DNA of 40,550 bases, taken from positions 1-40,550 of IMG/VR virus record IMGVR_UViG_3300037083_000014; one strand, written 5' to 3'. The stretch is from a virus. The notes beneath the pieces are model-generated. The model was not told the DNA's origin. It made no database searches and saw nothing but the letters and a program-made list of their open reading frames with translations. Positions 1 through 40,550 of the stretch are shown here, in pieces (position 1 is the stretch's first letter; every line of letters begins with the position of its first letter). A program made the position numbers and the translations under genes.

Positions 1-32
1 CGACCGTGTGTATTGTTGTCTGTGAGGAAAGA

Positions 33-722
33 ATGGCGCGCAAGAAGGTTGTGAGGACTGGCGGAGATGTACGAGAGCACCCTCGCTACAGCCTAGAGGA
101 TGCCGCGCATATCCTGCGTATTCCACTCTCCACAATGAAGGCGTGGGTGCGCGGTCAGAGCTATCGGAGCGGGGCGACTGGAAAGATTCGTAGTTTCACG
201 CCGCTGATTGTTCCGGCTTCGCCTTCACAGGGACTCCTCTCTTTCTACAATCTGGCAGAGGCCCACGTTCTACGAGCTACCAGGGAACGCAATGTACCCC
301 TGCCTAATGTGCGTCGGGCGCTCAATTACATCCTAGAAGAACTTCCCGACACGCCACATCCCCTCATCAGTTACGAGTTTTCGACGCTCGGAAAAAGGGT
401 CTTTATAGAGCACCTCGGACAGATAATCAACGCGACCGCGCATGGTCAGACGGCAATGCGCCGGATTCTGGAAAAGTACCTTGAGCGGATCGAACGCGAT
501 GCCAAAGGGATGCCTATACAGCTTTACCCAATGAATACGCACCAATTGGCGATCAATCCACAACTGTCTTCCGGCCAGCCAGTTGTAAAGGGAACCCGCA
601 TCATGGCAGCGATGCTTGCCGCCCGCAGGAAGGCCGGAGAAAGTTATGACGATTTGGTTCATGAGTACCACCTGACCCCAACCCAGATTGAGCAAGCCGT
701 CGCCGAGTACGCCACGTCGTAG
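33..722 (+). CDS. MerR-like HTH plus DUF433 antitoxin-type protein
   Basis: A 229-residue protein. The N-terminal third (about residues 18-60) looks like a winged/MerR-like HTH: 'YSLEDAAHILRIPLSTMKAWVRG'. The C-terminal 55 residues (from 'INPQLSSGQPVVKGTRI') match the DUF433 family pattern, ending in the helix 'SYDDLVHEYHLTPTQIEQAVAEY'. DUF433 proteins are usually antitoxins or DNA-binding regulators paired with a small PIN-like (DUF5615) toxin. No such partner is visible next to it, so it is a solitary copy here. I chose ATG 33 over the ATG at 6 because GAGGAAAGA lies immediately upstream and the extra nine residues look non-coding. If the genome is circular it would diverge from the gene at 40528. 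It could regulate the late operon that starts just downstream; that is inference. Confidence 0.8.
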   Translation: MARKKVVRTGGDVREHPRYSLEDAAHILRIPLSTMKAWVRGQSYRSGATGKIRSFTPLIVPASPSQGLLSFYNLAEAHVLRATRERNVPLPNVRRALNYILEELPDTPHPLISYEFSTLGKRVFIEHLGQIINATAHGQTAMRRILEKYLERIERDAKGMPIQLYPMNTHQLAINPQLSSGQPVVKGTRIMAAMLAARRKAGESYDDLVHEYHLTPTQIEQAVAEYATS

Positions 723-777
723 CCGTACCACAGGCGATTACCGCACAAACTCCCCTAACCTATTGAAAACCATAGAC

Positions 778-951
778 ATGTCCGAAAATCCTGCGGTCGC
801 ATATAAAAAGCTCGCAGATTTGTGCGAGAAGACCAATCGCCGATGCTTTATGATGGAACTCAGCCCAGCGTACTGCGACGTCATTGTTGCTCGCTGGGAA
901 GCAGCTACGGGGAAGAAGGCGGAACTGCATGGCGTCCGGAGTGAAGGTTGA
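778..951 (+). CDS. Remnant: C-terminal tail of a DNA methyltransferase
   Basis: A 57-residue reading frame whose centre, 'TNRRCFMMELSPAYCDVIVARW', matches the C-terminal end of N6-adenine/N4-cytosine methyltransferases of the DNA_methylase (N6_N4_Mtase) type. In those enzymes 'G.rcyg.ElDp.YcdviV.RW' follows motif I, and the tail 'EAATGKKAEL' also fits the family ending. The catalytic DPPY motif and the FxGxG SAM-binding motif are absent, and nothing upstream restores them. Either it is a decayed gene or a stand-alone small protein kept by the phage. There is no good Shine-Dalgarno before ATG 778, which favours a remnant. It overlaps the start of the small terminase gene by 23 bases. It is not a fragment of the methyltransferase at 34646-35305, whose tail is different. 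Confidence 0.5.
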   Translation: MSENPAVAYKKLADLCEKTNRRCFMMELSPAYCDVIVARWEAATGKKAELHGVRSEG

Positions 952-1270
952 ACTCGACGAGAATCAGGTAAAGACGCTGGCAGAGCTTGGCCTGACGCAG
1001 TCGGAGATGGCGGCTGTTCTTGATTGCTCTATAGACACGATCCAGCGGCGCTTCCATGACTTATGGCTACAGGGGCACCAGAAGCGCAATGCTTCGCTGC
1101 GTCGCAAACAGTTTGAACTGGCGCTGAAGGGCAACCCGACTATGCTGGTCTGGCTGGGGAAGCAGTATCTCGAACAGAGCGACAAGCAGCAGGTCACTGG
1201 CGCGAATGGTGGGCCTATTCAGGCTGCGGTTACGGTAACATTCGTCAAGCCCAATGGCGACCCTAGCTGA
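929..1270 (+). CDS. terS: Terminase small subunit
   Basis: A 113-residue protein. An HTH lies at about residues 15-40 ('LAELGLTQSEMAAVLDCSIDTIQRRF'), followed by a basic helical segment and 'GNPTMLVWLGKQYLEQSDKQ', typical of small terminases that bind the packaging site and load the large subunit. ATG 929 is preceded by AAGGCGGA; the longer frame to 884 has an arginine-rich nonsense N terminus. The stop overlaps the large terminase start by 17 bases in another frame, the usual coupled arrangement. The recognition comes from the HTH plus context; small terminases are poorly conserved. Confidence 0.85.
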   Translation: MASGVKVELDENQVKTLAELGLTQSEMAAVLDCSIDTIQRRFHDLWLQGHQKRNASLRRKQFELALKGNPTMLVWLGKQYLEQSDKQQVTGANGGPIQAAVTVTFVKPNGDPS

Positions 1271-2552
1271 GTTCCCCGATAAATTCGCTCCTCTCTTCGA
1301 GCCCCATCCCTACAAGGTGCTTTATGGGGGACGGGATGGTTGCAAGAGCTGGGCGATTGCTCGTGCGCTGCTCATCATCGGTGCTGATCCTGGCATCCTA
1401 TGGCCCGGACGGACTGAGGGCCCACGCATCCTGTGTGGCCGCGAGACGATGGATTCGATTCGCGAGTCCGTCCACCAACTCCTCAGCGATCAGATCGGCA
1501 ACCTGGGACTGCATGACTTCTATTCCGTGCTGCAATCGGAGATTCGCGGGAAGAACGGCACTGAGTTTGTGTTTGCCGGCCTTCGTAAGCAATCGGTCTC
1601 CTCGATCAAGTCGTATGAGGCCATTGACATCTTCTGGGGTGAGGAAGCCAGCACAGTCAGCCGGCGCAGCTTGACCATTCTACTTCCCACGATCCGCAAG
1701 CCTGGTTCAGAGATTTGGTGGAGCTTGAATCCCGATCTTGAGACGGATGCGGTCTATCAGGACTTTGTGCTCGACCCTCCACCCGGCGCTTTTGTGTGCC
1801 GCACATCCTATCTGGATAATAACTGGCTCAGTCCTGAGTCTCGTCAGAAGATTGAGACATTGCGCCAGCGGGACTTCGATACCTTCCACCACGTCTATGA
1901 GGGTGCCACGCGCTCCACGGTCGAAGGAGCTATCTATAAGGCTGAGATACAAGCCGCAGAGCGAGAGGGGCGCATCCGTGCCGTTCCCTTCGATCCCATG
2001 ATGCCTGTTGAAACCTTCTGGGATTTGGGGTTTGCTGATCGCGTATCAATTTGGGCTGCACAGCGAACGCCGTTTGAGGTTCGCATCCTGCGCTATTTTG
2101 AGGCAGACCACCAGGCGATCGACTACTATCTGCGCGAGATGCAGACGTGGGGATATGTGTTCGGGACATGCCATTTACCTTGGGATGGAGGGACGAAGAA
2201 CCTGCAAACCGGCAAGTCGATTCAGCAGTTGATGGAGATGAAGGGCTTCAAAGTGGAGGTCAATCGTCAGTTGAATGTGGCCGATGGCATCAATGCGGTA
2301 CGGACGCTATTCCCCCAGCTCTATTTCGATGTTAAGCTATGTGCGGATGGGGTACAGTATCTTAGACGCTATCAGTGGGGCCCGCCAACAGCATTAGGCG
2401 TAGCGCGACGCGAACCGCTGCATGACGATGCTTCTCATCCCGCCGACGCCCTTCGGACGTTGGCAGTGGGCATCAAAGAACCGCAGCGCAAGCGGGAGGA
2501 GAACGCGAGGCCGAAGGGCAACCCAACAAATCCTGGGGGATGGATGAGCTAG
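1254..2552 (+). CDS. terL: Terminase large subunit (ATPase/nuclease)
   Basis: A 432-residue packaging motor, PBSX/Terminase_3-like. The Walker A region is 'YGGRDGCKSW' (G25-S32), an unusual form with Cys30 where Gly or Ser normally precedes the Lys. Walker B with the catalytic Glu is 'IDIFWGEEA' (124-132), and the coupling motif is 'SLNP' (157-160). The C-terminal RNase H-like nuclease shows Asp257 in 'WDLGF', Asp311 in 'LPWDGG' and the 'HDDASHPADALR' segment around 390-401. Length and motif order are normal for an intact enzyme. It translocates DNA into proheads through the portal encoded downstream. Its stop codon overlaps, tail to tail, the stop of the minus-strand membrane protein gene. 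Confidence 0.95.
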   Translation: MATLAEFPDKFAPLFEPHPYKVLYGGRDGCKSWAIARALLIIGADPGILWPGRTEGPRILCGRETMDSIRESVHQLLSDQIGNLGLHDFYSVLQSEIRGKNGTEFVFAGLRKQSVSSIKSYEAIDIFWGEEASTVSRRSLTILLPTIRKPGSEIWWSLNPDLETDAVYQDFVLDPPPGAFVCRTSYLDNNWLSPESRQKIETLRQRDFDTFHHVYEGATRSTVEGAIYKAEIQAAEREGRIRAVPFDPMMPVETFWDLGFADRVSIWAAQRTPFEVRILRYFEADHQAIDYYLREMQTWGYVFGTCHLPWDGGTKNLQTGKSIQQLMEMKGFKVEVNRQLNVADGINAVRTLFPQLYFDVKLCADGVQYLRRYQWGPPTALGVARREPLHDDASHPADALRTLAVGIKEPQRKREENARPKGNPTNPGGWMS

Positions 2553-2746
2553 TAGCGATGGAATCCCAAGCCTGCCGCGCCCGTCAACCCTAGCAGCACA
2601 TAGATGAGCCAGATGCACATGATGACCACGCAGACTACGCGGACGATTTGAGCGATGGGCTGGGGGAGAGGGATGACCGAGAGAATCCACCAAACCAATG
2701 CGAAGACGATGCAAACGACGAGAATGCTGACCAGCAGAGAGAGCAT
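2549..2746 (-). CDS. Two-helix membrane protein, Thivi_2564-like, antisense in the late operon
   Basis: A 65-residue very hydrophobic protein with two predicted transmembrane helices, about residues 3-22 and 33-55, joined by 'SVIPLPQPIAQIVR'. The pattern resembles the small Thivi_2564-type membrane proteins common in phages; function is unknown. It is the only minus-strand gene inside the late operon. The start is supported by GAGG eight bases upstream on the minus strand. Its stop overlaps the terminase stop, and its start codon overlaps that of the plus-strand gene at 2745. It would be transcribed against late transcription, so it may be expressed early or act as an independent moron. A holin role is possible but unsupported by context. 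Confidence 0.65.
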   Translation of the reverse strand: MLSLLVSILVVCIVFALVWWILSVIPLPQPIAQIVRVVCVVIMCIWLIYVLLGLTGAAGLGFHRY

Positions 2747-2873
2747 GGAAATACCTCAGAGTGGTGAGATGCTGGGAGTCGATGCCGAGTCGCTGGGCAG
2801 ATGGCTATTCCGCAAAATAATGAAGGATGATAGGCTTGTTGCGTCTATCCTGAAAGAGTGGAATGGCCGATAA
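2745..2873 (+). CDS. Small hypothetical protein between terminase and portal
   Basis: A 42-residue frame, 'MEIPQSGEMLGVDAESLGRW' then a basic helical C terminus. The start ATG has GAGAG a few bases upstream. The start codon shares bases with the start of the opposite-strand membrane protein gene (CATG at 2744-2747), and the stop overlaps the portal start by 11 bases, which would allow translational coupling. No family recognised. It would be a normal size for a small phage gene filling the terminase-portal gap, but only spacing and the start signal support it. Confidence 0.45.
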   Translation: MEIPQSGEMLGVDAESLGRWLFRKIMKDDRLVASILKEWNGR

Positions 2874-5034
2874 GCCTGACAACTCGAAACTGCTGACCAA
2901 GATGCGCGAGCGGTTTGTCACCGCTTCGGATGCTGAGGCGACAATACGGAAGAACGCTCTGGAAGATTTGCAGTTCCGGGTGGGTGATCAGTGGCCCGAC
3001 GAGATCAAGCGGCAGCGATATCAAGATCAACGTCCCTGTCTGACCATCAATCAAATTCCTCAATTCGTAAGGCAGATCACGAACGATCAGCGGCAGAATA
3101 GGCCCGCCATTCAGATCAATCCCGTGGACTCGGAAGCAGATGTCGATACAGCCGAAGTCCTTGAGGGAATGGTGCGGCACATCCAATACGATTCTGGGGC
3201 TGACGCCGCATACGATACGGCATTTCAGGCAGCGGTAACGAGTGGATTCGGATACTTTCGCATCAACACGGCCTATAGCGATCCGATGAGTTTTGAGCAG
3301 GACATTAAGATTCTGCGGATTCTGAATCCCTTCACGGTGTACCACGATCCCTCATGCAAAGAGCCTGATTATTCGGACGCGATGTTCTTCTTTGTGGTGG
3401 ATAAGCTCTCGAAGGATGAGTTCAAAGAGCAGTATCCCCATGCCGAGTTGAGCAATATGGGGGACTGGACGAGCACCGGGGATGGATGGATCGAACCCTC
3501 GGAATGCCGGGTTGCTGAGTATTTCTATCGAGAGGCGAAGAGTAAGACGATCTATCAGCTTGAAGATGGAACCGTTACAGATGAATTGCCGGAAGGTACC
3601 ACCCCAGTGAACAAGCGCAAAACTGAGGTTTTTTCAGTCAAGTGGATCAAGACCACAGGCCATGAAGTTCTTGATGAGACGGACTGGCTAAGTCAGTGGA
3701 TACCGATTATTCCGGTGCTGGGCGATGAGCTGGACGTTGATGGGGAACGCATTCTTGAGGGCATCGTGCGGCAGGCCAAAGACCCACAGCGACAATACAA
3801 TTTCATGTCCTCGGCCACGACCGAGACGATTGCTCTGGCCCCCCGCGCACCGTTCATTATGGTGGAAGGGCAGGACGAGAATTTCGAGAACGAATGGCAA
3901 TCGGCGAATGTGCGCAATCTGTCAGTGTTACATTACAAGAATGTCAGCTTGAACGGCACTCCAGCTCCAGCGCCGACACGAAATACCTATGAGCCAGCCA
4001 TCCAAGCCACCACAATGGCGATGATGCAGAGTTCGCAGGATTTAAAGGCCGTCACAGGCATCTATCAGGCGGCATTGGGGGCGCAGGGGAATGAGACGAG
4101 CGGGAAGGGCATCCTGGCGCGACAGCAGCAATCTCACGGCGCAAACTTCCATTTTGTCGATAACCTCAGCCGCTCTCTTCGTCATGCTGGCCGCATTATT
4201 CTCGACCTCATACCCCACATCTATGACACCGAACGCACTATGCGGATCATTGGGGAGGACGGAGTAGCGAGTACCGTACAGTTGCAGCCGGGAGCGACTC
4301 CTCCCAATCCTCAAGATCAGAAATTGCAGGCTGTCAAGCGAGCTTACGATGTGACTGTCGGCAAGTATGATGTGACTGTCTCGACTGGGCCGAGCTATCA
4401 GACGAAACGGCAGGAAGCGGTGGCCTCCCAGATGCAACTCGTATCGAGTTTCCCAGCAATCATGCCCGTGGCTGGCGATATCATGGTGAGGAACATGGAT
4501 TGGCCTGGGGCCGACAAGATCGCGGATCGCATGGAGAAGATGTTGCCTCCGCAATTGCAGGAACAGCCCGAAGGGGCATTGCCTCCGCAAGCCCAACAGG
4601 CATTGGCGCAGAATGCCCAATTGCAGAAGGAAGTCGGGGTCTTGACGGAGCAGCTGAAAGAGAAAACCAATATCAAGGCGATGGAACTGGAGTCGAAGGA
4701 ACGCATTCACTTCACGCAGCTGCAGTTTGAGAAAGATTCTCGCATCCCACTCGATTATGAGAAACTGCGAGTACAGCTTGCGGTGGCGGAATTGGCAGCA
4801 AAGAGTCAAGCGAACATTCAGCAGGCCGAGACTGAAAAAGAGATCATTCTCCAACAGGGTGAACAGGCACACGAATATGCGATGCAGCAGGACGCGCAGC
4901 AAAATCAGCAGGACATGATGGAGCAGCAACAGGAGGCAGGAGATGGCGAACAATCTGGGCAAGTATCTAGTTCCGGCCAAGGGGGCGTACAGCAAGGGGT
5001 TCAGTCTCCCCAAGGAACCGCTGGGCAGAGCTAA
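2863..5034 (+). CDS. Portal protein, P22 gp1-like
   Basis: A 723-residue protein of the P22-like portal family. The N-terminal half has the typical segments 'RVGDQWPDEIKRQR', 'RPCLTINQIPQFVRQITNDQRQNRPAI', a surface segment with 'GFGYFRI' and 'ILNPFTVYHDPSCKEPDYSDA', and the stem region near 'ATTETIALAPRAPFIM'. The last 170 residues or so are glutamine-rich helices and coiled coil, matching the long barrel of P22 portal that projects into the capsid. It forms the dodecameric ring at the packaging vertex and nucleates assembly with the scaffold and coat proteins encoded next. Its 3' end overlaps the small gene that starts at 4943. Confidence 0.95.
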   Translation: MADKPDNSKLLTKMRERFVTASDAEATIRKNALEDLQFRVGDQWPDEIKRQRYQDQRPCLTINQIPQFVRQITNDQRQNRPAIQINPVDSEADVDTAEVLEGMVRHIQYDSGADAAYDTAFQAAVTSGFGYFRINTAYSDPMSFEQDIKILRILNPFTVYHDPSCKEPDYSDAMFFFVVDKLSKDEFKEQYPHAELSNMGDWTSTGDGWIEPSECRVAEYFYREAKSKTIYQLEDGTVTDELPEGTTPVNKRKTEVFSVKWIKTTGHEVLDETDWLSQWIPIIPVLGDELDVDGERILEGIVRQAKDPQRQYNFMSSATTETIALAPRAPFIMVEGQDENFENEWQSANVRNLSVLHYKNVSLNGTPAPAPTRNTYEPAIQATTMAMMQSSQDLKAVTGIYQAALGAQGNETSGKGILARQQQSHGANFHFVDNLSRSLRHAGRIILDLIPHIYDTERTMRIIGEDGVASTVQLQPGATPPNPQDQKLQAVKRAYDVTVGKYDVTVSTGPSYQTKRQEAVASQMQLVSSFPAIMPVAGDIMVRNMDWPGADKIADRMEKMLPPQLQEQPEGALPPQAQQALAQNAQLQKEVGVLTEQLKEKTNIKAMELESKERIHFTQLQFEKDSRIPLDYEKLRVQLAVAELAAKSQANIQQAETEKEIILQQGEQAHEYAMQQDAQQNQQDMMEQQQEAGDGEQSGQVSSSGQGGVQQGVQSPQGTAGQS

Positions 5035-5152
5035 TTCCAGCAGTGGGCAGGGACGCCAGAGTGCATCTGGGTATGGCAAACTGGCGAAGCAGGCGTCTGG
5101 TGGAATGTCGATTCCGATGGAAGTGCAGAACCACCCGGCATTGAAGGGGTAG
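4943..5152 (+). CDS. Small basic protein overlapping the portal 3' end
   Basis: A 69-residue Gly/Ser/Lys-rich protein starting 92 bases before the portal stop, in another frame. The strong Shine-Dalgarno AGGAGG lies 7 bases before ATG 4943, which is the main evidence that it is real. The sequence continues past the portal stop into otherwise unused DNA. No domain or membrane segment is seen; composition suggests a disordered or DNA/capsid-associated protein. Function unknown. Confidence 0.6.
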   Translation: MANNLGKYLVPAKGAYSKGFSLPKEPLGRANSSSGQGRQSASGYGKLAKQASGGMSIPMEVQNHPALKG

Positions 5153-5155
5153 CGA

Positions 5156-5215
5156 ATGAACAACCAATATGTACCGATCAAACCGAGGACTGGAAACAAG
5201 ACATGGCAAAACTGA
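5156..5215 (+). CDS. Possible 19-residue mini-protein
   Basis: ATG 5156 opens a 19-codon frame encoding MNNQYVPIKPRTGNKTWQN. It follows the stop of the previous gene by 3 bases, has AAGGGG at a suitable distance upstream, and ends inside the first codons of the next gene (ATG 5203). This looks like a translationally coupled mini-gene or leader peptide. It is too short to judge by composition. Confidence 0.3.
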   Translation: MNNQYVPIKPRTGNKTWQN

Positions 5216-5403
5216 GTAGCGCAGGCCGTAAGGCCCTTCCATCGAAAGATTTTGCGGGGCCGGGACGCAGCTATCCTATACCAGATAAGTCCCATGCCAT
5301 CGCAGCGGAGCGACTTGTAGGTCGCGGCCTCAAGGCAGGCAATATCACGCCCGCGCAGGCTGCGACGATTCGTGCGAAAGCAAAAGCAAAGCTTGCCAAA
5401 TAG
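5203..5403 (+). CDS. Small phage protein with 'FAGPGRSYPIPD' motif
   Basis: A 66-residue, lysine-rich protein. The N terminus 'LPSKDFAGPGRSYPIPDKSHA' is a motif I recognise from many small phage proteins and from the ends of some head-morphogenesis proteins. It is followed here by a helical 'ITPAQAATIRAKAKAKLAK' tail. Function is not established; the location between portal and scaffold suggests a head-assembly role. The start ATG has a modest GGAAA upstream and overlaps the mini-frame ending at 5215. Confidence 0.75.
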   Translation: MAKLSSAGRKALPSKDFAGPGRSYPIPDKSHAIAAERLVGRGLKAGNITPAQAATIRAKAKAKLAK

Positions 5404-5472
5404 AGATCGTGTGATAGTATCTGACTCAAGTTTCCGTTGTGGGATCGTATAACCCTCGCCTTGGAGCGATCC

Positions 5473-6252
5473 ATGCCTGAGTTGGCAGAAGAAATTGTTG
5501 AGGCCGCGCCCGTTGAGGGTGAAAGTTCTTCGGAATCGGCAACCGAGGAACAGCAGGAACCGCAGGAGGGTCAACCCAAGCCCAAAGGTGGATTCCAGAA
5601 GCGTATCGACAGGCTGACGCGCAGCAATACGCAGCTTGAGCAGGAGAAAGAGTACTGGCGCAATGAAGCGCTGCGTACCTCTCAGGCCAAAGAGACGCCG
5701 AAGGTCACATCTGAAGCGAAGGGCGAACCCTCCGAAAGCGATTTCGGTACCCACGCTGAATACGTCAAGGCTCTCACTAGGCATTATGCAGCGGAAGCTC
5801 TGAAAGAGAGCCAAACGCAGCAGACAAGTGAGACAGTCAAGGCGCAAGCGGCAAAGGCGCAGCAGGAGTTCAAGGCTCGGCAAGAGGCATTCAAGGCCGC
5901 AACACCCGATTTCGACGAAGTTCTAGCGGACGCAGACGATTTGATCGTATCGAATGCGGTAATCGCGGAGATTGTCGAGAGCGAGCATGGCCCGGAATTG
6001 CAATACTACCTGGCAAAGAACCCCGATGAGGCGAAGCGGCTGTCCGGGCTGGCTCCTCTTGCTTTAGCCAGAGAAGTGGGGAAGATTGAGTCGCGGTTCA
6101 CGACCTCGGAAGAGAAACCTGCTTCCAAAGTGACCGGCGCTCCTCCACCCCCGATTCCCACTGGCAAATCGACGGCAACATCTGGGAAAGACCCCGGCGA
6201 GATGAGTCCAGCGGAATATAGGGTGTGGCGAGCCAAGCAAAACGCGAAGTAA
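5473..6252 (+). CDS. Head scaffolding protein
   Basis: A 259-residue acidic, highly charged protein, predicted mostly alpha-helical with coiled-coil stretches (for example 'RSNTQLEQEKEYWRNEALR' and the Ala/Gln/Lys-rich 120-150 region), ending in a basic helix 'PAEYRVWRAKQNAK'. This composition, the basic C-terminal coat-binding tail and the position between portal and coat match P22-type scaffolding proteins, which direct prohead assembly and are then released. ATG 5473 has GGAG 7 bases upstream; the longer frame from 5437 adds an unsupported N terminus. Confidence 0.85.
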   Translation: MPELAEEIVEAAPVEGESSSESATEEQQEPQEGQPKPKGGFQKRIDRLTRSNTQLEQEKEYWRNEALRTSQAKETPKVTSEAKGEPSESDFGTHAEYVKALTRHYAAEALKESQTQQTSETVKAQAAKAQQEFKARQEAFKAATPDFDEVLADADDLIVSNAVIAEIVESEHGPELQYYLAKNPDEAKRLSGLAPLALAREVGKIESRFTTSEEKPASKVTGAPPPPIPTGKSTATSGKDPGEMSPAEYRVWRAKQNAK

Positions 6253-6269
6253 GGCGTTTGTGAGGCACC

Positions 6270-7484
6270 ATGTCGAATACCCTTCTTACCATTGGTATGA
6301 TTACCAACGAAGCGTTGGCCGTCTTGACCAACATGCTGACGTTCACCAAGGGCGTCAATCGCCAGTATGATTCTTCCTTCGGCGTGGCCGGTGCGAAAAT
6401 CGGCACCACGCTGAACGTGCGGAAACCTCCGCGTTATGTGGGTCGTACCGGGCAGGCGATTTCCATTGAGTCTGCGACCGAAACCAGCACTCCCGTAGTT
6501 CTCACGACCCAGCGCGGCGTTGACATTTCCTTCTCGTCTCAAGACCTGGAACTGTCGATCACCGACTTCTCGCGCCAGTTCATCATGCCGGCGATTGTCA
6601 ACGTGGCCAACCACATTGATCTCGACGGTCTCACGATGGCGGTGGCAAACACCTACAATCAGGTAGGCACCCCTGGCACGACTCCAGCGAATATCAGCAC
6701 CTATCTATCGGCTGGGGTGGCGCTCGACAACAACTCCACTCCGCGCGACGGCGAACGGAATCTGGTGCTCAACCCGATTGCGAATGCCACGATGGTTGGT
6801 TCGCTCAACAACATCTTCAATGCGCCAGGACGCATCAGCCAACAGAACGATGATGGCATGATGGTTTCCGGGTATGGGTTCAACTGGTCGATGGATCAGA
6901 ACGTGATCTCCCATACGACCGGGGCGCTCGGTGGCACTCCTGTGGTGAACGGAACCAACCAGTCGGGCTCGAACATCATCACGAACGGCTGGACGGCTTC
7001 CGTGGCCCAACGACTTACTGCGGGGGACATCATCACATTTGCCGGGGTCTATGCCGTCAATCCGGTAAATCTCCAGTCCACCGGCGTACTGAAGCAGTTC
7101 GTGGTGACGGCAAACGTCTCCTCGGACGGTTCCGGCAATGCCACCATTCCGATCTCCCCGGCAATCGTTGGGGCCGGTACTGGCTTCCAGAACGTAACCG
7201 CATTGCCCACGACGAGCGATGCGATTGTGGTTTCCGGTGCCGCAAATACCGTCTCTCCTCAAAACCTCTTGTACCACAAGAATGCTTTCACGCTGGCGTG
7301 CGCGGATTTGCCTCTGCCTCGTGGCGTGGATATGGCAGCTCGGAAGGCGGACAAACAAACCGGCCTCTCGATCCGCATGGTGCGGGCATATGACGTGACG
7401 ACAGACCAATTCCCCTGCCGTCTCGACATCCTTTATGGATGGGCACCGCTTTACCCAGAGTGGGCCTGCCGCATCGCTGGTTAG
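6270..7484 (+). CDS. Major coat protein, P22 gp5-like
   Basis: A 404-residue protein matching the P22 coat family (HK97 fold with an inserted I-domain). The N terminus has 'TNEALAVLTNMLTFTKGVNRQYDSSF' and 'GTTLNVRKPPRYVGRTGQ', followed by 'RGVDISFSSQDLELSITDFSRQFIMPA', all family hallmarks. The region around residues 225-310, rich in Thr/Gly/Val, is the likely I-domain. The C terminus 'KADKQTGLSIRMVRAYDVTTDQFPCRLDILYGW' also fits. GAGG lies upstream of ATG 6270. It forms the T=7 icosahedral shell. Confidence 0.95.
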   Translation: MSNTLLTIGMITNEALAVLTNMLTFTKGVNRQYDSSFGVAGAKIGTTLNVRKPPRYVGRTGQAISIESATETSTPVVLTTQRGVDISFSSQDLELSITDFSRQFIMPAIVNVANHIDLDGLTMAVANTYNQVGTPGTTPANISTYLSAGVALDNNSTPRDGERNLVLNPIANATMVGSLNNIFNAPGRISQQNDDGMMVSGYGFNWSMDQNVISHTTGALGGTPVVNGTNQSGSNIITNGWTASVAQRLTAGDIITFAGVYAVNPVNLQSTGVLKQFVVTANVSSDGSGNATIPISPAIVGAGTGFQNVTALPTTSDAIVVSGAANTVSPQNLLYHKNAFTLACADLPLPRGVDMAARKADKQTGLSIRMVRAYDVTTDQFPCRLDILYGWAPLYPEWACRIAG

Positions 7485-7542
7485 TATCCAACCGTGTGCG
7501 GGGTCAGAAGACCGGCTCCGCACCATCCTTTTGCAATGAGGT

Positions 7543-7635
7543 GATATTCCCGGCCTTCCCAGCCAAGCCGAGGCCGAACAGGTCAAGGCAGAAGCGCAGG
7601 CAGAACGGGATGAACGGGCAGCCGTGGTAGAGTAG
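7543..7635 (+). other. Coding-like stretch without a normal start codon
   Basis: The frame ending with TAG 7633-7635 reads 'GDIPGLPSQAEAEQVKAEAQ' and on to 'AERDERAAVVE'. It resembles short phage proteins that often follow the coat gene and begin 'M..PTQAEADAxK'. An upstream TGA in the same frame (7540-7542) leaves no ATG, GTG or TTG start. GAGGTGAT sits directly upstream, so an ATT start at 7549 is conceivable but the spacing is poor. It ends 4 bases before the next gene's ATG, as a real gene would. Possibly a gene with a rare start, a frameshift, or a decayed gene. Confidence 0.4.
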
Positions 7636-7639
7636 GCGC

Positions 7640-7792
7640 ATGAACTACCCTGTTTGGAAGTCCAACGGAATCGACACAATCCTAGTGCACGATATGGTGC
7701 AGAATGCCATGCTGGGCGATAGCTATAAGGTCATTACACCTGAAGATGTAGTTGCGAAACGCGGCCCTGGACGGCCTAAGAAAGTGGAGTAG
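7640..7792 (+). CDS. Small protein with C-terminal AT-hook-like GPGRPKK
   Basis: A 50-residue protein (MNYPVWKSNGIDTILVHDMV..) ending 'VVAKRGPGRPKKVE'. The GRP core flanked by basic residues is the AT-hook pattern, which binds the minor groove of AT-rich DNA. Small proteins with this tail are common beside phage head genes. Its stop is directly followed by ATG of the gp4-like gene, placing it firmly in the operon. The Shine-Dalgarno is weak (GAG), suggesting coupling to upstream translation. Confidence 0.7.
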   Translation: MNYPVWKSNGIDTILVHDMVQNAMLGDSYKVITPEDVVAKRGPGRPKKVE

Positions 7793-8515
7793 ATGGCAAC
7801 GGTCAACGACCTCATCACGGGTTCTCTTCGCTTGCTGGGTGTTTTGGCAAGCGGGGAGAACCCAACTGCATCGGAGTCGCAAGATGCTTTCGCTGCGTTA
7901 AATGATCTTTTGGACACTTGGAATACTGAACGGCTAATGGTCTATTCCATCTTGCCCTCGCCAGTGAATCTTGTAGCCCAACAGAAGAGCTACACGCTGG
8001 GCACTGGAGGAGATTGGAACATCCCACGTCCAGTCGGGATCGATGGCACATATCTCCAGTACACCGATGCGAATAGCGGCCCTCCCCCCTTGAATCTGCT
8101 TGTGGTCGCACTCGATCTGGATCAGTACAACGCGATCATTGTTCCGAACACGACGACCACCATCCCAACTGCGCTCTATATTGACGAGGGCTTTCCTCTG
8201 CGAACGGCTTATCTATGGCCGATCCCACAAGTCGATTACAGCATGAATCTATTCACATGGACGCTTCTGGAGCAATTCGCTGCGATCACTGATGATGTGG
8301 CTTTTCCGCCGGGATATGCGCGAATGCTGCGCTTCAATCTGGCTTTGGAGTTGGCCCCGGAATATGGATTGACCCCGTCTCAGGTCGTAGCCGCCGGGGC
8401 GCTGGACTCCAAGGCAGCCGTCAAGCGGAACAACATCACCCCATTGCTGATGGCGTGTGATCCAGCAGTGACCCGGCGCACTACGGCGTGGAATTGGTTG
8501 ACGGGCTCGACCTGA
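7793..8515 (+). CDS. Head completion protein, P22 gp4-like
   Basis: A 240-residue protein beginning 'VNDLITGSLRLLGVLASGEN' followed by 'TASESQDAFAALNDLLDTWN', the characteristic helical N terminus of gp4-like tail accessory factors. Those bind under the portal after packaging and seal the DNA. Further matches are 'YTLGTGGDWNIPRPVGI' and 'AFPPGYARMLRFNLALELAPEYGL'. Start ATG follows GGAG and the previous stop directly. It overlaps the gp10-like gene by one base (TGATG). Confidence 0.9.
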   Translation: MATVNDLITGSLRLLGVLASGENPTASESQDAFAALNDLLDTWNTERLMVYSILPSPVNLVAQQKSYTLGTGGDWNIPRPVGIDGTYLQYTDANSGPPPLNLLVVALDLDQYNAIIVPNTTTTIPTALYIDEGFPLRTAYLWPIPQVDYSMNLFTWTLLEQFAAITDDVAFPPGYARMLRFNLALELAPEYGLTPSQVVAAGALDSKAAVKRNNITPLLMACDPAVTRRTTAWNWLTGST

Positions 8516-9987
8516 TGGACTACTCCGGGTTTGTAGGCCCAGCGTATACCGTGCAAAGCCTCTCCGCCGACTGCCAGCGGTGCGTGAATCTCTATCCCCA
8601 AACCGATGAGAGTGGGGCTGGGAAGTCTCGTGCGATCCTGCTGAGTACGCCTGGCCTCGTGAGGTTAGCTGACGTGTCGGGAACGGCTACGGGAGGTGTG
8701 AGAGGCACCTATACGGCGTCCAATGACCGCTTTTTTGCCGTGGTGGGAGCTTATCTTTTCGAGCTTAGTTCCACGTGGAACATTCTAGGGACGTATGCCC
8801 TCCCCGGCGAAACCGGGATAGGCCAGGTCAGCCTGACAGACAACGGGCAGGACATGATGATCGCAACCGGCCCGAATGCATATTGGTTCAACTTCACCGC
8901 GAACACACTAACTCAGGTCACAGACGCAGTTTTCTTCGGGGCGACTACGTGCGGTTTCATCGATGGGTACATTGTTTTCAACCAGCCCAATACCCAGATA
9001 TTTTGGATCACGAACCTATATAGTACTGTTATCAATCCACTTGGCTTCGCATCCGCAGAGGGTAATCCAGACAATCTTCTCTCGCTGCTGGTGGATCACC
9101 GGGAGATATGGCTTTTTGGAGACGTGAGTACAGAGGTTTGGTACGACTCTGGAGGGGCTAATTTCCCATTCTCATTCATTCAGGGCGCATTCATCTCGCA
9201 TGGGATTGCCGCCCCATTCTCAGCGGCGCGATTGGACAACACGACCTTCTGGCTAGGCAACGATGAGTTCGGCCGGGGCATAGTATGGCGGGCAAATGGC
9301 TATGCCCCTATTCGCGTCTCCACCTTCGCTCTGGAGCAAGCGATCCAGCGGTATCCCACGATCACTGATGCCGTGGCTTGGACATATCAGCAGGACGGTC
9401 ACAGCTTCTATGTGCTGAACTTCCCCTCTGGAGATGCGACATGGGTTTATGATGCCGCATCGGGACTTTGGCATGAGCGCGGTTACCTCGGAACGTTGAC
9501 GGCGAATGATGGGCAGTTGCATCGTGGACGCCCTCAGACCCACAGCTTTGCCTTTGGAAAGCATGTGGTGGGAGATTGGCAGACTGGCTACCTTTATAGC
9601 CTGGACGCGACAATTGCCGAGGATGATGGACGAGCCATCAAATTCCTCCGCGCCGCGCCATTCATCAATAATGAGAACAAGCGTATCTTTTTCCATCAGT
9701 TTCAACTTGCGATGGAGGTAGGCCAAGGCAATCCTGGTGGCGATGGCCCTCCACCAGCAGCGCCAGCCGATCCGCAGATTTCACTCCGTTGGTCAGATGA
9801 CGGCGGGTATACATGGTCGAACTATCAGACGGTCAGCATGGGAGTTTCGGGGGCTTATACTACCCGCGTAATCTGGAGACGATTGGGGCAATCTCGCCAG
9901 CGGGTGTTTGAAGTATCGACGGGGCAAGATGCCATTCCGCTCAAGATGTTCGCGGCTTATCTGGAGCTTGAAGGAGTGAATAGCTAA
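8515..9987 (+). CDS. Packaged-DNA stabilisation protein, P22 gp10-like
   Basis: A 490-residue protein. The start 'MDYSGFVGPAYTVQSLSADCQRCVNLYPQ' and 'STPGLVRLADV' is the signature of the gp10-like (Phage_stabilise) family, which forms a beta-propeller hub beneath gp4 and attaches the tailspikes. Repeated aromatic-rich strands follow ('ASNDRFFAVVGAYLFEL', 'EIWLFGDVSTEVWYDSGG', 'GIVWRANGYAPIRVSTFALEQAI'). Start chosen at ATG 8515 because it overlaps the preceding stop; the in-frame ATG at 8488 would lie inside the upstream gene. Confidence 0.9.
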   Translation: MDYSGFVGPAYTVQSLSADCQRCVNLYPQTDESGAGKSRAILLSTPGLVRLADVSGTATGGVRGTYTASNDRFFAVVGAYLFELSSTWNILGTYALPGETGIGQVSLTDNGQDMMIATGPNAYWFNFTANTLTQVTDAVFFGATTCGFIDGYIVFNQPNTQIFWITNLYSTVINPLGFASAEGNPDNLLSLLVDHREIWLFGDVSTEVWYDSGGANFPFSFIQGAFISHGIAAPFSAARLDNTTFWLGNDEFGRGIVWRANGYAPIRVSTFALEQAIQRYPTITDAVAWTYQQDGHSFYVLNFPSGDATWVYDAASGLWHERGYLGTLTANDGQLHRGRPQTHSFAFGKHVVGDWQTGYLYSLDATIAEDDGRAIKFLRAAPFINNENKRIFFHQFQLAMEVGQGNPGGDGPPPAAPADPQISLRWSDDGGYTWSNYQTVSMGVSGAYTTRVIWRRLGQSRQRVFEVSTGQDAIPLKMFAAYLELEGVNS

Positions 9988-10490
9988 TGCCGATTGTGAC
10001 TCCTCCTCCAGTTCCTACGCGAAGCCAAGTGGTCGATTCCAGCGGACTCGCAACGCGCCCTTGGATGGCATGGTTCACCACTCTGGGGCAGCAGTTCGGC
10101 TTCAATCAGACCATTGAAAGCGACGGGGAACCGCTGCCAAACGAGGTCGCACTGAATTTCCTTGCACCTTTCATCATCGAGGATAATCCCGCCAATGGCT
10201 CGACAGATGTATCCCTTGCATTGTTTCAATCGGGAACAGCAAGTGCTCCCTATACCGGCAATGACTATACCAGTGTGAACGTCACTTTTCCCACGCCATT
10301 TGCTGCGATCCCCAAAGTGTTCGTGAACCCTACGAACTTTCCGCGTCTTGCCAATGCGCCCATGAGTTGTTATGCGACGAATATCATGCCCACCGGATTT
10401 ACCGCGAACATCGCGTGCTCCGTACCTACCGGCGGCGGGGGCGCGACGGTGGACAATGCCATCGGCATAGATTGGATGGCGATACCATGA
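9987..10490 (+). CDS. Tail protein with H-type lectin-like C-terminal domain
   Basis: A 167-residue protein. The N terminus 'PVPTRSQVVDSSGLATRPWM' is a segment often seen at the start of phage tail-fibre adaptor proteins. The C-terminal half (about 90-167), 'VNVTFPTPFAAIPKVFVNPT' through 'GIDWMAI', resembles H-type lectin/fibre-tip beta domains that bind sugars or trimerise. It is encoded directly after gp10, where P22 encodes its tail needle and spike components, so a needle, adaptor or receptor-binding role is likely. Start overlaps the previous stop by one base. Confidence 0.65.
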   Translation: MPIVTPPPVPTRSQVVDSSGLATRPWMAWFTTLGQQFGFNQTIESDGEPLPNEVALNFLAPFIIEDNPANGSTDVSLALFQSGTASAPYTGNDYTSVNVTFPTPFAAIPKVFVNPTNFPRLANAPMSCYATNIMPTGFTANIACSVPTGGGGATVDNAIGIDWMAIP

Positions 10491-10660
10491 CGACGCAGGA
10501 AGAAGCCATGACGGAGTACTGTGCAGCCATCAACGAACATGATGGAACCCCTCAAGGAAAAGAGCGGATTCGCGCTGCTATTCTGTCGATGAGGGTGCAT
10601 CTGGAAAGTGGGGTCTTGCCTCACAAAATGGTGCAGCTCGGAAAGAAATTGCTGAAATGA
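10487..10660 (+). CDS. Small hypothetical protein
   Basis: A 57-residue, helical, charged protein beginning 'MTTQEEAMTEYCAAINEHDG'. The start overlaps the preceding stop (ATGA) and its own stop overlaps the next gene's start (10657-10660), so it sits in a continuous coupled operon. It is too small for a family assignment; perhaps a chaperone or virion component for the neighbouring tail proteins. Confidence 0.65.
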   Translation: MTTQEEAMTEYCAAINEHDGTPQGKERIRAAILSMRVHLESGVLPHKMVQLGKKLLK

Positions 10661-11193
10661 GAAATTTCCAAAATCTTGCGGCTGGGATCAATGTGACGCC
10701 CTTGCTGAACCAGCTCTATCGCCATCCTGAGCTGTGGAACCAGCACCGCATTCGCACCGAGCATGAGCAAAGTCCGCACAGCCAATGCGATGACATTCTG
10801 CTGAGGTTTCAGAGCGGCAACGGGGTTGAGGTCGTCGATGATCCTGAGTGTATCTGGTATCCGGCATGGGAGGTGCTGACAGAACTGCATTCGATCCTCT
10901 TCAATCTTTGCCGGACAGTTTGCGCTGAGCGGATTGGGCGGATTCTGATTTCGCGGTTAGCCCCAGGAAAGGTCATCACTCCCCATGAAGATGGCGGGGC
11001 GGTCGCTACTTACTACACTCGGTACCAATTGCTTCTCCAAAGCGAAGCAGGCTGTGTATTCGATTGCGATGGCGAACGTGTCCAAATGGCATCGGGACAA
11101 CTGTGGTGGTTCGACAATCGAAAGACCCACTCCGTCACCAACAATTCTGCCACCGACCGGATTTCGGTAATTATTGATTTAAAGACGAAATAG
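10657..11193 (+). CDS. 2-oxoglutarate/Fe(II) oxygenase, Asp/Arg hydroxylase-like
   Basis: A 178-residue protein with the double-stranded beta-helix signature of aspartyl/asparaginyl beta-hydroxylases. The Fe ligands are 'HED' (His110, Asp112) and distal His158 in 'KTHSV', with Arg168 in 'DRISVIIDL' placed to bind 2-oxoglutarate. 'GQLWWFDNRKTHSVTNNS' is very typical of this family, including phage members. Such enzymes hydroxylate side chains of proteins using O2, Fe(II) and 2-oxoglutarate. It sits between tail genes, suggesting modification of a virion protein or of a host target; the substrate is unknown. Start ATG overlaps the previous stop. Confidence 0.85.
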   Translation: MRNFQNLAAGINVTPLLNQLYRHPELWNQHRIRTEHEQSPHSQCDDILLRFQSGNGVEVVDDPECIWYPAWEVLTELHSILFNLCRTVCAERIGRILISRLAPGKVITPHEDGGAVATYYTRYQLLLQSEAGCVFDCDGERVQMASGQLWWFDNRKTHSVTNNSATDRISVIIDLKTK

Positions 11194-11246
11194 CTTGGAG
11201 GTACCCCCAAAAGGGGTGATACAGTACCCGATGTCAGGAGACCAAC

Positions 11247-12032
11247 ATGAGCAATAGCGTTGTGACCAGCACAGTCGTAGCCGATGCAGATGGTGTGGCG
11301 TGGGCGAATGCAACATGGACAGCTCAACTTCCCAAGCCTTTCTCGAACTTCCCAGCCGCGACGGTCTCAGGCGTTGCCGTACCCACGCTTGTGACCGGGA
11401 CTTTGGACGCAAACGGCACGATGACGGCAACTCTCACGGATACGAGTTCGCTTGATCAGCAGGGACTCCAGTGGACGTTCACGTTCCAGCCCACGGCGAA
11501 CGTTCCGGCTCAGTCAATCACAATGCCGGTGGTGGGGTCTACGCCGAATCTCACGGCAGCTTTCTCTCTCCTTCCGGGGCTTCGATTCAATGCTGGCTCC
11601 AAAGCATATGGGTATGCCGATGTGGAAGTGCAGACGCCGGTGAATCCAGGCGCGAGCTATTTCCGCGTTGGCGTGGGAGTGCGGACGTGGAATGGGACTG
11701 CATGGACAAACGCTCCAGGTGCTGCGACCTACATCACTGCCGCTGGAGCAATCCCACTGGTCAGTGGAACCTATTCGATTGGGAGCACCGGGGCTCTAGC
11801 CATGACTCTCGCCACTCCTACGACTCCAGCCCAGGATGGCATTACCCTCACTATCATCGCCGGCACCGCTCATGCTCATACGGTGACCACCGCTGCGAAC
11901 AAGATCGTTCCCAGCAAAGACACTGTGACCTATGCTGCTGTCGGCGATTACATCACTCTTCAAGCCATCGCAGGGCTGTGGTTCAATCTGGGCATTGGAG
12001 GCCCCACGCCTGCCATTCTAAGCGAGGTGTAA
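11247..12032 (+). CDS. Tail fibre/virion protein with N-terminal Ig-like domain
   Basis: A 261-residue, Thr/Ala/Gly-rich, beta-stranded protein. The N-terminal part, 'DADGVAWANATWTAQL' then 'TGTLDANGTMTATLTDTSSL' and 'QGLQWTFTFQPTANVPAQSI', fits a small beta-sandwich domain found at the start of phage fibres and cell-surface proteins. The middle resembles fibre shaft. The C terminus 'GTAHAHTVTTAANKIVPSKDTVTYAAVGDYITLQAIAGLWFNLG' is a common phage virion beta motif. AGGAG precedes ATG 11247; a short CCCC-AAAA-GGGG hairpin (11205-11216) lies in the 53-base leader. Confidence 0.65.
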   Translation: MSNSVVTSTVVADADGVAWANATWTAQLPKPFSNFPAATVSGVAVPTLVTGTLDANGTMTATLTDTSSLDQQGLQWTFTFQPTANVPAQSITMPVVGSTPNLTAAFSLLPGLRFNAGSKAYGYADVEVQTPVNPGASYFRVGVGVRTWNGTAWTNAPGAATYITAAGAIPLVSGTYSIGSTGALAMTLATPTTPAQDGITLTIIAGTAHAHTVTTAANKIVPSKDTVTYAAVGDYITLQAIAGLWFNLGIGGPTPAILSEV

Positions 12033-12066
12033 GACGGTCACCTACGCCTCAGAATCGTTTATCGGC

Positions 12067-12492
12067 GTGCAGGGGGAGTTGGAAGAGATCATCCCTCTGC
12101 ACTATGAAGAGATTGCGCGGGATAGGGATGTCATCAAACTTGACCCGGATTGGGAGGCTTATCACCAGAGCGAACGCGCCGGTCAGCTCCACATGATGGT
12201 CGCGAGGTGCGAAGGAAGGATGATCGGATACCACATCTGTTTCGTGCGTCCCCATCTTCACTATCGCAAGAGTCTTTCAGCGATCACAGATATTTTCTAT
12301 ATTTTGCCGATGCATCGGGCAGGGCGCGTGGGAATTGAGCTTTTCAAGGAATCGGAGAAGGTATTGAAGGCGCGGGGAGTCCAGAAGATATTTTTGGGTT
12401 GCAAGATTGCAATGGACTTGACCCCAATCTTTCTGCGACTGGGCTATAACCGCATTGAGTATGTGTTTGCGAAGCTGATAGGAGATCAGTGA
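12067..12492 (+). CDS. GNAT-family acetyltransferase
   Basis: A 141-residue N-acetyltransferase-like protein. 'MVARCEGRMIGYHICFVRPHLHY' (strand 4), 'ITDIFYILPMHRAGRVGIELF' (acetyl-CoA loop region) and 'IFLRLGYNRIEYVFAKLI' follow the GNAT order, in a subfamily common in phage structural regions. The canonical Q/RxxGxG/A loop is degenerate ('HRAGRVG'), so activity is uncertain. GTG 12067 is the first standard start, but family resemblance extends upstream ('TYASESFIGV') with no ATG/GTG/TTG, so the real start may be non-standard near 12034, just after GAGGTGTAAGAC. The substrate may be a virion or host protein. Confidence 0.75.
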   Translation: MQGELEEIIPLHYEEIARDRDVIKLDPDWEAYHQSERAGQLHMMVARCEGRMIGYHICFVRPHLHYRKSLSAITDIFYILPMHRAGRVGIELFKESEKVLKARGVQKIFLGCKIAMDLTPIFLRLGYNRIEYVFAKLIGDQ

Positions 12493-13235
12493 CCGAAGAG
12501 CAGATATTTCGGAAGCACGAATGCCTGGGACTGGAATGCTCTATTGCTGCGGCAATTGTGGGAGGCGCAGCTATCTCCGGAATCGGCTCTTTAGTGGGAG
12601 GAGCGGAGCAAGCCTCTGCCGCAAACAATGCTGCCTCCATTCAGCAGCAGCAATATCAGCAGACGCTCCAGAATCAGCAGCCTTACATGCAGGCCGGTCA
12701 AACTGCGCTGAATACCATCGGTCAAGATCAGGCGAATGGAACGGGATTTGCAGCCAGCTTCAATCCCTCAACTTACATTGACACTCCGGGGTATCAGTTC
12801 CAACTCCAGCAAGGGCAGAATGCAATCAACTCCTCTGCTGCGGCTACGGGAGGAGTGCTGAATGGGGGAACGCTCAAGGCCCTGGATCAGTACACGACAG
12901 GGCTAGCGAACACAACCTATGGGCAGGCTTATAGTCAATACCTCCAGAACAGCCAGCAGCAGTACAACCAGCTCTATGGAGTAGCGTCTCTGGGTGAGAA
13001 TGCCACAGCTTCTACGGGCCAAGCAGGGGCGAACGCTGCGAACGCTACAGGAAACTATCTCACGCAAGCTGGGAATGCGGAAGCTGCGGGTACGGTCGGA
13101 GCTGCGAGCGGGATCAATCAAGGCATCAATAATGGATTGCTCTACAGTGCGCTGCAAAGCTCTCAGTCGGGCTATGCGCAGCCCACCACCACGGGCGTCC
13201 CCTATCCACAAGCGAATCTTGGGGGCCAGGGATGA
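12489..13235 (+). CDS. Ejection/DNA-transfer (internal virion) protein, gp7-like
   Basis: A 248-residue, Ala/Gln/Asn-rich helical protein. The hydrophobic, glycine-rich segment 'IAAAIVGGAAISGIGSLVGG' near residue 20 is followed by a long Gln-rich region ('IQQQQYQQTLQNQQPYMQAG'). This layout (glycine-zipper-like hydrophobic patch plus amphipathic helices) is typical of podovirus pilot or ejection proteins, which leave the capsid with the DNA and help it cross the envelope. GTG start overlaps the previous TGA (GTGA). First of three adjacent genes likely to encode an ejection apparatus, as P22 gp7, gp20 and gp16. Confidence 0.75.
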   Translation: MTEEQIFRKHECLGLECSIAAAIVGGAAISGIGSLVGGAEQASAANNAASIQQQQYQQTLQNQQPYMQAGQTALNTIGQDQANGTGFAASFNPSTYIDTPGYQFQLQQGQNAINSSAAATGGVLNGGTLKALDQYTTGLANTTYGQAYSQYLQNSQQQYNQLYGVASLGENATASTGQAGANAANATGNYLTQAGNAEAAGTVGAASGINQGINNGLLYSALQSSQSGYAQPTTTGVPYPQANLGGQG

Positions 13236-14734
13236 TTGATGCAGCGATCCCCCTCGCAGTAACGCCAGTGAATGTGGGCCAAGCCCTTTCGCAGGCGGGA
13301 AACATCGTTGGGCAACAGCAGACCCAGCAGCTCAATGGACTGCGGATACAGGATGCGGGGCTGACCCTCGCGCAGAACCAGCAGAATGCTCAGGACGAAG
13401 CTGATGTCCGCGCCGCTACTGCGGCTGCTACAGACCCTCAGACTGGACAGCTCGATCGCGGGGCACAGCTCTCAACGTTGGCGAAGTTGAATCCCACGAA
13501 GGCTCAGCAATTGGCGACTTCCTATGCCACGCAAGACACTGCGACGGCTGAGGCCAAGGCCAAGCTGACAACTGCACAGCTTGCCGCCGCGACAGCAACG
13601 AATGATGCGATGGATAAGGTTTTGCAGGGGGTGAACGATCAGGCGAGCTATACGAATGCTCTGCAACATGCCCAATCTCTAGGCATCAATGTGAGTCAAT
13701 TTCCTCAACAGTACGATCCACAGATTGTGGCGCGGGCGCACCAGCAGGTGCTTTCGACTCAACAAGTGCTAGCGCAGCAGAACGAACAGGCAACTCAGGC
13801 TGAGACGGCCCGGCACGATCAAGCGATGGAAGTCCATACGCTTGAGCATGTGCCATTGCAAGGGCCATCTGGCCCAATGATGGGGAACTTCGATCCGAAA
13901 AAGGGTACCTATACCGACACTGCCGGGAATGTTATAGCGAATCCGAAGCCTATTCCTTCCCCCAATATGATGGTAATGGGGAATCAATTAGGAGGCACTC
14001 AAAATTCCGCTGCTCTAGACTTCGCAGCAAACGCCTATCGGCAGACACTGCAAATGCCAGCGGGTATGTCACGGAGTCCAGGAACCGTCGCTGCAATCAT
14101 CGCCCGCGCAGCTCAGTTAGATCAGCAGGACGGAGGAATAGGGGGCGCTGGAAATAAGGCGCTTCTGGCAGCTAGCAGCAAATCTCTCGATAGCTTGCAG
14201 AAGAACTACGATCAGGTTCAGGCATTCGAGCAGACTGCGGAGAAGAATATGAACTTGCTCCAGCAGACGGCGCAGAAGATTCCTGATCTCGGCGCTCGGT
14301 TTGCGAATATTCCCGTTCGATCCATTACCTCATCGATGCTGGGAACGCAGAATATGGCCGCATTCAACACGGCGCTCAGTGTCGCCCAGACCGAGGCTGC
14401 AAAGGTGCTGACTTCCTCGAACGCGTCTGGGGGGGTCTTGTCTGATTCCGCGCGTCACGATATGCAGGATATTGTCGATGGCAATATGCCACTGCCCGCA
14501 ATGATCGCCTCGCTCAATACACTCAAGCAGGATATGGCGAATCGAACGCAGGCTTATCAATCTCAAATCGGGGATATCCAGAACCGCATTAAGGCGGCTG
14601 GAACTCCGGGAGCGGGAAACGAGGGCGGGACGACCTATAAGCAGACCGCAACCGGCCCCGGCGGCCACAAGATCGGCTCGAATGATGGGGGCACCACTTG
14701 GGTTGATGTTCAGACCGGGAGGCCGGTGCAATAA
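13232..14734 (+). CDS. Ejection (internal virion) protein, gp20-like position
   Basis: A 500-residue protein dominated by Ala/Gln/Thr-rich helices, with almost continuous heptad-like segments in residues 15-200 and 310-450, then a disordered Gly/Thr-rich C terminus with 'GGTTYKQTATGPGGHKIGSNDGG'. It lacks enzymatic motifs. Composition and order suggest the second ejection protein of a P22-like virion. The start overlaps the preceding stop by four bases and its last base is the first base of the next start (TAATG), so the three ejection genes are translationally coupled. Confidence 0.7.
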   Translation: MIDAAIPLAVTPVNVGQALSQAGNIVGQQQTQQLNGLRIQDAGLTLAQNQQNAQDEADVRAATAAATDPQTGQLDRGAQLSTLAKLNPTKAQQLATSYATQDTATAEAKAKLTTAQLAAATATNDAMDKVLQGVNDQASYTNALQHAQSLGINVSQFPQQYDPQIVARAHQQVLSTQQVLAQQNEQATQAETARHDQAMEVHTLEHVPLQGPSGPMMGNFDPKKGTYTDTAGNVIANPKPIPSPNMMVMGNQLGGTQNSAALDFAANAYRQTLQMPAGMSRSPGTVAAIIARAAQLDQQDGGIGGAGNKALLAASSKSLDSLQKNYDQVQAFEQTAEKNMNLLQQTAQKIPDLGARFANIPVRSITSSMLGTQNMAAFNTALSVAQTEAAKVLTSSNASGGVLSDSARHDMQDIVDGNMPLPAMIASLNTLKQDMANRTQAYQSQIGDIQNRIKAAGTPGAGNEGGTTYKQTATGPGGHKIGSNDGGTTWVDVQTGRPVQ

Positions 14735-15798
14735 TGCCTCCTCCGGCTGGATATACACTCGATTCCTCGGCCCCGAATTTGCCTCCCGGCTATACGTTGG
14801 ATACGCCATCTCCGGCAACATCGACAACTCAAGCCCAGCCGGAAGGCTTCTGGCACTCGCTGGGAGCGCAGTTTGGCCTCACACCGGAGGCTTCACAAGC
14901 TGCTGTAGACGAAATGAAGGCCCATCCCCTCATAGATGCGGCCAAATCCCTCCTAGGGCCAGCGGCCCCGTTCATTAAAGGCCTCTACAATCAAGTGAAA
15001 TCGAGCGGATCGGAAGCATATCAGGCAGGAAAATCTCTCGCGCAGGGCAATCCCGCCGCCGCTGGCGTTCATGCGGTTCAAGCAGTTCCCATCATAGGCC
15101 CCGCCATAAACAAGATGGCCGAAAATTCTCCGGCTACTACGCCGGGACAGTCTTATCTTAGCCAAGTAGGTGCCGACCTCACTCCGGGCAATCTGGGGAC
15201 TGCGCTGGGCGCAGCAGCCCAAGTGGCCCCTCTTGCTCTTGGCGCGGCGGACGAAGCCCTTCCGGGGCGTCCGAAGATTCCGAATCCTTCCCTTCCCAGC
15301 CGTGCGAACGCAGCTTCGGTCTTCAACGATCTCAATACCAAGCTAGCAACCCAACCTATTCCGCTGAGTGATACTCTCGCACCCCTCCAACGCGCGACGG
15401 AGATTGGTGTGCGGGGTGGGTCATTGCCGAAACCGATCTCCGATCTTTTGACGCGCTCTCAGTCCCCAGTGCCGATGACCTTCCCCGAAGCGCGAGACTA
15501 TCAAATGAGTCTCACTGATCTCTCGCGAGAGCAGCAAGCATCCCTCACGCCTCGTATGAAGGCTCAGGTTGCTCAGGTCAATCAGGGGCTTTTCAACGAT
15601 ATTCATGCTGCGGCTGAATCAGCGCAGCCCGGACTTGGCTCGGATTTTGCGAATGCCATGAAAGAATACCGACAGGCTTCGCAGGTCAAGAATGCGATTG
15701 ATGCTGCAAAAAAGATTGCGCTTCCTGTCGCGGCAACTGCGATAGCTGGAGGGGGCGGCGCATTGGCTCTTCGCTATCTTTCGGAGATTGGCAAATGA
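14734..15798 (+). CDS. Ejection (internal virion) protein, gp16-like position, GYTLD repeats
   Basis: A 354-residue protein. The N terminus contains two copies of a short repeat, 'PPAGYTLDSS' and 'PPGYTLDTP'. Similar 'PPGF/YxLD' repeats head large phage internal or structural proteins. The centre is Ala/Pro/Gly-rich helices with hydrophobic patches ('VQAVPIIGPAINKMAEN', 'ALGAAAQVAPLALGAADEALPG'). A C-terminal helical region ends with a hydrophobic segment 'ALPVAATAIAGGGGALALRYL' (about 328-349), possibly membrane-inserting. These fit an ejected protein that forms or enters the periplasmic conduit. No lytic transglycosylase motif is visible. Confidence 0.65.
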   Translation: MPPPAGYTLDSSAPNLPPGYTLDTPSPATSTTQAQPEGFWHSLGAQFGLTPEASQAAVDEMKAHPLIDAAKSLLGPAAPFIKGLYNQVKSSGSEAYQAGKSLAQGNPAAAGVHAVQAVPIIGPAINKMAENSPATTPGQSYLSQVGADLTPGNLGTALGAAAQVAPLALGAADEALPGRPKIPNPSLPSRANAASVFNDLNTKLATQPIPLSDTLAPLQRATEIGVRGGSLPKPISDLLTRSQSPVPMTFPEARDYQMSLTDLSREQQASLTPRMKAQVAQVNQGLFNDIHAAAESAQPGLGSDFANAMKEYRQASQVKNAIDAAKKIALPVAATAIAGGGGALALRYLSEIGK

Positions 15799-18677
15799 TG
15801 AAACGCATACTTTTGACCCTGATGCTCGTCCTCTCCTTCTCGGCACTGGCGCAGAGGCCCGCGCTCGTCTCACCGGTGATCCGATTCTCTGACTCTAACG
15901 GGAAACCCTTACAGGGTGGCTTTCTTTATAGCTATGCTGCGGGGACGACGACGCCTCTGCAAACCTATAAGGACTCTACCAGTGGCACTCTCAACACGAA
16001 TCCCGTGGTGCTTGATTCGACAGGCAGTGCCACTGTCTTCCTTGGCGCGAACGTTTACAAGCTGGTCCTCCAGAACTCTTCTCATGTCCAGCAATGGAGT
16101 GCCGACAATATCGCGCAGGGCATGTTTCAGTCCTCATATGTGCAAAGCGTTTTCGGGCGCACGGGAGTAGTGACGGCGCAGACAGGTGACTATAGCTGCT
16201 CAATGATTACCGGGGCCATCTGTTCTATTCCGAATCTCTACAATCAGACGGTTCAAGTTTCAGGTACCTCGGCAACTCAGCGGCCTATTCTAAATTTCCT
16301 CCCCGGAGTAATTGGGTCGATCTTCACATTCAGCGCATCGGGCGGCACGAGCTATTCCACGGGCCCTACTGTGACCTTCACGGGAGGGGGATGCACCTCT
16401 GAGCCGACCGGAGGGGTTTCTGTTTCAGGAGGTGCTGTCACCAATCCGGTCATTACATTTGCTGGGTCTGGATGTACCACTCCTCCAACTCCCGGTTTCT
16501 CAGGAGGCGGAGGAATGGGAGCCACCGGTTCGACGACTCTCACTCCGACCGGCATCACCTGTGTAGACGATCCCAGCCATACCTCGACGGACTGCACTTT
16601 TGCATTTGGGACTGGCAGTGGAGGTGGAGGAGGTTCATGCACCCTCACTAATAAGACATCGACGAGCACCCTGGGGACGACCTATCAAAATACGACCACC
16701 GGGATTATGTATCTCAGCGGAGCCGGGCAAACCTTTGGATCATCTGTGGGAGAGCTTTATGTTGCTGAGGGGCTATCGAGTCCCACAGTGAAAGTCTTCG
16801 ATACTTCGCCTACAGCGACGGTGGATGGAGGTGCAGCAGGATTTTTCGCGGCGATCTTGCCCGGATACTACTATTCCGTGGTGGGGAGTGCTGCGGTAAA
16901 CGATACGACCCCAAAATACTGGGTAGAAGTAACGGGCTGCGGTGGTGGGAGTAGTGGAGCTACTTTCACTCCGACCGGCATCCAGTACGCCACTTCACCC
17001 ACTGCCGCCACCGTCGCCACAGCCTCACAGATGTTCGCCGCCTTTGGAGTGCAGAGTGCAAACTGCTTCTTCGCTGGGCCTACATCAGGGAGTGCCGCGA
17101 TACCGACATGCAGGGCGATTGTGCCGCTTGATCTGGGGACAGGAACGGCATCGTCGAGCACATTCCTTCGCGGCGATTTGACGTGGGCTGTGCCTAGTGG
17201 CTCCGGAACCGTCAGTCCCGGCAGCGGCTATGCTCTCCCCGCCTACCCTTCCGGAACCTCGACCACGGTGGGGCCGACAAATATCACAACGGACTCTTCG
17301 GGGAATAATCTATCAGTGCCGGGTACGGCCACCTCAGCAGTCTCTGTCACAGTAGGCACTTGCCCTCTGAGTGGTAGCGGCACCGGCCTTGGTTGCGATG
17401 AATATTCCCTTGCCACACTGCCATCGGCGGGAATCTCTGGGTTTACCACCGTTGCATCTGATGGGTCAGGAATGGCTCAAGCTATCGGGGCAACAACATT
17501 TAGCCATTTCTGCACAGCGGCGAATTACTCCTCGCTTTGCCCCGGTTCTGGCGCGACTCTACAGGTCAACAGCGTCAATAATTCCAGCCAAGCGTTGCTG
17601 AATGACGAGACCTCGACGACGAACGCCACAGGTCTGACTGTCACACCCTCGAATCCCTCCGGCGGAATTGTGAAGCATGAGATTACGGGAACTGTAAATC
17701 TCGGCAACATGGCGCAGCTCTTCGTGGATAACCCGCAGACCTCGACCTACAACGCGGTCACGGCTGACCTGCTGGGGTGCAAGACCATCACGATAGCCTC
17801 TGGTACATTCACGATTGGGTTATTGGCTACAGTGCCCGCGTCCGGCCAATGCCTCCAGGTCATCAACTATGGCACTGGAACGATCACAGTGAGTCCGAAC
17901 GGCCACAACCTCAACGGCTCTTCGTCCAGCGCGACAATCCCTCCTGGATCGGCTTCGGCGGCGACGGGTGGCTACTTCCACAGCGACGGAACGAATTATG
18001 AAGGCGTGTGGAGCGGTACTAATTCAGGCGTTACAGCAGTTTCGATTGTTTCGGCAAATGGCGTATCGGGCACCTCATCTGGTGGCACTACACCCGCGCT
18101 TACGATTGCGCTGGGCGCGATTACCCCAACAACGGTGGTGGCCTCAACATCAGTCACGTCTCCTTCCGTAATCGCGACCACCAGCTCCAGCGTCAACACT
18201 GGCTCCGCAAATAATGGCTTCATCACCACGGCCAAGATTGCCCAGAACAACACATCCGTGCTGGGATGGGAGAACTCGGCCACGGATGCAACAGGTTCGC
18301 TGGACACGGGCCTTTCACGCGATGCGGCGGGTGTGGTGGATGTGGGCAATGGGACTGCTGGGAATACGAGCGGCACACTCCAATTAGGTCAATTGAACGT
18401 GGGTGTGACGACCTCTGGCGTGCCTGTAGCCGGGACTTGCGGAGGGGGTACCGTACACTCTGGCAGCAACAACAATGCCTTTTCCGTGACGGGAATCACT
18501 GCTACTACTAGCTGCACAGTCACATTCTCTAAAAATCTCTCGCAAGGTCTTTGCGTGGCAAATGCATTGAGCGGCGGAGTTCCTATTGCAATCTCAGCCG
18601 CAACTCTCGGTTCTTCCTATGTGATCTTCACGACGGCAGCAGCGATGACAGGAAGCATCACGGCGATATGTTTTTAG
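15795..18677 (+). CDS. Large tail fibre protein with Sec signal peptide
   Basis: A 960-residue protein. Residues 1-20 form a classical Sec signal (MMKR, hydrophobic LLTLMLVLSFSALA, then Q). Residues 25-110 form the fibre-anchoring type domain ('RFSDSNGKPLQGGFLYSYAA', 'TYKDSTSGTLNTNPVVLDST', 'YKLVLQNSSHVQQWSADNIA') used to attach many fibres/spikes to the tail. 'FGRTGVVTAQTGDYS' at about 120 is the usual fibre linker. The rest is Gly/Ser/Thr-rich repetitive beta shaft with 'GGGGG' hinges and 'PTGITC/PTGIQY' repeats. It is presumed a receptor-binding fibre. A signal peptide on a virion fibre is odd; see findings. The start overlaps the previous stop. Confidence 0.8.
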   Translation: MMKRILLTLMLVLSFSALAQRPALVSPVIRFSDSNGKPLQGGFLYSYAAGTTTPLQTYKDSTSGTLNTNPVVLDSTGSATVFLGANVYKLVLQNSSHVQQWSADNIAQGMFQSSYVQSVFGRTGVVTAQTGDYSCSMITGAICSIPNLYNQTVQVSGTSATQRPILNFLPGVIGSIFTFSASGGTSYSTGPTVTFTGGGCTSEPTGGVSVSGGAVTNPVITFAGSGCTTPPTPGFSGGGGMGATGSTTLTPTGITCVDDPSHTSTDCTFAFGTGSGGGGGSCTLTNKTSTSTLGTTYQNTTTGIMYLSGAGQTFGSSVGELYVAEGLSSPTVKVFDTSPTATVDGGAAGFFAAILPGYYYSVVGSAAVNDTTPKYWVEVTGCGGGSSGATFTPTGIQYATSPTAATVATASQMFAAFGVQSANCFFAGPTSGSAAIPTCRAIVPLDLGTGTASSSTFLRGDLTWAVPSGSGTVSPGSGYALPAYPSGTSTTVGPTNITTDSSGNNLSVPGTATSAVSVTVGTCPLSGSGTGLGCDEYSLATLPSAGISGFTTVASDGSGMAQAIGATTFSHFCTAANYSSLCPGSGATLQVNSVNNSSQALLNDETSTTNATGLTVTPSNPSGGIVKHEITGTVNLGNMAQLFVDNPQTSTYNAVTADLLGCKTITIASGTFTIGLLATVPASGQCLQVINYGTGTITVSPNGHNLNGSSSSATIPPGSASAATGGYFHSDGTNYEGVWSGTNSGVTAVSIVSANGVSGTSSGGTTPALTIALGAITPTTVVASTSVTSPSVIATTSSSVNTGSANNGFITTAKIAQNNTSVLGWENSATDATGSLDTGLSRDAAGVVDVGNGTAGNTSGTLQLGQLNVGVTTSGVPVAGTCGGGTVHSGSNNNAFSVTGITATTSCTVTFSKNLSQGLCVANALSGGVPIAISAATLGSSYVIFTTAAAMTGSITAICF

Positions 18678-18706
18678 CTATACGCTGGTGAACTAAGGAG
18701 CGCACT

Positions 18707-19660
18707 ATGAATCTAAAACGATGGAGAAAACTGCTATATCTGCTTCTCATCCCTGCGGCACTGGCGGCGCAGACAAACGTAAACTCAACCTACCTCTCTT
18801 CTCCTCTGACGGCGACGAGTCAAACCAGTGCGCCAATCAATCTATCCAATCGTAGTTGGAGCGCGGGTACGATTCAACTTACCGGAGTTAGCCTTACCAC
18901 GGCGACCTTCGGAGTGCTCGGCAGTTCCGATCCAGCTTGCGGTTCAACTACTTTCCAACCCATCGCCATCAACCTGTTCTCCACACCGGGGACAGTGGCG
19001 ACTACGATGACCGCGACCGCGACTGCGCTCTATCAGGTAAATCTCGCGGGGCTTTACTGTATCGAATATCAAACATCGGGCACCTTCACTGCAACCAGCA
19101 TCACCCTGCTCCTCACCGCTTCGCCCAATGCCATTGTTGGGCGGAGTGGTGGGGGCAGCGGCTCAGCTGTGACCGCAGTTTCAATTGTGACGGCCAATGG
19201 ATTCTCAGGAACCTCCTCTGGTGGGACTACGCCTGCGCTGACTATCAACGCGCTCACCTCCAGTCAAGTCACCACGGCCCTCGGCTTCAATCCGGGCGCA
19301 CAGCCGAATGTGGTGACCACGAGTACCTTCACATTCAGCGGAGCAGCGGGGTTCTACGACAACGAGAACTCCACGGCTGGGACGGCTGTCACAGGGACGC
19401 TTCCTACAGCTTCCGTCTCGCCGGTCGTCCTACAGTACTGCTTCGACAATGCTAACAATGGCAGCGCGGCAAACACGGGTGTACTGACGTTCCAGACCTC
19501 GGCGACGGGGCAATACATCATCTTCACGGACGGGACACTCTCGGCTAGCGGCGGCTACGTCTCATCGGGCGGCGCAGCGCGGGATGCTGGGTGTGTGCGG
19601 GCGGTGGATTCGACGCATTGGATGTTCTACACCAACACTGGCACATGGACGAAGCACTAA
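18707..19660 (+). CDS. Tail fibre-like protein with Sec signal peptide
   Basis: A 317-residue beta-rich protein. The N terminus MNLKRWRKLLYLLLIPAALAA-Q is a strong Sec signal peptide. Then come Thr/Ser/Ala-rich strands and a segment 'VTAVSIVTANGFSGTSSGGT' that is closely similar to one in the upstream 960-residue fibre, showing common ancestry or modular exchange. The C terminus 'GQYIIFTDGTLSASGGYVSSGG' through 'DSTHWMFYTNTGTWTK' resembles fibre tips. AAGGAG precedes ATG 18707. Likely a secondary fibre or a fibre-tip/adhesin. Confidence 0.65.
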   Translation: MNLKRWRKLLYLLLIPAALAAQTNVNSTYLSSPLTATSQTSAPINLSNRSWSAGTIQLTGVSLTTATFGVLGSSDPACGSTTFQPIAINLFSTPGTVATTMTATATALYQVNLAGLYCIEYQTSGTFTATSITLLLTASPNAIVGRSGGGSGSAVTAVSIVTANGFSGTSSGGTTPALTINALTSSQVTTALGFNPGAQPNVVTTSTFTFSGAAGFYDNENSTAGTAVTGTLPTASVSPVVLQYCFDNANNGSAANTGVLTFQTSATGQYIIFTDGTLSASGGYVSSGGAARDAGCVRAVDSTHWMFYTNTGTWTKH

Positions 19661-19672
19661 GGGAGACGACTG

Positions 19673-20461
19673 ATGAAACTACAACGCCTATTGATCTGCG
19701 CGGCTCTACTTGCCACCTCCTGCACGGAAGTCGCGCATGGGCCAGCGCAGATCAGCCTACCGATTCTGGCGTCGTCGGGCGGAACCCCCAGTGTTACTCC
19801 CCCGGCGTTGATTGCGGGCTCCTATACCGGAGAGGTGATAGCTGTCTCTTCGACAACGTGGTCTCACGCCCTGATCGCGACGGTAAACAGCGGGGATTTG
19901 CTAACTGTAGCGAGCGGAACGAATAATGGAGGGACGACTTCGATCACGGCCCAGACCGGAAGTGGATGCCCAACCGCCTATACCTCGTGGGTGGCAGGGC
20001 CAGTAACAAATAGTTACAGCAATTACAACCTTCAGGTGTATCACGCATCGGCGGCTGGTACCGGGGCTTGCACGGTTACATTCACGTCCACGGTGACACA
20101 AACCAATCCATCGGCAAGCTCTGTTGAATTTGGCCCGGTGGCAGGGCTTGATGGGACAGAAGTTGGAGTAGCCTGTGGCAGCTTCGCTTCGCCCTGCACC
20201 GTGACTTCGGGCAGCGCGACCACCCATGCGAACGATTGCGTATTGGTTTCCTCATGGAACTCAGACGACGCAACCACTTACGTCCCCACGACAGGCTCGG
20301 TACCAGCCAGCGGATCATGGAGCAGCAACCTTCTCACATCAGGGAACTACCCGAATTTCAACGAGGTGTGCAGCGTCAGTTCGGGCGTGACGCCTTCGCT
20401 GGTGGCGACGATGAGTTCAGCGGTATCCGTCGCTCAGGACATGCTTGTGATGCACAACTAG
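19673..20461 (+). CDS. Tail-associated protein with lipoprotein-like signal
   Basis: A 262-residue protein whose N terminus 'MKLQRLLICAALLATSCTEV' ends in an acceptable lipobox (A-T-S-C), suggesting export and possible lipidation; a plain Sec signal is the alternative. The mature part is Ser/Thr/Gly-rich beta structure with paired cysteines ('GVACGSFASPCTV', 'HANDCV', 'NEVCSV'), consistent with disulfides formed outside the cytoplasm. It sits between two fibre genes. Function unknown; possibly an adhesin, or a lipoprotein altering the infected cell's surface (superinfection exclusion). GGGAGA precedes the ATG. Confidence 0.6.
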   Translation: MKLQRLLICAALLATSCTEVAHGPAQISLPILASSGGTPSVTPPALIAGSYTGEVIAVSSTTWSHALIATVNSGDLLTVASGTNNGGTTSITAQTGSGCPTAYTSWVAGPVTNSYSNYNLQVYHASAAGTGACTVTFTSTVTQTNPSASSVEFGPVAGLDGTEVGVACGSFASPCTVTSGSATTHANDCVLVSSWNSDDATTYVPTTGSVPASGSWSSNLLTSGNYPNFNEVCSVSSGVTPSLVATMSSAVSVAQDMLVMHN

Positions 20462-20468
20462 GAGAGCC

Positions 20469-23400
20469 ATGATGAAGATTCGACACATCGCGGCGCTCTG
20501 TCTACTTTCCTCCATTTTCTCGACAGGTCACGCACAGACGAGCATTGCAATCCCCGCTGCCTCCGGTGGTGGGATCAAGCATGTGCTTCCGCAGCGGTTC
20601 GGCATCAATCTGGACTCGCAGAACGGTGCTGCCAACAGTCAGATGATGGCGAACCTGATTGCTGGGAACGGCGCCACCTTCGCGCCTCAGATTTGGAACC
20701 AGGGTTCAATCTGCGCGGCCAGCGGCGCAACGACAACCGTGTGGCCGGACAATGTTACGTTTGGAGCGCAGCCTGCAAACTTTTGGCAGGGCGCGACGTA
20801 TCAGGTTTACAGCGGAGCCAATATTGGAGCGACCGGCACGATCACTTCGAATACGATGGCGAACGGATCGACGACTGGTGCGCTCTACACGCTCTCCGCG
20901 GCCCTCAGTTCGCCGTGCGCGGCCAATGACATTCTAATCCTGCGGTGCCGGACGGCGAACAGCACATGCGCCGGTGGGCTGACTCCGGCGCACGTCTCCG
21001 GATTCGGTGCGTTGTCGCTTTACTTCACTGGAGCAGGTGCCGCAACCTTTGAAACTTCCGATCTTTCGCCCTCGTCTGCATCTACGCAAGCCCTGCAACT
21101 GTATGCGCCGGTCTATAGCTCGGACGAGTTCTCGAATGATAATGCAGCCATCAACCCCGGATTCGATGGTGCAATCGGGCCGTTATGGACGGGCAACTGG
21201 CTGAACATGAACGGCACCTATACGCTGACCTTCCGGGCAAAAGCATCGTCTGCCGGCACGGGTACGCCGACCATCCGCTACAAGGTTTCTCGGACTGGAG
21301 GGGGTACGGTTTGGCTCAACAGCTTTGTGACCCCGACTGTCAATTCAACACCCGGCGCAGGATGGACGAACTATTCCTTTTCGTTCTCCGCCAGCGAGAC
21401 GGGGGCGCAACCTGTCCAGCCCGTCATCGTACAGGTGTTGGGCACTGGTGGAACGATTCTCGTACAGGACGTGGCCCTTACGGAAGCTCAGACTGCCACC
21501 GGGAACGATACGGCCTTCCGCGATGCGGTCTTCCTCTACCTGCAAGCGCACAAGCCGGGCACCCTACGCTTTATGAATGGCGCGATCGCGGGGTGTACAC
21601 TCGACGCCCTCATTGCGACTTCGCCGCTATCCTGCGGCAACACCATCTTCGCTCAATACGGCTATGTGAATGCCTGGAACCTGAACCAGTTTCTCTACCT
21701 CGCCGCGAAGGTCGGGGCAAACCCATGGTTCACGATGAGTCCGTTTGCGACTCCGGCGGACTGGGCGAATGCAGCGGCTTACTTCAACGCGCCATGCTCC
21801 AGCGGCAACAGCTACGCTACCATCCGCTGCAACTTCCTCGCGGGGACGCCTTACGCAGGGGAGACGTGGGTGCAGGTATTCAATAGCGTTGCACCGAGCG
21901 GCGTCGGTAATATCTATCTCGAAAACGGCAATGAGGTTTGGAACGTATACGGGCAGACGGTGTTCTGGAACAACTCGACGAGCTACGGTCTGTTGGTGGG
22001 GGCCGATAACGCCGCGCTCAAAACATCGGCCTACTACTCCTCGCAGATTCATCAGGTCGCGTCAGGCTTCGTCGGATCACCGAGCGGCCCTTATAGCTGG
22101 GCCTATGCTGTAATGACTGCTGCTTGCGGGATCACGAATGGCTGTCCGGACTTCATCGACGGCGCACCCTATGTCTTCAACTGGGCGACCGATATGAGTA
22201 CGCCGAATGTCTGGACTTCGATGTTTGCCGAGCCGGTGAACTTGAACTCCACGAGCGGCGGGAACGTGAATCAGATGCAGGTGGAGGCTGCTGCCTTCGG
22301 CGCGAATACCGCGATCTACGAGACGAACCTTGGGACGGGAACCGGCATCACCGGCGACACGCAAAGCCAAATCAACGGGATTGTTGCGGGCGTGGGTTCG
22401 GGACTCGACGCTACGCTGAATATGCTGCTGGGGGCGAGGGACGTGGGGATTGGAGTGCAAAACTTCTTCTCCCTGCCGGAGATTGCAAACGAGTGGTCGG
22501 ACTGCACCTCGATCACCTCGAACTCCTGTGCAGCGAACAGTGCTCTCTTCGCCCCGCTGTGGGGCGGCAACCGCTACATGCCGGGGCCGGAAGCGTCGGG
22601 CATCATGGATCGGCCGTCAGGTCTGATGCTGCAAGGGATCAACCAGGCGATTGGAACCAAGCTGAACCTGCTGAACACGGTGCAGACCGGGACACCGACG
22701 TACAGTCAGGCTGCGGCACAGCCGTTGCCCACTTACGTCTATCCCTTCACGGGCAATCTGAACTCAACGACGACGGTTTCCTCGGTGTCCAACTTCGGCG
22801 GATTGATCGTGGGCGGGGTCATCACCGGTACCGGAATCCCCACCGGCGACACGATTGCATCGCTGAACTCCGGAGCGGGCACGCTTACCCTTGCGGTGGC
22901 GGCTACGGCGACGGCTACGGGCGTCAATCTGACTTCGGCCTTCATGACCATTGCGGCGAACTCAACGGTACCCTATGTGCAGGCATTCGGGTTCGGGGAT
23001 GGGCTGGGGAATTACTCAGTCATCGCCTACAACCTCGATAGCGTGAGCAGCCATGCGATCACCTTCACAGGCTCCGGCGCGCCGACCGGCTCCTGCACCA
23101 AGACCGTCTTCACAAGCACGAACATCACGGACAATAACGAAACCACATGGCTGGGCGGCACGCCGGTGGTGAGCTATCCGTCCCCTGGATCCTACCCCAA
23201 CTGCTATACCGGCGACACGCTGCCGCCGTACTCGATGACGACCTATGTCTATGCGCCAGGGGCGGTGACGGCCTACCCTCCGACCTTCTCTCCGCCAGCG
23301 GGAAGCTACACAGGGACGCAGACGGTGACACTGGCGACGGCCACTGGTGGATGCACCGCGGATATTGTCTGGAACACGACGAACGCGCAGAGCGGTGGGA

Positions 23401-25358
23401 ACCTCACCGGGACGAGTTCGACCAATCCGATCACCGTGTCCGCGACCGAGACGATCTACGCCCAAGTGCAGGGCTGTGGGGGGTATCTGAACTCGTCCAT
23501 CAGCTCTGCGGCCTACACGATCTCAACCGGCGCGCAGACATGGTATGTTCGCACCGACGGTGGCTCGATCTACGACGCCAACCAACCATCTGGCCAGTGC
23601 GACGGCAAGGGTGATGCAGCCTATCCTGGCACCGGCGTGAACCAGCATTGCGCGGTGAATGACTTCCGCTATCTTTGGGACGATCAGAGCGGCGTTTCGG
23701 GAGCAAGCTATCTCTGGCAGCCAGCGGGCGGCGATACCATCATTATTCGTGGGTGCGCCCACAATGCGCATCAGACGGAGAACTATTCCCCGGACTGTAG
23801 GATCGGGTGGGACACACCGACCGGCACACCGTACACTTGGGCAATAGGCCGCTCGAACGGTGGAGCACACATGCCACCGATCCCCAACGGCACCTCTGGA
23901 CAACACACGGTCATCGAGGGCGGAAACTTCGCATCGTGCGCTGCAAAGTCGAGTGCGGCAGTCCTCTTTGGGGGTTTCGGAGTTTCGTGGGAAGTAGACT
24001 TGACCGGATCGCCGTATGTTGATCTCAACTGTCTCAACATCACATCTCACACTCAGGCAGTCAGTGGCACAAACGGCATCTGCATCACGCATGGGACTGG
24101 TTATGGGGTTCCATGTAACACCACGGTAGGCTCAAGCCTGAGCGACTATGACGGCGATGGCATCGAGACCACCAACACTACCGGGCCTGTCAACATGACG
24201 AACGTGTGGCTTGATGGGCACTCCTCATCTGGAATACATGGGCCAATCGGCGGGATCATCACGCTGAACCACGTTTACTTTCAGTTCAACGGATTCGCCG
24301 GGTGGAACTTCGATGATGGCTCGGCCACCCCTGATGGATCAGGCGCGCAGTTGTTACAGTCCTACGTGACCATGCTGGGAAATGGCTGCAACCAGGAATG
24401 GCCTATCGTCGATGCTTACCCAGGTCAGCTCTGCTTCGACCTCAACGACGGAGGATTTGGCGATTCGTGGAGCGGACAGCAGACCAATCTCGGCACACTT
24501 ACCTGCGACCACTGCACCGTCCTCTACAACACGAAGGACGGAATGATCGGGCCACACACTTTCCTCGCCAACATGTCACTTACAAATTCGACGTGGCAGG
24601 GAAACATGGGTCAGGTGTGGAAGTGGAACTCTCAGACGGGGGCAGTAGAAACGGCGACTAACAACGTCATCAACGGCAACTGCAACCGCATGTCTCAGCC
24701 GATCACTGGATGGCCTTCCGGCTTCAACACTCCCCTGAGTCTCTACTGTCGTGCTTCTGCGGACGTAATCAGCGTCTCCGGTGCGCCATCCAGTGTGATG
24801 CTGTTTGCCAATAACACAATCACTACTTACCAGAATACGATCTGGGATTTCAATTGCGTCACAGTCAACGGATGCACTACGGCGCAGTACATCACCAAGA
24901 ACAACCTGATCTGGGGGGATACAGTCGCAACCAATTACTACCCCGGCGCGAACGGCAACGCCCCAGGCGTCTACTACATCTCAGACTCGTCCGATATGGT
25001 GACGGCCAGTTACAACCTTGAGTTCGGAGTGCGCGATGGGACGTGTTACGGAGGAGGCGTCGGGACGAATGGCGTTTGCGCCGACCCACTGCTCACCGGA
25101 GAGCCAGCTCAGGGCAGCGTTCCTCCTGAGACCTCGATGGACGTGTTCTCGGCTGTGGGGACGGGCTTCTATCCGACCTCCAGCAGCCCCGCCAAGCTCG
25201 CCGGGACGACCTACACGGGCTTGCCGAGCACCGACTTCTACAACACGGCCACCACCAGCCCTCCGGTCATTGGGGCCGTGAATGCAATGGCGGCGGCGGG
25301 ATTCAGCACGATCACCTCTGGACATACAATCAAATCGGGCCACATCATCACGCAGTAG
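20469..25358 (+). CDS. Giant tailspike: glycoside hydrolase, chitobiase-like and beta-helix modules, with Sec signal
   Basis: A 1629-residue protein. Residues 1-22 are a Sec signal ending 'STGHA'. Residues about 200-340 form a carbohydrate-binding-like beta domain. Residues about 345-740 look like a TIM-barrel glycoside hydrolase: 'IYLENGNEVWN' (481-491), with Glu489 after Asn as acid/base, and 'AIYETNLG' (615-622), with Glu618 as the likely nucleophile. This matches clan-A hydrolases whose motifs read 'E.sNEvWN' and 'YEgG'. Residues about 937-1019 resemble a chitobiase C-terminal Ig-like domain ('PTFSPPAGSYTGTQTVTLAT'). Residues about 1024-1600 ('WYVRTDGGS' onward) look like a right-handed parallel beta-helix as in depolymerase tailspikes. 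It probably degrades capsule or exopolysaccharide. Many cysteines suggest disulfides. Confidence 0.8.
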   Translation: MMKIRHIAALCLLSSIFSTGHAQTSIAIPAASGGGIKHVLPQRFGINLDSQNGAANSQMMANLIAGNGATFAPQIWNQGSICAASGATTTVWPDNVTFGAQPANFWQGATYQVYSGANIGATGTITSNTMANGSTTGALYTLSAALSSPCAANDILILRCRTANSTCAGGLTPAHVSGFGALSLYFTGAGAATFETSDLSPSSASTQALQLYAPVYSSDEFSNDNAAINPGFDGAIGPLWTGNWLNMNGTYTLTFRAKASSAGTGTPTIRYKVSRTGGGTVWLNSFVTPTVNSTPGAGWTNYSFSFSASETGAQPVQPVIVQVLGTGGTILVQDVALTEAQTATGNDTAFRDAVFLYLQAHKPGTLRFMNGAIAGCTLDALIATSPLSCGNTIFAQYGYVNAWNLNQFLYLAAKVGANPWFTMSPFATPADWANAAAYFNAPCSSGNSYATIRCNFLAGTPYAGETWVQVFNSVAPSGVGNIYLENGNEVWNVYGQTVFWNNSTSYGLLVGADNAALKTSAYYSSQIHQVASGFVGSPSGPYSWAYAVMTAACGITNGCPDFIDGAPYVFNWATDMSTPNVWTSMFAEPVNLNSTSGGNVNQMQVEAAAFGANTAIYETNLGTGTGITGDTQSQINGIVAGVGSGLDATLNMLLGARDVGIGVQNFFSLPEIANEWSDCTSITSNSCAANSALFAPLWGGNRYMPGPEASGIMDRPSGLMLQGINQAIGTKLNLLNTVQTGTPTYSQAAAQPLPTYVYPFTGNLNSTTTVSSVSNFGGLIVGGVITGTGIPTGDTIASLNSGAGTLTLAVAATATATGVNLTSAFMTIAANSTVPYVQAFGFGDGLGNYSVIAYNLDSVSSHAITFTGSGAPTGSCTKTVFTSTNITDNNETTWLGGTPVVSYPSPGSYPNCYTGDTLPPYSMTTYVYAPGAVTAYPPTFSPPAGSYTGTQTVTLATATGGCTADIVWNTTNAQSGGNLTGTSSTNPITVSATETIYAQVQGCGGYLNSSISSAAYTISTGAQTWYVRTDGGSIYDANQPSGQCDGKGDAAYPGTGVNQHCAVNDFRYLWDDQSGVSGASYLWQPAGGDTIIIRGCAHNAHQTENYSPDCRIGWDTPTGTPYTWAIGRSNGGAHMPPIPNGTSGQHTVIEGGNFASCAAKSSAAVLFGGFGVSWEVDLTGSPYVDLNCLNITSHTQAVSGTNGICITHGTGYGVPCNTTVGSSLSDYDGDGIETTNTTGPVNMTNVWLDGHSSSGIHGPIGGIITLNHVYFQFNGFAGWNFDDGSATPDGSGAQLLQSYVTMLGNGCNQEWPIVDAYPGQLCFDLNDGGFGDSWSGQQTNLGTLTCDHCTVLYNTKDGMIGPHTFLANMSLTNSTWQGNMGQVWKWNSQTGAVETATNNVINGNCNRMSQPITGWPSGFNTPLSLYCRASADVISVSGAPSSVMLFANNTITTYQNTIWDFNCVTVNGCTTAQYITKNNLIWGDTVATNYYPGANGNAPGVYYISDSSDMVTASYNLEFGVRDGTCYGGGVGTNGVCADPLLTGEPAQGSVPPETSMDVFSAVGTGFYPTSSSPAKLAGTTYTGLPSTDFYNTATTSPPVIGAVNAMAAAGFSTITSGHTIKSGHIITQ

Positions 25359-25429
25359 TAGAATATGGGCGGCTGGACAGTAATAGTCCACCCTTCGGGG
25401 GCCGCGAGAAGTATCTTAAGGAGAGGTAG

Positions 25430-25789
25430 GTGGAGCGTGACGAGATTGAATCTGTCGCGGAGGGCAAGGTGAAACTGGCCATCGCGGAACTCAAATCCGA
25501 AATCCTCCCCACACTCGCCAAGATCGAGGAACGTATTATCGGCATCGACGGCAATGGGACTGGCCGGATGGGTGCGATCCAAATCCTCGAAGGCAAGTGC
25601 GACAGTATCGCCGGGGATGTGGGTCTCCTGCTGGCGCGCGGGTCTGAGATCAAGGGAGCGTTGAGCGAACGCCAGAGGGATAAGGATGGGCGTTGGTGGA
25701 GGCAGCCTCTATGGACGGGGTTGGTCGCCGGATTCGCTGGCGCGTTCTTTGCTGCCCTTTTTGGGTATTTTTCGCTTCGAGGACACTGA
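25430..25789 (+). CDS. Coiled coil plus C-terminal membrane anchor; possible holin or spanin
   Basis: A 119-residue protein: charged helical N-terminal part ('VAEGKVKLAIAELKSEILPT', 'KIEERI') and one transmembrane helix near the C terminus ('LWTGLVAGFAGAFFAALFGYFSL', about 93-115). This topology resembles XhlA-like holin-associated proteins. GTG 25430 follows AAGGAGAGGTAG, the strongest ribosome site of the region, so it heads the lysis cassette. The start of the lysis enzyme gene overlaps its stop (TGATG). A holin, antiholin or inner-membrane spanin role is inferred from place and topology only. Confidence 0.6.
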   Translation: MERDEIESVAEGKVKLAIAELKSEILPTLAKIEERIIGIDGNGTGRMGAIQILEGKCDSIAGDVGLLLARGSEIKGALSERQRDKDGRWWRQPLWTGLVAGFAGAFFAALFGYFSLRGH

Positions 25790-26163
25790 TGACCTACGAA
25801 CAAAGTACCGGTATATTCAGGGGCACTGATGGAACAATTCTCGCTACCGGTTATTCTGGCAACGGCCAGTGGATGAATGACCCGGCGAGCCAGAACGTCA
25901 AAGATCACGGCCCCATCCCACAGGGCGTCTACACCATCGGCGAGCCAGAGCAAGACCCTGTGACCGGCCCGGTAAGTATGCGGTTGCAACCGGCAGCGGG
26001 GAACGAAATGTTCGGGCGTGGGGACTTCCTGATCCACGGGGACAATGCTCTAATGGATCATACGGCGAGTGATGGCTGCATCATCCTGCCGCACCCCGCA
26101 CGATTGACGGTCGCAGCAGCAGTTTTGGGTGGAGACAATCAGCTAACGGTGGTATCCTCGTAG
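25789..26163 (+). CDS. Tlde1/DUF2778-like L,D-transpeptidase-fold lysis enzyme
   Basis: A 124-residue protein. 'TGYSGNGQWMNDPASQNVKD' then 'HGPIPQGVYTI', 'GPVSMRLQP' and 'MFGRGDFLIHGDN' match the Tlde1 (DUF2778) family, and the active-site string is H83-G-D-N then H91-TASDGC97, i.e. the HG..HxxSxGC pattern of YkuD-like L,D-transpeptidases with Cys97 as nucleophile. Known Tlde1 proteins are type VI effectors that trim tetrapeptide stems or exchange D-amino acids in peptidoglycan. Here it stands where an endolysin is expected and no lysozyme or amidase is seen, so it is probably the phage peptidoglycan enzyme. It has no signal peptide, so release would need a holin. ATG 25789 overlaps the previous stop. 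Confidence 0.85.
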   Translation: MTYEQSTGIFRGTDGTILATGYSGNGQWMNDPASQNVKDHGPIPQGVYTIGEPEQDPVTGPVSMRLQPAAGNEMFGRGDFLIHGDNALMDHTASDGCIILPHPARLTVAAAVLGGDNQLTVVSS

Positions 26164-26165
26164 CC

Positions 26166-26417
26166 ATGCACATCGACTGGGGACGCCTCTGGGATTATCT
26201 ATACGGTAATCGCCTAGCCATTGAAGGCGGCCTTCTCTTCGTCATCACCTCCGGTATCAAGACTTCTCCGGTTCCGATCTCCACGTTCGGCAAGTGGATG
26301 TATGATTGGGGGCACCAGCTTTTCAATATCACAAACACCCGCCTGACGACGGCCCCCATTGTAACTCCACCGTCGAATAAAGAGGAGAGTGTTGACCCAA
26401 AAGCCCCATCGCATTAA
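26166..26417 (+). CDS. Small hypothetical protein of the lysis cassette
   Basis: An 83-residue protein, 'MHIDWGRLWDYLYGNRLAIE' then a moderately hydrophobic stretch 'GGLLFVITSGIKTSPVPI', and a hydrophilic Pro/Ser/Lys-rich tail. It starts 2 bases after the lysis enzyme stop. It has one weak membrane segment at most. It could be a holin or accessory, but I do not recognise a family. Confidence 0.6.
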   Translation: MHIDWGRLWDYLYGNRLAIEGGLLFVITSGIKTSPVPISTFGKWMYDWGHQLFNITNTRLTTAPIVTPPSNKEESVDPKAPSH

Positions 26418-26428
26418 AGGAGTTTCAC

Positions 26429-26872
26429 ATGAGCATCTTTTCTGGACTCAAAGGGTTCTTCGCAAAACTCGCCACCGATTTTGAGAAGCTCTTCGGCCAA
26501 GTCCCCAGCTTTATCCATTTCACCCTTGCTCTTGTCACCTATGCCGCCCCCATCCTTGAAGGCATTCTGGCCGTCGTAGACCCACCTGTTGCGGCTTTAG
26601 TCTCGCCCATAATCACGCGGCTACAGACGGGCCTCGCAACGGCCTACAGTCTCGCTAATGAAGGCACGGCAAGCGGTGCTACCCTCTCTACCACACTCGC
26701 GGCATTCGTGGCCGACTTGAGTACGCTGGAGAGTGTTGCAGGCATCAAGGATGCGGCTACCCAAGCGAAGATCGCCACAATCCTGTCCGAAGCTCAAGCC
26801 GTCGTTGCGCTCATCCCCACCCCGACTCAGGCTGTGGCAGGTGTGGCAACGGCAGCAGCGACGGTGGCCTGA
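26429..26872 (+). CDS. Hydrophobic helical protein, holin-like position
   Basis: A 147-residue Ala-rich protein. The N terminus 'MSIFSGLKGFFAKLATDFEK' is amphipathic; 'FIHFTLALVTYAAPILEGILAVV' (about 28-50) can span a membrane, followed by a second hydrophobic stretch 'PPVAALVSPII'; the rest is Ala/Thr-rich helix to the end. AAAGGAG precedes ATG 26429. Small phage proteins of this type are common near lysis genes; a holin role is plausible but not shown. Confidence 0.6.
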   Translation: MSIFSGLKGFFAKLATDFEKLFGQVPSFIHFTLALVTYAAPILEGILAVVDPPVAALVSPIITRLQTGLATAYSLANEGTASGATLSTTLAAFVADLSTLESVAGIKDAATQAKIATILSEAQAVVALIPTPTQAVAGVATAAATVA

Positions 26873-27105
26873 TGGCGGACACGCGCCTCTACCCCTGCAC
26901 CGACGCCTCTCTTGCCTCCTTAGCGGGCCTGCTTGCCTCGCATGGGGTCACAGTAGACCTCACACGGGCAGGCGAAGCCAAGGACGGCGGTTGGGATATT
27001 AGCTGGACATTCCCCGATCCGGCACACATCAGTATCGCTGTGGTGAAGCATCCCTTCGCGGAGGAGGGAGCTTTCTGGAATGAGTTGGGGAAAATCCTAA
27101 TCTAG
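26872..27105 (+). CDS. Small hypothetical protein, last gene of the late operon
   Basis: A 77-residue soluble protein ('MADTRLYPCTDASLASLAGL' through 'AFWNELGKILI') with alternating strand/helix character. The start overlaps the previous stop (TGATG). It is the last plus-strand gene before the bidirectional terminator. No family recognised. Confidence 0.65.
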   Translation: MADTRLYPCTDASLASLAGLLASHGVTVDLTRAGEAKDGGWDISWTFPDPAHISIAVVKHPFAEEGAFWNELGKILI

Positions 27106-27125
27106 GAGGACGCGGCCACCCAGAG

Positions 27126-27162
27126 CGCACGGCCCCAGCTTCTACGGCTGGGGCTTCGTGCG
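27126..27162. terminator. Bidirectional intrinsic terminator between late and early regions
   Basis: A 14-bp stem: CGCACG plus GCCCCAGC (27126-27139) pairs with GCTGGGGC (27147-27154) and, after a two-base TT bulge, CGTGCG (27157-27162). The loop is 7 bases and TTT follows on the plus strand. It lies between the last late gene and the convergent early gene, whose stop codon is in the loop, so it can serve both strands. Confidence 0.85.
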
Positions 27163-27354
27163 TTTGGCTCGTTGCACCTTCATGTTGTCCTCAGCCTCTT
27201 GTAGGGCCTGATGCATCCTGTTCTCATGTTCCTGCAAGCCGCACCCAGCGATGTAGAGAACCGAATGGACACCTTTTGGTGTGATCCTATTGACGCGCTC
27301 CCAGAACTGACGGCTCCAATCGCCTGAATAGTGAAACTGAGCATCTTTCTTCAT
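27142..27354 (-). CDS. Small hypothetical protein, last early gene
   Basis: A 70-residue basic protein. AGGAGA precedes the ATG on the minus strand. The segment 'FWERVNRIT' also occurs in the coiled-coil protein encoded at 29136-30209, and the DNA beneath it (27281-27305 versus 29482-29506) is nearly identical, showing a shared module. The C terminus, rich in Lys/Arg, ends inside the terminator hairpin. Boundary repeat copy A lies just upstream. No function recognised. Confidence 0.6.
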   Translation of the reverse strand: MKKDAQFHYSGDWSRQFWERVNRITPKGVHSVLYIAGCGLQEHENRMHQALQEAEDNMKVQRAKRTKPQP

Positions 27355-27370
27355 CTCTCTTCTCCTGTGT

Positions 27371-27404
27371 CCCTATATTGGGGATTTATATACATGAGTC
27401 CCTT
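27371..27404. repeat. Boundary repeat, copy A
   Basis: Right-arm half-site (GGGGATTTATATAC then ATGAGTCCCTT) preceded by the core CCCTATATT. On the minus strand it encodes the last residues (RDSCI) and stop of the gene at 27386-27952, and it ends 16 bases before the start of the gene at 27142-27354. Confidence 0.85.
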
Positions 27405-27952
27405 TTCGTGTTCCGCGCCAACTCTACAAGCCATTCGGCGAGCTGGCGCGGTGTATGCTCTCGCTCTGGCTTTGGAACATGGGGCCGATGATCCGACCGC
27501 TTCCGACTCTGGATAACATGGCTTGCATCCCCCAACGCGAAGGGCATAGGAGGGAGTTGGTCTGGGCTGATTCCGACGATGTAAAGCCAAGTCGCTTTTT
27601 CGCATCGATGCCCGAACCAAAACTGCAAAATCGGCAATGTCCATCCACCAAATTCATCGATCTCGCCGGGATATGGGAGCCGCGAGACCCATAGCCGCGA
27701 GCCTTTGGGATGTTCAAGGACGCCGCCGAACTTCCGGACCTGGTCAACAGCCCAAGTCGCCAGCTCAATCTCTCCCACGACAGGCCGAGCAAAGTGTCTG
27801 AGGCGTCCCCATGCGCGGCACGGAGGATGGGCAACCACAGGGGAGCCTCCTGGCCAATTCCTCGCGTCCCTTTCCGCGTCCCACACATCGCACCCTGGCA
27901 GCGTTTTGTAGACGCTGTCTGCGCGGGCGAAAAGTACGCTAACTTCTTTCAT
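27386..27952 (-). CDS. PPC-motif, cytosine-methyltransferase-like phage protein
   Basis: A 188-residue protein. 'VLFARADSVYKTLPGCDVWDAERDARNWPG' then 'VVAHPPCRAWGRLRHFA' (His42-Pro-Pro-Cys45) and 'VRKFGGVLEHPKGSRLW' recall a phage family whose PPC motif resembles motif IV of C5-cytosine methyltransferases. The family is much shorter than a full C5 enzyme and lacks an obvious motif I FxGxG, so activity is not assured. GGAGGGG precedes ATG 27952. Repeat copies A and B flank the gene exactly. The last five residues and stop come from copy A. Confidence 0.7.
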   Translation of the reverse strand: MKEVSVLFARADSVYKTLPGCDVWDAERDARNWPGGSPVVAHPPCRAWGRLRHFARPVVGEIELATWAVDQVRKFGGVLEHPKGSRLWVSRLPYPGEIDEFGGWTLPILQFWFGHRCEKATWLYIVGISPDQLPPMPFALGDASHVIQSRKRSDHRPHVPKPEREHTPRQLAEWLVELARNTKRDSCI

Positions 27953-27962
27953 TTCCCCTCCA

Positions 27963-28017
27963 AGGGACTCAAGTATGTAATTCCCCTATATTGGGGATTT
28001 ATATACTTCAGTCCCTT
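27963..28017. repeat. Boundary repeat, copy B (complete palindrome)
   Basis: The full element: left arm AGGGACTCAAGTATG..TCCCC (27963-27986), core TATATT, right arm GGGGATTTATATACTTCAGTCCCTT (27993-28017). The arms pair except for three positions. The stop codon of the gene at 28016-28255 abuts it on one side, and the gene at 27386-27952 starts 10 bases beyond the other side. Confidence 0.9.
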
Positions 28018-28255
28018 AGTACAAAATACGGTGGCGATTCTTTTCCGCAGCTTCCGCTCTCCGGCGCATGGTTCGCACCACGTCGGGTATGACTTCGTTC
28101 TGCATGTGATCCGCGAACGCCTTCAAACCAGCCTGCTCTGCCTCGTTTAGCGTCCTACCAAGCGACTCCAAACGTGACTCCCCGTTTCCAGAGACACGCT
28201 GGGATCTTTCGCCAGTGCTCATATTGACTCGCTCTATATCGCCGCGAACTTTCAT
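28016..28255 (-). CDS. Small helical hypothetical protein
   Basis: A 79-residue protein, charged and helical in its C-terminal half ('EAEQAGLKAFADHMQNEVIP' then 'RRRAEAAEKNRHR'). I chose ATG 28255 (GGAG upstream and ATGA overlap with the preceding gene) over the in-frame start at 28294. Its TAA stop touches repeat copy B. Function unknown. Confidence 0.6.
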   Translation of the reverse strand: MKVRGDIERVNMSTGERSQRVSGNGESRLESLGRTLNEAEQAGLKAFADHMQNEVIPDVVRTMRRRAEAAEKNRHRILY

Positions 28256-28524
28256 GGTTCCCACTCCGCTAGAATCGTATGACATTGAGGACATGTGGCT
28301 GTGTCCGCTTCCAAATCCACTACAAGGCCAAACAGCCAGCCACAGGTATGTTTGAGGCCGTGCGGCCCTCGCGGTAAGTCACGGCAGAAGTCACACGGAT
28401 GCTCTGCCGCTATACGGATCGCGTCCTGTGCCGCCATCAAAGCAGATTGGCGACTTCTCTCGGCGACATCTTGATAATCTTTTCGCCGGATGGCTTGTGC
28501 TGCGTGAAGTTCCTCGACACTCAT
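28252..28524 (-). CDS. Zinc-ribbon-like small protein
   Basis: A 90-residue protein. The N-terminal half is helical ('AAQAIRRKDYQDVAERSRQS'); the C-terminal half has CxxC pairs: 'HPCDFCRDL', 'HTCGW' and 'TCPQCHTILAEWEP', consistent with a zinc ribbon. Such small early proteins often bind host proteins or nucleic acid. GGAG precedes ATG 28524. Confidence 0.65.
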   Translation of the reverse strand: MSVEELHAAQAIRRKDYQDVAERSRQSALMAAQDAIRIAAEHPCDFCRDLPRGPHGLKHTCGWLFGLVVDLEADTATCPQCHTILAEWEP

Positions 28525-28527
28525 GGC

Positions 28528-28815
28528 TTACTCCGCATCAATGATGGCGGTTGCCTGCGCGACAAACACCGGGTCGATAACAGCAGGCGTCGTGTCGGGG
28601 ACTTCCGCCGGGAGCGCTGCCAGCACGTCGTCGAGATGCAGGCACTCTTTCAAGTTGGGGCAAGGATCATTCTGATGGGTTGGGGCGATCTTGCCGTTGC
28701 AATAGTCATTGCCAGCCGTGGCGTCGTAGAGGATGCCGACGACCGGAGGGCCATAGGATGGCAGGAGCATCACCTTGTCGCCGTTCTTCGCTTCGCGTCC
28801 GTTCTTATAGTGCAT
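28528..28815 (-). CDS. Conserved small phage protein ('YKNGREAKNGDKV')
   Basis: A 95-residue protein starting 'MHYKNGREAKNGDKVMLLPS', a small-barrel-like N terminus found in a widespread but uncharacterised phage family; 'GNDYCNGKIAP' and 'CPNLKECLHLDDVLAAL' are also family features. AAGGAG precedes the ATG, itself 22 bases beyond repeat copy C. Function unknown. Confidence 0.7.
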   Translation of the reverse strand: MHYKNGREAKNGDKVMLLPSYGPPVVGILYDATAGNDYCNGKIAPTHQNDPCPNLKECLHLDDVLAALPAEVPDTTPAVIDPVFVAQATAIIDAE

Positions 28816-28837
28816 TTTGGTTCTCCTTTTCCCTGTA

Positions 28838-28870
28838 AGGGACTCAAGTATGTAATTCCCCTATATTGGG
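28838..28870. repeat. Boundary repeat, copy C
   Basis: Left arm (AAGGGACTCAAGTATG then TAATTCCCC) plus core TATATT and only the first GGG of the right arm; the sequence then diverges. It lies 22 bases upstream of the gene at 28528-28815 on the minus strand. Confidence 0.85.
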
Positions 28871-28916
28871 CGATCTCGTTGCGGCTTGCTTCTCGGTATG
28901 GGGGAGAGGTAGGGCG

Positions 28917-29105
28917 TCAGCCAACTTCTTCCGGCGTTACCTTGCGGATGGAACTCTCCGCGACTGCGTTCTTGGAGTTGAACCCGTAGAACCAGCCTTC
29001 CATTTCCCACACCACAAACAGAATACGGAATGGCATTTCCTTTTTCATGCTGGTCAATACAACGATCTGGCCAACTTTGAATCTCGGTTCGGGCCTTTCA
29101 CTCAT
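28917..29105 (-). CDS. Small KOW-like hypothetical protein
   Basis: A 62-residue protein, 'MSERPEPRFKVGQIVVLTSM' then 'FRILFVVWEMEGWFYGF', suggesting a small beta-barrel (KOW/SH3-like). GGAGGGG lies 3 bases before the chosen ATG at 29105; the ATG at 29108 would be too close. Function unknown. Confidence 0.55.
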   Translation of the reverse strand: MSERPEPRFKVGQIVVLTSMKKEMPFRILFVVWEMEGWFYGFNSKNAVAESSIRKVTPEEVG

Positions 29106-29135
29106 CATCCCCTCCAGGGCATCAGGCTTCCTTAG

Positions 29136-30209
29136 TTAGATTCGATCTCGCTTGTCATCTTCGTGCTTATCAACAGCCTCGTATCGGGCGATCTTCTGGG
29201 TGGCGGCGGCGAGTTCTACTTTCGCGTGAATGAGTTGCAGCGCGAGTTTCAGATTGTCCCTTGTGGCCGTGGCTTCATGCGCTTGTGCTTCCTCCAGTTC
29301 GGCACGAGCAATGGATAGTTCCCCTCTCAACTCAGTAATTAGATTCGCATATAGCGAGTTAGCTTCCTCCAGTTCGGCGCGAGCGTCGGCGAGTGCATGG
29401 TTAGCCGTGTCCAGGTCTCGATTCAGCCGCTCGGTTTCAAGGATAAATTTCCTCTTGTCTGCTTGCTCTGCTATCAGTTCGGTGATTCTGTTGACGCGCT
29501 CCCAGATTAGATTCGCATATAGCGAGTTAGCTTCCTCCAGTTCGGCGCGAGCAGCGGATAGCTGGCGTTCGCGGCAGGAAATCTGTTCGAGCCACTGACG
29601 TACATTGTCCTCGCTCAGCGCGGCGATGCGAAGATAATGCTTCGCGTAGGCCCTATCCGTATCGTTGATCTCTGACATCAGCGGCGGCAACCCATCCTGC
29701 GATTTAGGGACAGCGGCGATGTCAGGCCCGTACGTAACCCTTGTAATTGGAGTATGCGAGGTTTGGCGCTCCACATGGCCACATACTGAAGTGTCAAATA
29801 CTTCACCAGAATAATCGGCGAATTTTAGCGGTACATGACACACTGGGCACAGATGCGATTCGGGGACAGCGGCTCCATGTATGCAATTACTGTTGCAGAT
29901 ATGGACACTGCCTACCTTCTCAGCTACCGGCACGATGGCTTCCGGGTGTGCGGTCTGCTGGTGCTCGATACTCTGCGCGGACATCACATTCCAATTTGGA
30001 TCGTAGGGAATCTCGAAGGAACACCGGGCGCACTTCCACGGCCCCACATGTTGAAGGAATCCAGTGTGAGCTACAGGAGGGGCGGCGGCTTGTCCTGATC
30101 CCTTGATTCCTGCTGCCCAAAGCTCAGGCGCACAGCATGGCCCAGTACAGGCACCATGTTCGGGGTAAGGCCGTTCGGTCTGCTTCTCACGTCTCTGTTG
30201 ATCCGTCAT
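29136..30209 (-). CDS. Cys-rich N terminus plus repeated coiled-coil protein
   Basis: A 357-residue protein. Residues 1-150 carry cysteine pairs and histidines ('GACTGPCCAPELW', 'WKCARCSFEIPYD', 'HICNSNCIHG', 'HLCPVCHVPLKF'), suggesting zinc-binding modules. From about residue 185 on it is coiled coil with the repeat 'ARAELEEANSLYANLI' twice and a related third 'ARAELEEAQAHE'. The DNA repeats are 46 bases and identical (29339-29384, 29507-29552). The inserted 'WERVNRIT' is shared with the gene at 27142. GGAGG sits 8 bases before ATG 30209, which overlaps the previous stop. Function unknown; possibly a scaffold or anti-host protein. Confidence 0.6.
   Translation of the reverse strand: MTDQQRREKQTERPYPEHGACTGPCCAPELWAAGIKGSGQAAAPPVAHTGFLQHVGPWKCARCSFEIPYDPNWNVMSAQSIEHQQTAHPEAIVPVAEKVGSVHICNSNCIHGAAVPESHLCPVCHVPLKFADYSGEVFDTSVCGHVERQTSHTPITRVTYGPDIAAVPKSQDGLPPLMSEINDTDRAYAKHYLRIAALSEDNVRQWLEQISCRERQLSAARAELEEANSLYANLIWERVNRITELIAEQADKRKFILETERLNRDLDTANHALADARAELEEANSLYANLITELRGELSIARAELEEAQAHEATATRDNLKLALQLIHAKVELAAATQKIARYEAVDKHEDDKRDRI
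29339..29384. repeat. 46-base direct repeat, copy 1
   Basis: Identical to 29507-29552; encodes (minus strand) the coiled-coil unit ARAELEEANSLYANL within the gene at 29136-30209. A diverged third partial copy is near 29286-29308. Confidence 0.9.
29507..29552. repeat. 46-base direct repeat, copy 2
   Basis: Identical to 29339-29384. The lack of any synonymous change between the copies points to a recent duplication or conversion. Confidence 0.9.
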
Positions 30210-30373
30210 CACTGCTTCCTCCCTTCGTCCTCATCCGGCCACACACCCCATGCGCTTACTTCGCAGTTGGTCTTCCAGTGCAGTTTGGCTATCTCCCAGA
30301 GCATGAGCATGGCAGTGAGTGGGGTGTCGAGCTTGTCTATAGCGTAGGACAGAAACAGGCTGAGTAGGGTCAT
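30209..30373 (-). CDS. Small membrane-associated protein
   Basis: A 54-residue protein with a hydrophobic N-terminal half ('MTLLSLFLSYAIDKLDTPLT' then 'AMLMLWEIAKLHW') and a hydrophilic tail. ATG 30373 has GGAG 8 bases upstream and overlaps the previous stop (ATGA); the stop overlaps the next start (TGATG). It may be a membrane peptide; function unknown. Confidence 0.55.
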   Translation of the reverse strand: MTLLSLFLSYAIDKLDTPLTAMLMLWEIAKLHWKTNCEVSAWGVWPDEDEGRKQ

Positions 30374-30849
30374 TGGGTGGCTCCTTTTTTGCACGGAATA
30401 CCCTGCGGATGGTTGCTGTCGAGGACGGTGTTGTAATCGCAGTCGTCTGGATAGGTGGCAACCGGAGCAGGCTTATGATCTGGCATGAAGTCTGCTGGAT
30501 GCTGAAGCTCTTTGGATAGCTCATATGCGGCTTCAGCAGGAGTCGCGGCGGTTGCAATCCAATAGGGCAGTGCTCCATCCTCAATATAGACTGCATCATG
30601 AGGGGTAGCGTTTGTTTTGGCGACCGCTTGAAATTGCTGATCTTCTTCTTCTCCCTTGGGAACGCAGAAGACATACCAGTAGACACCTTTTTGAGCAGCG
30701 ACATTCTGGAGCGCGGCTACTTTCTGGGCGTCAGTTAGCTGAGATTCGAGGACGACGTGCGTTCCAGTCGCGTCAATAACTTTTACCTTGGCATCGCATC
30801 CGCACAAACTTAGTATGGCAAGCACTGCGGTGAAGCGGAGGAGGGTCAT
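30370..30849 (-). CDS. Lipoprotein
   Basis: A 159-residue protein. The N terminus 'MTLLRFTAVLAILSLCGCDA' is a signal sequence ending in a lipobox (L15-C-G-C18). The mature part contains 'SQLTDAQKVAALQNVAAQKG' and 'ATPAEAAYELSKEL', helical, with two more cysteines near the C terminus. Early phage lipoproteins commonly block superinfection at the envelope; that role is inferred. An outer-membrane spanin is less likely because it is far from the lysis cassette and on the other strand. Confidence 0.7.
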   Translation of the reverse strand: MTLLRFTAVLAILSLCGCDAKVKVIDATGTHVVLESQLTDAQKVAALQNVAAQKGVYWYVFCVPKGEEEDQQFQAVAKTNATPHDAVYIEDGALPYWIATAATPAEAAYELSKELQHPADFMPDHKPAPVATYPDDCDYNTVLDSNHPQGIPCKKGATQ

Positions 30850-30865
30850 GGGGTTCCTTTCGGTG

Positions 30866-31123
30866 TCAGCGTCTCACAAGTTCGCACAGCATTGTTGGGC
30901 CGTAATAGCTCTCCAGCGGATTAGCGGCCACCATCAGTACGTCGCCACGCTTATAGTGGCCTTTGGCAAATTCCCTTGTGAGGACAGATAGGGCCGCTTG
31001 TTCTGTCATGCGCGGCCTACCCAGTAATTCATATTTCCGATAGCCGGGACGCCGAACGCGGGCCAGATACCGTCTATCATTTGGCTGGCGGTTGACATGC
31101 ACGTTTTCATATCCTTCGCTCAC
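30866..31123 (-). CDS. Small basic hypothetical protein
   Basis: An 85-residue Arg-rich protein ('HVNRQPNDRRYLARVRRPGYRKYELLGRPRMTEQ' region). The GTG start at 31123 lies in a 24-base sequence (31116-31139) that carries a GGAGG ribosome site and recurs at the start of the gene at 31978. It overlaps the previous stop (GTGA). No family recognised. Confidence 0.6.
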   Translation of the reverse strand: MSEGYENVHVNRQPNDRRYLARVRRPGYRKYELLGRPRMTEQAALSVLTREFAKGHYKRGDVLMVAANPLESYYGPTMLCELVRR

Positions 31124-31139
31124 TCCCTACCTCCCTCAC
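31116..31139. repeat. 24-base leader repeat, copy 1
   Basis: Identical to 31971-31994. On the minus strand it contains GGAGG and a GTGAGCGA start region, so it is a translation-initiation module used by two different genes. Confidence 0.85.
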
Positions 31140-31383
31140 AGCGGATCAAAAATTCCCGCGCCTTCATGCAGGGGACACAAACCGCTGGGTGCATGATCTG
31201 TTTCATCGCATCTCGCAACAGGCGGATCGCTTCGTTCCGCTGGCAGGCCAGCTCGATGGCTGCTTCGAGTGTGCGCCGATCCACATTCCCGGCCACGCGC
31301 TCATCGGAGGTAGCGATTTCAATAACAAGTTCTTCAGCCGCTTTTAGCTCGGCATCACTCCAGTGGTTACTCGATTCGGCCAT
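31120..31383 (-). CDS. Small helical hypothetical protein
   Basis: An 87-residue, mostly helical, acidic protein ('WSDAELKAAEELVIEIATSD', 'RRTLEAAIELACQRNEAIRL') with a C-terminal 'CVPCMKAREFLIRC'. GGGGGAG precedes ATG 31383. Function unknown. Confidence 0.6.
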   Translation of the reverse strand: MAESSNHWSDAELKAAEELVIEIATSDERVAGNVDRRTLEAAIELACQRNEAIRLLRDAMKQIMHPAVCVPCMKAREFLIRCEGGRE

Positions 31384-31397
31384 CTACTCCCCCTCTC

Positions 31398-31423
31398 GTA
31401 CAGCCTTCTCAGACGCCGCTACT
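31398..31423. repeat. 26-base repeat, copy 1 (orphan gene-end fragment)
   Basis: Identical to 31996-32021, where it encodes the C-terminal VAASEKAV of the fused HNH gene. Here it lies just past the stop of the gene at 31419-31595 and reads VAASEKAVREGE-stop in one minus frame: a leftover 3' end of a duplicated gene. Confidence 0.85.
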
Positions 31424-31595
31424 GCTTGCGCTTCTCTTCGCAGGTGTACTTCACTATTCTGTATTCGGCAGGTGGAATAGGCTCCCATCTGCATTCCTCT
31501 GCCTCTGCCCGTGTTTCAAAAGCATTCTCGAACTCCCATCGATGGCGCGGCCCCCACCTGAATTCCACGACCCATAAAATCCTTCTTCTCACCAT
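31419..31595 (-). CDS. Small hypothetical protein
   Basis: A 58-residue protein, 'MVRRRILWVVEFRWGPRHRW' then 'EFENAFETRAEAEECRWEPI', a compact beta-alpha pattern seen in several small phage proteins of unknown role. ATG 31595 overlaps the previous stop (TGATG) and is served by GGAGGAGCGTG, an 18-base module also found at 32248-32265. Confidence 0.6.
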   Translation of the reverse strand: MVRRRILWVVEFRWGPRHRWEFENAFETRAEAEECRWEPIPPAEYRIVKYTCEEKRKQ

Positions 31596-31606
31596 CACGC
31601 TCCTCC
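31589..31606. repeat. 18-base ribosome-site module, copy 1
   Basis: Identical to 32248-32265; on the minus strand GGAGGAGCGTGATGGTGA, i.e. a Shine-Dalgarno plus ATG. Confidence 0.8.
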
Positions 31607-31978
31607 AGTCTTGCCTAGCAACTGACGGGCCGCGATGCACCATTTACACACACACTTGTCGTCGTGATCCTCAAAGAATCGCTTTAGGCACCCCACCAGC
31701 TTCTCTACTTTCTCCTCTGCCTCCCTGAGTGCGGCATTCTGGGCGTCGTAGTCGGAGGCTGCAATGCAAGGCGTACACTCATCGACGCCATCGTGGTCAA
31801 TGTGGACATCGAACCGCTCTACCTTGGCAAACTCATCTGCTCTCATTGGGCCTTCCTTGGTACTGGCTTGCCAGTACCCTATATGCAGCCTTCTCTGTAG
31901 AAGCTGAGAACTGTAAGATCCATAGGCACAAATGAGCTGCACCGCGTCGGAATACAAAAGGTCTTCCTCGTCGCTCAC
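31595..31978 (-). CDS. Truncated FtsK-gamma-like winged helix fused to a Cys-rich helical protein
   Basis: A 127-residue frame. Residues 5-38, 'DLLYSDAVQLICAYGSYSSQ' then 'LLQRRLHIGYWQA', match the first two thirds of the FtsK gamma domain ('LLQRRLRIGYNRAA' in FtsK), the winged helix that reads KOPS/SRS DNA and activates XerD. The family then continues with the wing, but here the sequence changes to 'STKEGPMRADEFAKVERFD' and a helical region with 'CTPCIAASDYD' and 'CVCKWC'. At the joint lies a perfect hairpin (31859-31878). ATG 31846 with AAGGAAGG upstream would start 'MRADEF' as a separate 83-residue gene. The long frame starts at GTG 31978 with GGAGG upstream, so two once-separate genes are probably fused. 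Confidence 0.65.
   Translation of the reverse strand: MSDEEDLLYSDAVQLICAYGSYSSQLLQRRLHIGYWQASTKEGPMRADEFAKVERFDVHIDHDGVDECTPCIAASDYDAQNAALREAEEKVEKLVGCLKRFFEDHDDKCVCKWCIAARQLLGKTGGA
31859..31878. repeat. Perfect inverted repeat at a gene-fusion joint
   Basis: GGTACTGGCTTGCCAGTACC: two 9-base arms and a 2-base loop. Half of it (CCTTGGTACTGG) recurs at 32264-32275, at the joint of the HNH fusion. Confidence 0.85.
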
Positions 31979-31994
31979 TCCCTACCTCCCTCAC
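31971..31994. repeat. 24-base leader repeat, copy 2
   Basis: Identical to 31116-31139. It carries the GGAGG site and GTG start of the FtsK-gamma-like gene on the minus strand. Confidence 0.85.
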
Positions 31995-32836
31995 TGTACA
32001 GCCTTCTCAGACGCCGCTACTACTGTCCAATCGCGGCAGTGGAGAGTCCATAAACTGTCGTAGTCGCTGCCGCTGCTCGACTTTCCGTTGTGCATAATCT
32101 GTTTAGCCAGGATGCTTTTCTCTCCGATAGCGGTGAGCTGGATGACGGTTGGCCCATAGCCTTCATCCCCCACAAGTTGCGTCCCGACTTCCCAGCCATG
32201 CAACCGGCAAATACCGGCGTCAGATAGCCCATACTTTCCTTTCGTCTTCACCATCACGCTCCTCCTTGGTACTGGTTTCGTGCCACTCTTGCCATAGCGG
32301 TGCTCCAATACGCTATGGCAGGATGCACATTTAGTCGTAACGTTGGACACCTCATCTTTTCCGCCGCGTCCCCTGCTAACGATGTGGGCCATGTGACCAG
32401 ACTCCCATGTCACACAGCGACCGCACATTGTGTAGAGTTTCCCGAATTTCCAATGCTTCCCAACGGGGGTCAGATGCTGACATTTGTATTCATCCCTCTC
32501 GAAGCAGGCACGGCGCAGAGCTTCCATCGCTTCCCCGCGCAACCTTCCAGGTCTCGGCTTGGCGCGGCGTTTCTTGACGAGTTGGGTGCGAGGGGTTACT
32601 TGCATTTCTGGAATCGTCCTCCCTTGTCGCGCCGAACGGTGATCCGGGGATGATTGCTGGCCCATGCTGTAAACCTGCATTTTGGAGAGCAGAAACGGCG
32701 CGATTCTTGGGTCAGAGGGAAGTTGACCCCGCAAACGCATTTTCTGATCGGCCACTCCTTCTTGGAACCGTCCATCCTTCCATGCTAGCAGACGTTGCAA
32801 CGCCTCGTCAAGTAGGAAGGCGAGGGAATCTACCAC
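31991..32836 (-). CDS. HNH endonuclease in a three-part in-frame fusion
   Basis: A 281-residue frame from GTG 32836 (GGGAGG upstream). Residues 1-76 or so form an unknown helical part ('VDSLAFLLDEALQRLLAWKD'). Residues about 78-190 are an HNH nuclease: 'RRACFERDEYKCQHL', 'MCGRC', 'GHMAHIVSRGRGGKD' and 'NVTTKCASCHSVLEH', with His151, Asn165 and His174 of the HNH triad and zinc cysteines. Residues from 195 on (Met at 32254), 'MVKTKGKYGLSDAGICRLHG' through 'CRDWTVVAASEKAVQ', look like a separate small phage protein with its own GGAGGAGCGTG site. ATG 32605, after GGGAGGA, may be the HNH gene's own start. In packaging phages HNH proteins near terminases assist cleavage; this one is in the early region. 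Confidence 0.7.
   Translation of the reverse strand: MVDSLAFLLDEALQRLLAWKDGRFQEGVADQKMRLRGQLPSDPRIAPFLLSKMQVYSMGQQSSPDHRSARQGRTIPEMQVTPRTQLVKKRRAKPRPGRLRGEAMEALRRACFERDEYKCQHLTPVGKHWKFGKLYTMCGRCVTWESGHMAHIVSRGRGGKDEVSNVTTKCASCHSVLEHRYGKSGTKPVPRRSVMVKTKGKYGLSDAGICRLHGWEVGTQLVGDEGYGPTVIQLTAIGEKSILAKQIMHNGKSSSGSDYDSLWTLHCRDWTVVAASEKAVQ
31996..32021. repeat. 26-base repeat, copy 2
   Basis: Identical to 31398-31423; encodes the C-terminal VAASEKAV of the HNH fusion protein. Confidence 0.85.
32248..32265. repeat. 18-base ribosome-site module, copy 2
   Basis: Identical to 31589-31606. Here it lies inside an open frame and provides a likely internal start (ATG 32254). Confidence 0.8.
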
Positions 32837-33033
32837 CACGACCTCCCATAGACCTTTGACCCCGGCCAATCCTGCCAGAATTCCCACGCTAGTTTCCATG
32901 TCTCGCGGGGCATGAACCGGGTTCCATTACACCCATCTGGGGAGCAATGGAACCAGTTGCCTTCACCATTCCGTCCGATGAGGCCGCAAAACATCAAGAC
33001 GGCACAATAGCGACGATAGATGGCATCGATCAC
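32830..33033 (-). CDS. Small hypothetical protein
   Basis: A 67-residue Trp/Cys-containing protein, 'VIDAIYRRYCAVLMFCGLIG' then 'GNWFHCSPDGCNGTRFMPRE'. I chose GTG 33033 because AAGGAGG lies 5 bases upstream and the start overlaps the previous stop (GTGA); the in-frame GTG at 33051 has a poorer site. Cysteines may bind zinc. Function unknown. Confidence 0.6.
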   Translation of the reverse strand: MIDAIYRRYCAVLMFCGLIGRNGEGNWFHCSPDGCNGTRFMPRETWKLAWEFWQDWPGSKVYGRSWW

Positions 33034-33257
33034 ATCAACCTCCTTCTCCACTGCTTCTTCCCCCTAGTTCCAGGTCTGGGGATATTCAAATCGATCATCT
33101 GGCGCAGGAGGGTGTTCCTGTGGATGCCAAGTCTTGCGGCTGTCCGTTCGCAATGCTGTTTTTCCTGTTTCAGAACATGCACGATGACCTCCCTGCGGAC
33201 TTTCTGGAGGATGGCTTCGAGTGTCCAACCTGCTTGTAGAGCATCGTCTATGCTCAT
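33030..33257 (-). CDS. Fis-type HTH protein
   Basis: A 75-residue protein whose centre 'VLKQEKQHCERTAARLGIHRNTLLRQM' matches the C-terminal HTH of Fis/NtrC-type regulators ('..n...AA..LgInRnTLrkkl'). The tail 'RPGTRGKKQWRRRLM' is basic. It is a good candidate for a phage transcription or replication regulator of the early region. AGGAGAGG precedes ATG 33257, which overlaps the preceding TAA. Confidence 0.75.
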   Translation of the reverse strand: MSIDDALQAGWTLEAILQKVRREVIVHVLKQEKQHCERTAARLGIHRNTLLRQMIDLNIPRPGTRGKKQWRRRLM

Positions 33258-33427
33258 TAGCGATCCTCTCCTGCGAAGTTCGGTGGTTTCAGCCTGCGTC
33301 TTGCTTCGGCATCTGCTGTGTCCCGGCGAATCAACTCCAGCTCGCGTTGCCCGATGGGGAATTCGTCATCGCAGCGTTCGCGGTTCTCGCGGAGCAGCTC
33401 CTCTTGAAACTCAGCCCGGCTCGGCAT
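33257..33427 (-). CDS. Small charged hypothetical protein
   Basis: A 56-residue protein, 'MPSRAEFQEELLRENRERCD' then 'DEFPIGQRELELIRRDTADA', helical and highly charged, ending 'RRRLKPPNFAGEDR'. GGGAAGGGATGATAACG lies upstream, and the stop TAA overlaps the ATG of the Fis-type gene. Position in an unbroken coupled operon supports it. Function unknown. Confidence 0.6.
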   Translation of the reverse strand: MPSRAEFQEELLRENRERCDDEFPIGQRELELIRRDTADAEARRRLKPPNFAGEDR

Positions 33428-33432
33428 CGTTA

Positions 33433-33771
33433 TCATCCCTTCCCCCTTGCTTCGTATTTGGCCCGCATCGCTTCCAGTTGCTCAGGTGGTACGTCCGACC
33501 AGTCCTTATCGACTGAGACCTGCTGAGGCCGCTTCGCCTGCTCCTTCCAAGCCTTACTCATCCAGTTATTCAAGAACCTCGGCATACCGCGCACAGTCTT
33601 CCTGCGTCTCTCATTAGCTTCGAGCCATGCCCACGCCTTGAAGTATTCTGCACGACACAGCTGGACTCCATAGACCTCAGAGAGGCTTACCCATAACGAC
33701 ATGGACGGCTTCCAATACTTCCCACCTTTCGTTATCAAGGATGGCTTGTCGTAGGAGGTAGGAGGGAGCAT
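33433..33771 (-). CDS. Hypothetical protein with replication-protein-like tail
   Basis: A 112-residue protein. 'SLWVSLSEVYGVQLCRAEYF' and 'WLEANERRRKTVRGMPRFLN' followed by 'NWMSKAWKEQ' resemble the C-terminal 'rFl.nWL.ra' element seen in phage replication initiators and helicase-loader-type proteins. The initiator domains themselves are missing, so a replication link is only a hint. GAGGTGG precedes ATG 33771, which overlaps the previous stop. Confidence 0.6.
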   Translation of the reverse strand: MLPPTSYDKPSLITKGGKYWKPSMSLWVSLSEVYGVQLCRAEYFKAWAWLEANERRRKTVRGMPRFLNNWMSKAWKEQAKRPQQVSVDKDWSDVPPEQLEAMRAKYEARGKG

Positions 33772-34091
33772 CAGGCCACCTCATCGCTGAATGGCCAGTT
33801 GACCTCAGTTTTGCGAGCCTTCTCCCCACTCCGGCGCAATAGAGCGTATCCAGCGCAGAGTTTATGGTCGTCGTGGCATAAGAACGGAACGCCTTCCATG
33901 ACGCACTTGAGCGCATCCATCGTGGTCGTAGGAGAACCGCTCGCGTAGGTACCACACCGAAAGGCGCATGTGTTACATCGCTCACGATTGCCGGGAAGTG
34001 GCCCTTTCTGTTCCTCCGCCTCGGCCCAACGCGAAAGGTGGTATCCCATCTCCAAGCCTTCGGATGTAACGTCATTGATTACTTTTCCCAT
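33771..34091 (-). CDS. Conserved phage protein with 'CxxCAFRxGT' cysteine motif
   Basis: A 106-residue protein with conserved cysteines: 'CNTCAFRCGTYASG', 'LKCVMEGVPFLCHDDHKLCAGY'. I recognise this pattern from an uncharacterised phage family that probably binds zinc or an iron-sulfur cluster. GGAGG precedes ATG 34091. Function unknown. Confidence 0.7.
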   Translation of the reverse strand: MGKVINDVTSEGLEMGYHLSRWAEAEEQKGPLPGNRERCNTCAFRCGTYASGSPTTTMDALKCVMEGVPFLCHDDHKLCAGYALLRRSGEKARKTEVNWPFSDEVA

Positions 34092-34174
34092 TTACTTCCT
34101 CCAGAGACACCCCATCCCTCAACCGCTTCTTTTGCCTTGGCTCCATCTTCGGTGAGTGTTTTACTGGTTGTCAT
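34079..34174 (-). CDS. Possible 31-residue peptide
   Basis: Minus frame MTTSKTLTEDGAKAKEAVEG-WGVSGGSKWEK, ending inside the next gene's start (overlap 13 bases). The composition looks protein-like but the ribosome site is weak. Low confidence. Confidence 0.3.
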   Translation of the reverse strand: MTTSKTLTEDGAKAKEAVEGWGVSGGSKWEK

Positions 34175-34227
34175 ATCGAATCCGGTAATGGTGAGTTCGG
34201 GAGGAGAGAGAAAGCAGGGGCTTAGTC

Positions 34228-34467
34228 CTAACTTTCGCCCACATTGCTTATCCGTCTAAAGGAGCCGTCCGGTAAGTGTGAGAGACTCGCAATCTTCAGT
34301 TGGCTACAGCCCCGAATCCGGGAACCGCCCCCTAACGATGCTGAAGACCCCGCAAGTGGGTACAGGGCACCGAGCGACCCTAGGGCAACAATGCCATTTG
34401 GCTCGCCAGCAAGACGACCTTTTTGTGAGTTGGTGATCAGACCTACTCGCAGATGACTGTAGCGCAT
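34228..34467 (-). CDS. Doubtful small open frame in an otherwise empty stretch
   Basis: Between the methyltransferase (with repeat D) and the gene at 34091 lie about 470 bases with no convincing gene. The only early-strand frame is 79 codons from ATG 34467, with GAGGAACAGGAA upstream. Its Gly/Ser/Leu-rich composition is not clearly protein-like and another frame of similar size exists on the opposite strand. The region may instead hold regulatory or replication-origin sequence: it has repeated CCCCTAA/CCTAGG motifs (34363, 34538, 34551) and a hairpin at 34561-34589. Confidence 0.25.
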   Translation of the reverse strand: MRYSHLRVGLITNSQKGRLAGEPNGIVALGSLGALYPLAGSSASLGGGSRIRGCSQLKIASLSHLPDGSFRRISNVGES

Positions 34468-34560
34468 TTCCTGTTCCTCGTCTACACTTATTTCAAGGGT
34501 GGTAGCGGCAGCGTTAGATCAGACCCGCTGCGGCTCCCCTAGGCGTGATATCCCCTAAGA

Positions 34561-34589
34561 CTCGCCCTCAGCTTCCCGCTGGGGGTGAG
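34561..34589. other. Hairpin downstream of the methyltransferase gene
   Basis: CTCGCCCTCAGC, loop TTCCC, GCTGGGGGTGAG: a 12-bp stem with two G-T pairs, 57 bases beyond the methyltransferase stop. There is no T-run on either strand, so it may be a weak terminator, a processing site or part of a small RNA. Confidence 0.4.
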
Positions 34590-34616
34590 TTGTCTGTGGG
34601 CTGGGATAGAGATAGA

Positions 34617-34647
34617 TAGGGGATTTATATATACTTGAGTCCCTTTC
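34617..34647. repeat. Boundary repeat, copy D
   Basis: Right-arm half-site with a two-base TA insertion (GGGGATTTATATATAC then TTGAGTCCCTTT). Its end overlaps the stop codon of the methyltransferase gene. With copy E it forms inverted repeats around that gene. Confidence 0.85.
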
Positions 34648-35305
34648 ATACAAACTCCATGACTTCCTGCGCCATCCGCTTCGCGGCAATCTCGCAGTAT
34701 TTCTCTTCCCGCTCGATCCCGACCGCAGTCAACCCCGCGTCCTTCGCAGCGCGCAGCGTGGTTCCGCTGCCCATGAACGGGTCTAAGACGCTCTTAGCCA
34801 AGGGAAAGAAGGTTAGGCACCACTTCATCAGCGCAAGGGGCTTCTGGGTAGGATGCCAGCGGTCTTGCTCAACTGCCATTAAGCCCGAACCATTCAAGCG
34901 GAACATCTTGGTCGCTGTGCCACTTAGGTTCGTCCAAGCTAACTCCGCGTCCGAAAACGACGGCATGGTTTGGCACTTGTCCCATACCAGCCACTTTGTC
35001 GACGGCGGGAGATTCGCGGCAAAGTAGTTGCCACCCCAAATAATCGAACGGTCAGCCGCGCCAATGATGGCCGCAAGCATCTCTCGCGACGGTGCCTCTG
35101 CATCCCAATCCCCTTCATACGCTCGAGGATTGCGCTTCTCGCATTTGCCGAAGCCATCGTATCCTTGACCGCCCATCCCCTTGTCACGCTTGATGCCGTA
35201 GGGAGGGTCGCAACAGAGTAAGTCGAACCGCCCCAACTGAGGCAGAATCTCGCGGCAATCGCCGTGATAGATGGAGATGCCGCCGAACTCGAAATATGGC
35301 TTCAT
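34646..35305 (-). CDS. DNA methyltransferase, beta class (N6-adenine or N4-cytosine)
   Basis: A complete 219-residue enzyme. Catalytic motif IV 'CDPPYGI' (Asp33-Tyr36) comes first. 'HPTQKPLALMKWCLTFF' follows, then the SAM-binding motif I 'VLDPFMGSGTTLRAA' (173-187) and 'AVGIEREEKYCEIAAKRM'. The order IV then I defines the beta class. No target-recognition domain of size is present, as usual for small phage enzymes. No restriction nuclease is adjacent, so it is an orphan that may protect phage DNA from host restriction or mark packaging sites. GGAG precedes ATG 35305. Repeat copies D and E bracket the gene exactly. Confidence 0.93.
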   Translation of the reverse strand: MKPYFEFGGISIYHGDCREILPQLGRFDLLCCDPPYGIKRDKGMGGQGYDGFGKCEKRNPRAYEGDWDAEAPSREMLAAIIGAADRSIIWGGNYFAANLPPSTKWLVWDKCQTMPSFSDAELAWTNLSGTATKMFRLNGSGLMAVEQDRWHPTQKPLALMKWCLTFFPLAKSVLDPFMGSGTTLRAAKDAGLTAVGIEREEKYCEIAAKRMAQEVMEFV

Positions 35306-35314
35306 TCAGTCTCC

Positions 35315-35340
35315 AAGGGAGTCATGTATATAAGTCCCCT
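35315..35340. repeat. Boundary repeat, copy E
   Basis: Left-arm half-site (AAGGGAGTCATGTATA then TAAGTCCCCT). It abuts the stop codon of the gene at 35340-35579 and ends 9 bases before the methyltransferase start, next to its GGAG. Confidence 0.85.
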
Positions 35341-35579
35341 CATTTGATCCCTTTCGGTTTGACGATTCGGTATTCGTAGAGCCTGCTGGCCCTATTGCGT
35401 TGCTTGGCAAGGCGTTTCTCCACCAAGTAGTGCGCGGCTTTCAACTCTCGGATTCTTCTGGTAACGGAAGACTCCGAGAGAAAAAACCCATAGCCTTTGA
35501 GCGCAATTTGAACCCGATACCCCGCCATCCACTGACGGCTGAGGACGCGCACGATGGCTTGGTGGGTGGTCAGCTTCAC
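35340..35579 (-). CDS. Small winged-helix DNA-binding protein
   Basis: A 79-residue protein: 'MKLTTHQAIVRVLSRQWMAG', 'ALKGYGFFLSESSVTRRIREL' (HTH) and 'YLVEKRLAKQRNRASRLYEYRI' (wing). This is the pattern of small phage winged-helix regulators. GTG 35579 has GGAGG upstream and overlaps the preceding stop (GTGA). Candidate early regulator. Confidence 0.75.
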   Translation of the reverse strand: MKLTTHQAIVRVLSRQWMAGYRVQIALKGYGFFLSESSVTRRIRELKAAHYLVEKRLAKQRNRASRLYEYRIVKPKGIK

Positions 35580-35743
35580 TTGATCCTCCTCACAATCACC
35601 TTGAACTTAACATCCAAAATCCGTTCCTTGAGAGCTGGCCATATCCATTGCGTCCAGTACTCAAAGGCCATCCACACCGCACCAAAAGAGGTGAGCGCGG
35701 CCAGTAGGATTCCGTAGTCGTAGCAGATGGCTTTCAGGTTCAT
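35576..35743 (-). CDS. Small single-span membrane protein
   Basis: A 55-residue protein, 'MNLKAICYDYGILLAALTSF' then 'GAVWMAFEYWTQWIWPALKE', one transmembrane helix and a basic tail. The start overlaps the previous stop (TGATG); the longer in-frame extension upstream is antisense-like nonsense inside the Gp157-like gene. Function unknown. Confidence 0.6.
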   Translation of the reverse strand: MNLKAICYDYGILLAALTSFGAVWMAFEYWTQWIWPALKERILDVKFKVIVRRIK

Positions 35744-36336
35744 CAGCGTATCCTCAGACTGCGCTTGCCAGGTACGATCTCGACAGCGATGGTGGGAGGT
35801 AGTGGTTCCCCCGCCTCGAAGCGGTGTTTGATCTCCGTCTTGTTGAGTTCGAGCGACCGGCGCACCAATGCGGAGTCGGTCTGCCAGATACGATCCAAAC
35901 TCGTTTCGTCGGCGTCCGGGGCCAGCTCGATCTTGGTAACATCCCCGCAGATCTGCCCCCAGATGGTATTGCGCTCCGTCTTGAGCTTCCCAGAGAAGGC
36001 CGTATCGACCGCCAGCAGCATCCTGCCCTTGAGCGCCTCGCAGTTGCGCTCCAGGGCGTCCGCGCGGGCCTTGTAGCGCCCAGCCTCGGCCTTGCACGTC
36101 TCAGCCTCCCCCGTGAGCTTCCTCACTACCCAGGCGCCGGCGTCCAGCGATTCAGAGCCAAGGGAGAGAAGGTCGTCCAAAGCCTGTTCGATCTCCGGGG
36201 TGATCTCGCCCACGGCCTCGAACAGCGCGTCTTGGATTGCTGTGGCGGCGACGGTGATATCCGTGATGCTCAACTTGACCTTCACATCGGGGCCGCGATC
36301 CTTGCGGTTGACGTAGGGCTGGGTTGCGGTTTCCAT
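35743..36336 (-). CDS. Siphovirus Gp157-like protein
   Basis: A 197-residue protein with the Gp157 layout: 'DLLSLGSESLDAGAWVVRKL', coiled coil 'EAETCKAEAGRYKARADALE', 'LKGRMLLAVDTAFSGKLKTE' and a C-terminal beta part 'TIAVEIVPGKRSLRI'. The family is common beside phage single-strand DNA-binding and recombination genes, often annotated as resistance-related but without a proven function. AGGAG precedes ATG 36336. It follows the SSB-like gene. Confidence 0.8.
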   Translation of the reverse strand: METATQPYVNRKDRGPDVKVKLSITDITVAATAIQDALFEAVGEITPEIEQALDDLLSLGSESLDAGAWVVRKLTGEAETCKAEAGRYKARADALERNCEALKGRMLLAVDTAFSGKLKTERNTIWGQICGDVTKIELAPDADETSLDRIWQTDSALVRRSLELNKTEIKHRFEAGEPLPPTIAVEIVPGKRSLRIR

Positions 36337-36367
36337 GCTATTCTCCTAATACAGCTATGTTATTGAA

Positions 36368-37138
36368 TCAGAAGGGGATGTCATCGTCTGTGATGTATTG
36401 GCCATGCTGGTTTGGCTCTACTTCGGCATAGGCTTCGACGGGAACTGGCCCATCATCCCCTGGCTCCGGCGCATCCATCCTGATCGGCTCCTGCGAAGTT
36501 ACTTCCGTGAGGTTTGGCTTAGTGCGGGCCAGATAGCCGTCGAGGAACTCCTGCAACGTCTTGTCCAGTTCGGTCGCCAGCGTCAATGTCTCCGGCGAGA
36601 TTTCATGCAGCGCGAACGTCGGCATCCGGTAGGTGATACGACCCTTTTTGCCTTCCGTGAATCCGTCGATCCGCACCGCTTTGCCATAGACATTCTTGCG
36701 GTTCTGCTTTCGGAACTCCATCCACGCACCTAGGGCCGCCCCTTTCAAGCGTAGTGTCCCCATCCAGAGATTGCCGTCCTTGAACGCAATGTAGCAGTTG
36801 GTAGTGAATGACCCTCCTATTTCTTTGGAGGTCACTCGATCCTTGATGTCCCGATAAATTCCTTCCGCTAGTGTGCCGCCCTTGAATGCTTTGACGACCA
36901 GAGCGTCTGTCCGGGTGTCCTTGACCTCATTGGAATAGATTCCAGATTTGCTTGCATCGTGCCATCCCCTCACGCAGGCAAGTTCGTCTAGAAGGATGAA
37001 GGTGAAGGGCAGCGGGACGGTTATGGTTTCCTTCTTCTCCTTGTCGTAGTAGTTGATTACGCCCTGCTCTCCGTTCCATTCAAACCAGCGGGTAGAGGGA
37101 TTCGGCTGACCGTTTTCATTCGGATTGCTGAGGCTCAT
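36368..37138 (-). CDS. Single-strand DNA-binding-like protein with DDDIPF tail
   Basis: A 256-residue protein. The N-terminal 150 residues ('TRWFEWNGEQGVINYYDKEK', 'PFTFILLDELACVRGWHDAS', 'GIYSNEVKD', 'GALGAWMEFRKQ'-like region) match a family of phage proteins predicted to bind single-stranded DNA. The acidic, Pro-rich linker ends 'GQYITDDDIPF', the same C-terminal signature by which bacterial SSB recruits replication and repair proteins. It probably coats phage ssDNA and attracts host enzymes. AAGGAG precedes the ATG. Neighbours are a VRR-NUC nuclease and Gp157-like protein, a DNA metabolism cluster. Confidence 0.85.
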   Translation of the reverse strand: MSLSNPNENGQPNPSTRWFEWNGEQGVINYYDKEKKETITVPLPFTFILLDELACVRGWHDASKSGIYSNEVKDTRTDALVVKAFKGGTLAEGIYRDIKDRVTSKEIGGSFTTNCYIAFKDGNLWMGTLRLKGAALGAWMEFRKQNRKNVYGKAVRIDGFTEGKKGRITYRMPTFALHEISPETLTLATELDKTLQEFLDGYLARTKPNLTEVTSQEPIRMDAPEPGDDGPVPVEAYAEVEPNQHGQYITDDDIPF

Positions 37139-37161
37139 CTTTGTCTTCTCCTTATTCCGGG

Positions 37162-37515
37162 CTAGAACAACGTTTGAATCTCGTCCATTGAACGGACGAT
37201 GAAATAGAAATGCCCCAAGGCCTTCACTTTTTCAGCAAATGCGGCCTGCTTCTCTTTGCGGGCCTTGGCTGTCGTGTCCTTACCGGGTTTCTTGAGTTCC
37301 AACCAAGTCACCATTGGGATTGTTGCAAAACCCGCAAAGCAGCGAAACACAACAAAGTCGGCTGTCCCTTCCGGGCAGAGATGGATGACCCCTCCCCGAA
37401 CACGCGCTTGTCCTGAGTTCAATCGCAGATGGAAGGATGGAGGGACGAGGGTCTTTTTCAGGTAGGCGTCTACCTCGCTTTGCAGCGACCCTTCGCGTTG
37501 GGGAGCTTGGCTCAC
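37162..37515 (-). CDS. VRR-NUC domain nuclease
   Basis: A 117-residue PD-(D/E)xK-type nuclease. 'SLQSEVDAYLK' supplies the N-terminal Glu14; 'HLCPEGTADFVVF' gives Asp53; 'WLELKKPGKD' gives Glu73-x-Lys75; 'KQAAFAEKVKALGHFYFIV' completes the fold. VRR-NUC phage proteins resolve or cleave branched DNA. GTG start overlaps the previous stop (GTGA), with GGAGAA upstream. Confidence 0.88.
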   Translation of the reverse strand: MSQAPQREGSLQSEVDAYLKKTLVPPSFHLRLNSGQARVRGGVIHLCPEGTADFVVFRCFAGFATIPMVTWLELKKPGKDTTAKARKEKQAAFAEKVKALGHFYFIVRSMDEIQTLF

Positions 37516-37964
37516 TTCTCCTCCTTGGGTACCAGCTTGAGAGTTTCATGCAGGTCAATCCATTGCTGGGGAGTCATCCGGTCGATGATCTCCGCCAGGT
37601 GGTCTTCAATGAGGCAGCGCACAGAGAAAGCGGCCTGGGCCTCTGGGCGGGCGTAGAGAGCATCGCTGGCTTCTTTCATTGCTGTCATGCGGGCGTTGTA
37701 CATATTCTGGTCAGCTTCGTATGCAAGGAACGCGGCCAGCTTTTCACCCGTGAGACGTTCCAAGACGCGAGGACGGTGGGGGTCGCTCATGCCAGCGTAG
37801 TACCGAGCGCCGTATTTGCCCCAGAAGACAGGCTCTCCCGGCTGGAGGTTGAGAGCTTTATTCCATGCGTTGATCTCGCGTTTGCACCGGCCATTGAATT
37901 GCTGGCTGGTTTCTTTCGGCTGAATAGTGGGCCATACAAATCCCGTTTCACGCAGTTCGATCAC
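37512..37964 (-). CDS. Hypothetical protein of the DNA metabolism cluster
   Basis: A 150-residue soluble helical protein: 'QQFNGRCKREINAWNKALNL', 'LTGEKLAAFLAYEADQNMYN', 'MTPQQWIDLHETLKLVPKEE'. No motif recognised. The start overlaps the preceding stop, and the stop overlaps the VRR-NUC start. Confidence 0.7.
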   Translation of the reverse strand: MIELRETGFVWPTIQPKETSQQFNGRCKREINAWNKALNLQPGEPVFWGKYGARYYAGMSDPHRPRVLERLTGEKLAAFLAYEADQNMYNARMTAMKEASDALYARPEAQAAFSVRCLIEDHLAEIIDRMTPQQWIDLHETLKLVPKEEK

Positions 37965-38149
37965 TTTCTCTCCTCCTTAGGTACAACCGTAACCAGCACT
38001 TCGATCACGTCGCCTTTGTTGATTCGCGCAAAATCATCTGCGGACACGGGCAGGTAAGTATCGAACTTCGATTCGAGGGGCCGAATCATCAGCTCGGACA
38101 GATCACCCGTTCTATCCCAATCGAATTTGTTTTCTACGGTGTATCGCAT
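37961..38149 (-). CDS. Small beta-rich hypothetical protein
   Basis: A 62-residue protein, 'MRYTVENKFDWDRTGDLSEL' then 'YLPVSADDFARINKGDVIEV'. ATG 38149 overlaps the previous stop (TGATG), so I prefer it to the GTG one codon earlier. Function unknown. Confidence 0.6.
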   Translation of the reverse strand: MRYTVENKFDWDRTGDLSELMIRPLESKFDTYLPVSADDFARINKGDVIEVLVTVVPKEERK

Positions 38150-38382
38150 CACGAGTGCTTCTCCAGCAGATCAGCCGCATCCTGGGCTGCGTTCTTCTCA
38201 GCCGCAATCCCGCAGTGCTTCCAATGTCTTTCGCAGCGTTCGCATTGGGCGCACTCTTCGCAGAGTTCGTCGCCGCAGTTGGGGCATTCTCCCTGCTCGA
38301 CCGGGATGGAGTAGCGCGCCTTTACTGCGTCCTCATCGAGGTCTGCGGGGCTGGGGCCGATGTTGAGGGAATATCCGCTCAT
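38149..38382 (-). CDS. Small zinc-ribbon-like protein
   Basis: A 77-residue protein with a dense cysteine cluster, 'CPNCGDELCEECAQCERCER' then 'HWKHC', consistent with one or two zinc-binding sites. I chose ATG 38382 (AGGAGA 6-9 bases upstream) rather than the longer frame to 38445. Probably an early regulatory or host-interacting protein. Confidence 0.65.
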   Translation of the reverse strand: MSGYSLNIGPSPADLDEDAVKARYSIPVEQGECPNCGDELCEECAQCERCERHWKHCGIAAEKNAAQDAADLLEKHS

Positions 38383-38392
38383 CGTCATTCTC

Positions 38393-38644
38393 CTAGGTGG
38401 TGGGGGCGAGTAGAGCATGTGCGGCAAGCCTGGCCGCTCCCTCACGCTTTGCTGCTTTCTCAGCCCACGACTGTGCCCAATCCCATCGCATCATGCCGGT
38501 GGCATGGTCTAACTCGACCAACGCAGCTTCCAGCTTGGCGATGCGCTCGTCCCGCTGCTTGATCTGGCGGCGGAGGTCTGCGAGTTGAGTATTCACCTCC
38601 GCAATCTTCCCTCTCGCCGCTGTCAATATTTCGCGAGTGGTCAT
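38393..38644 (-). CDS. Coiled-coil hypothetical protein
   Basis: An 83-residue protein with an uninterrupted coiled coil ('NTQLADLRRQIKQRDERIAK' then 'LEAALVELDHATG') and an Ala-rich C terminus. GAGAGGCAGG lies upstream. Second gene from the early promoter. Function unknown. Confidence 0.6.
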   Translation of the reverse strand: MTTREILTAARGKIAEVNTQLADLRRQIKQRDERIAKLEAALVELDHATGMMRWDWAQSWAEKAAKREGAARLAAHALLAPTT

Positions 38645-38680
38645 ATACCCTGCCTCTCTAAGTTGATGTTGCGTTGCGGT

Positions 38681-38881
38681 TTACGCTCTTGCAGCGTCCA
38701 GACGTGATTCGAGCCGAAACTCTGTACATTGGCATGAGCTTAGACCTGCTGAAATATGGGCGCACCATCTGGATAACAGGTAGTGCTCGTCTTTGTAGTG
38801 TCTGCAGGTGCAAAGCGTTTTCTCTTGCTCCAGCATCCAGCAAGCCTCACCGCATGTATGACCTGTCGCGATTCCAATCAT
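38681..38881 (-). CDS. Small Cys/His-rich protein, first early gene
   Basis: A 66-residue protein: 'HTCGEACWMLEQEKTLCTCR' then 'HYKDEHYLLSRWCAH' and 'SCQCTEF'. The string 'C.C.HYKdeH....C....C.C..F' is a zinc-ribbon form seen in small phage proteins. GAGAGG lies 8 bases before ATG 38881. It is the first gene after the early promoter, only about 30 bases from the predicted transcription start. Confidence 0.65.
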   Translation of the reverse strand: MIGIATGHTCGEACWMLEQEKTLCTCRHYKDEHYLLSRWCAHISAGLSSCQCTEFRLESRLDAARA

Positions 38882-38892
38882 TGCTATACCCT

Positions 38893-38914
38893 CTCCAGTG
38901 GGAGATCACTGGAG
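38893..38914. promoter_or_regulatory. Operator: 8-base-arm inverted repeat at the early start site
   Basis: CTCCAGTG (38893-38900), GGAGAT, CACTGGAG (38907-38914), a perfect dyad centred on the expected transcription start of the leftward early promoter. A repressor bound here would block early transcription; the XRE protein encoded at 38989 is the natural candidate. Confidence 0.75.
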
Positions 38915-38916
38915 CG

Positions 38917-38945
38917 ATAGTACAGAATCATCCGTACCATGTCAA
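38917..38945 (-). promoter_or_regulatory. Early promoter, sigma70-type
   Basis: On the minus strand: TTGACA (38945-38940), a 17-base spacer, TACTAT (38922-38917). Perfect -35 and near-perfect -10 at ideal spacing, pointing into the early operon. Confidence 0.85.
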
Positions 38946-38953
38946 GATAAATG

Positions 38954-38982
38954 TGGACAGAATCTGAAAATAGTTGTACTCT
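38954..38982 (+). promoter_or_regulatory. Divergent promoter for the XRE regulator
   Basis: TGGACA (38954-38959), a 17-base spacer, TACTCT (38977-38982). The expected transcription start falls on or next to ATG 38989, predicting a leaderless mRNA. Confidence 0.6.
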
Positions 38983-38988
38983 CTCTTT

Positions 38989-39213
38989 ATGGAATTGCAT
39001 GACCTCATCAAATGGCTGCGCGGCACCAAGACGCAAACCGACTTCGGCGCACCACTTGGAGCGACGAAGCAGCAGGTCTCCGATTGGGAGAAGGGTCGAT
39101 ACAAGCCCGACTCAGAGCAGCTTGGCAAGATGGGAATTGTGGTCGAGTATCGAGTTTTGTACCCATTCGCAGACGTGACTAAATATGCACTCGCAGAAGA
39201 CAAACCCGACTGA
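38989..39213 (+). CDS. XRE/Cro-type transcriptional regulator
   Basis: A 74-residue protein, 'MELHDLIKWLRGTKTQTDFG' then 'APLGATKQQVSDWEKGRYKP': an HTH of the XRE (lambda Cro/CI) family with 'QTDFGAPLGATKQQVSDWEKG' as helices 2-3. The short C-terminal extension lacks a CI-type cleavage domain, so Cro-like is the better label. No Shine-Dalgarno precedes ATG 38989, in keeping with a leaderless transcript; the in-frame TTG at 38974 lies within the predicted promoter. It diverges from the early operon and likely controls it through the operator at 38893-38914. Confidence 0.85.
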   Translation: MELHDLIKWLRGTKTQTDFGAPLGATKQQVSDWEKGRYKPDSEQLGKMGIVVEYRVLYPFADVTKYALAEDKPD

Positions 39214-39490
39214 GGCTATCCCGAATGATTGGGCAAGCAAAGCTCCGAAAGGCGCGGGCTGGAAATGGCGCGCCCAGTGGACTCTTTCTGGTTCCGAGGA
39301 CGAACAATACTTTGTTGAGTACGTTCGACTCAAGGCGGCTCCTCCTGTACCCGATCCGCGCAGAGAAGCAATTCTCGAAGTTGTGAAGCGCATGGCTGGA
39401 GAGAACAATGGGCCGCGCTTCTTGCAGACCTCCGAGCAATGGACAGATAACCTCATCTCCGCTATCGACTCCCTGAAAGGAACCAAGTGA
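39185..39490 (+). CDS. Hypothetical protein downstream of the regulator
   Basis: A 101-residue protein, 'PKGAGWKWRAQWTLSGSEDE' then 'YFVEYVRLKAAPPVPDPRRE', helical C terminus. It overlaps the end of the regulator gene by 29 bases and has no clear ribosome site, so translation may be coupled. Function unknown. Confidence 0.6.
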   Translation: MHSQKTNPTEAIPNDWASKAPKGAGWKWRAQWTLSGSEDEQYFVEYVRLKAAPPVPDPRREAILEVVKRMAGENNGPRFLQTSEQWTDNLISAIDSLKGTK

Positions 39491-39525
39491 CCAGAGGCAC
39501 TCTACAACTTTTGTCTTTGGATAGA

Positions 39526-39558
39526 GCCTCGCTGCCCCTATAATAGAAACAGCGAGGC
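39526..39558. promoter_or_regulatory. 9-base inverted repeat around a TATAAT
   Basis: GCCTCGCTG (39526-39534) and CAGCGAGGC (39550-39558), perfect arms, enclose CCCCTATAATAGAAA with a consensus -10 (TATAAT, 39539-39544). No good -35 is visible. No T-run follows, so it is more likely a regulated promoter/operator for the gene at 39593 than a terminator. Confidence 0.55.
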
Positions 39559-39592
39559 CGATGGTTTTAGGTAGTGGGTCACTCTGAAATTT

Positions 39593-39775
39593 ATGAACTC
39601 TAGGCATATGTCGCTTGTACTGGCAGAGCAGATCGTTGATCTGCTCCAAGGATCGGGTGCGTCAGAGGCAGAAAGATACGTGGCTCTGGAAGTAGCTAAG
39701 GCACTCGTGCCAGTCCTTCCAAATGCGTCGTGTTCAACAGAAGAAAACCCGATTTCAGGGGCTATGCTGCGATGA
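39593..39775 (+). CDS. Small helical hypothetical protein
   Basis: A 60-residue protein, 'MNSRHMSLVLAEQIVDLLQG' then 'SGASEAERYVALEVAKALVP', helical and protein-like in composition. It lies just after the inverted repeat with TATAAT and before a strong terminator, so it could be its own transcription unit. There is no strong ribosome site; ATG 39608 is an alternative start. Function unknown. Confidence 0.5.
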   Translation: MNSRHMSLVLAEQIVDLLQGSGASEAERYVALEVAKALVPVLPNASCSTEENPISGAMLR

Positions 39776-39870
39776 CCACGAGGGTGTCTTCGCCACGGCA
39801 AATGATGATTACGACCCTTGTAGTCTGAACTGAGATTCGCATCACGGTTCGCACATAAATACTCCCTTCC

Positions 39871-39899
39871 GAAACGCCCAGTCTGCTGCTGGGCGTTTC
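39871..39899. terminator. Strong intrinsic terminator
   Basis: GAAACGCCCAG, loop TCTGCTG, CTGGGCGTTTC: an 11-bp perfect stem followed by TTCATTT. It separates the rightward regulator unit from the convergent gene at 39901. Confidence 0.85.
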
Positions 39900-39900
39900 T

Positions 39901-40308
39901 TCATTTAGCAGAACTCTTGGTGCGCCGAGGTACAGGCAGCAATACCAGTTCATCCAATGGCATTCCTGTAGGGCTGGTAGGTTGTGGGAGGGTGTAGGAT
40001 ACAAGAATTGAAAGAACAGAGTCCGGGTGGCCGAGGTGGTCAGGCACTCCCCCTGCAAAGGTTGTAACGCCGGTTCGACTCCGGCCCCGGACTCCATCCA
40101 GCCATTTTATACCACATAGCCTACGCCGCAGAGCGTCTTGGCGCTCTTTCCATACTGCCTCAATAGCAGCGGCTTTCCGGTCTTCCTCGGTCTCGGACGA
40201 TTGTGCGAAGACTTTAGCTTCTAGTTCCACAACCATCTCGGCAAGAGTCTCTGAATCCAACTCTTCTAGTTCGCAGCAGCGACGGCGCTGTCCTTGGTCC
40301 ATTTTCAT
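39901..40308 (-). CDS. Hypothetical protein with a C terminus antisense to a tRNA gene
   Basis: A 135-residue frame from ATG 40308. The first 70 residues, 'CCELEELDSETLAEMVVELE' then 'AKVFAQSSETEEDRKAAAIE' and a helical segment, look like a real charged helical protein. From about residue 73 on the sequence ('GVRGRSRTGVTTFAGGVPDH') is the reverse strand of the tRNA at 40021-40096, so the original gene end was probably replaced. A ribosome site (GAGGTGGCGGA) overlaps the preceding gene's end. Confidence 0.5.
   Translation of the reverse strand: MKMDQGQRRRCCELEELDSETLAEMVVELEAKVFAQSSETEEDRKAAAIEAVWKERQDALRRRLCGIKWLDGVRGRSRTGVTTFAGGVPDHLGHPDSVLSILVSYTLPQPTSPTGMPLDELVLLPVPRRTKSSAK
40021..40096 (+). 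tRNA. tRNA-Cys-like gene (anticodon GCA), poor anticodon stem
   Basis: A 76-nt cloverleaf candidate with encoded CCA. The acceptor stem GTCCGGG/CCCGGAC pairs 7 of 7; the D stem is GCC/GGC with loop GAGGTGGTCA; the T arm GCCGG-TTCGACT-CCGGC pairs 5 of 5; position 73 is T. The loop CTGCAAA gives T33 and anticodon GCA (Cys). The anticodon stem is poor: with TCCCC against GGTTG, two C-G pairs and one wobble remain next to two C-T mismatches. It may be a defective tRNA, a tRNA-like element, or an attachment-site relic. The minus-strand gene at 39901-40308 runs across it. Confidence 0.7.
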
Positions 40309-40312
40309 CTGC

Positions 40313-40528
40313 TCAGTCCGCCACCTCTGGTACGGCCACGCCAAAGCCAAAGCCAAAATCGTATTCGCCAGTGGTGTAGTCGAGGATTGCAGCGCCATAG
40401 GGCAACCGAGCAACTGAGGATGAATTGGCGACGAAGTATTTGGCCCCCTCTAGCTCGTCGAAGTAGGACAATCTCTCACCCACAGAGTCGCAATTTTCAT
40501 CGGCTACAGCAAAAACCTGATACCTCAT
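40313..40528 (-). CDS. Small hypothetical protein at the right edge
   Basis: A 71-residue acidic, aromatic-rich protein, 'MRYQVFAVADENCDSVGERL' then 'DYTTGEYDFGFGFGVAVPEV'. AGGGAAG precedes ATG 40528. If the genome is circular, it diverges from the DUF433 gene at 33 with about 55 bases between them. Function unknown. Confidence 0.6.
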   Translation of the reverse strand: MRYQVFAVADENCDSVGERLSYFDELEGAKYFVANSSSVARLPYGAAILDYTTGEYDFGFGFGVAVPEVAD

Positions 40529-40550
40529 ACTTCCCTTGGAGGTATTCCGA

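Follow-up and report, generated by a model that had tools for sequence, protein, structure and literature searches.

Signal sequences ahead of the tail genes of a P22-like podovirus suggest an exported tail-spike module

The stretch of viral DNA considered here, called the window in what follows, is 40.5 kb of the IMG/VR virus record IMGVR_UViG_3300037083_000014. Its portal (phrog_156), coat (phrog_283) and head-closure (Hc3, phrog_578) genes are P22-like head genes. Beyond them, in the tail region, lie four consecutive genes (genes 1 to 4) that concern us, together with a comparison protein encoded upstream. The features are as follows (a slash marks a predicted cut here and below):

11247-12032, + strand: comparison protein, no signal, no Cys; its N-terminal domain is the signal-bearing one of genes 1 and 2 in the relative G005
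13232-14734 and 14734-15798, + strand: the two genes directly 5′ of gene 1, no Cys, no signal
15795-18677, + strand: gene 1, tail spike or fibre of 960 aa, made of a signal, a P22-type head-binding domain and a fibre body
15795-15851, + strand: gene 1 signal peptide MMKRILLTLMLVLSFSALA, cut predicted before Q20 by a rule-based score
15852-16115, + strand: gene 1 head-binding (virion-docking) domain, residues 20-107, from PDB 7eeq, AF2 and Foldseek
18707-19660, + strand: gene 2, fibre-like, 317 aa, signal at 18707-18769, 4 mature Cys
19673-20461, + strand: gene 3, lipoprotein-like, 262 aa, signal at 19673-19720, lipobox LATS/C, 6 further Cys
20469-25358, + strand: gene 4, multidomain, 1629 aa, signal at 20469-20534, 34 mature Cys

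Going by position, the two genes directly upstream of gene 1 would fill the ejection-protein slot of a P22-type layout; a family search gave no match for their products. Downstream of gene 4 come small genes and then a gene with a Tlde1 domain, and from its position this is presumed to be the lysis region. The latter gene (25693-26163; Tlde1 or L,D-transpeptidase-like domain, PF10908, E 2.6e-18) may code for an unusual lysis enzyme. At a nearly equivalent place, two close relatives of the phage, G004 (IMGVR_UViG_3300036893_000017) and G005 (3300048502_000081), have respectively a similar gene (L004:20875-21252) and one that looks lysozyme-like by eye (L002:15306-15749). Elsewhere in the window, a small protein without family match begins with a lipoprotein-type start, MTLLRFTAVLAILSLCGC, in a block of genes on the opposite strand (30370-30849, - strand). 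The one tRNA gene of the phage is a tRNA-Cys (gca) (40021-40096), which, speculatively, would fit late expression of very cysteine-rich spikes. Two separate regions, 9987-10490 and 15795-16115, match one and the same family, phrog_26190, at its positions 163-255 and 6-92, as if a protein that is single elsewhere were split in this phage. The phage comes from soil, and its host, judging from the relatives, is probably an acidobacterium. Two contig scans, one with a gene 4 alignment and one with a docking-domain alignment and a narrow pattern, found no relatives.

An earlier note on this DNA had claimed that four adjacent genes begin with Sec or lipoprotein-type signals, and this was borne out. 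All four are open reading frames where the note had placed them, each with a Shine-Dalgarno-like sequence upstream of its start (GGAG, AGGAG, GGGAG and AGGAG for genes 1 to 4). All four pass a rule-based score, as do no other + strand genes of at least 200 aa in the window. Genes 1, 2 and 4 have the attributes of SPI signals under this rule (basic n-region, hydrophobic core, small residues at -3 and -1), with predicted junctions MMKRILLTLMLVLSFSALA/QRPA, MNLKRWRKLLYLLLIPAALAA/QTNV and MMKIRHIAALCLLSSIFSTGHA/QTSI. Gene 3 has a lipobox-like junction, MKLQRLLICAALLATS/CTEV, with Cys at +1; the motif LATSC is kept in G004 and G005, and the product appears lipoprotein-like, with a putative lipid anchor. 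A stricter rule was passed by 5 of 475 distinct genes of at least 200 aa, drawn from the surroundings of the head-closure gene in 79 loci of related podoviruses. If the upper confidence limit of this background rate is used, finding 4 signal-bearing genes among 14 in the window still has a probability of about 3e-4. Composition by itself satisfies the rule rather often, as 22-45% of composition-preserving shuffled N-termini pass, and it is therefore conservation that bears most weight. Between the window and G004, the first 24 codons of gene 1 differ by three synonymous and no amino-acid changes, and change is mainly synonymous in two of the four window signals. The signal of gene 4 reads differently in its relatives (MKRLVYLALLCAFPIAA/Q in G004, MLSKNLVLFLVLLFSGALFA/Q in G006), while the mature protein behind both is the same. 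We discarded matches to the rule lying within the docking domain itself (L149, L166, L168). Taken together, the Sec signals of the module are almost certainly real.

Such modules recur among related phages. All four genes of both G004 and G005 carry signals, although the signal or mature sequences are sometimes unrelated to those of the window. G001 (3300044833_000040) has a docking spike with a signal; a reverse-strand frame of this genome that also passed the rule was discarded. Two more distant P22-like phages, G002 (3300010233_001178) and G008 (3300047388_000130), have four and at least six signal-bearing genes, and G003 and G007 one docking spike apiece. In a group of phages of 97-231 kb, G006 among them, a gene 4 homologue and its neighbour both have signals. 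Cultured Acidobacteriota phages show them too: five genes in Tunturi 1 (gp12, 13, 14, 16 and 17) and two in Tunturi 4 (gp113 and gp114). The tail genes of Tunturi 3, by contrast, have no signals and little Cys, although the same strain was used to isolate both it and Tunturi 1 (PMC11924767). Near the head-closure gene of another podovirus, a gene for 276 aa (L041:8110-8940) also begins with a convincing signal, MNKRIFLAALGLLTTSAVA/Q.

The residue following the cut is itself peculiar. Gln occupies +1 in 23 of 27 predicted SPI sites overall, and in all three of the window. On plasmid pACIX901 of Granulicella tundricola (L284-L303), Gln follows AxA in 36 of 63 predicted exported proteins as against 30 of 167 others, which suggests a bias resembling the Q-rule outside Bacteroidetes. 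That rule was published as a feature of Bacteroidetes, and Acidobacteria go unmentioned there (PMC5837995).

Gene 1 shows what one of the signals is attached to. Similarity to its residues 20-107 is seen in tailspikes and fibres from isolated podophages (Xanthomonas PBR31, Rhodoferax P26218 and others), in which the initiator Met sits at the docking domain itself and the whole signal stretch of gene 1 is missing. A profile of the domain matched the solved head-binding domain of the cyanophage Pam1 in the PDB (7eeq, E 1.9e-15; 2e-5 for the window sequence alone) and also spikes of Pan3, another cyanophage. An AlphaFold (AF2) model built from 66 sequences (pLDDT 81) was matched by Foldseek to the spikes of Pan3, Pam1, P22 and Sf6. 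Among the four genes, gene 1 alone has this P22-type domain, at its N-terminal side, none being recognised in genes 2 to 4; the body of gene 1 had no match in the family search. Signals are rare before the domain: 134 of 141 distinct docking frames are without one and 7 have one. In these seven, the predicted mature Gln lies 12, 12, 12, 12, 13, 14 and 15 residues from the conserved motif, and the commonest distance from the start Met in unsignalled frames is 12. Of the 29 most conserved positions, 25-28 are intact in the signal-bearing copies. With conservation and spacing both alike, it follows that the docking domain was already functional when a signal was placed in front of it; the predicted cut would restore the usual N-terminus of that domain. 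In a tree of the domain (95 columns) the signal-bearing copies cluster, yet in more than one clade: signal state changes four times on the best tree, and well-supported branches force at least two changes. Because a 19-residue Sec signal precedes the domain, gene 1 is a variant and not a plain P22-type tailspike. No separate unsignalled spike gene with a docking domain appeared in the stretches read of the window, G001, G002, G004 and G008. Docking of gene 1 to the virion is thus strongly implied, as far as sequence goes, and its product is likely to be found there.

The same graft seems to have befallen a second phage domain. The unsignalled comparison protein (11247-12032) is homologous, from its first residues on, to the post-signal part of two G005 proteins, those of genes 1 and 2, with 29-34% identity. 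Both signal-bearing copies have gained a C-x6-C pair that has no counterpart in the unsignalled protein.

The other three genes are less easily read. Gene 2 is a mosaic, its C-terminal part being common to G005 (98.5%) and its N-terminal part to G004 (99%). When 18707-19660 is set against L002:7739-8842, the C-terminal 135 aa are 98.5% identical, with N-terminal parts that are unrelated and yet each provided with a signal. The last 570 aa of gene 4 are 27-28% similar to Tunturi gp17 and gp114, and gp17 of Tunturi 1, in part homologous to that C-terminus, has a weak beta-helix match. The relative of gene 4 in G006 has chitobiase-C-like domains, and a stretch of gene 4 itself, IYLENGNEVWN, resembles a clan-A glycosidase by eye. 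AlphaFold gave a poor model of its residues 1-930 (4 sequences, pLDDT 35), so that the glycosidase idea is a motif reading. For gene 4, a PDB sequence search gave no convincing relative and plasmids gave none; a family search detected no peptidoglycan hydrolase or lysozyme domain in any of the four genes. Genes 2 and 4 probably encode additional parts, of spikes or of enzymes, and we infer that their products dock to the virion. For gene 3 a lipid-anchored partner is the probable product; it may tie something to a membrane, and whether it docks to the virion is uncertain.

Cysteine offers an independent view of the fate of these proteins. The earlier note had pointed to its abundance in the last two; the abundance is there, but it is not limited to them, as the first protein has 20 in its mature form as well. 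Signal-bearing proteins have a median of 2.17% Cys, as against 0.43% in the remaining proteins of these phages (P 3e-10), with a few spurious calls on the signal-bearing side. If every Cys were paired in disulfides after cleavage, mature proteins should have an even number of them. This is so in 31 of 34 after predicted signal removal, compared with 21 of 34 uncut precursors and 34 of 60 unsignalled controls; with one protein per homology cluster, it holds for 20 of 23 (P 2e-4). The cut sites were chosen without regard to parity and the lipid-bearing Cys of gene 3 and its homologues was left out. The list was mostly fixed before parity was seen; the homologues still missing, together with one or two cases, were added afterwards. 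Richness in cysteine as a general trait of export in the host was rejected: predicted exported proteins of the Granulicella plasmid have 0.51% Cys vs 0.82%, so that this richness is a property of the spikes rather than of export in general. Too few cases were at hand to compare Cys within a shared GDY fibre motif. Export and disulfides of the module proteins are well supported, and it is very likely that the proteins are cleaved and disulfide-bonded.

How would such spikes reach a virion? Made with Sec signals, they would be carried across the inner membrane and lose the signal in the periplasm, the cut usually exposing Gln and, in gene 1, the P22-type head-binding domain. Disulfides would form and the proteins fold there, at the same time as DNA is packaged into heads in the cytoplasm. 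Lysis would then mix cytoplasm and periplasm, and the head-binding domain would attach to the tail hub of particles already filled with DNA. P22 heads take their tailspikes last, and do so in vitro too, which makes late docking plausible for a virus of this type. The sequence supports the signals, the identity of the domain and the parity of Cys; from these we infer actual cleavage, the timing of events and the virion location of each protein. On balance it is probable that the spikes are added to virions at lysis or later. As a whole, the reading that the four genes form an exported tail-spike module of a P22-like podovirus, with products exported, cleaved, oxidised and docking at lysis, has in our estimate a probability of about 0.62.

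Three explanations had been put forward in the earlier note, of which exported fibres joining virions at or after lysis is now the best supported: the head-binding domain comes directly after the predicted cut and the Cys parity fits. Against it stand the want of a recognised docking domain in genes 2 to 4, a putative lipid anchor on gene 3, which would impede release with virions, the predicted exported proteins of Granulicella, whose low Cys makes this residue no general mark of export, and the small minority (7/141) that signal-bearing docking domains represent. Its main competitor, rather unlikely in our opinion, has the exported proteins remain free or cell-bound, as matrix depolymerases, or as decoys or exclusion factors that mask receptors on the infected cell, all foreign to the virion, the domain of gene 1 being a relic. 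Action of this kind at the cell surface or in the matrix, as the note had proposed, agrees with a lipoprotein-like gene 3 and an enzyme-like gene 4 (the chitobiase-C-like domains in G006, the glycosidase-like motif), and phage-coded Sec export has a precedent in the endolysin Lys44 (PMC6116005). Against it, the docking domain is equally conserved with and without a signal, five docking-bearing genomes show no unsignalled docking spike in the stretches read, and the four genes are located in the tail region.

A mixed fate, in which an unexported share becomes part of virions inside the cytoplasm and the exported share acts outside, would square the docking domain with the export signal; Cys parity, however, suggests a functional form that is fully paired, hardly to be expected of a cytoplasmic pool, and we hold this improbable. 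The third proposal of the note, an uncleaved N-terminal helix that stays on in the virion as a membrane or assembly anchor, is disfavoured. The N-termini are hydrophobic indeed, but they end in classical -3/-1 sites, with Gln as the next residue in 23 of 27 cases, parity is nearly always even only once the signal is removed, and most homologues dock without any such helix, their N-terminus matching the predicted mature one; this makes the anchor very improbable. Least credible of all is an artefact of wrong start codons or of N-termini that are hydrophobic by chance. Many shuffled sequences do pass the rule, but the ribosome sites are good, two of the four signals change mainly at synonymous positions, relatives keep the property with different sequences, and the background is 5/475.

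Comparison with known systems shows what would be new here. The spikes of P22 (gp9), Sf6, Pam1 and Pan3 have the head-binding domain at the mature N-terminus, as gene 1 would have; they begin with the domain itself and their folding is cytoplasmic, whereas gene 1 begins with a Sec signal and has a Cys-rich body. The tail spike of PBR31 and the fibre of P26218, relatives through the docking domain with a gene order similar to that of the window, have no signal and, unlike gene 1, no more than 0.65-0.84% Cys. Known phage proteins with signals include endolysins, spanins and surface proteins. Lys44 of phage fOg44 has a true Sec signal, is exported during infection and acts at lysis (PMC6116005), but endolysins of this type are lysis enzymes foreign to the virion, and no lysozyme domain was found in genes 1 to 4. 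Porphyromonas phages have Q-rule genes of unknown function with signals cut before Gln (PMC10367356), as in the window, though in Bacteroidetes hosts and with no link to tail spikes. The Tunturiibacter phages Tunturi 1 (gp12-gp17) and Tunturi 4 (gp113-gp114) have consecutive signal-bearing, Cys-rich tail genes and homology to the C-terminal part of gene 4; the P22-type docking domain of gene 1 was not seen in their modules, and the publication describing them does not mention signals in its main text (PMC11924767). We found no paper on signals of receptor-binding virion proteins or spikes of tailed phages in the searchable literature, which comprised few subscription papers and no preprints. 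The window proteins are variants of P22-type spikes; their assembly route, if real, would be new.

The assembly of tailed phages is taught as wholly cytoplasmic, a picture that exported, disulfide-locked spikes would alter. There is about an even chance that many Acidobacteriota phages finish their virions outside the cytoplasm, with Sec-exported, disulfide-linked receptor-binding proteins added at lysis. With Tunturi 1 and its host in culture, the export route is directly testable. Export would explain the very large Cys-rich spikes of some soil phages and would bear on how such spikes are best expressed in the laboratory, while the signals would serve as a sequence mark for receptor-binding proteins in acidobacterial phages, most of them unannotated. 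If true, tailed phages would have a second assembly line, one arrived at more than once by setting signals before docking domains that already existed.
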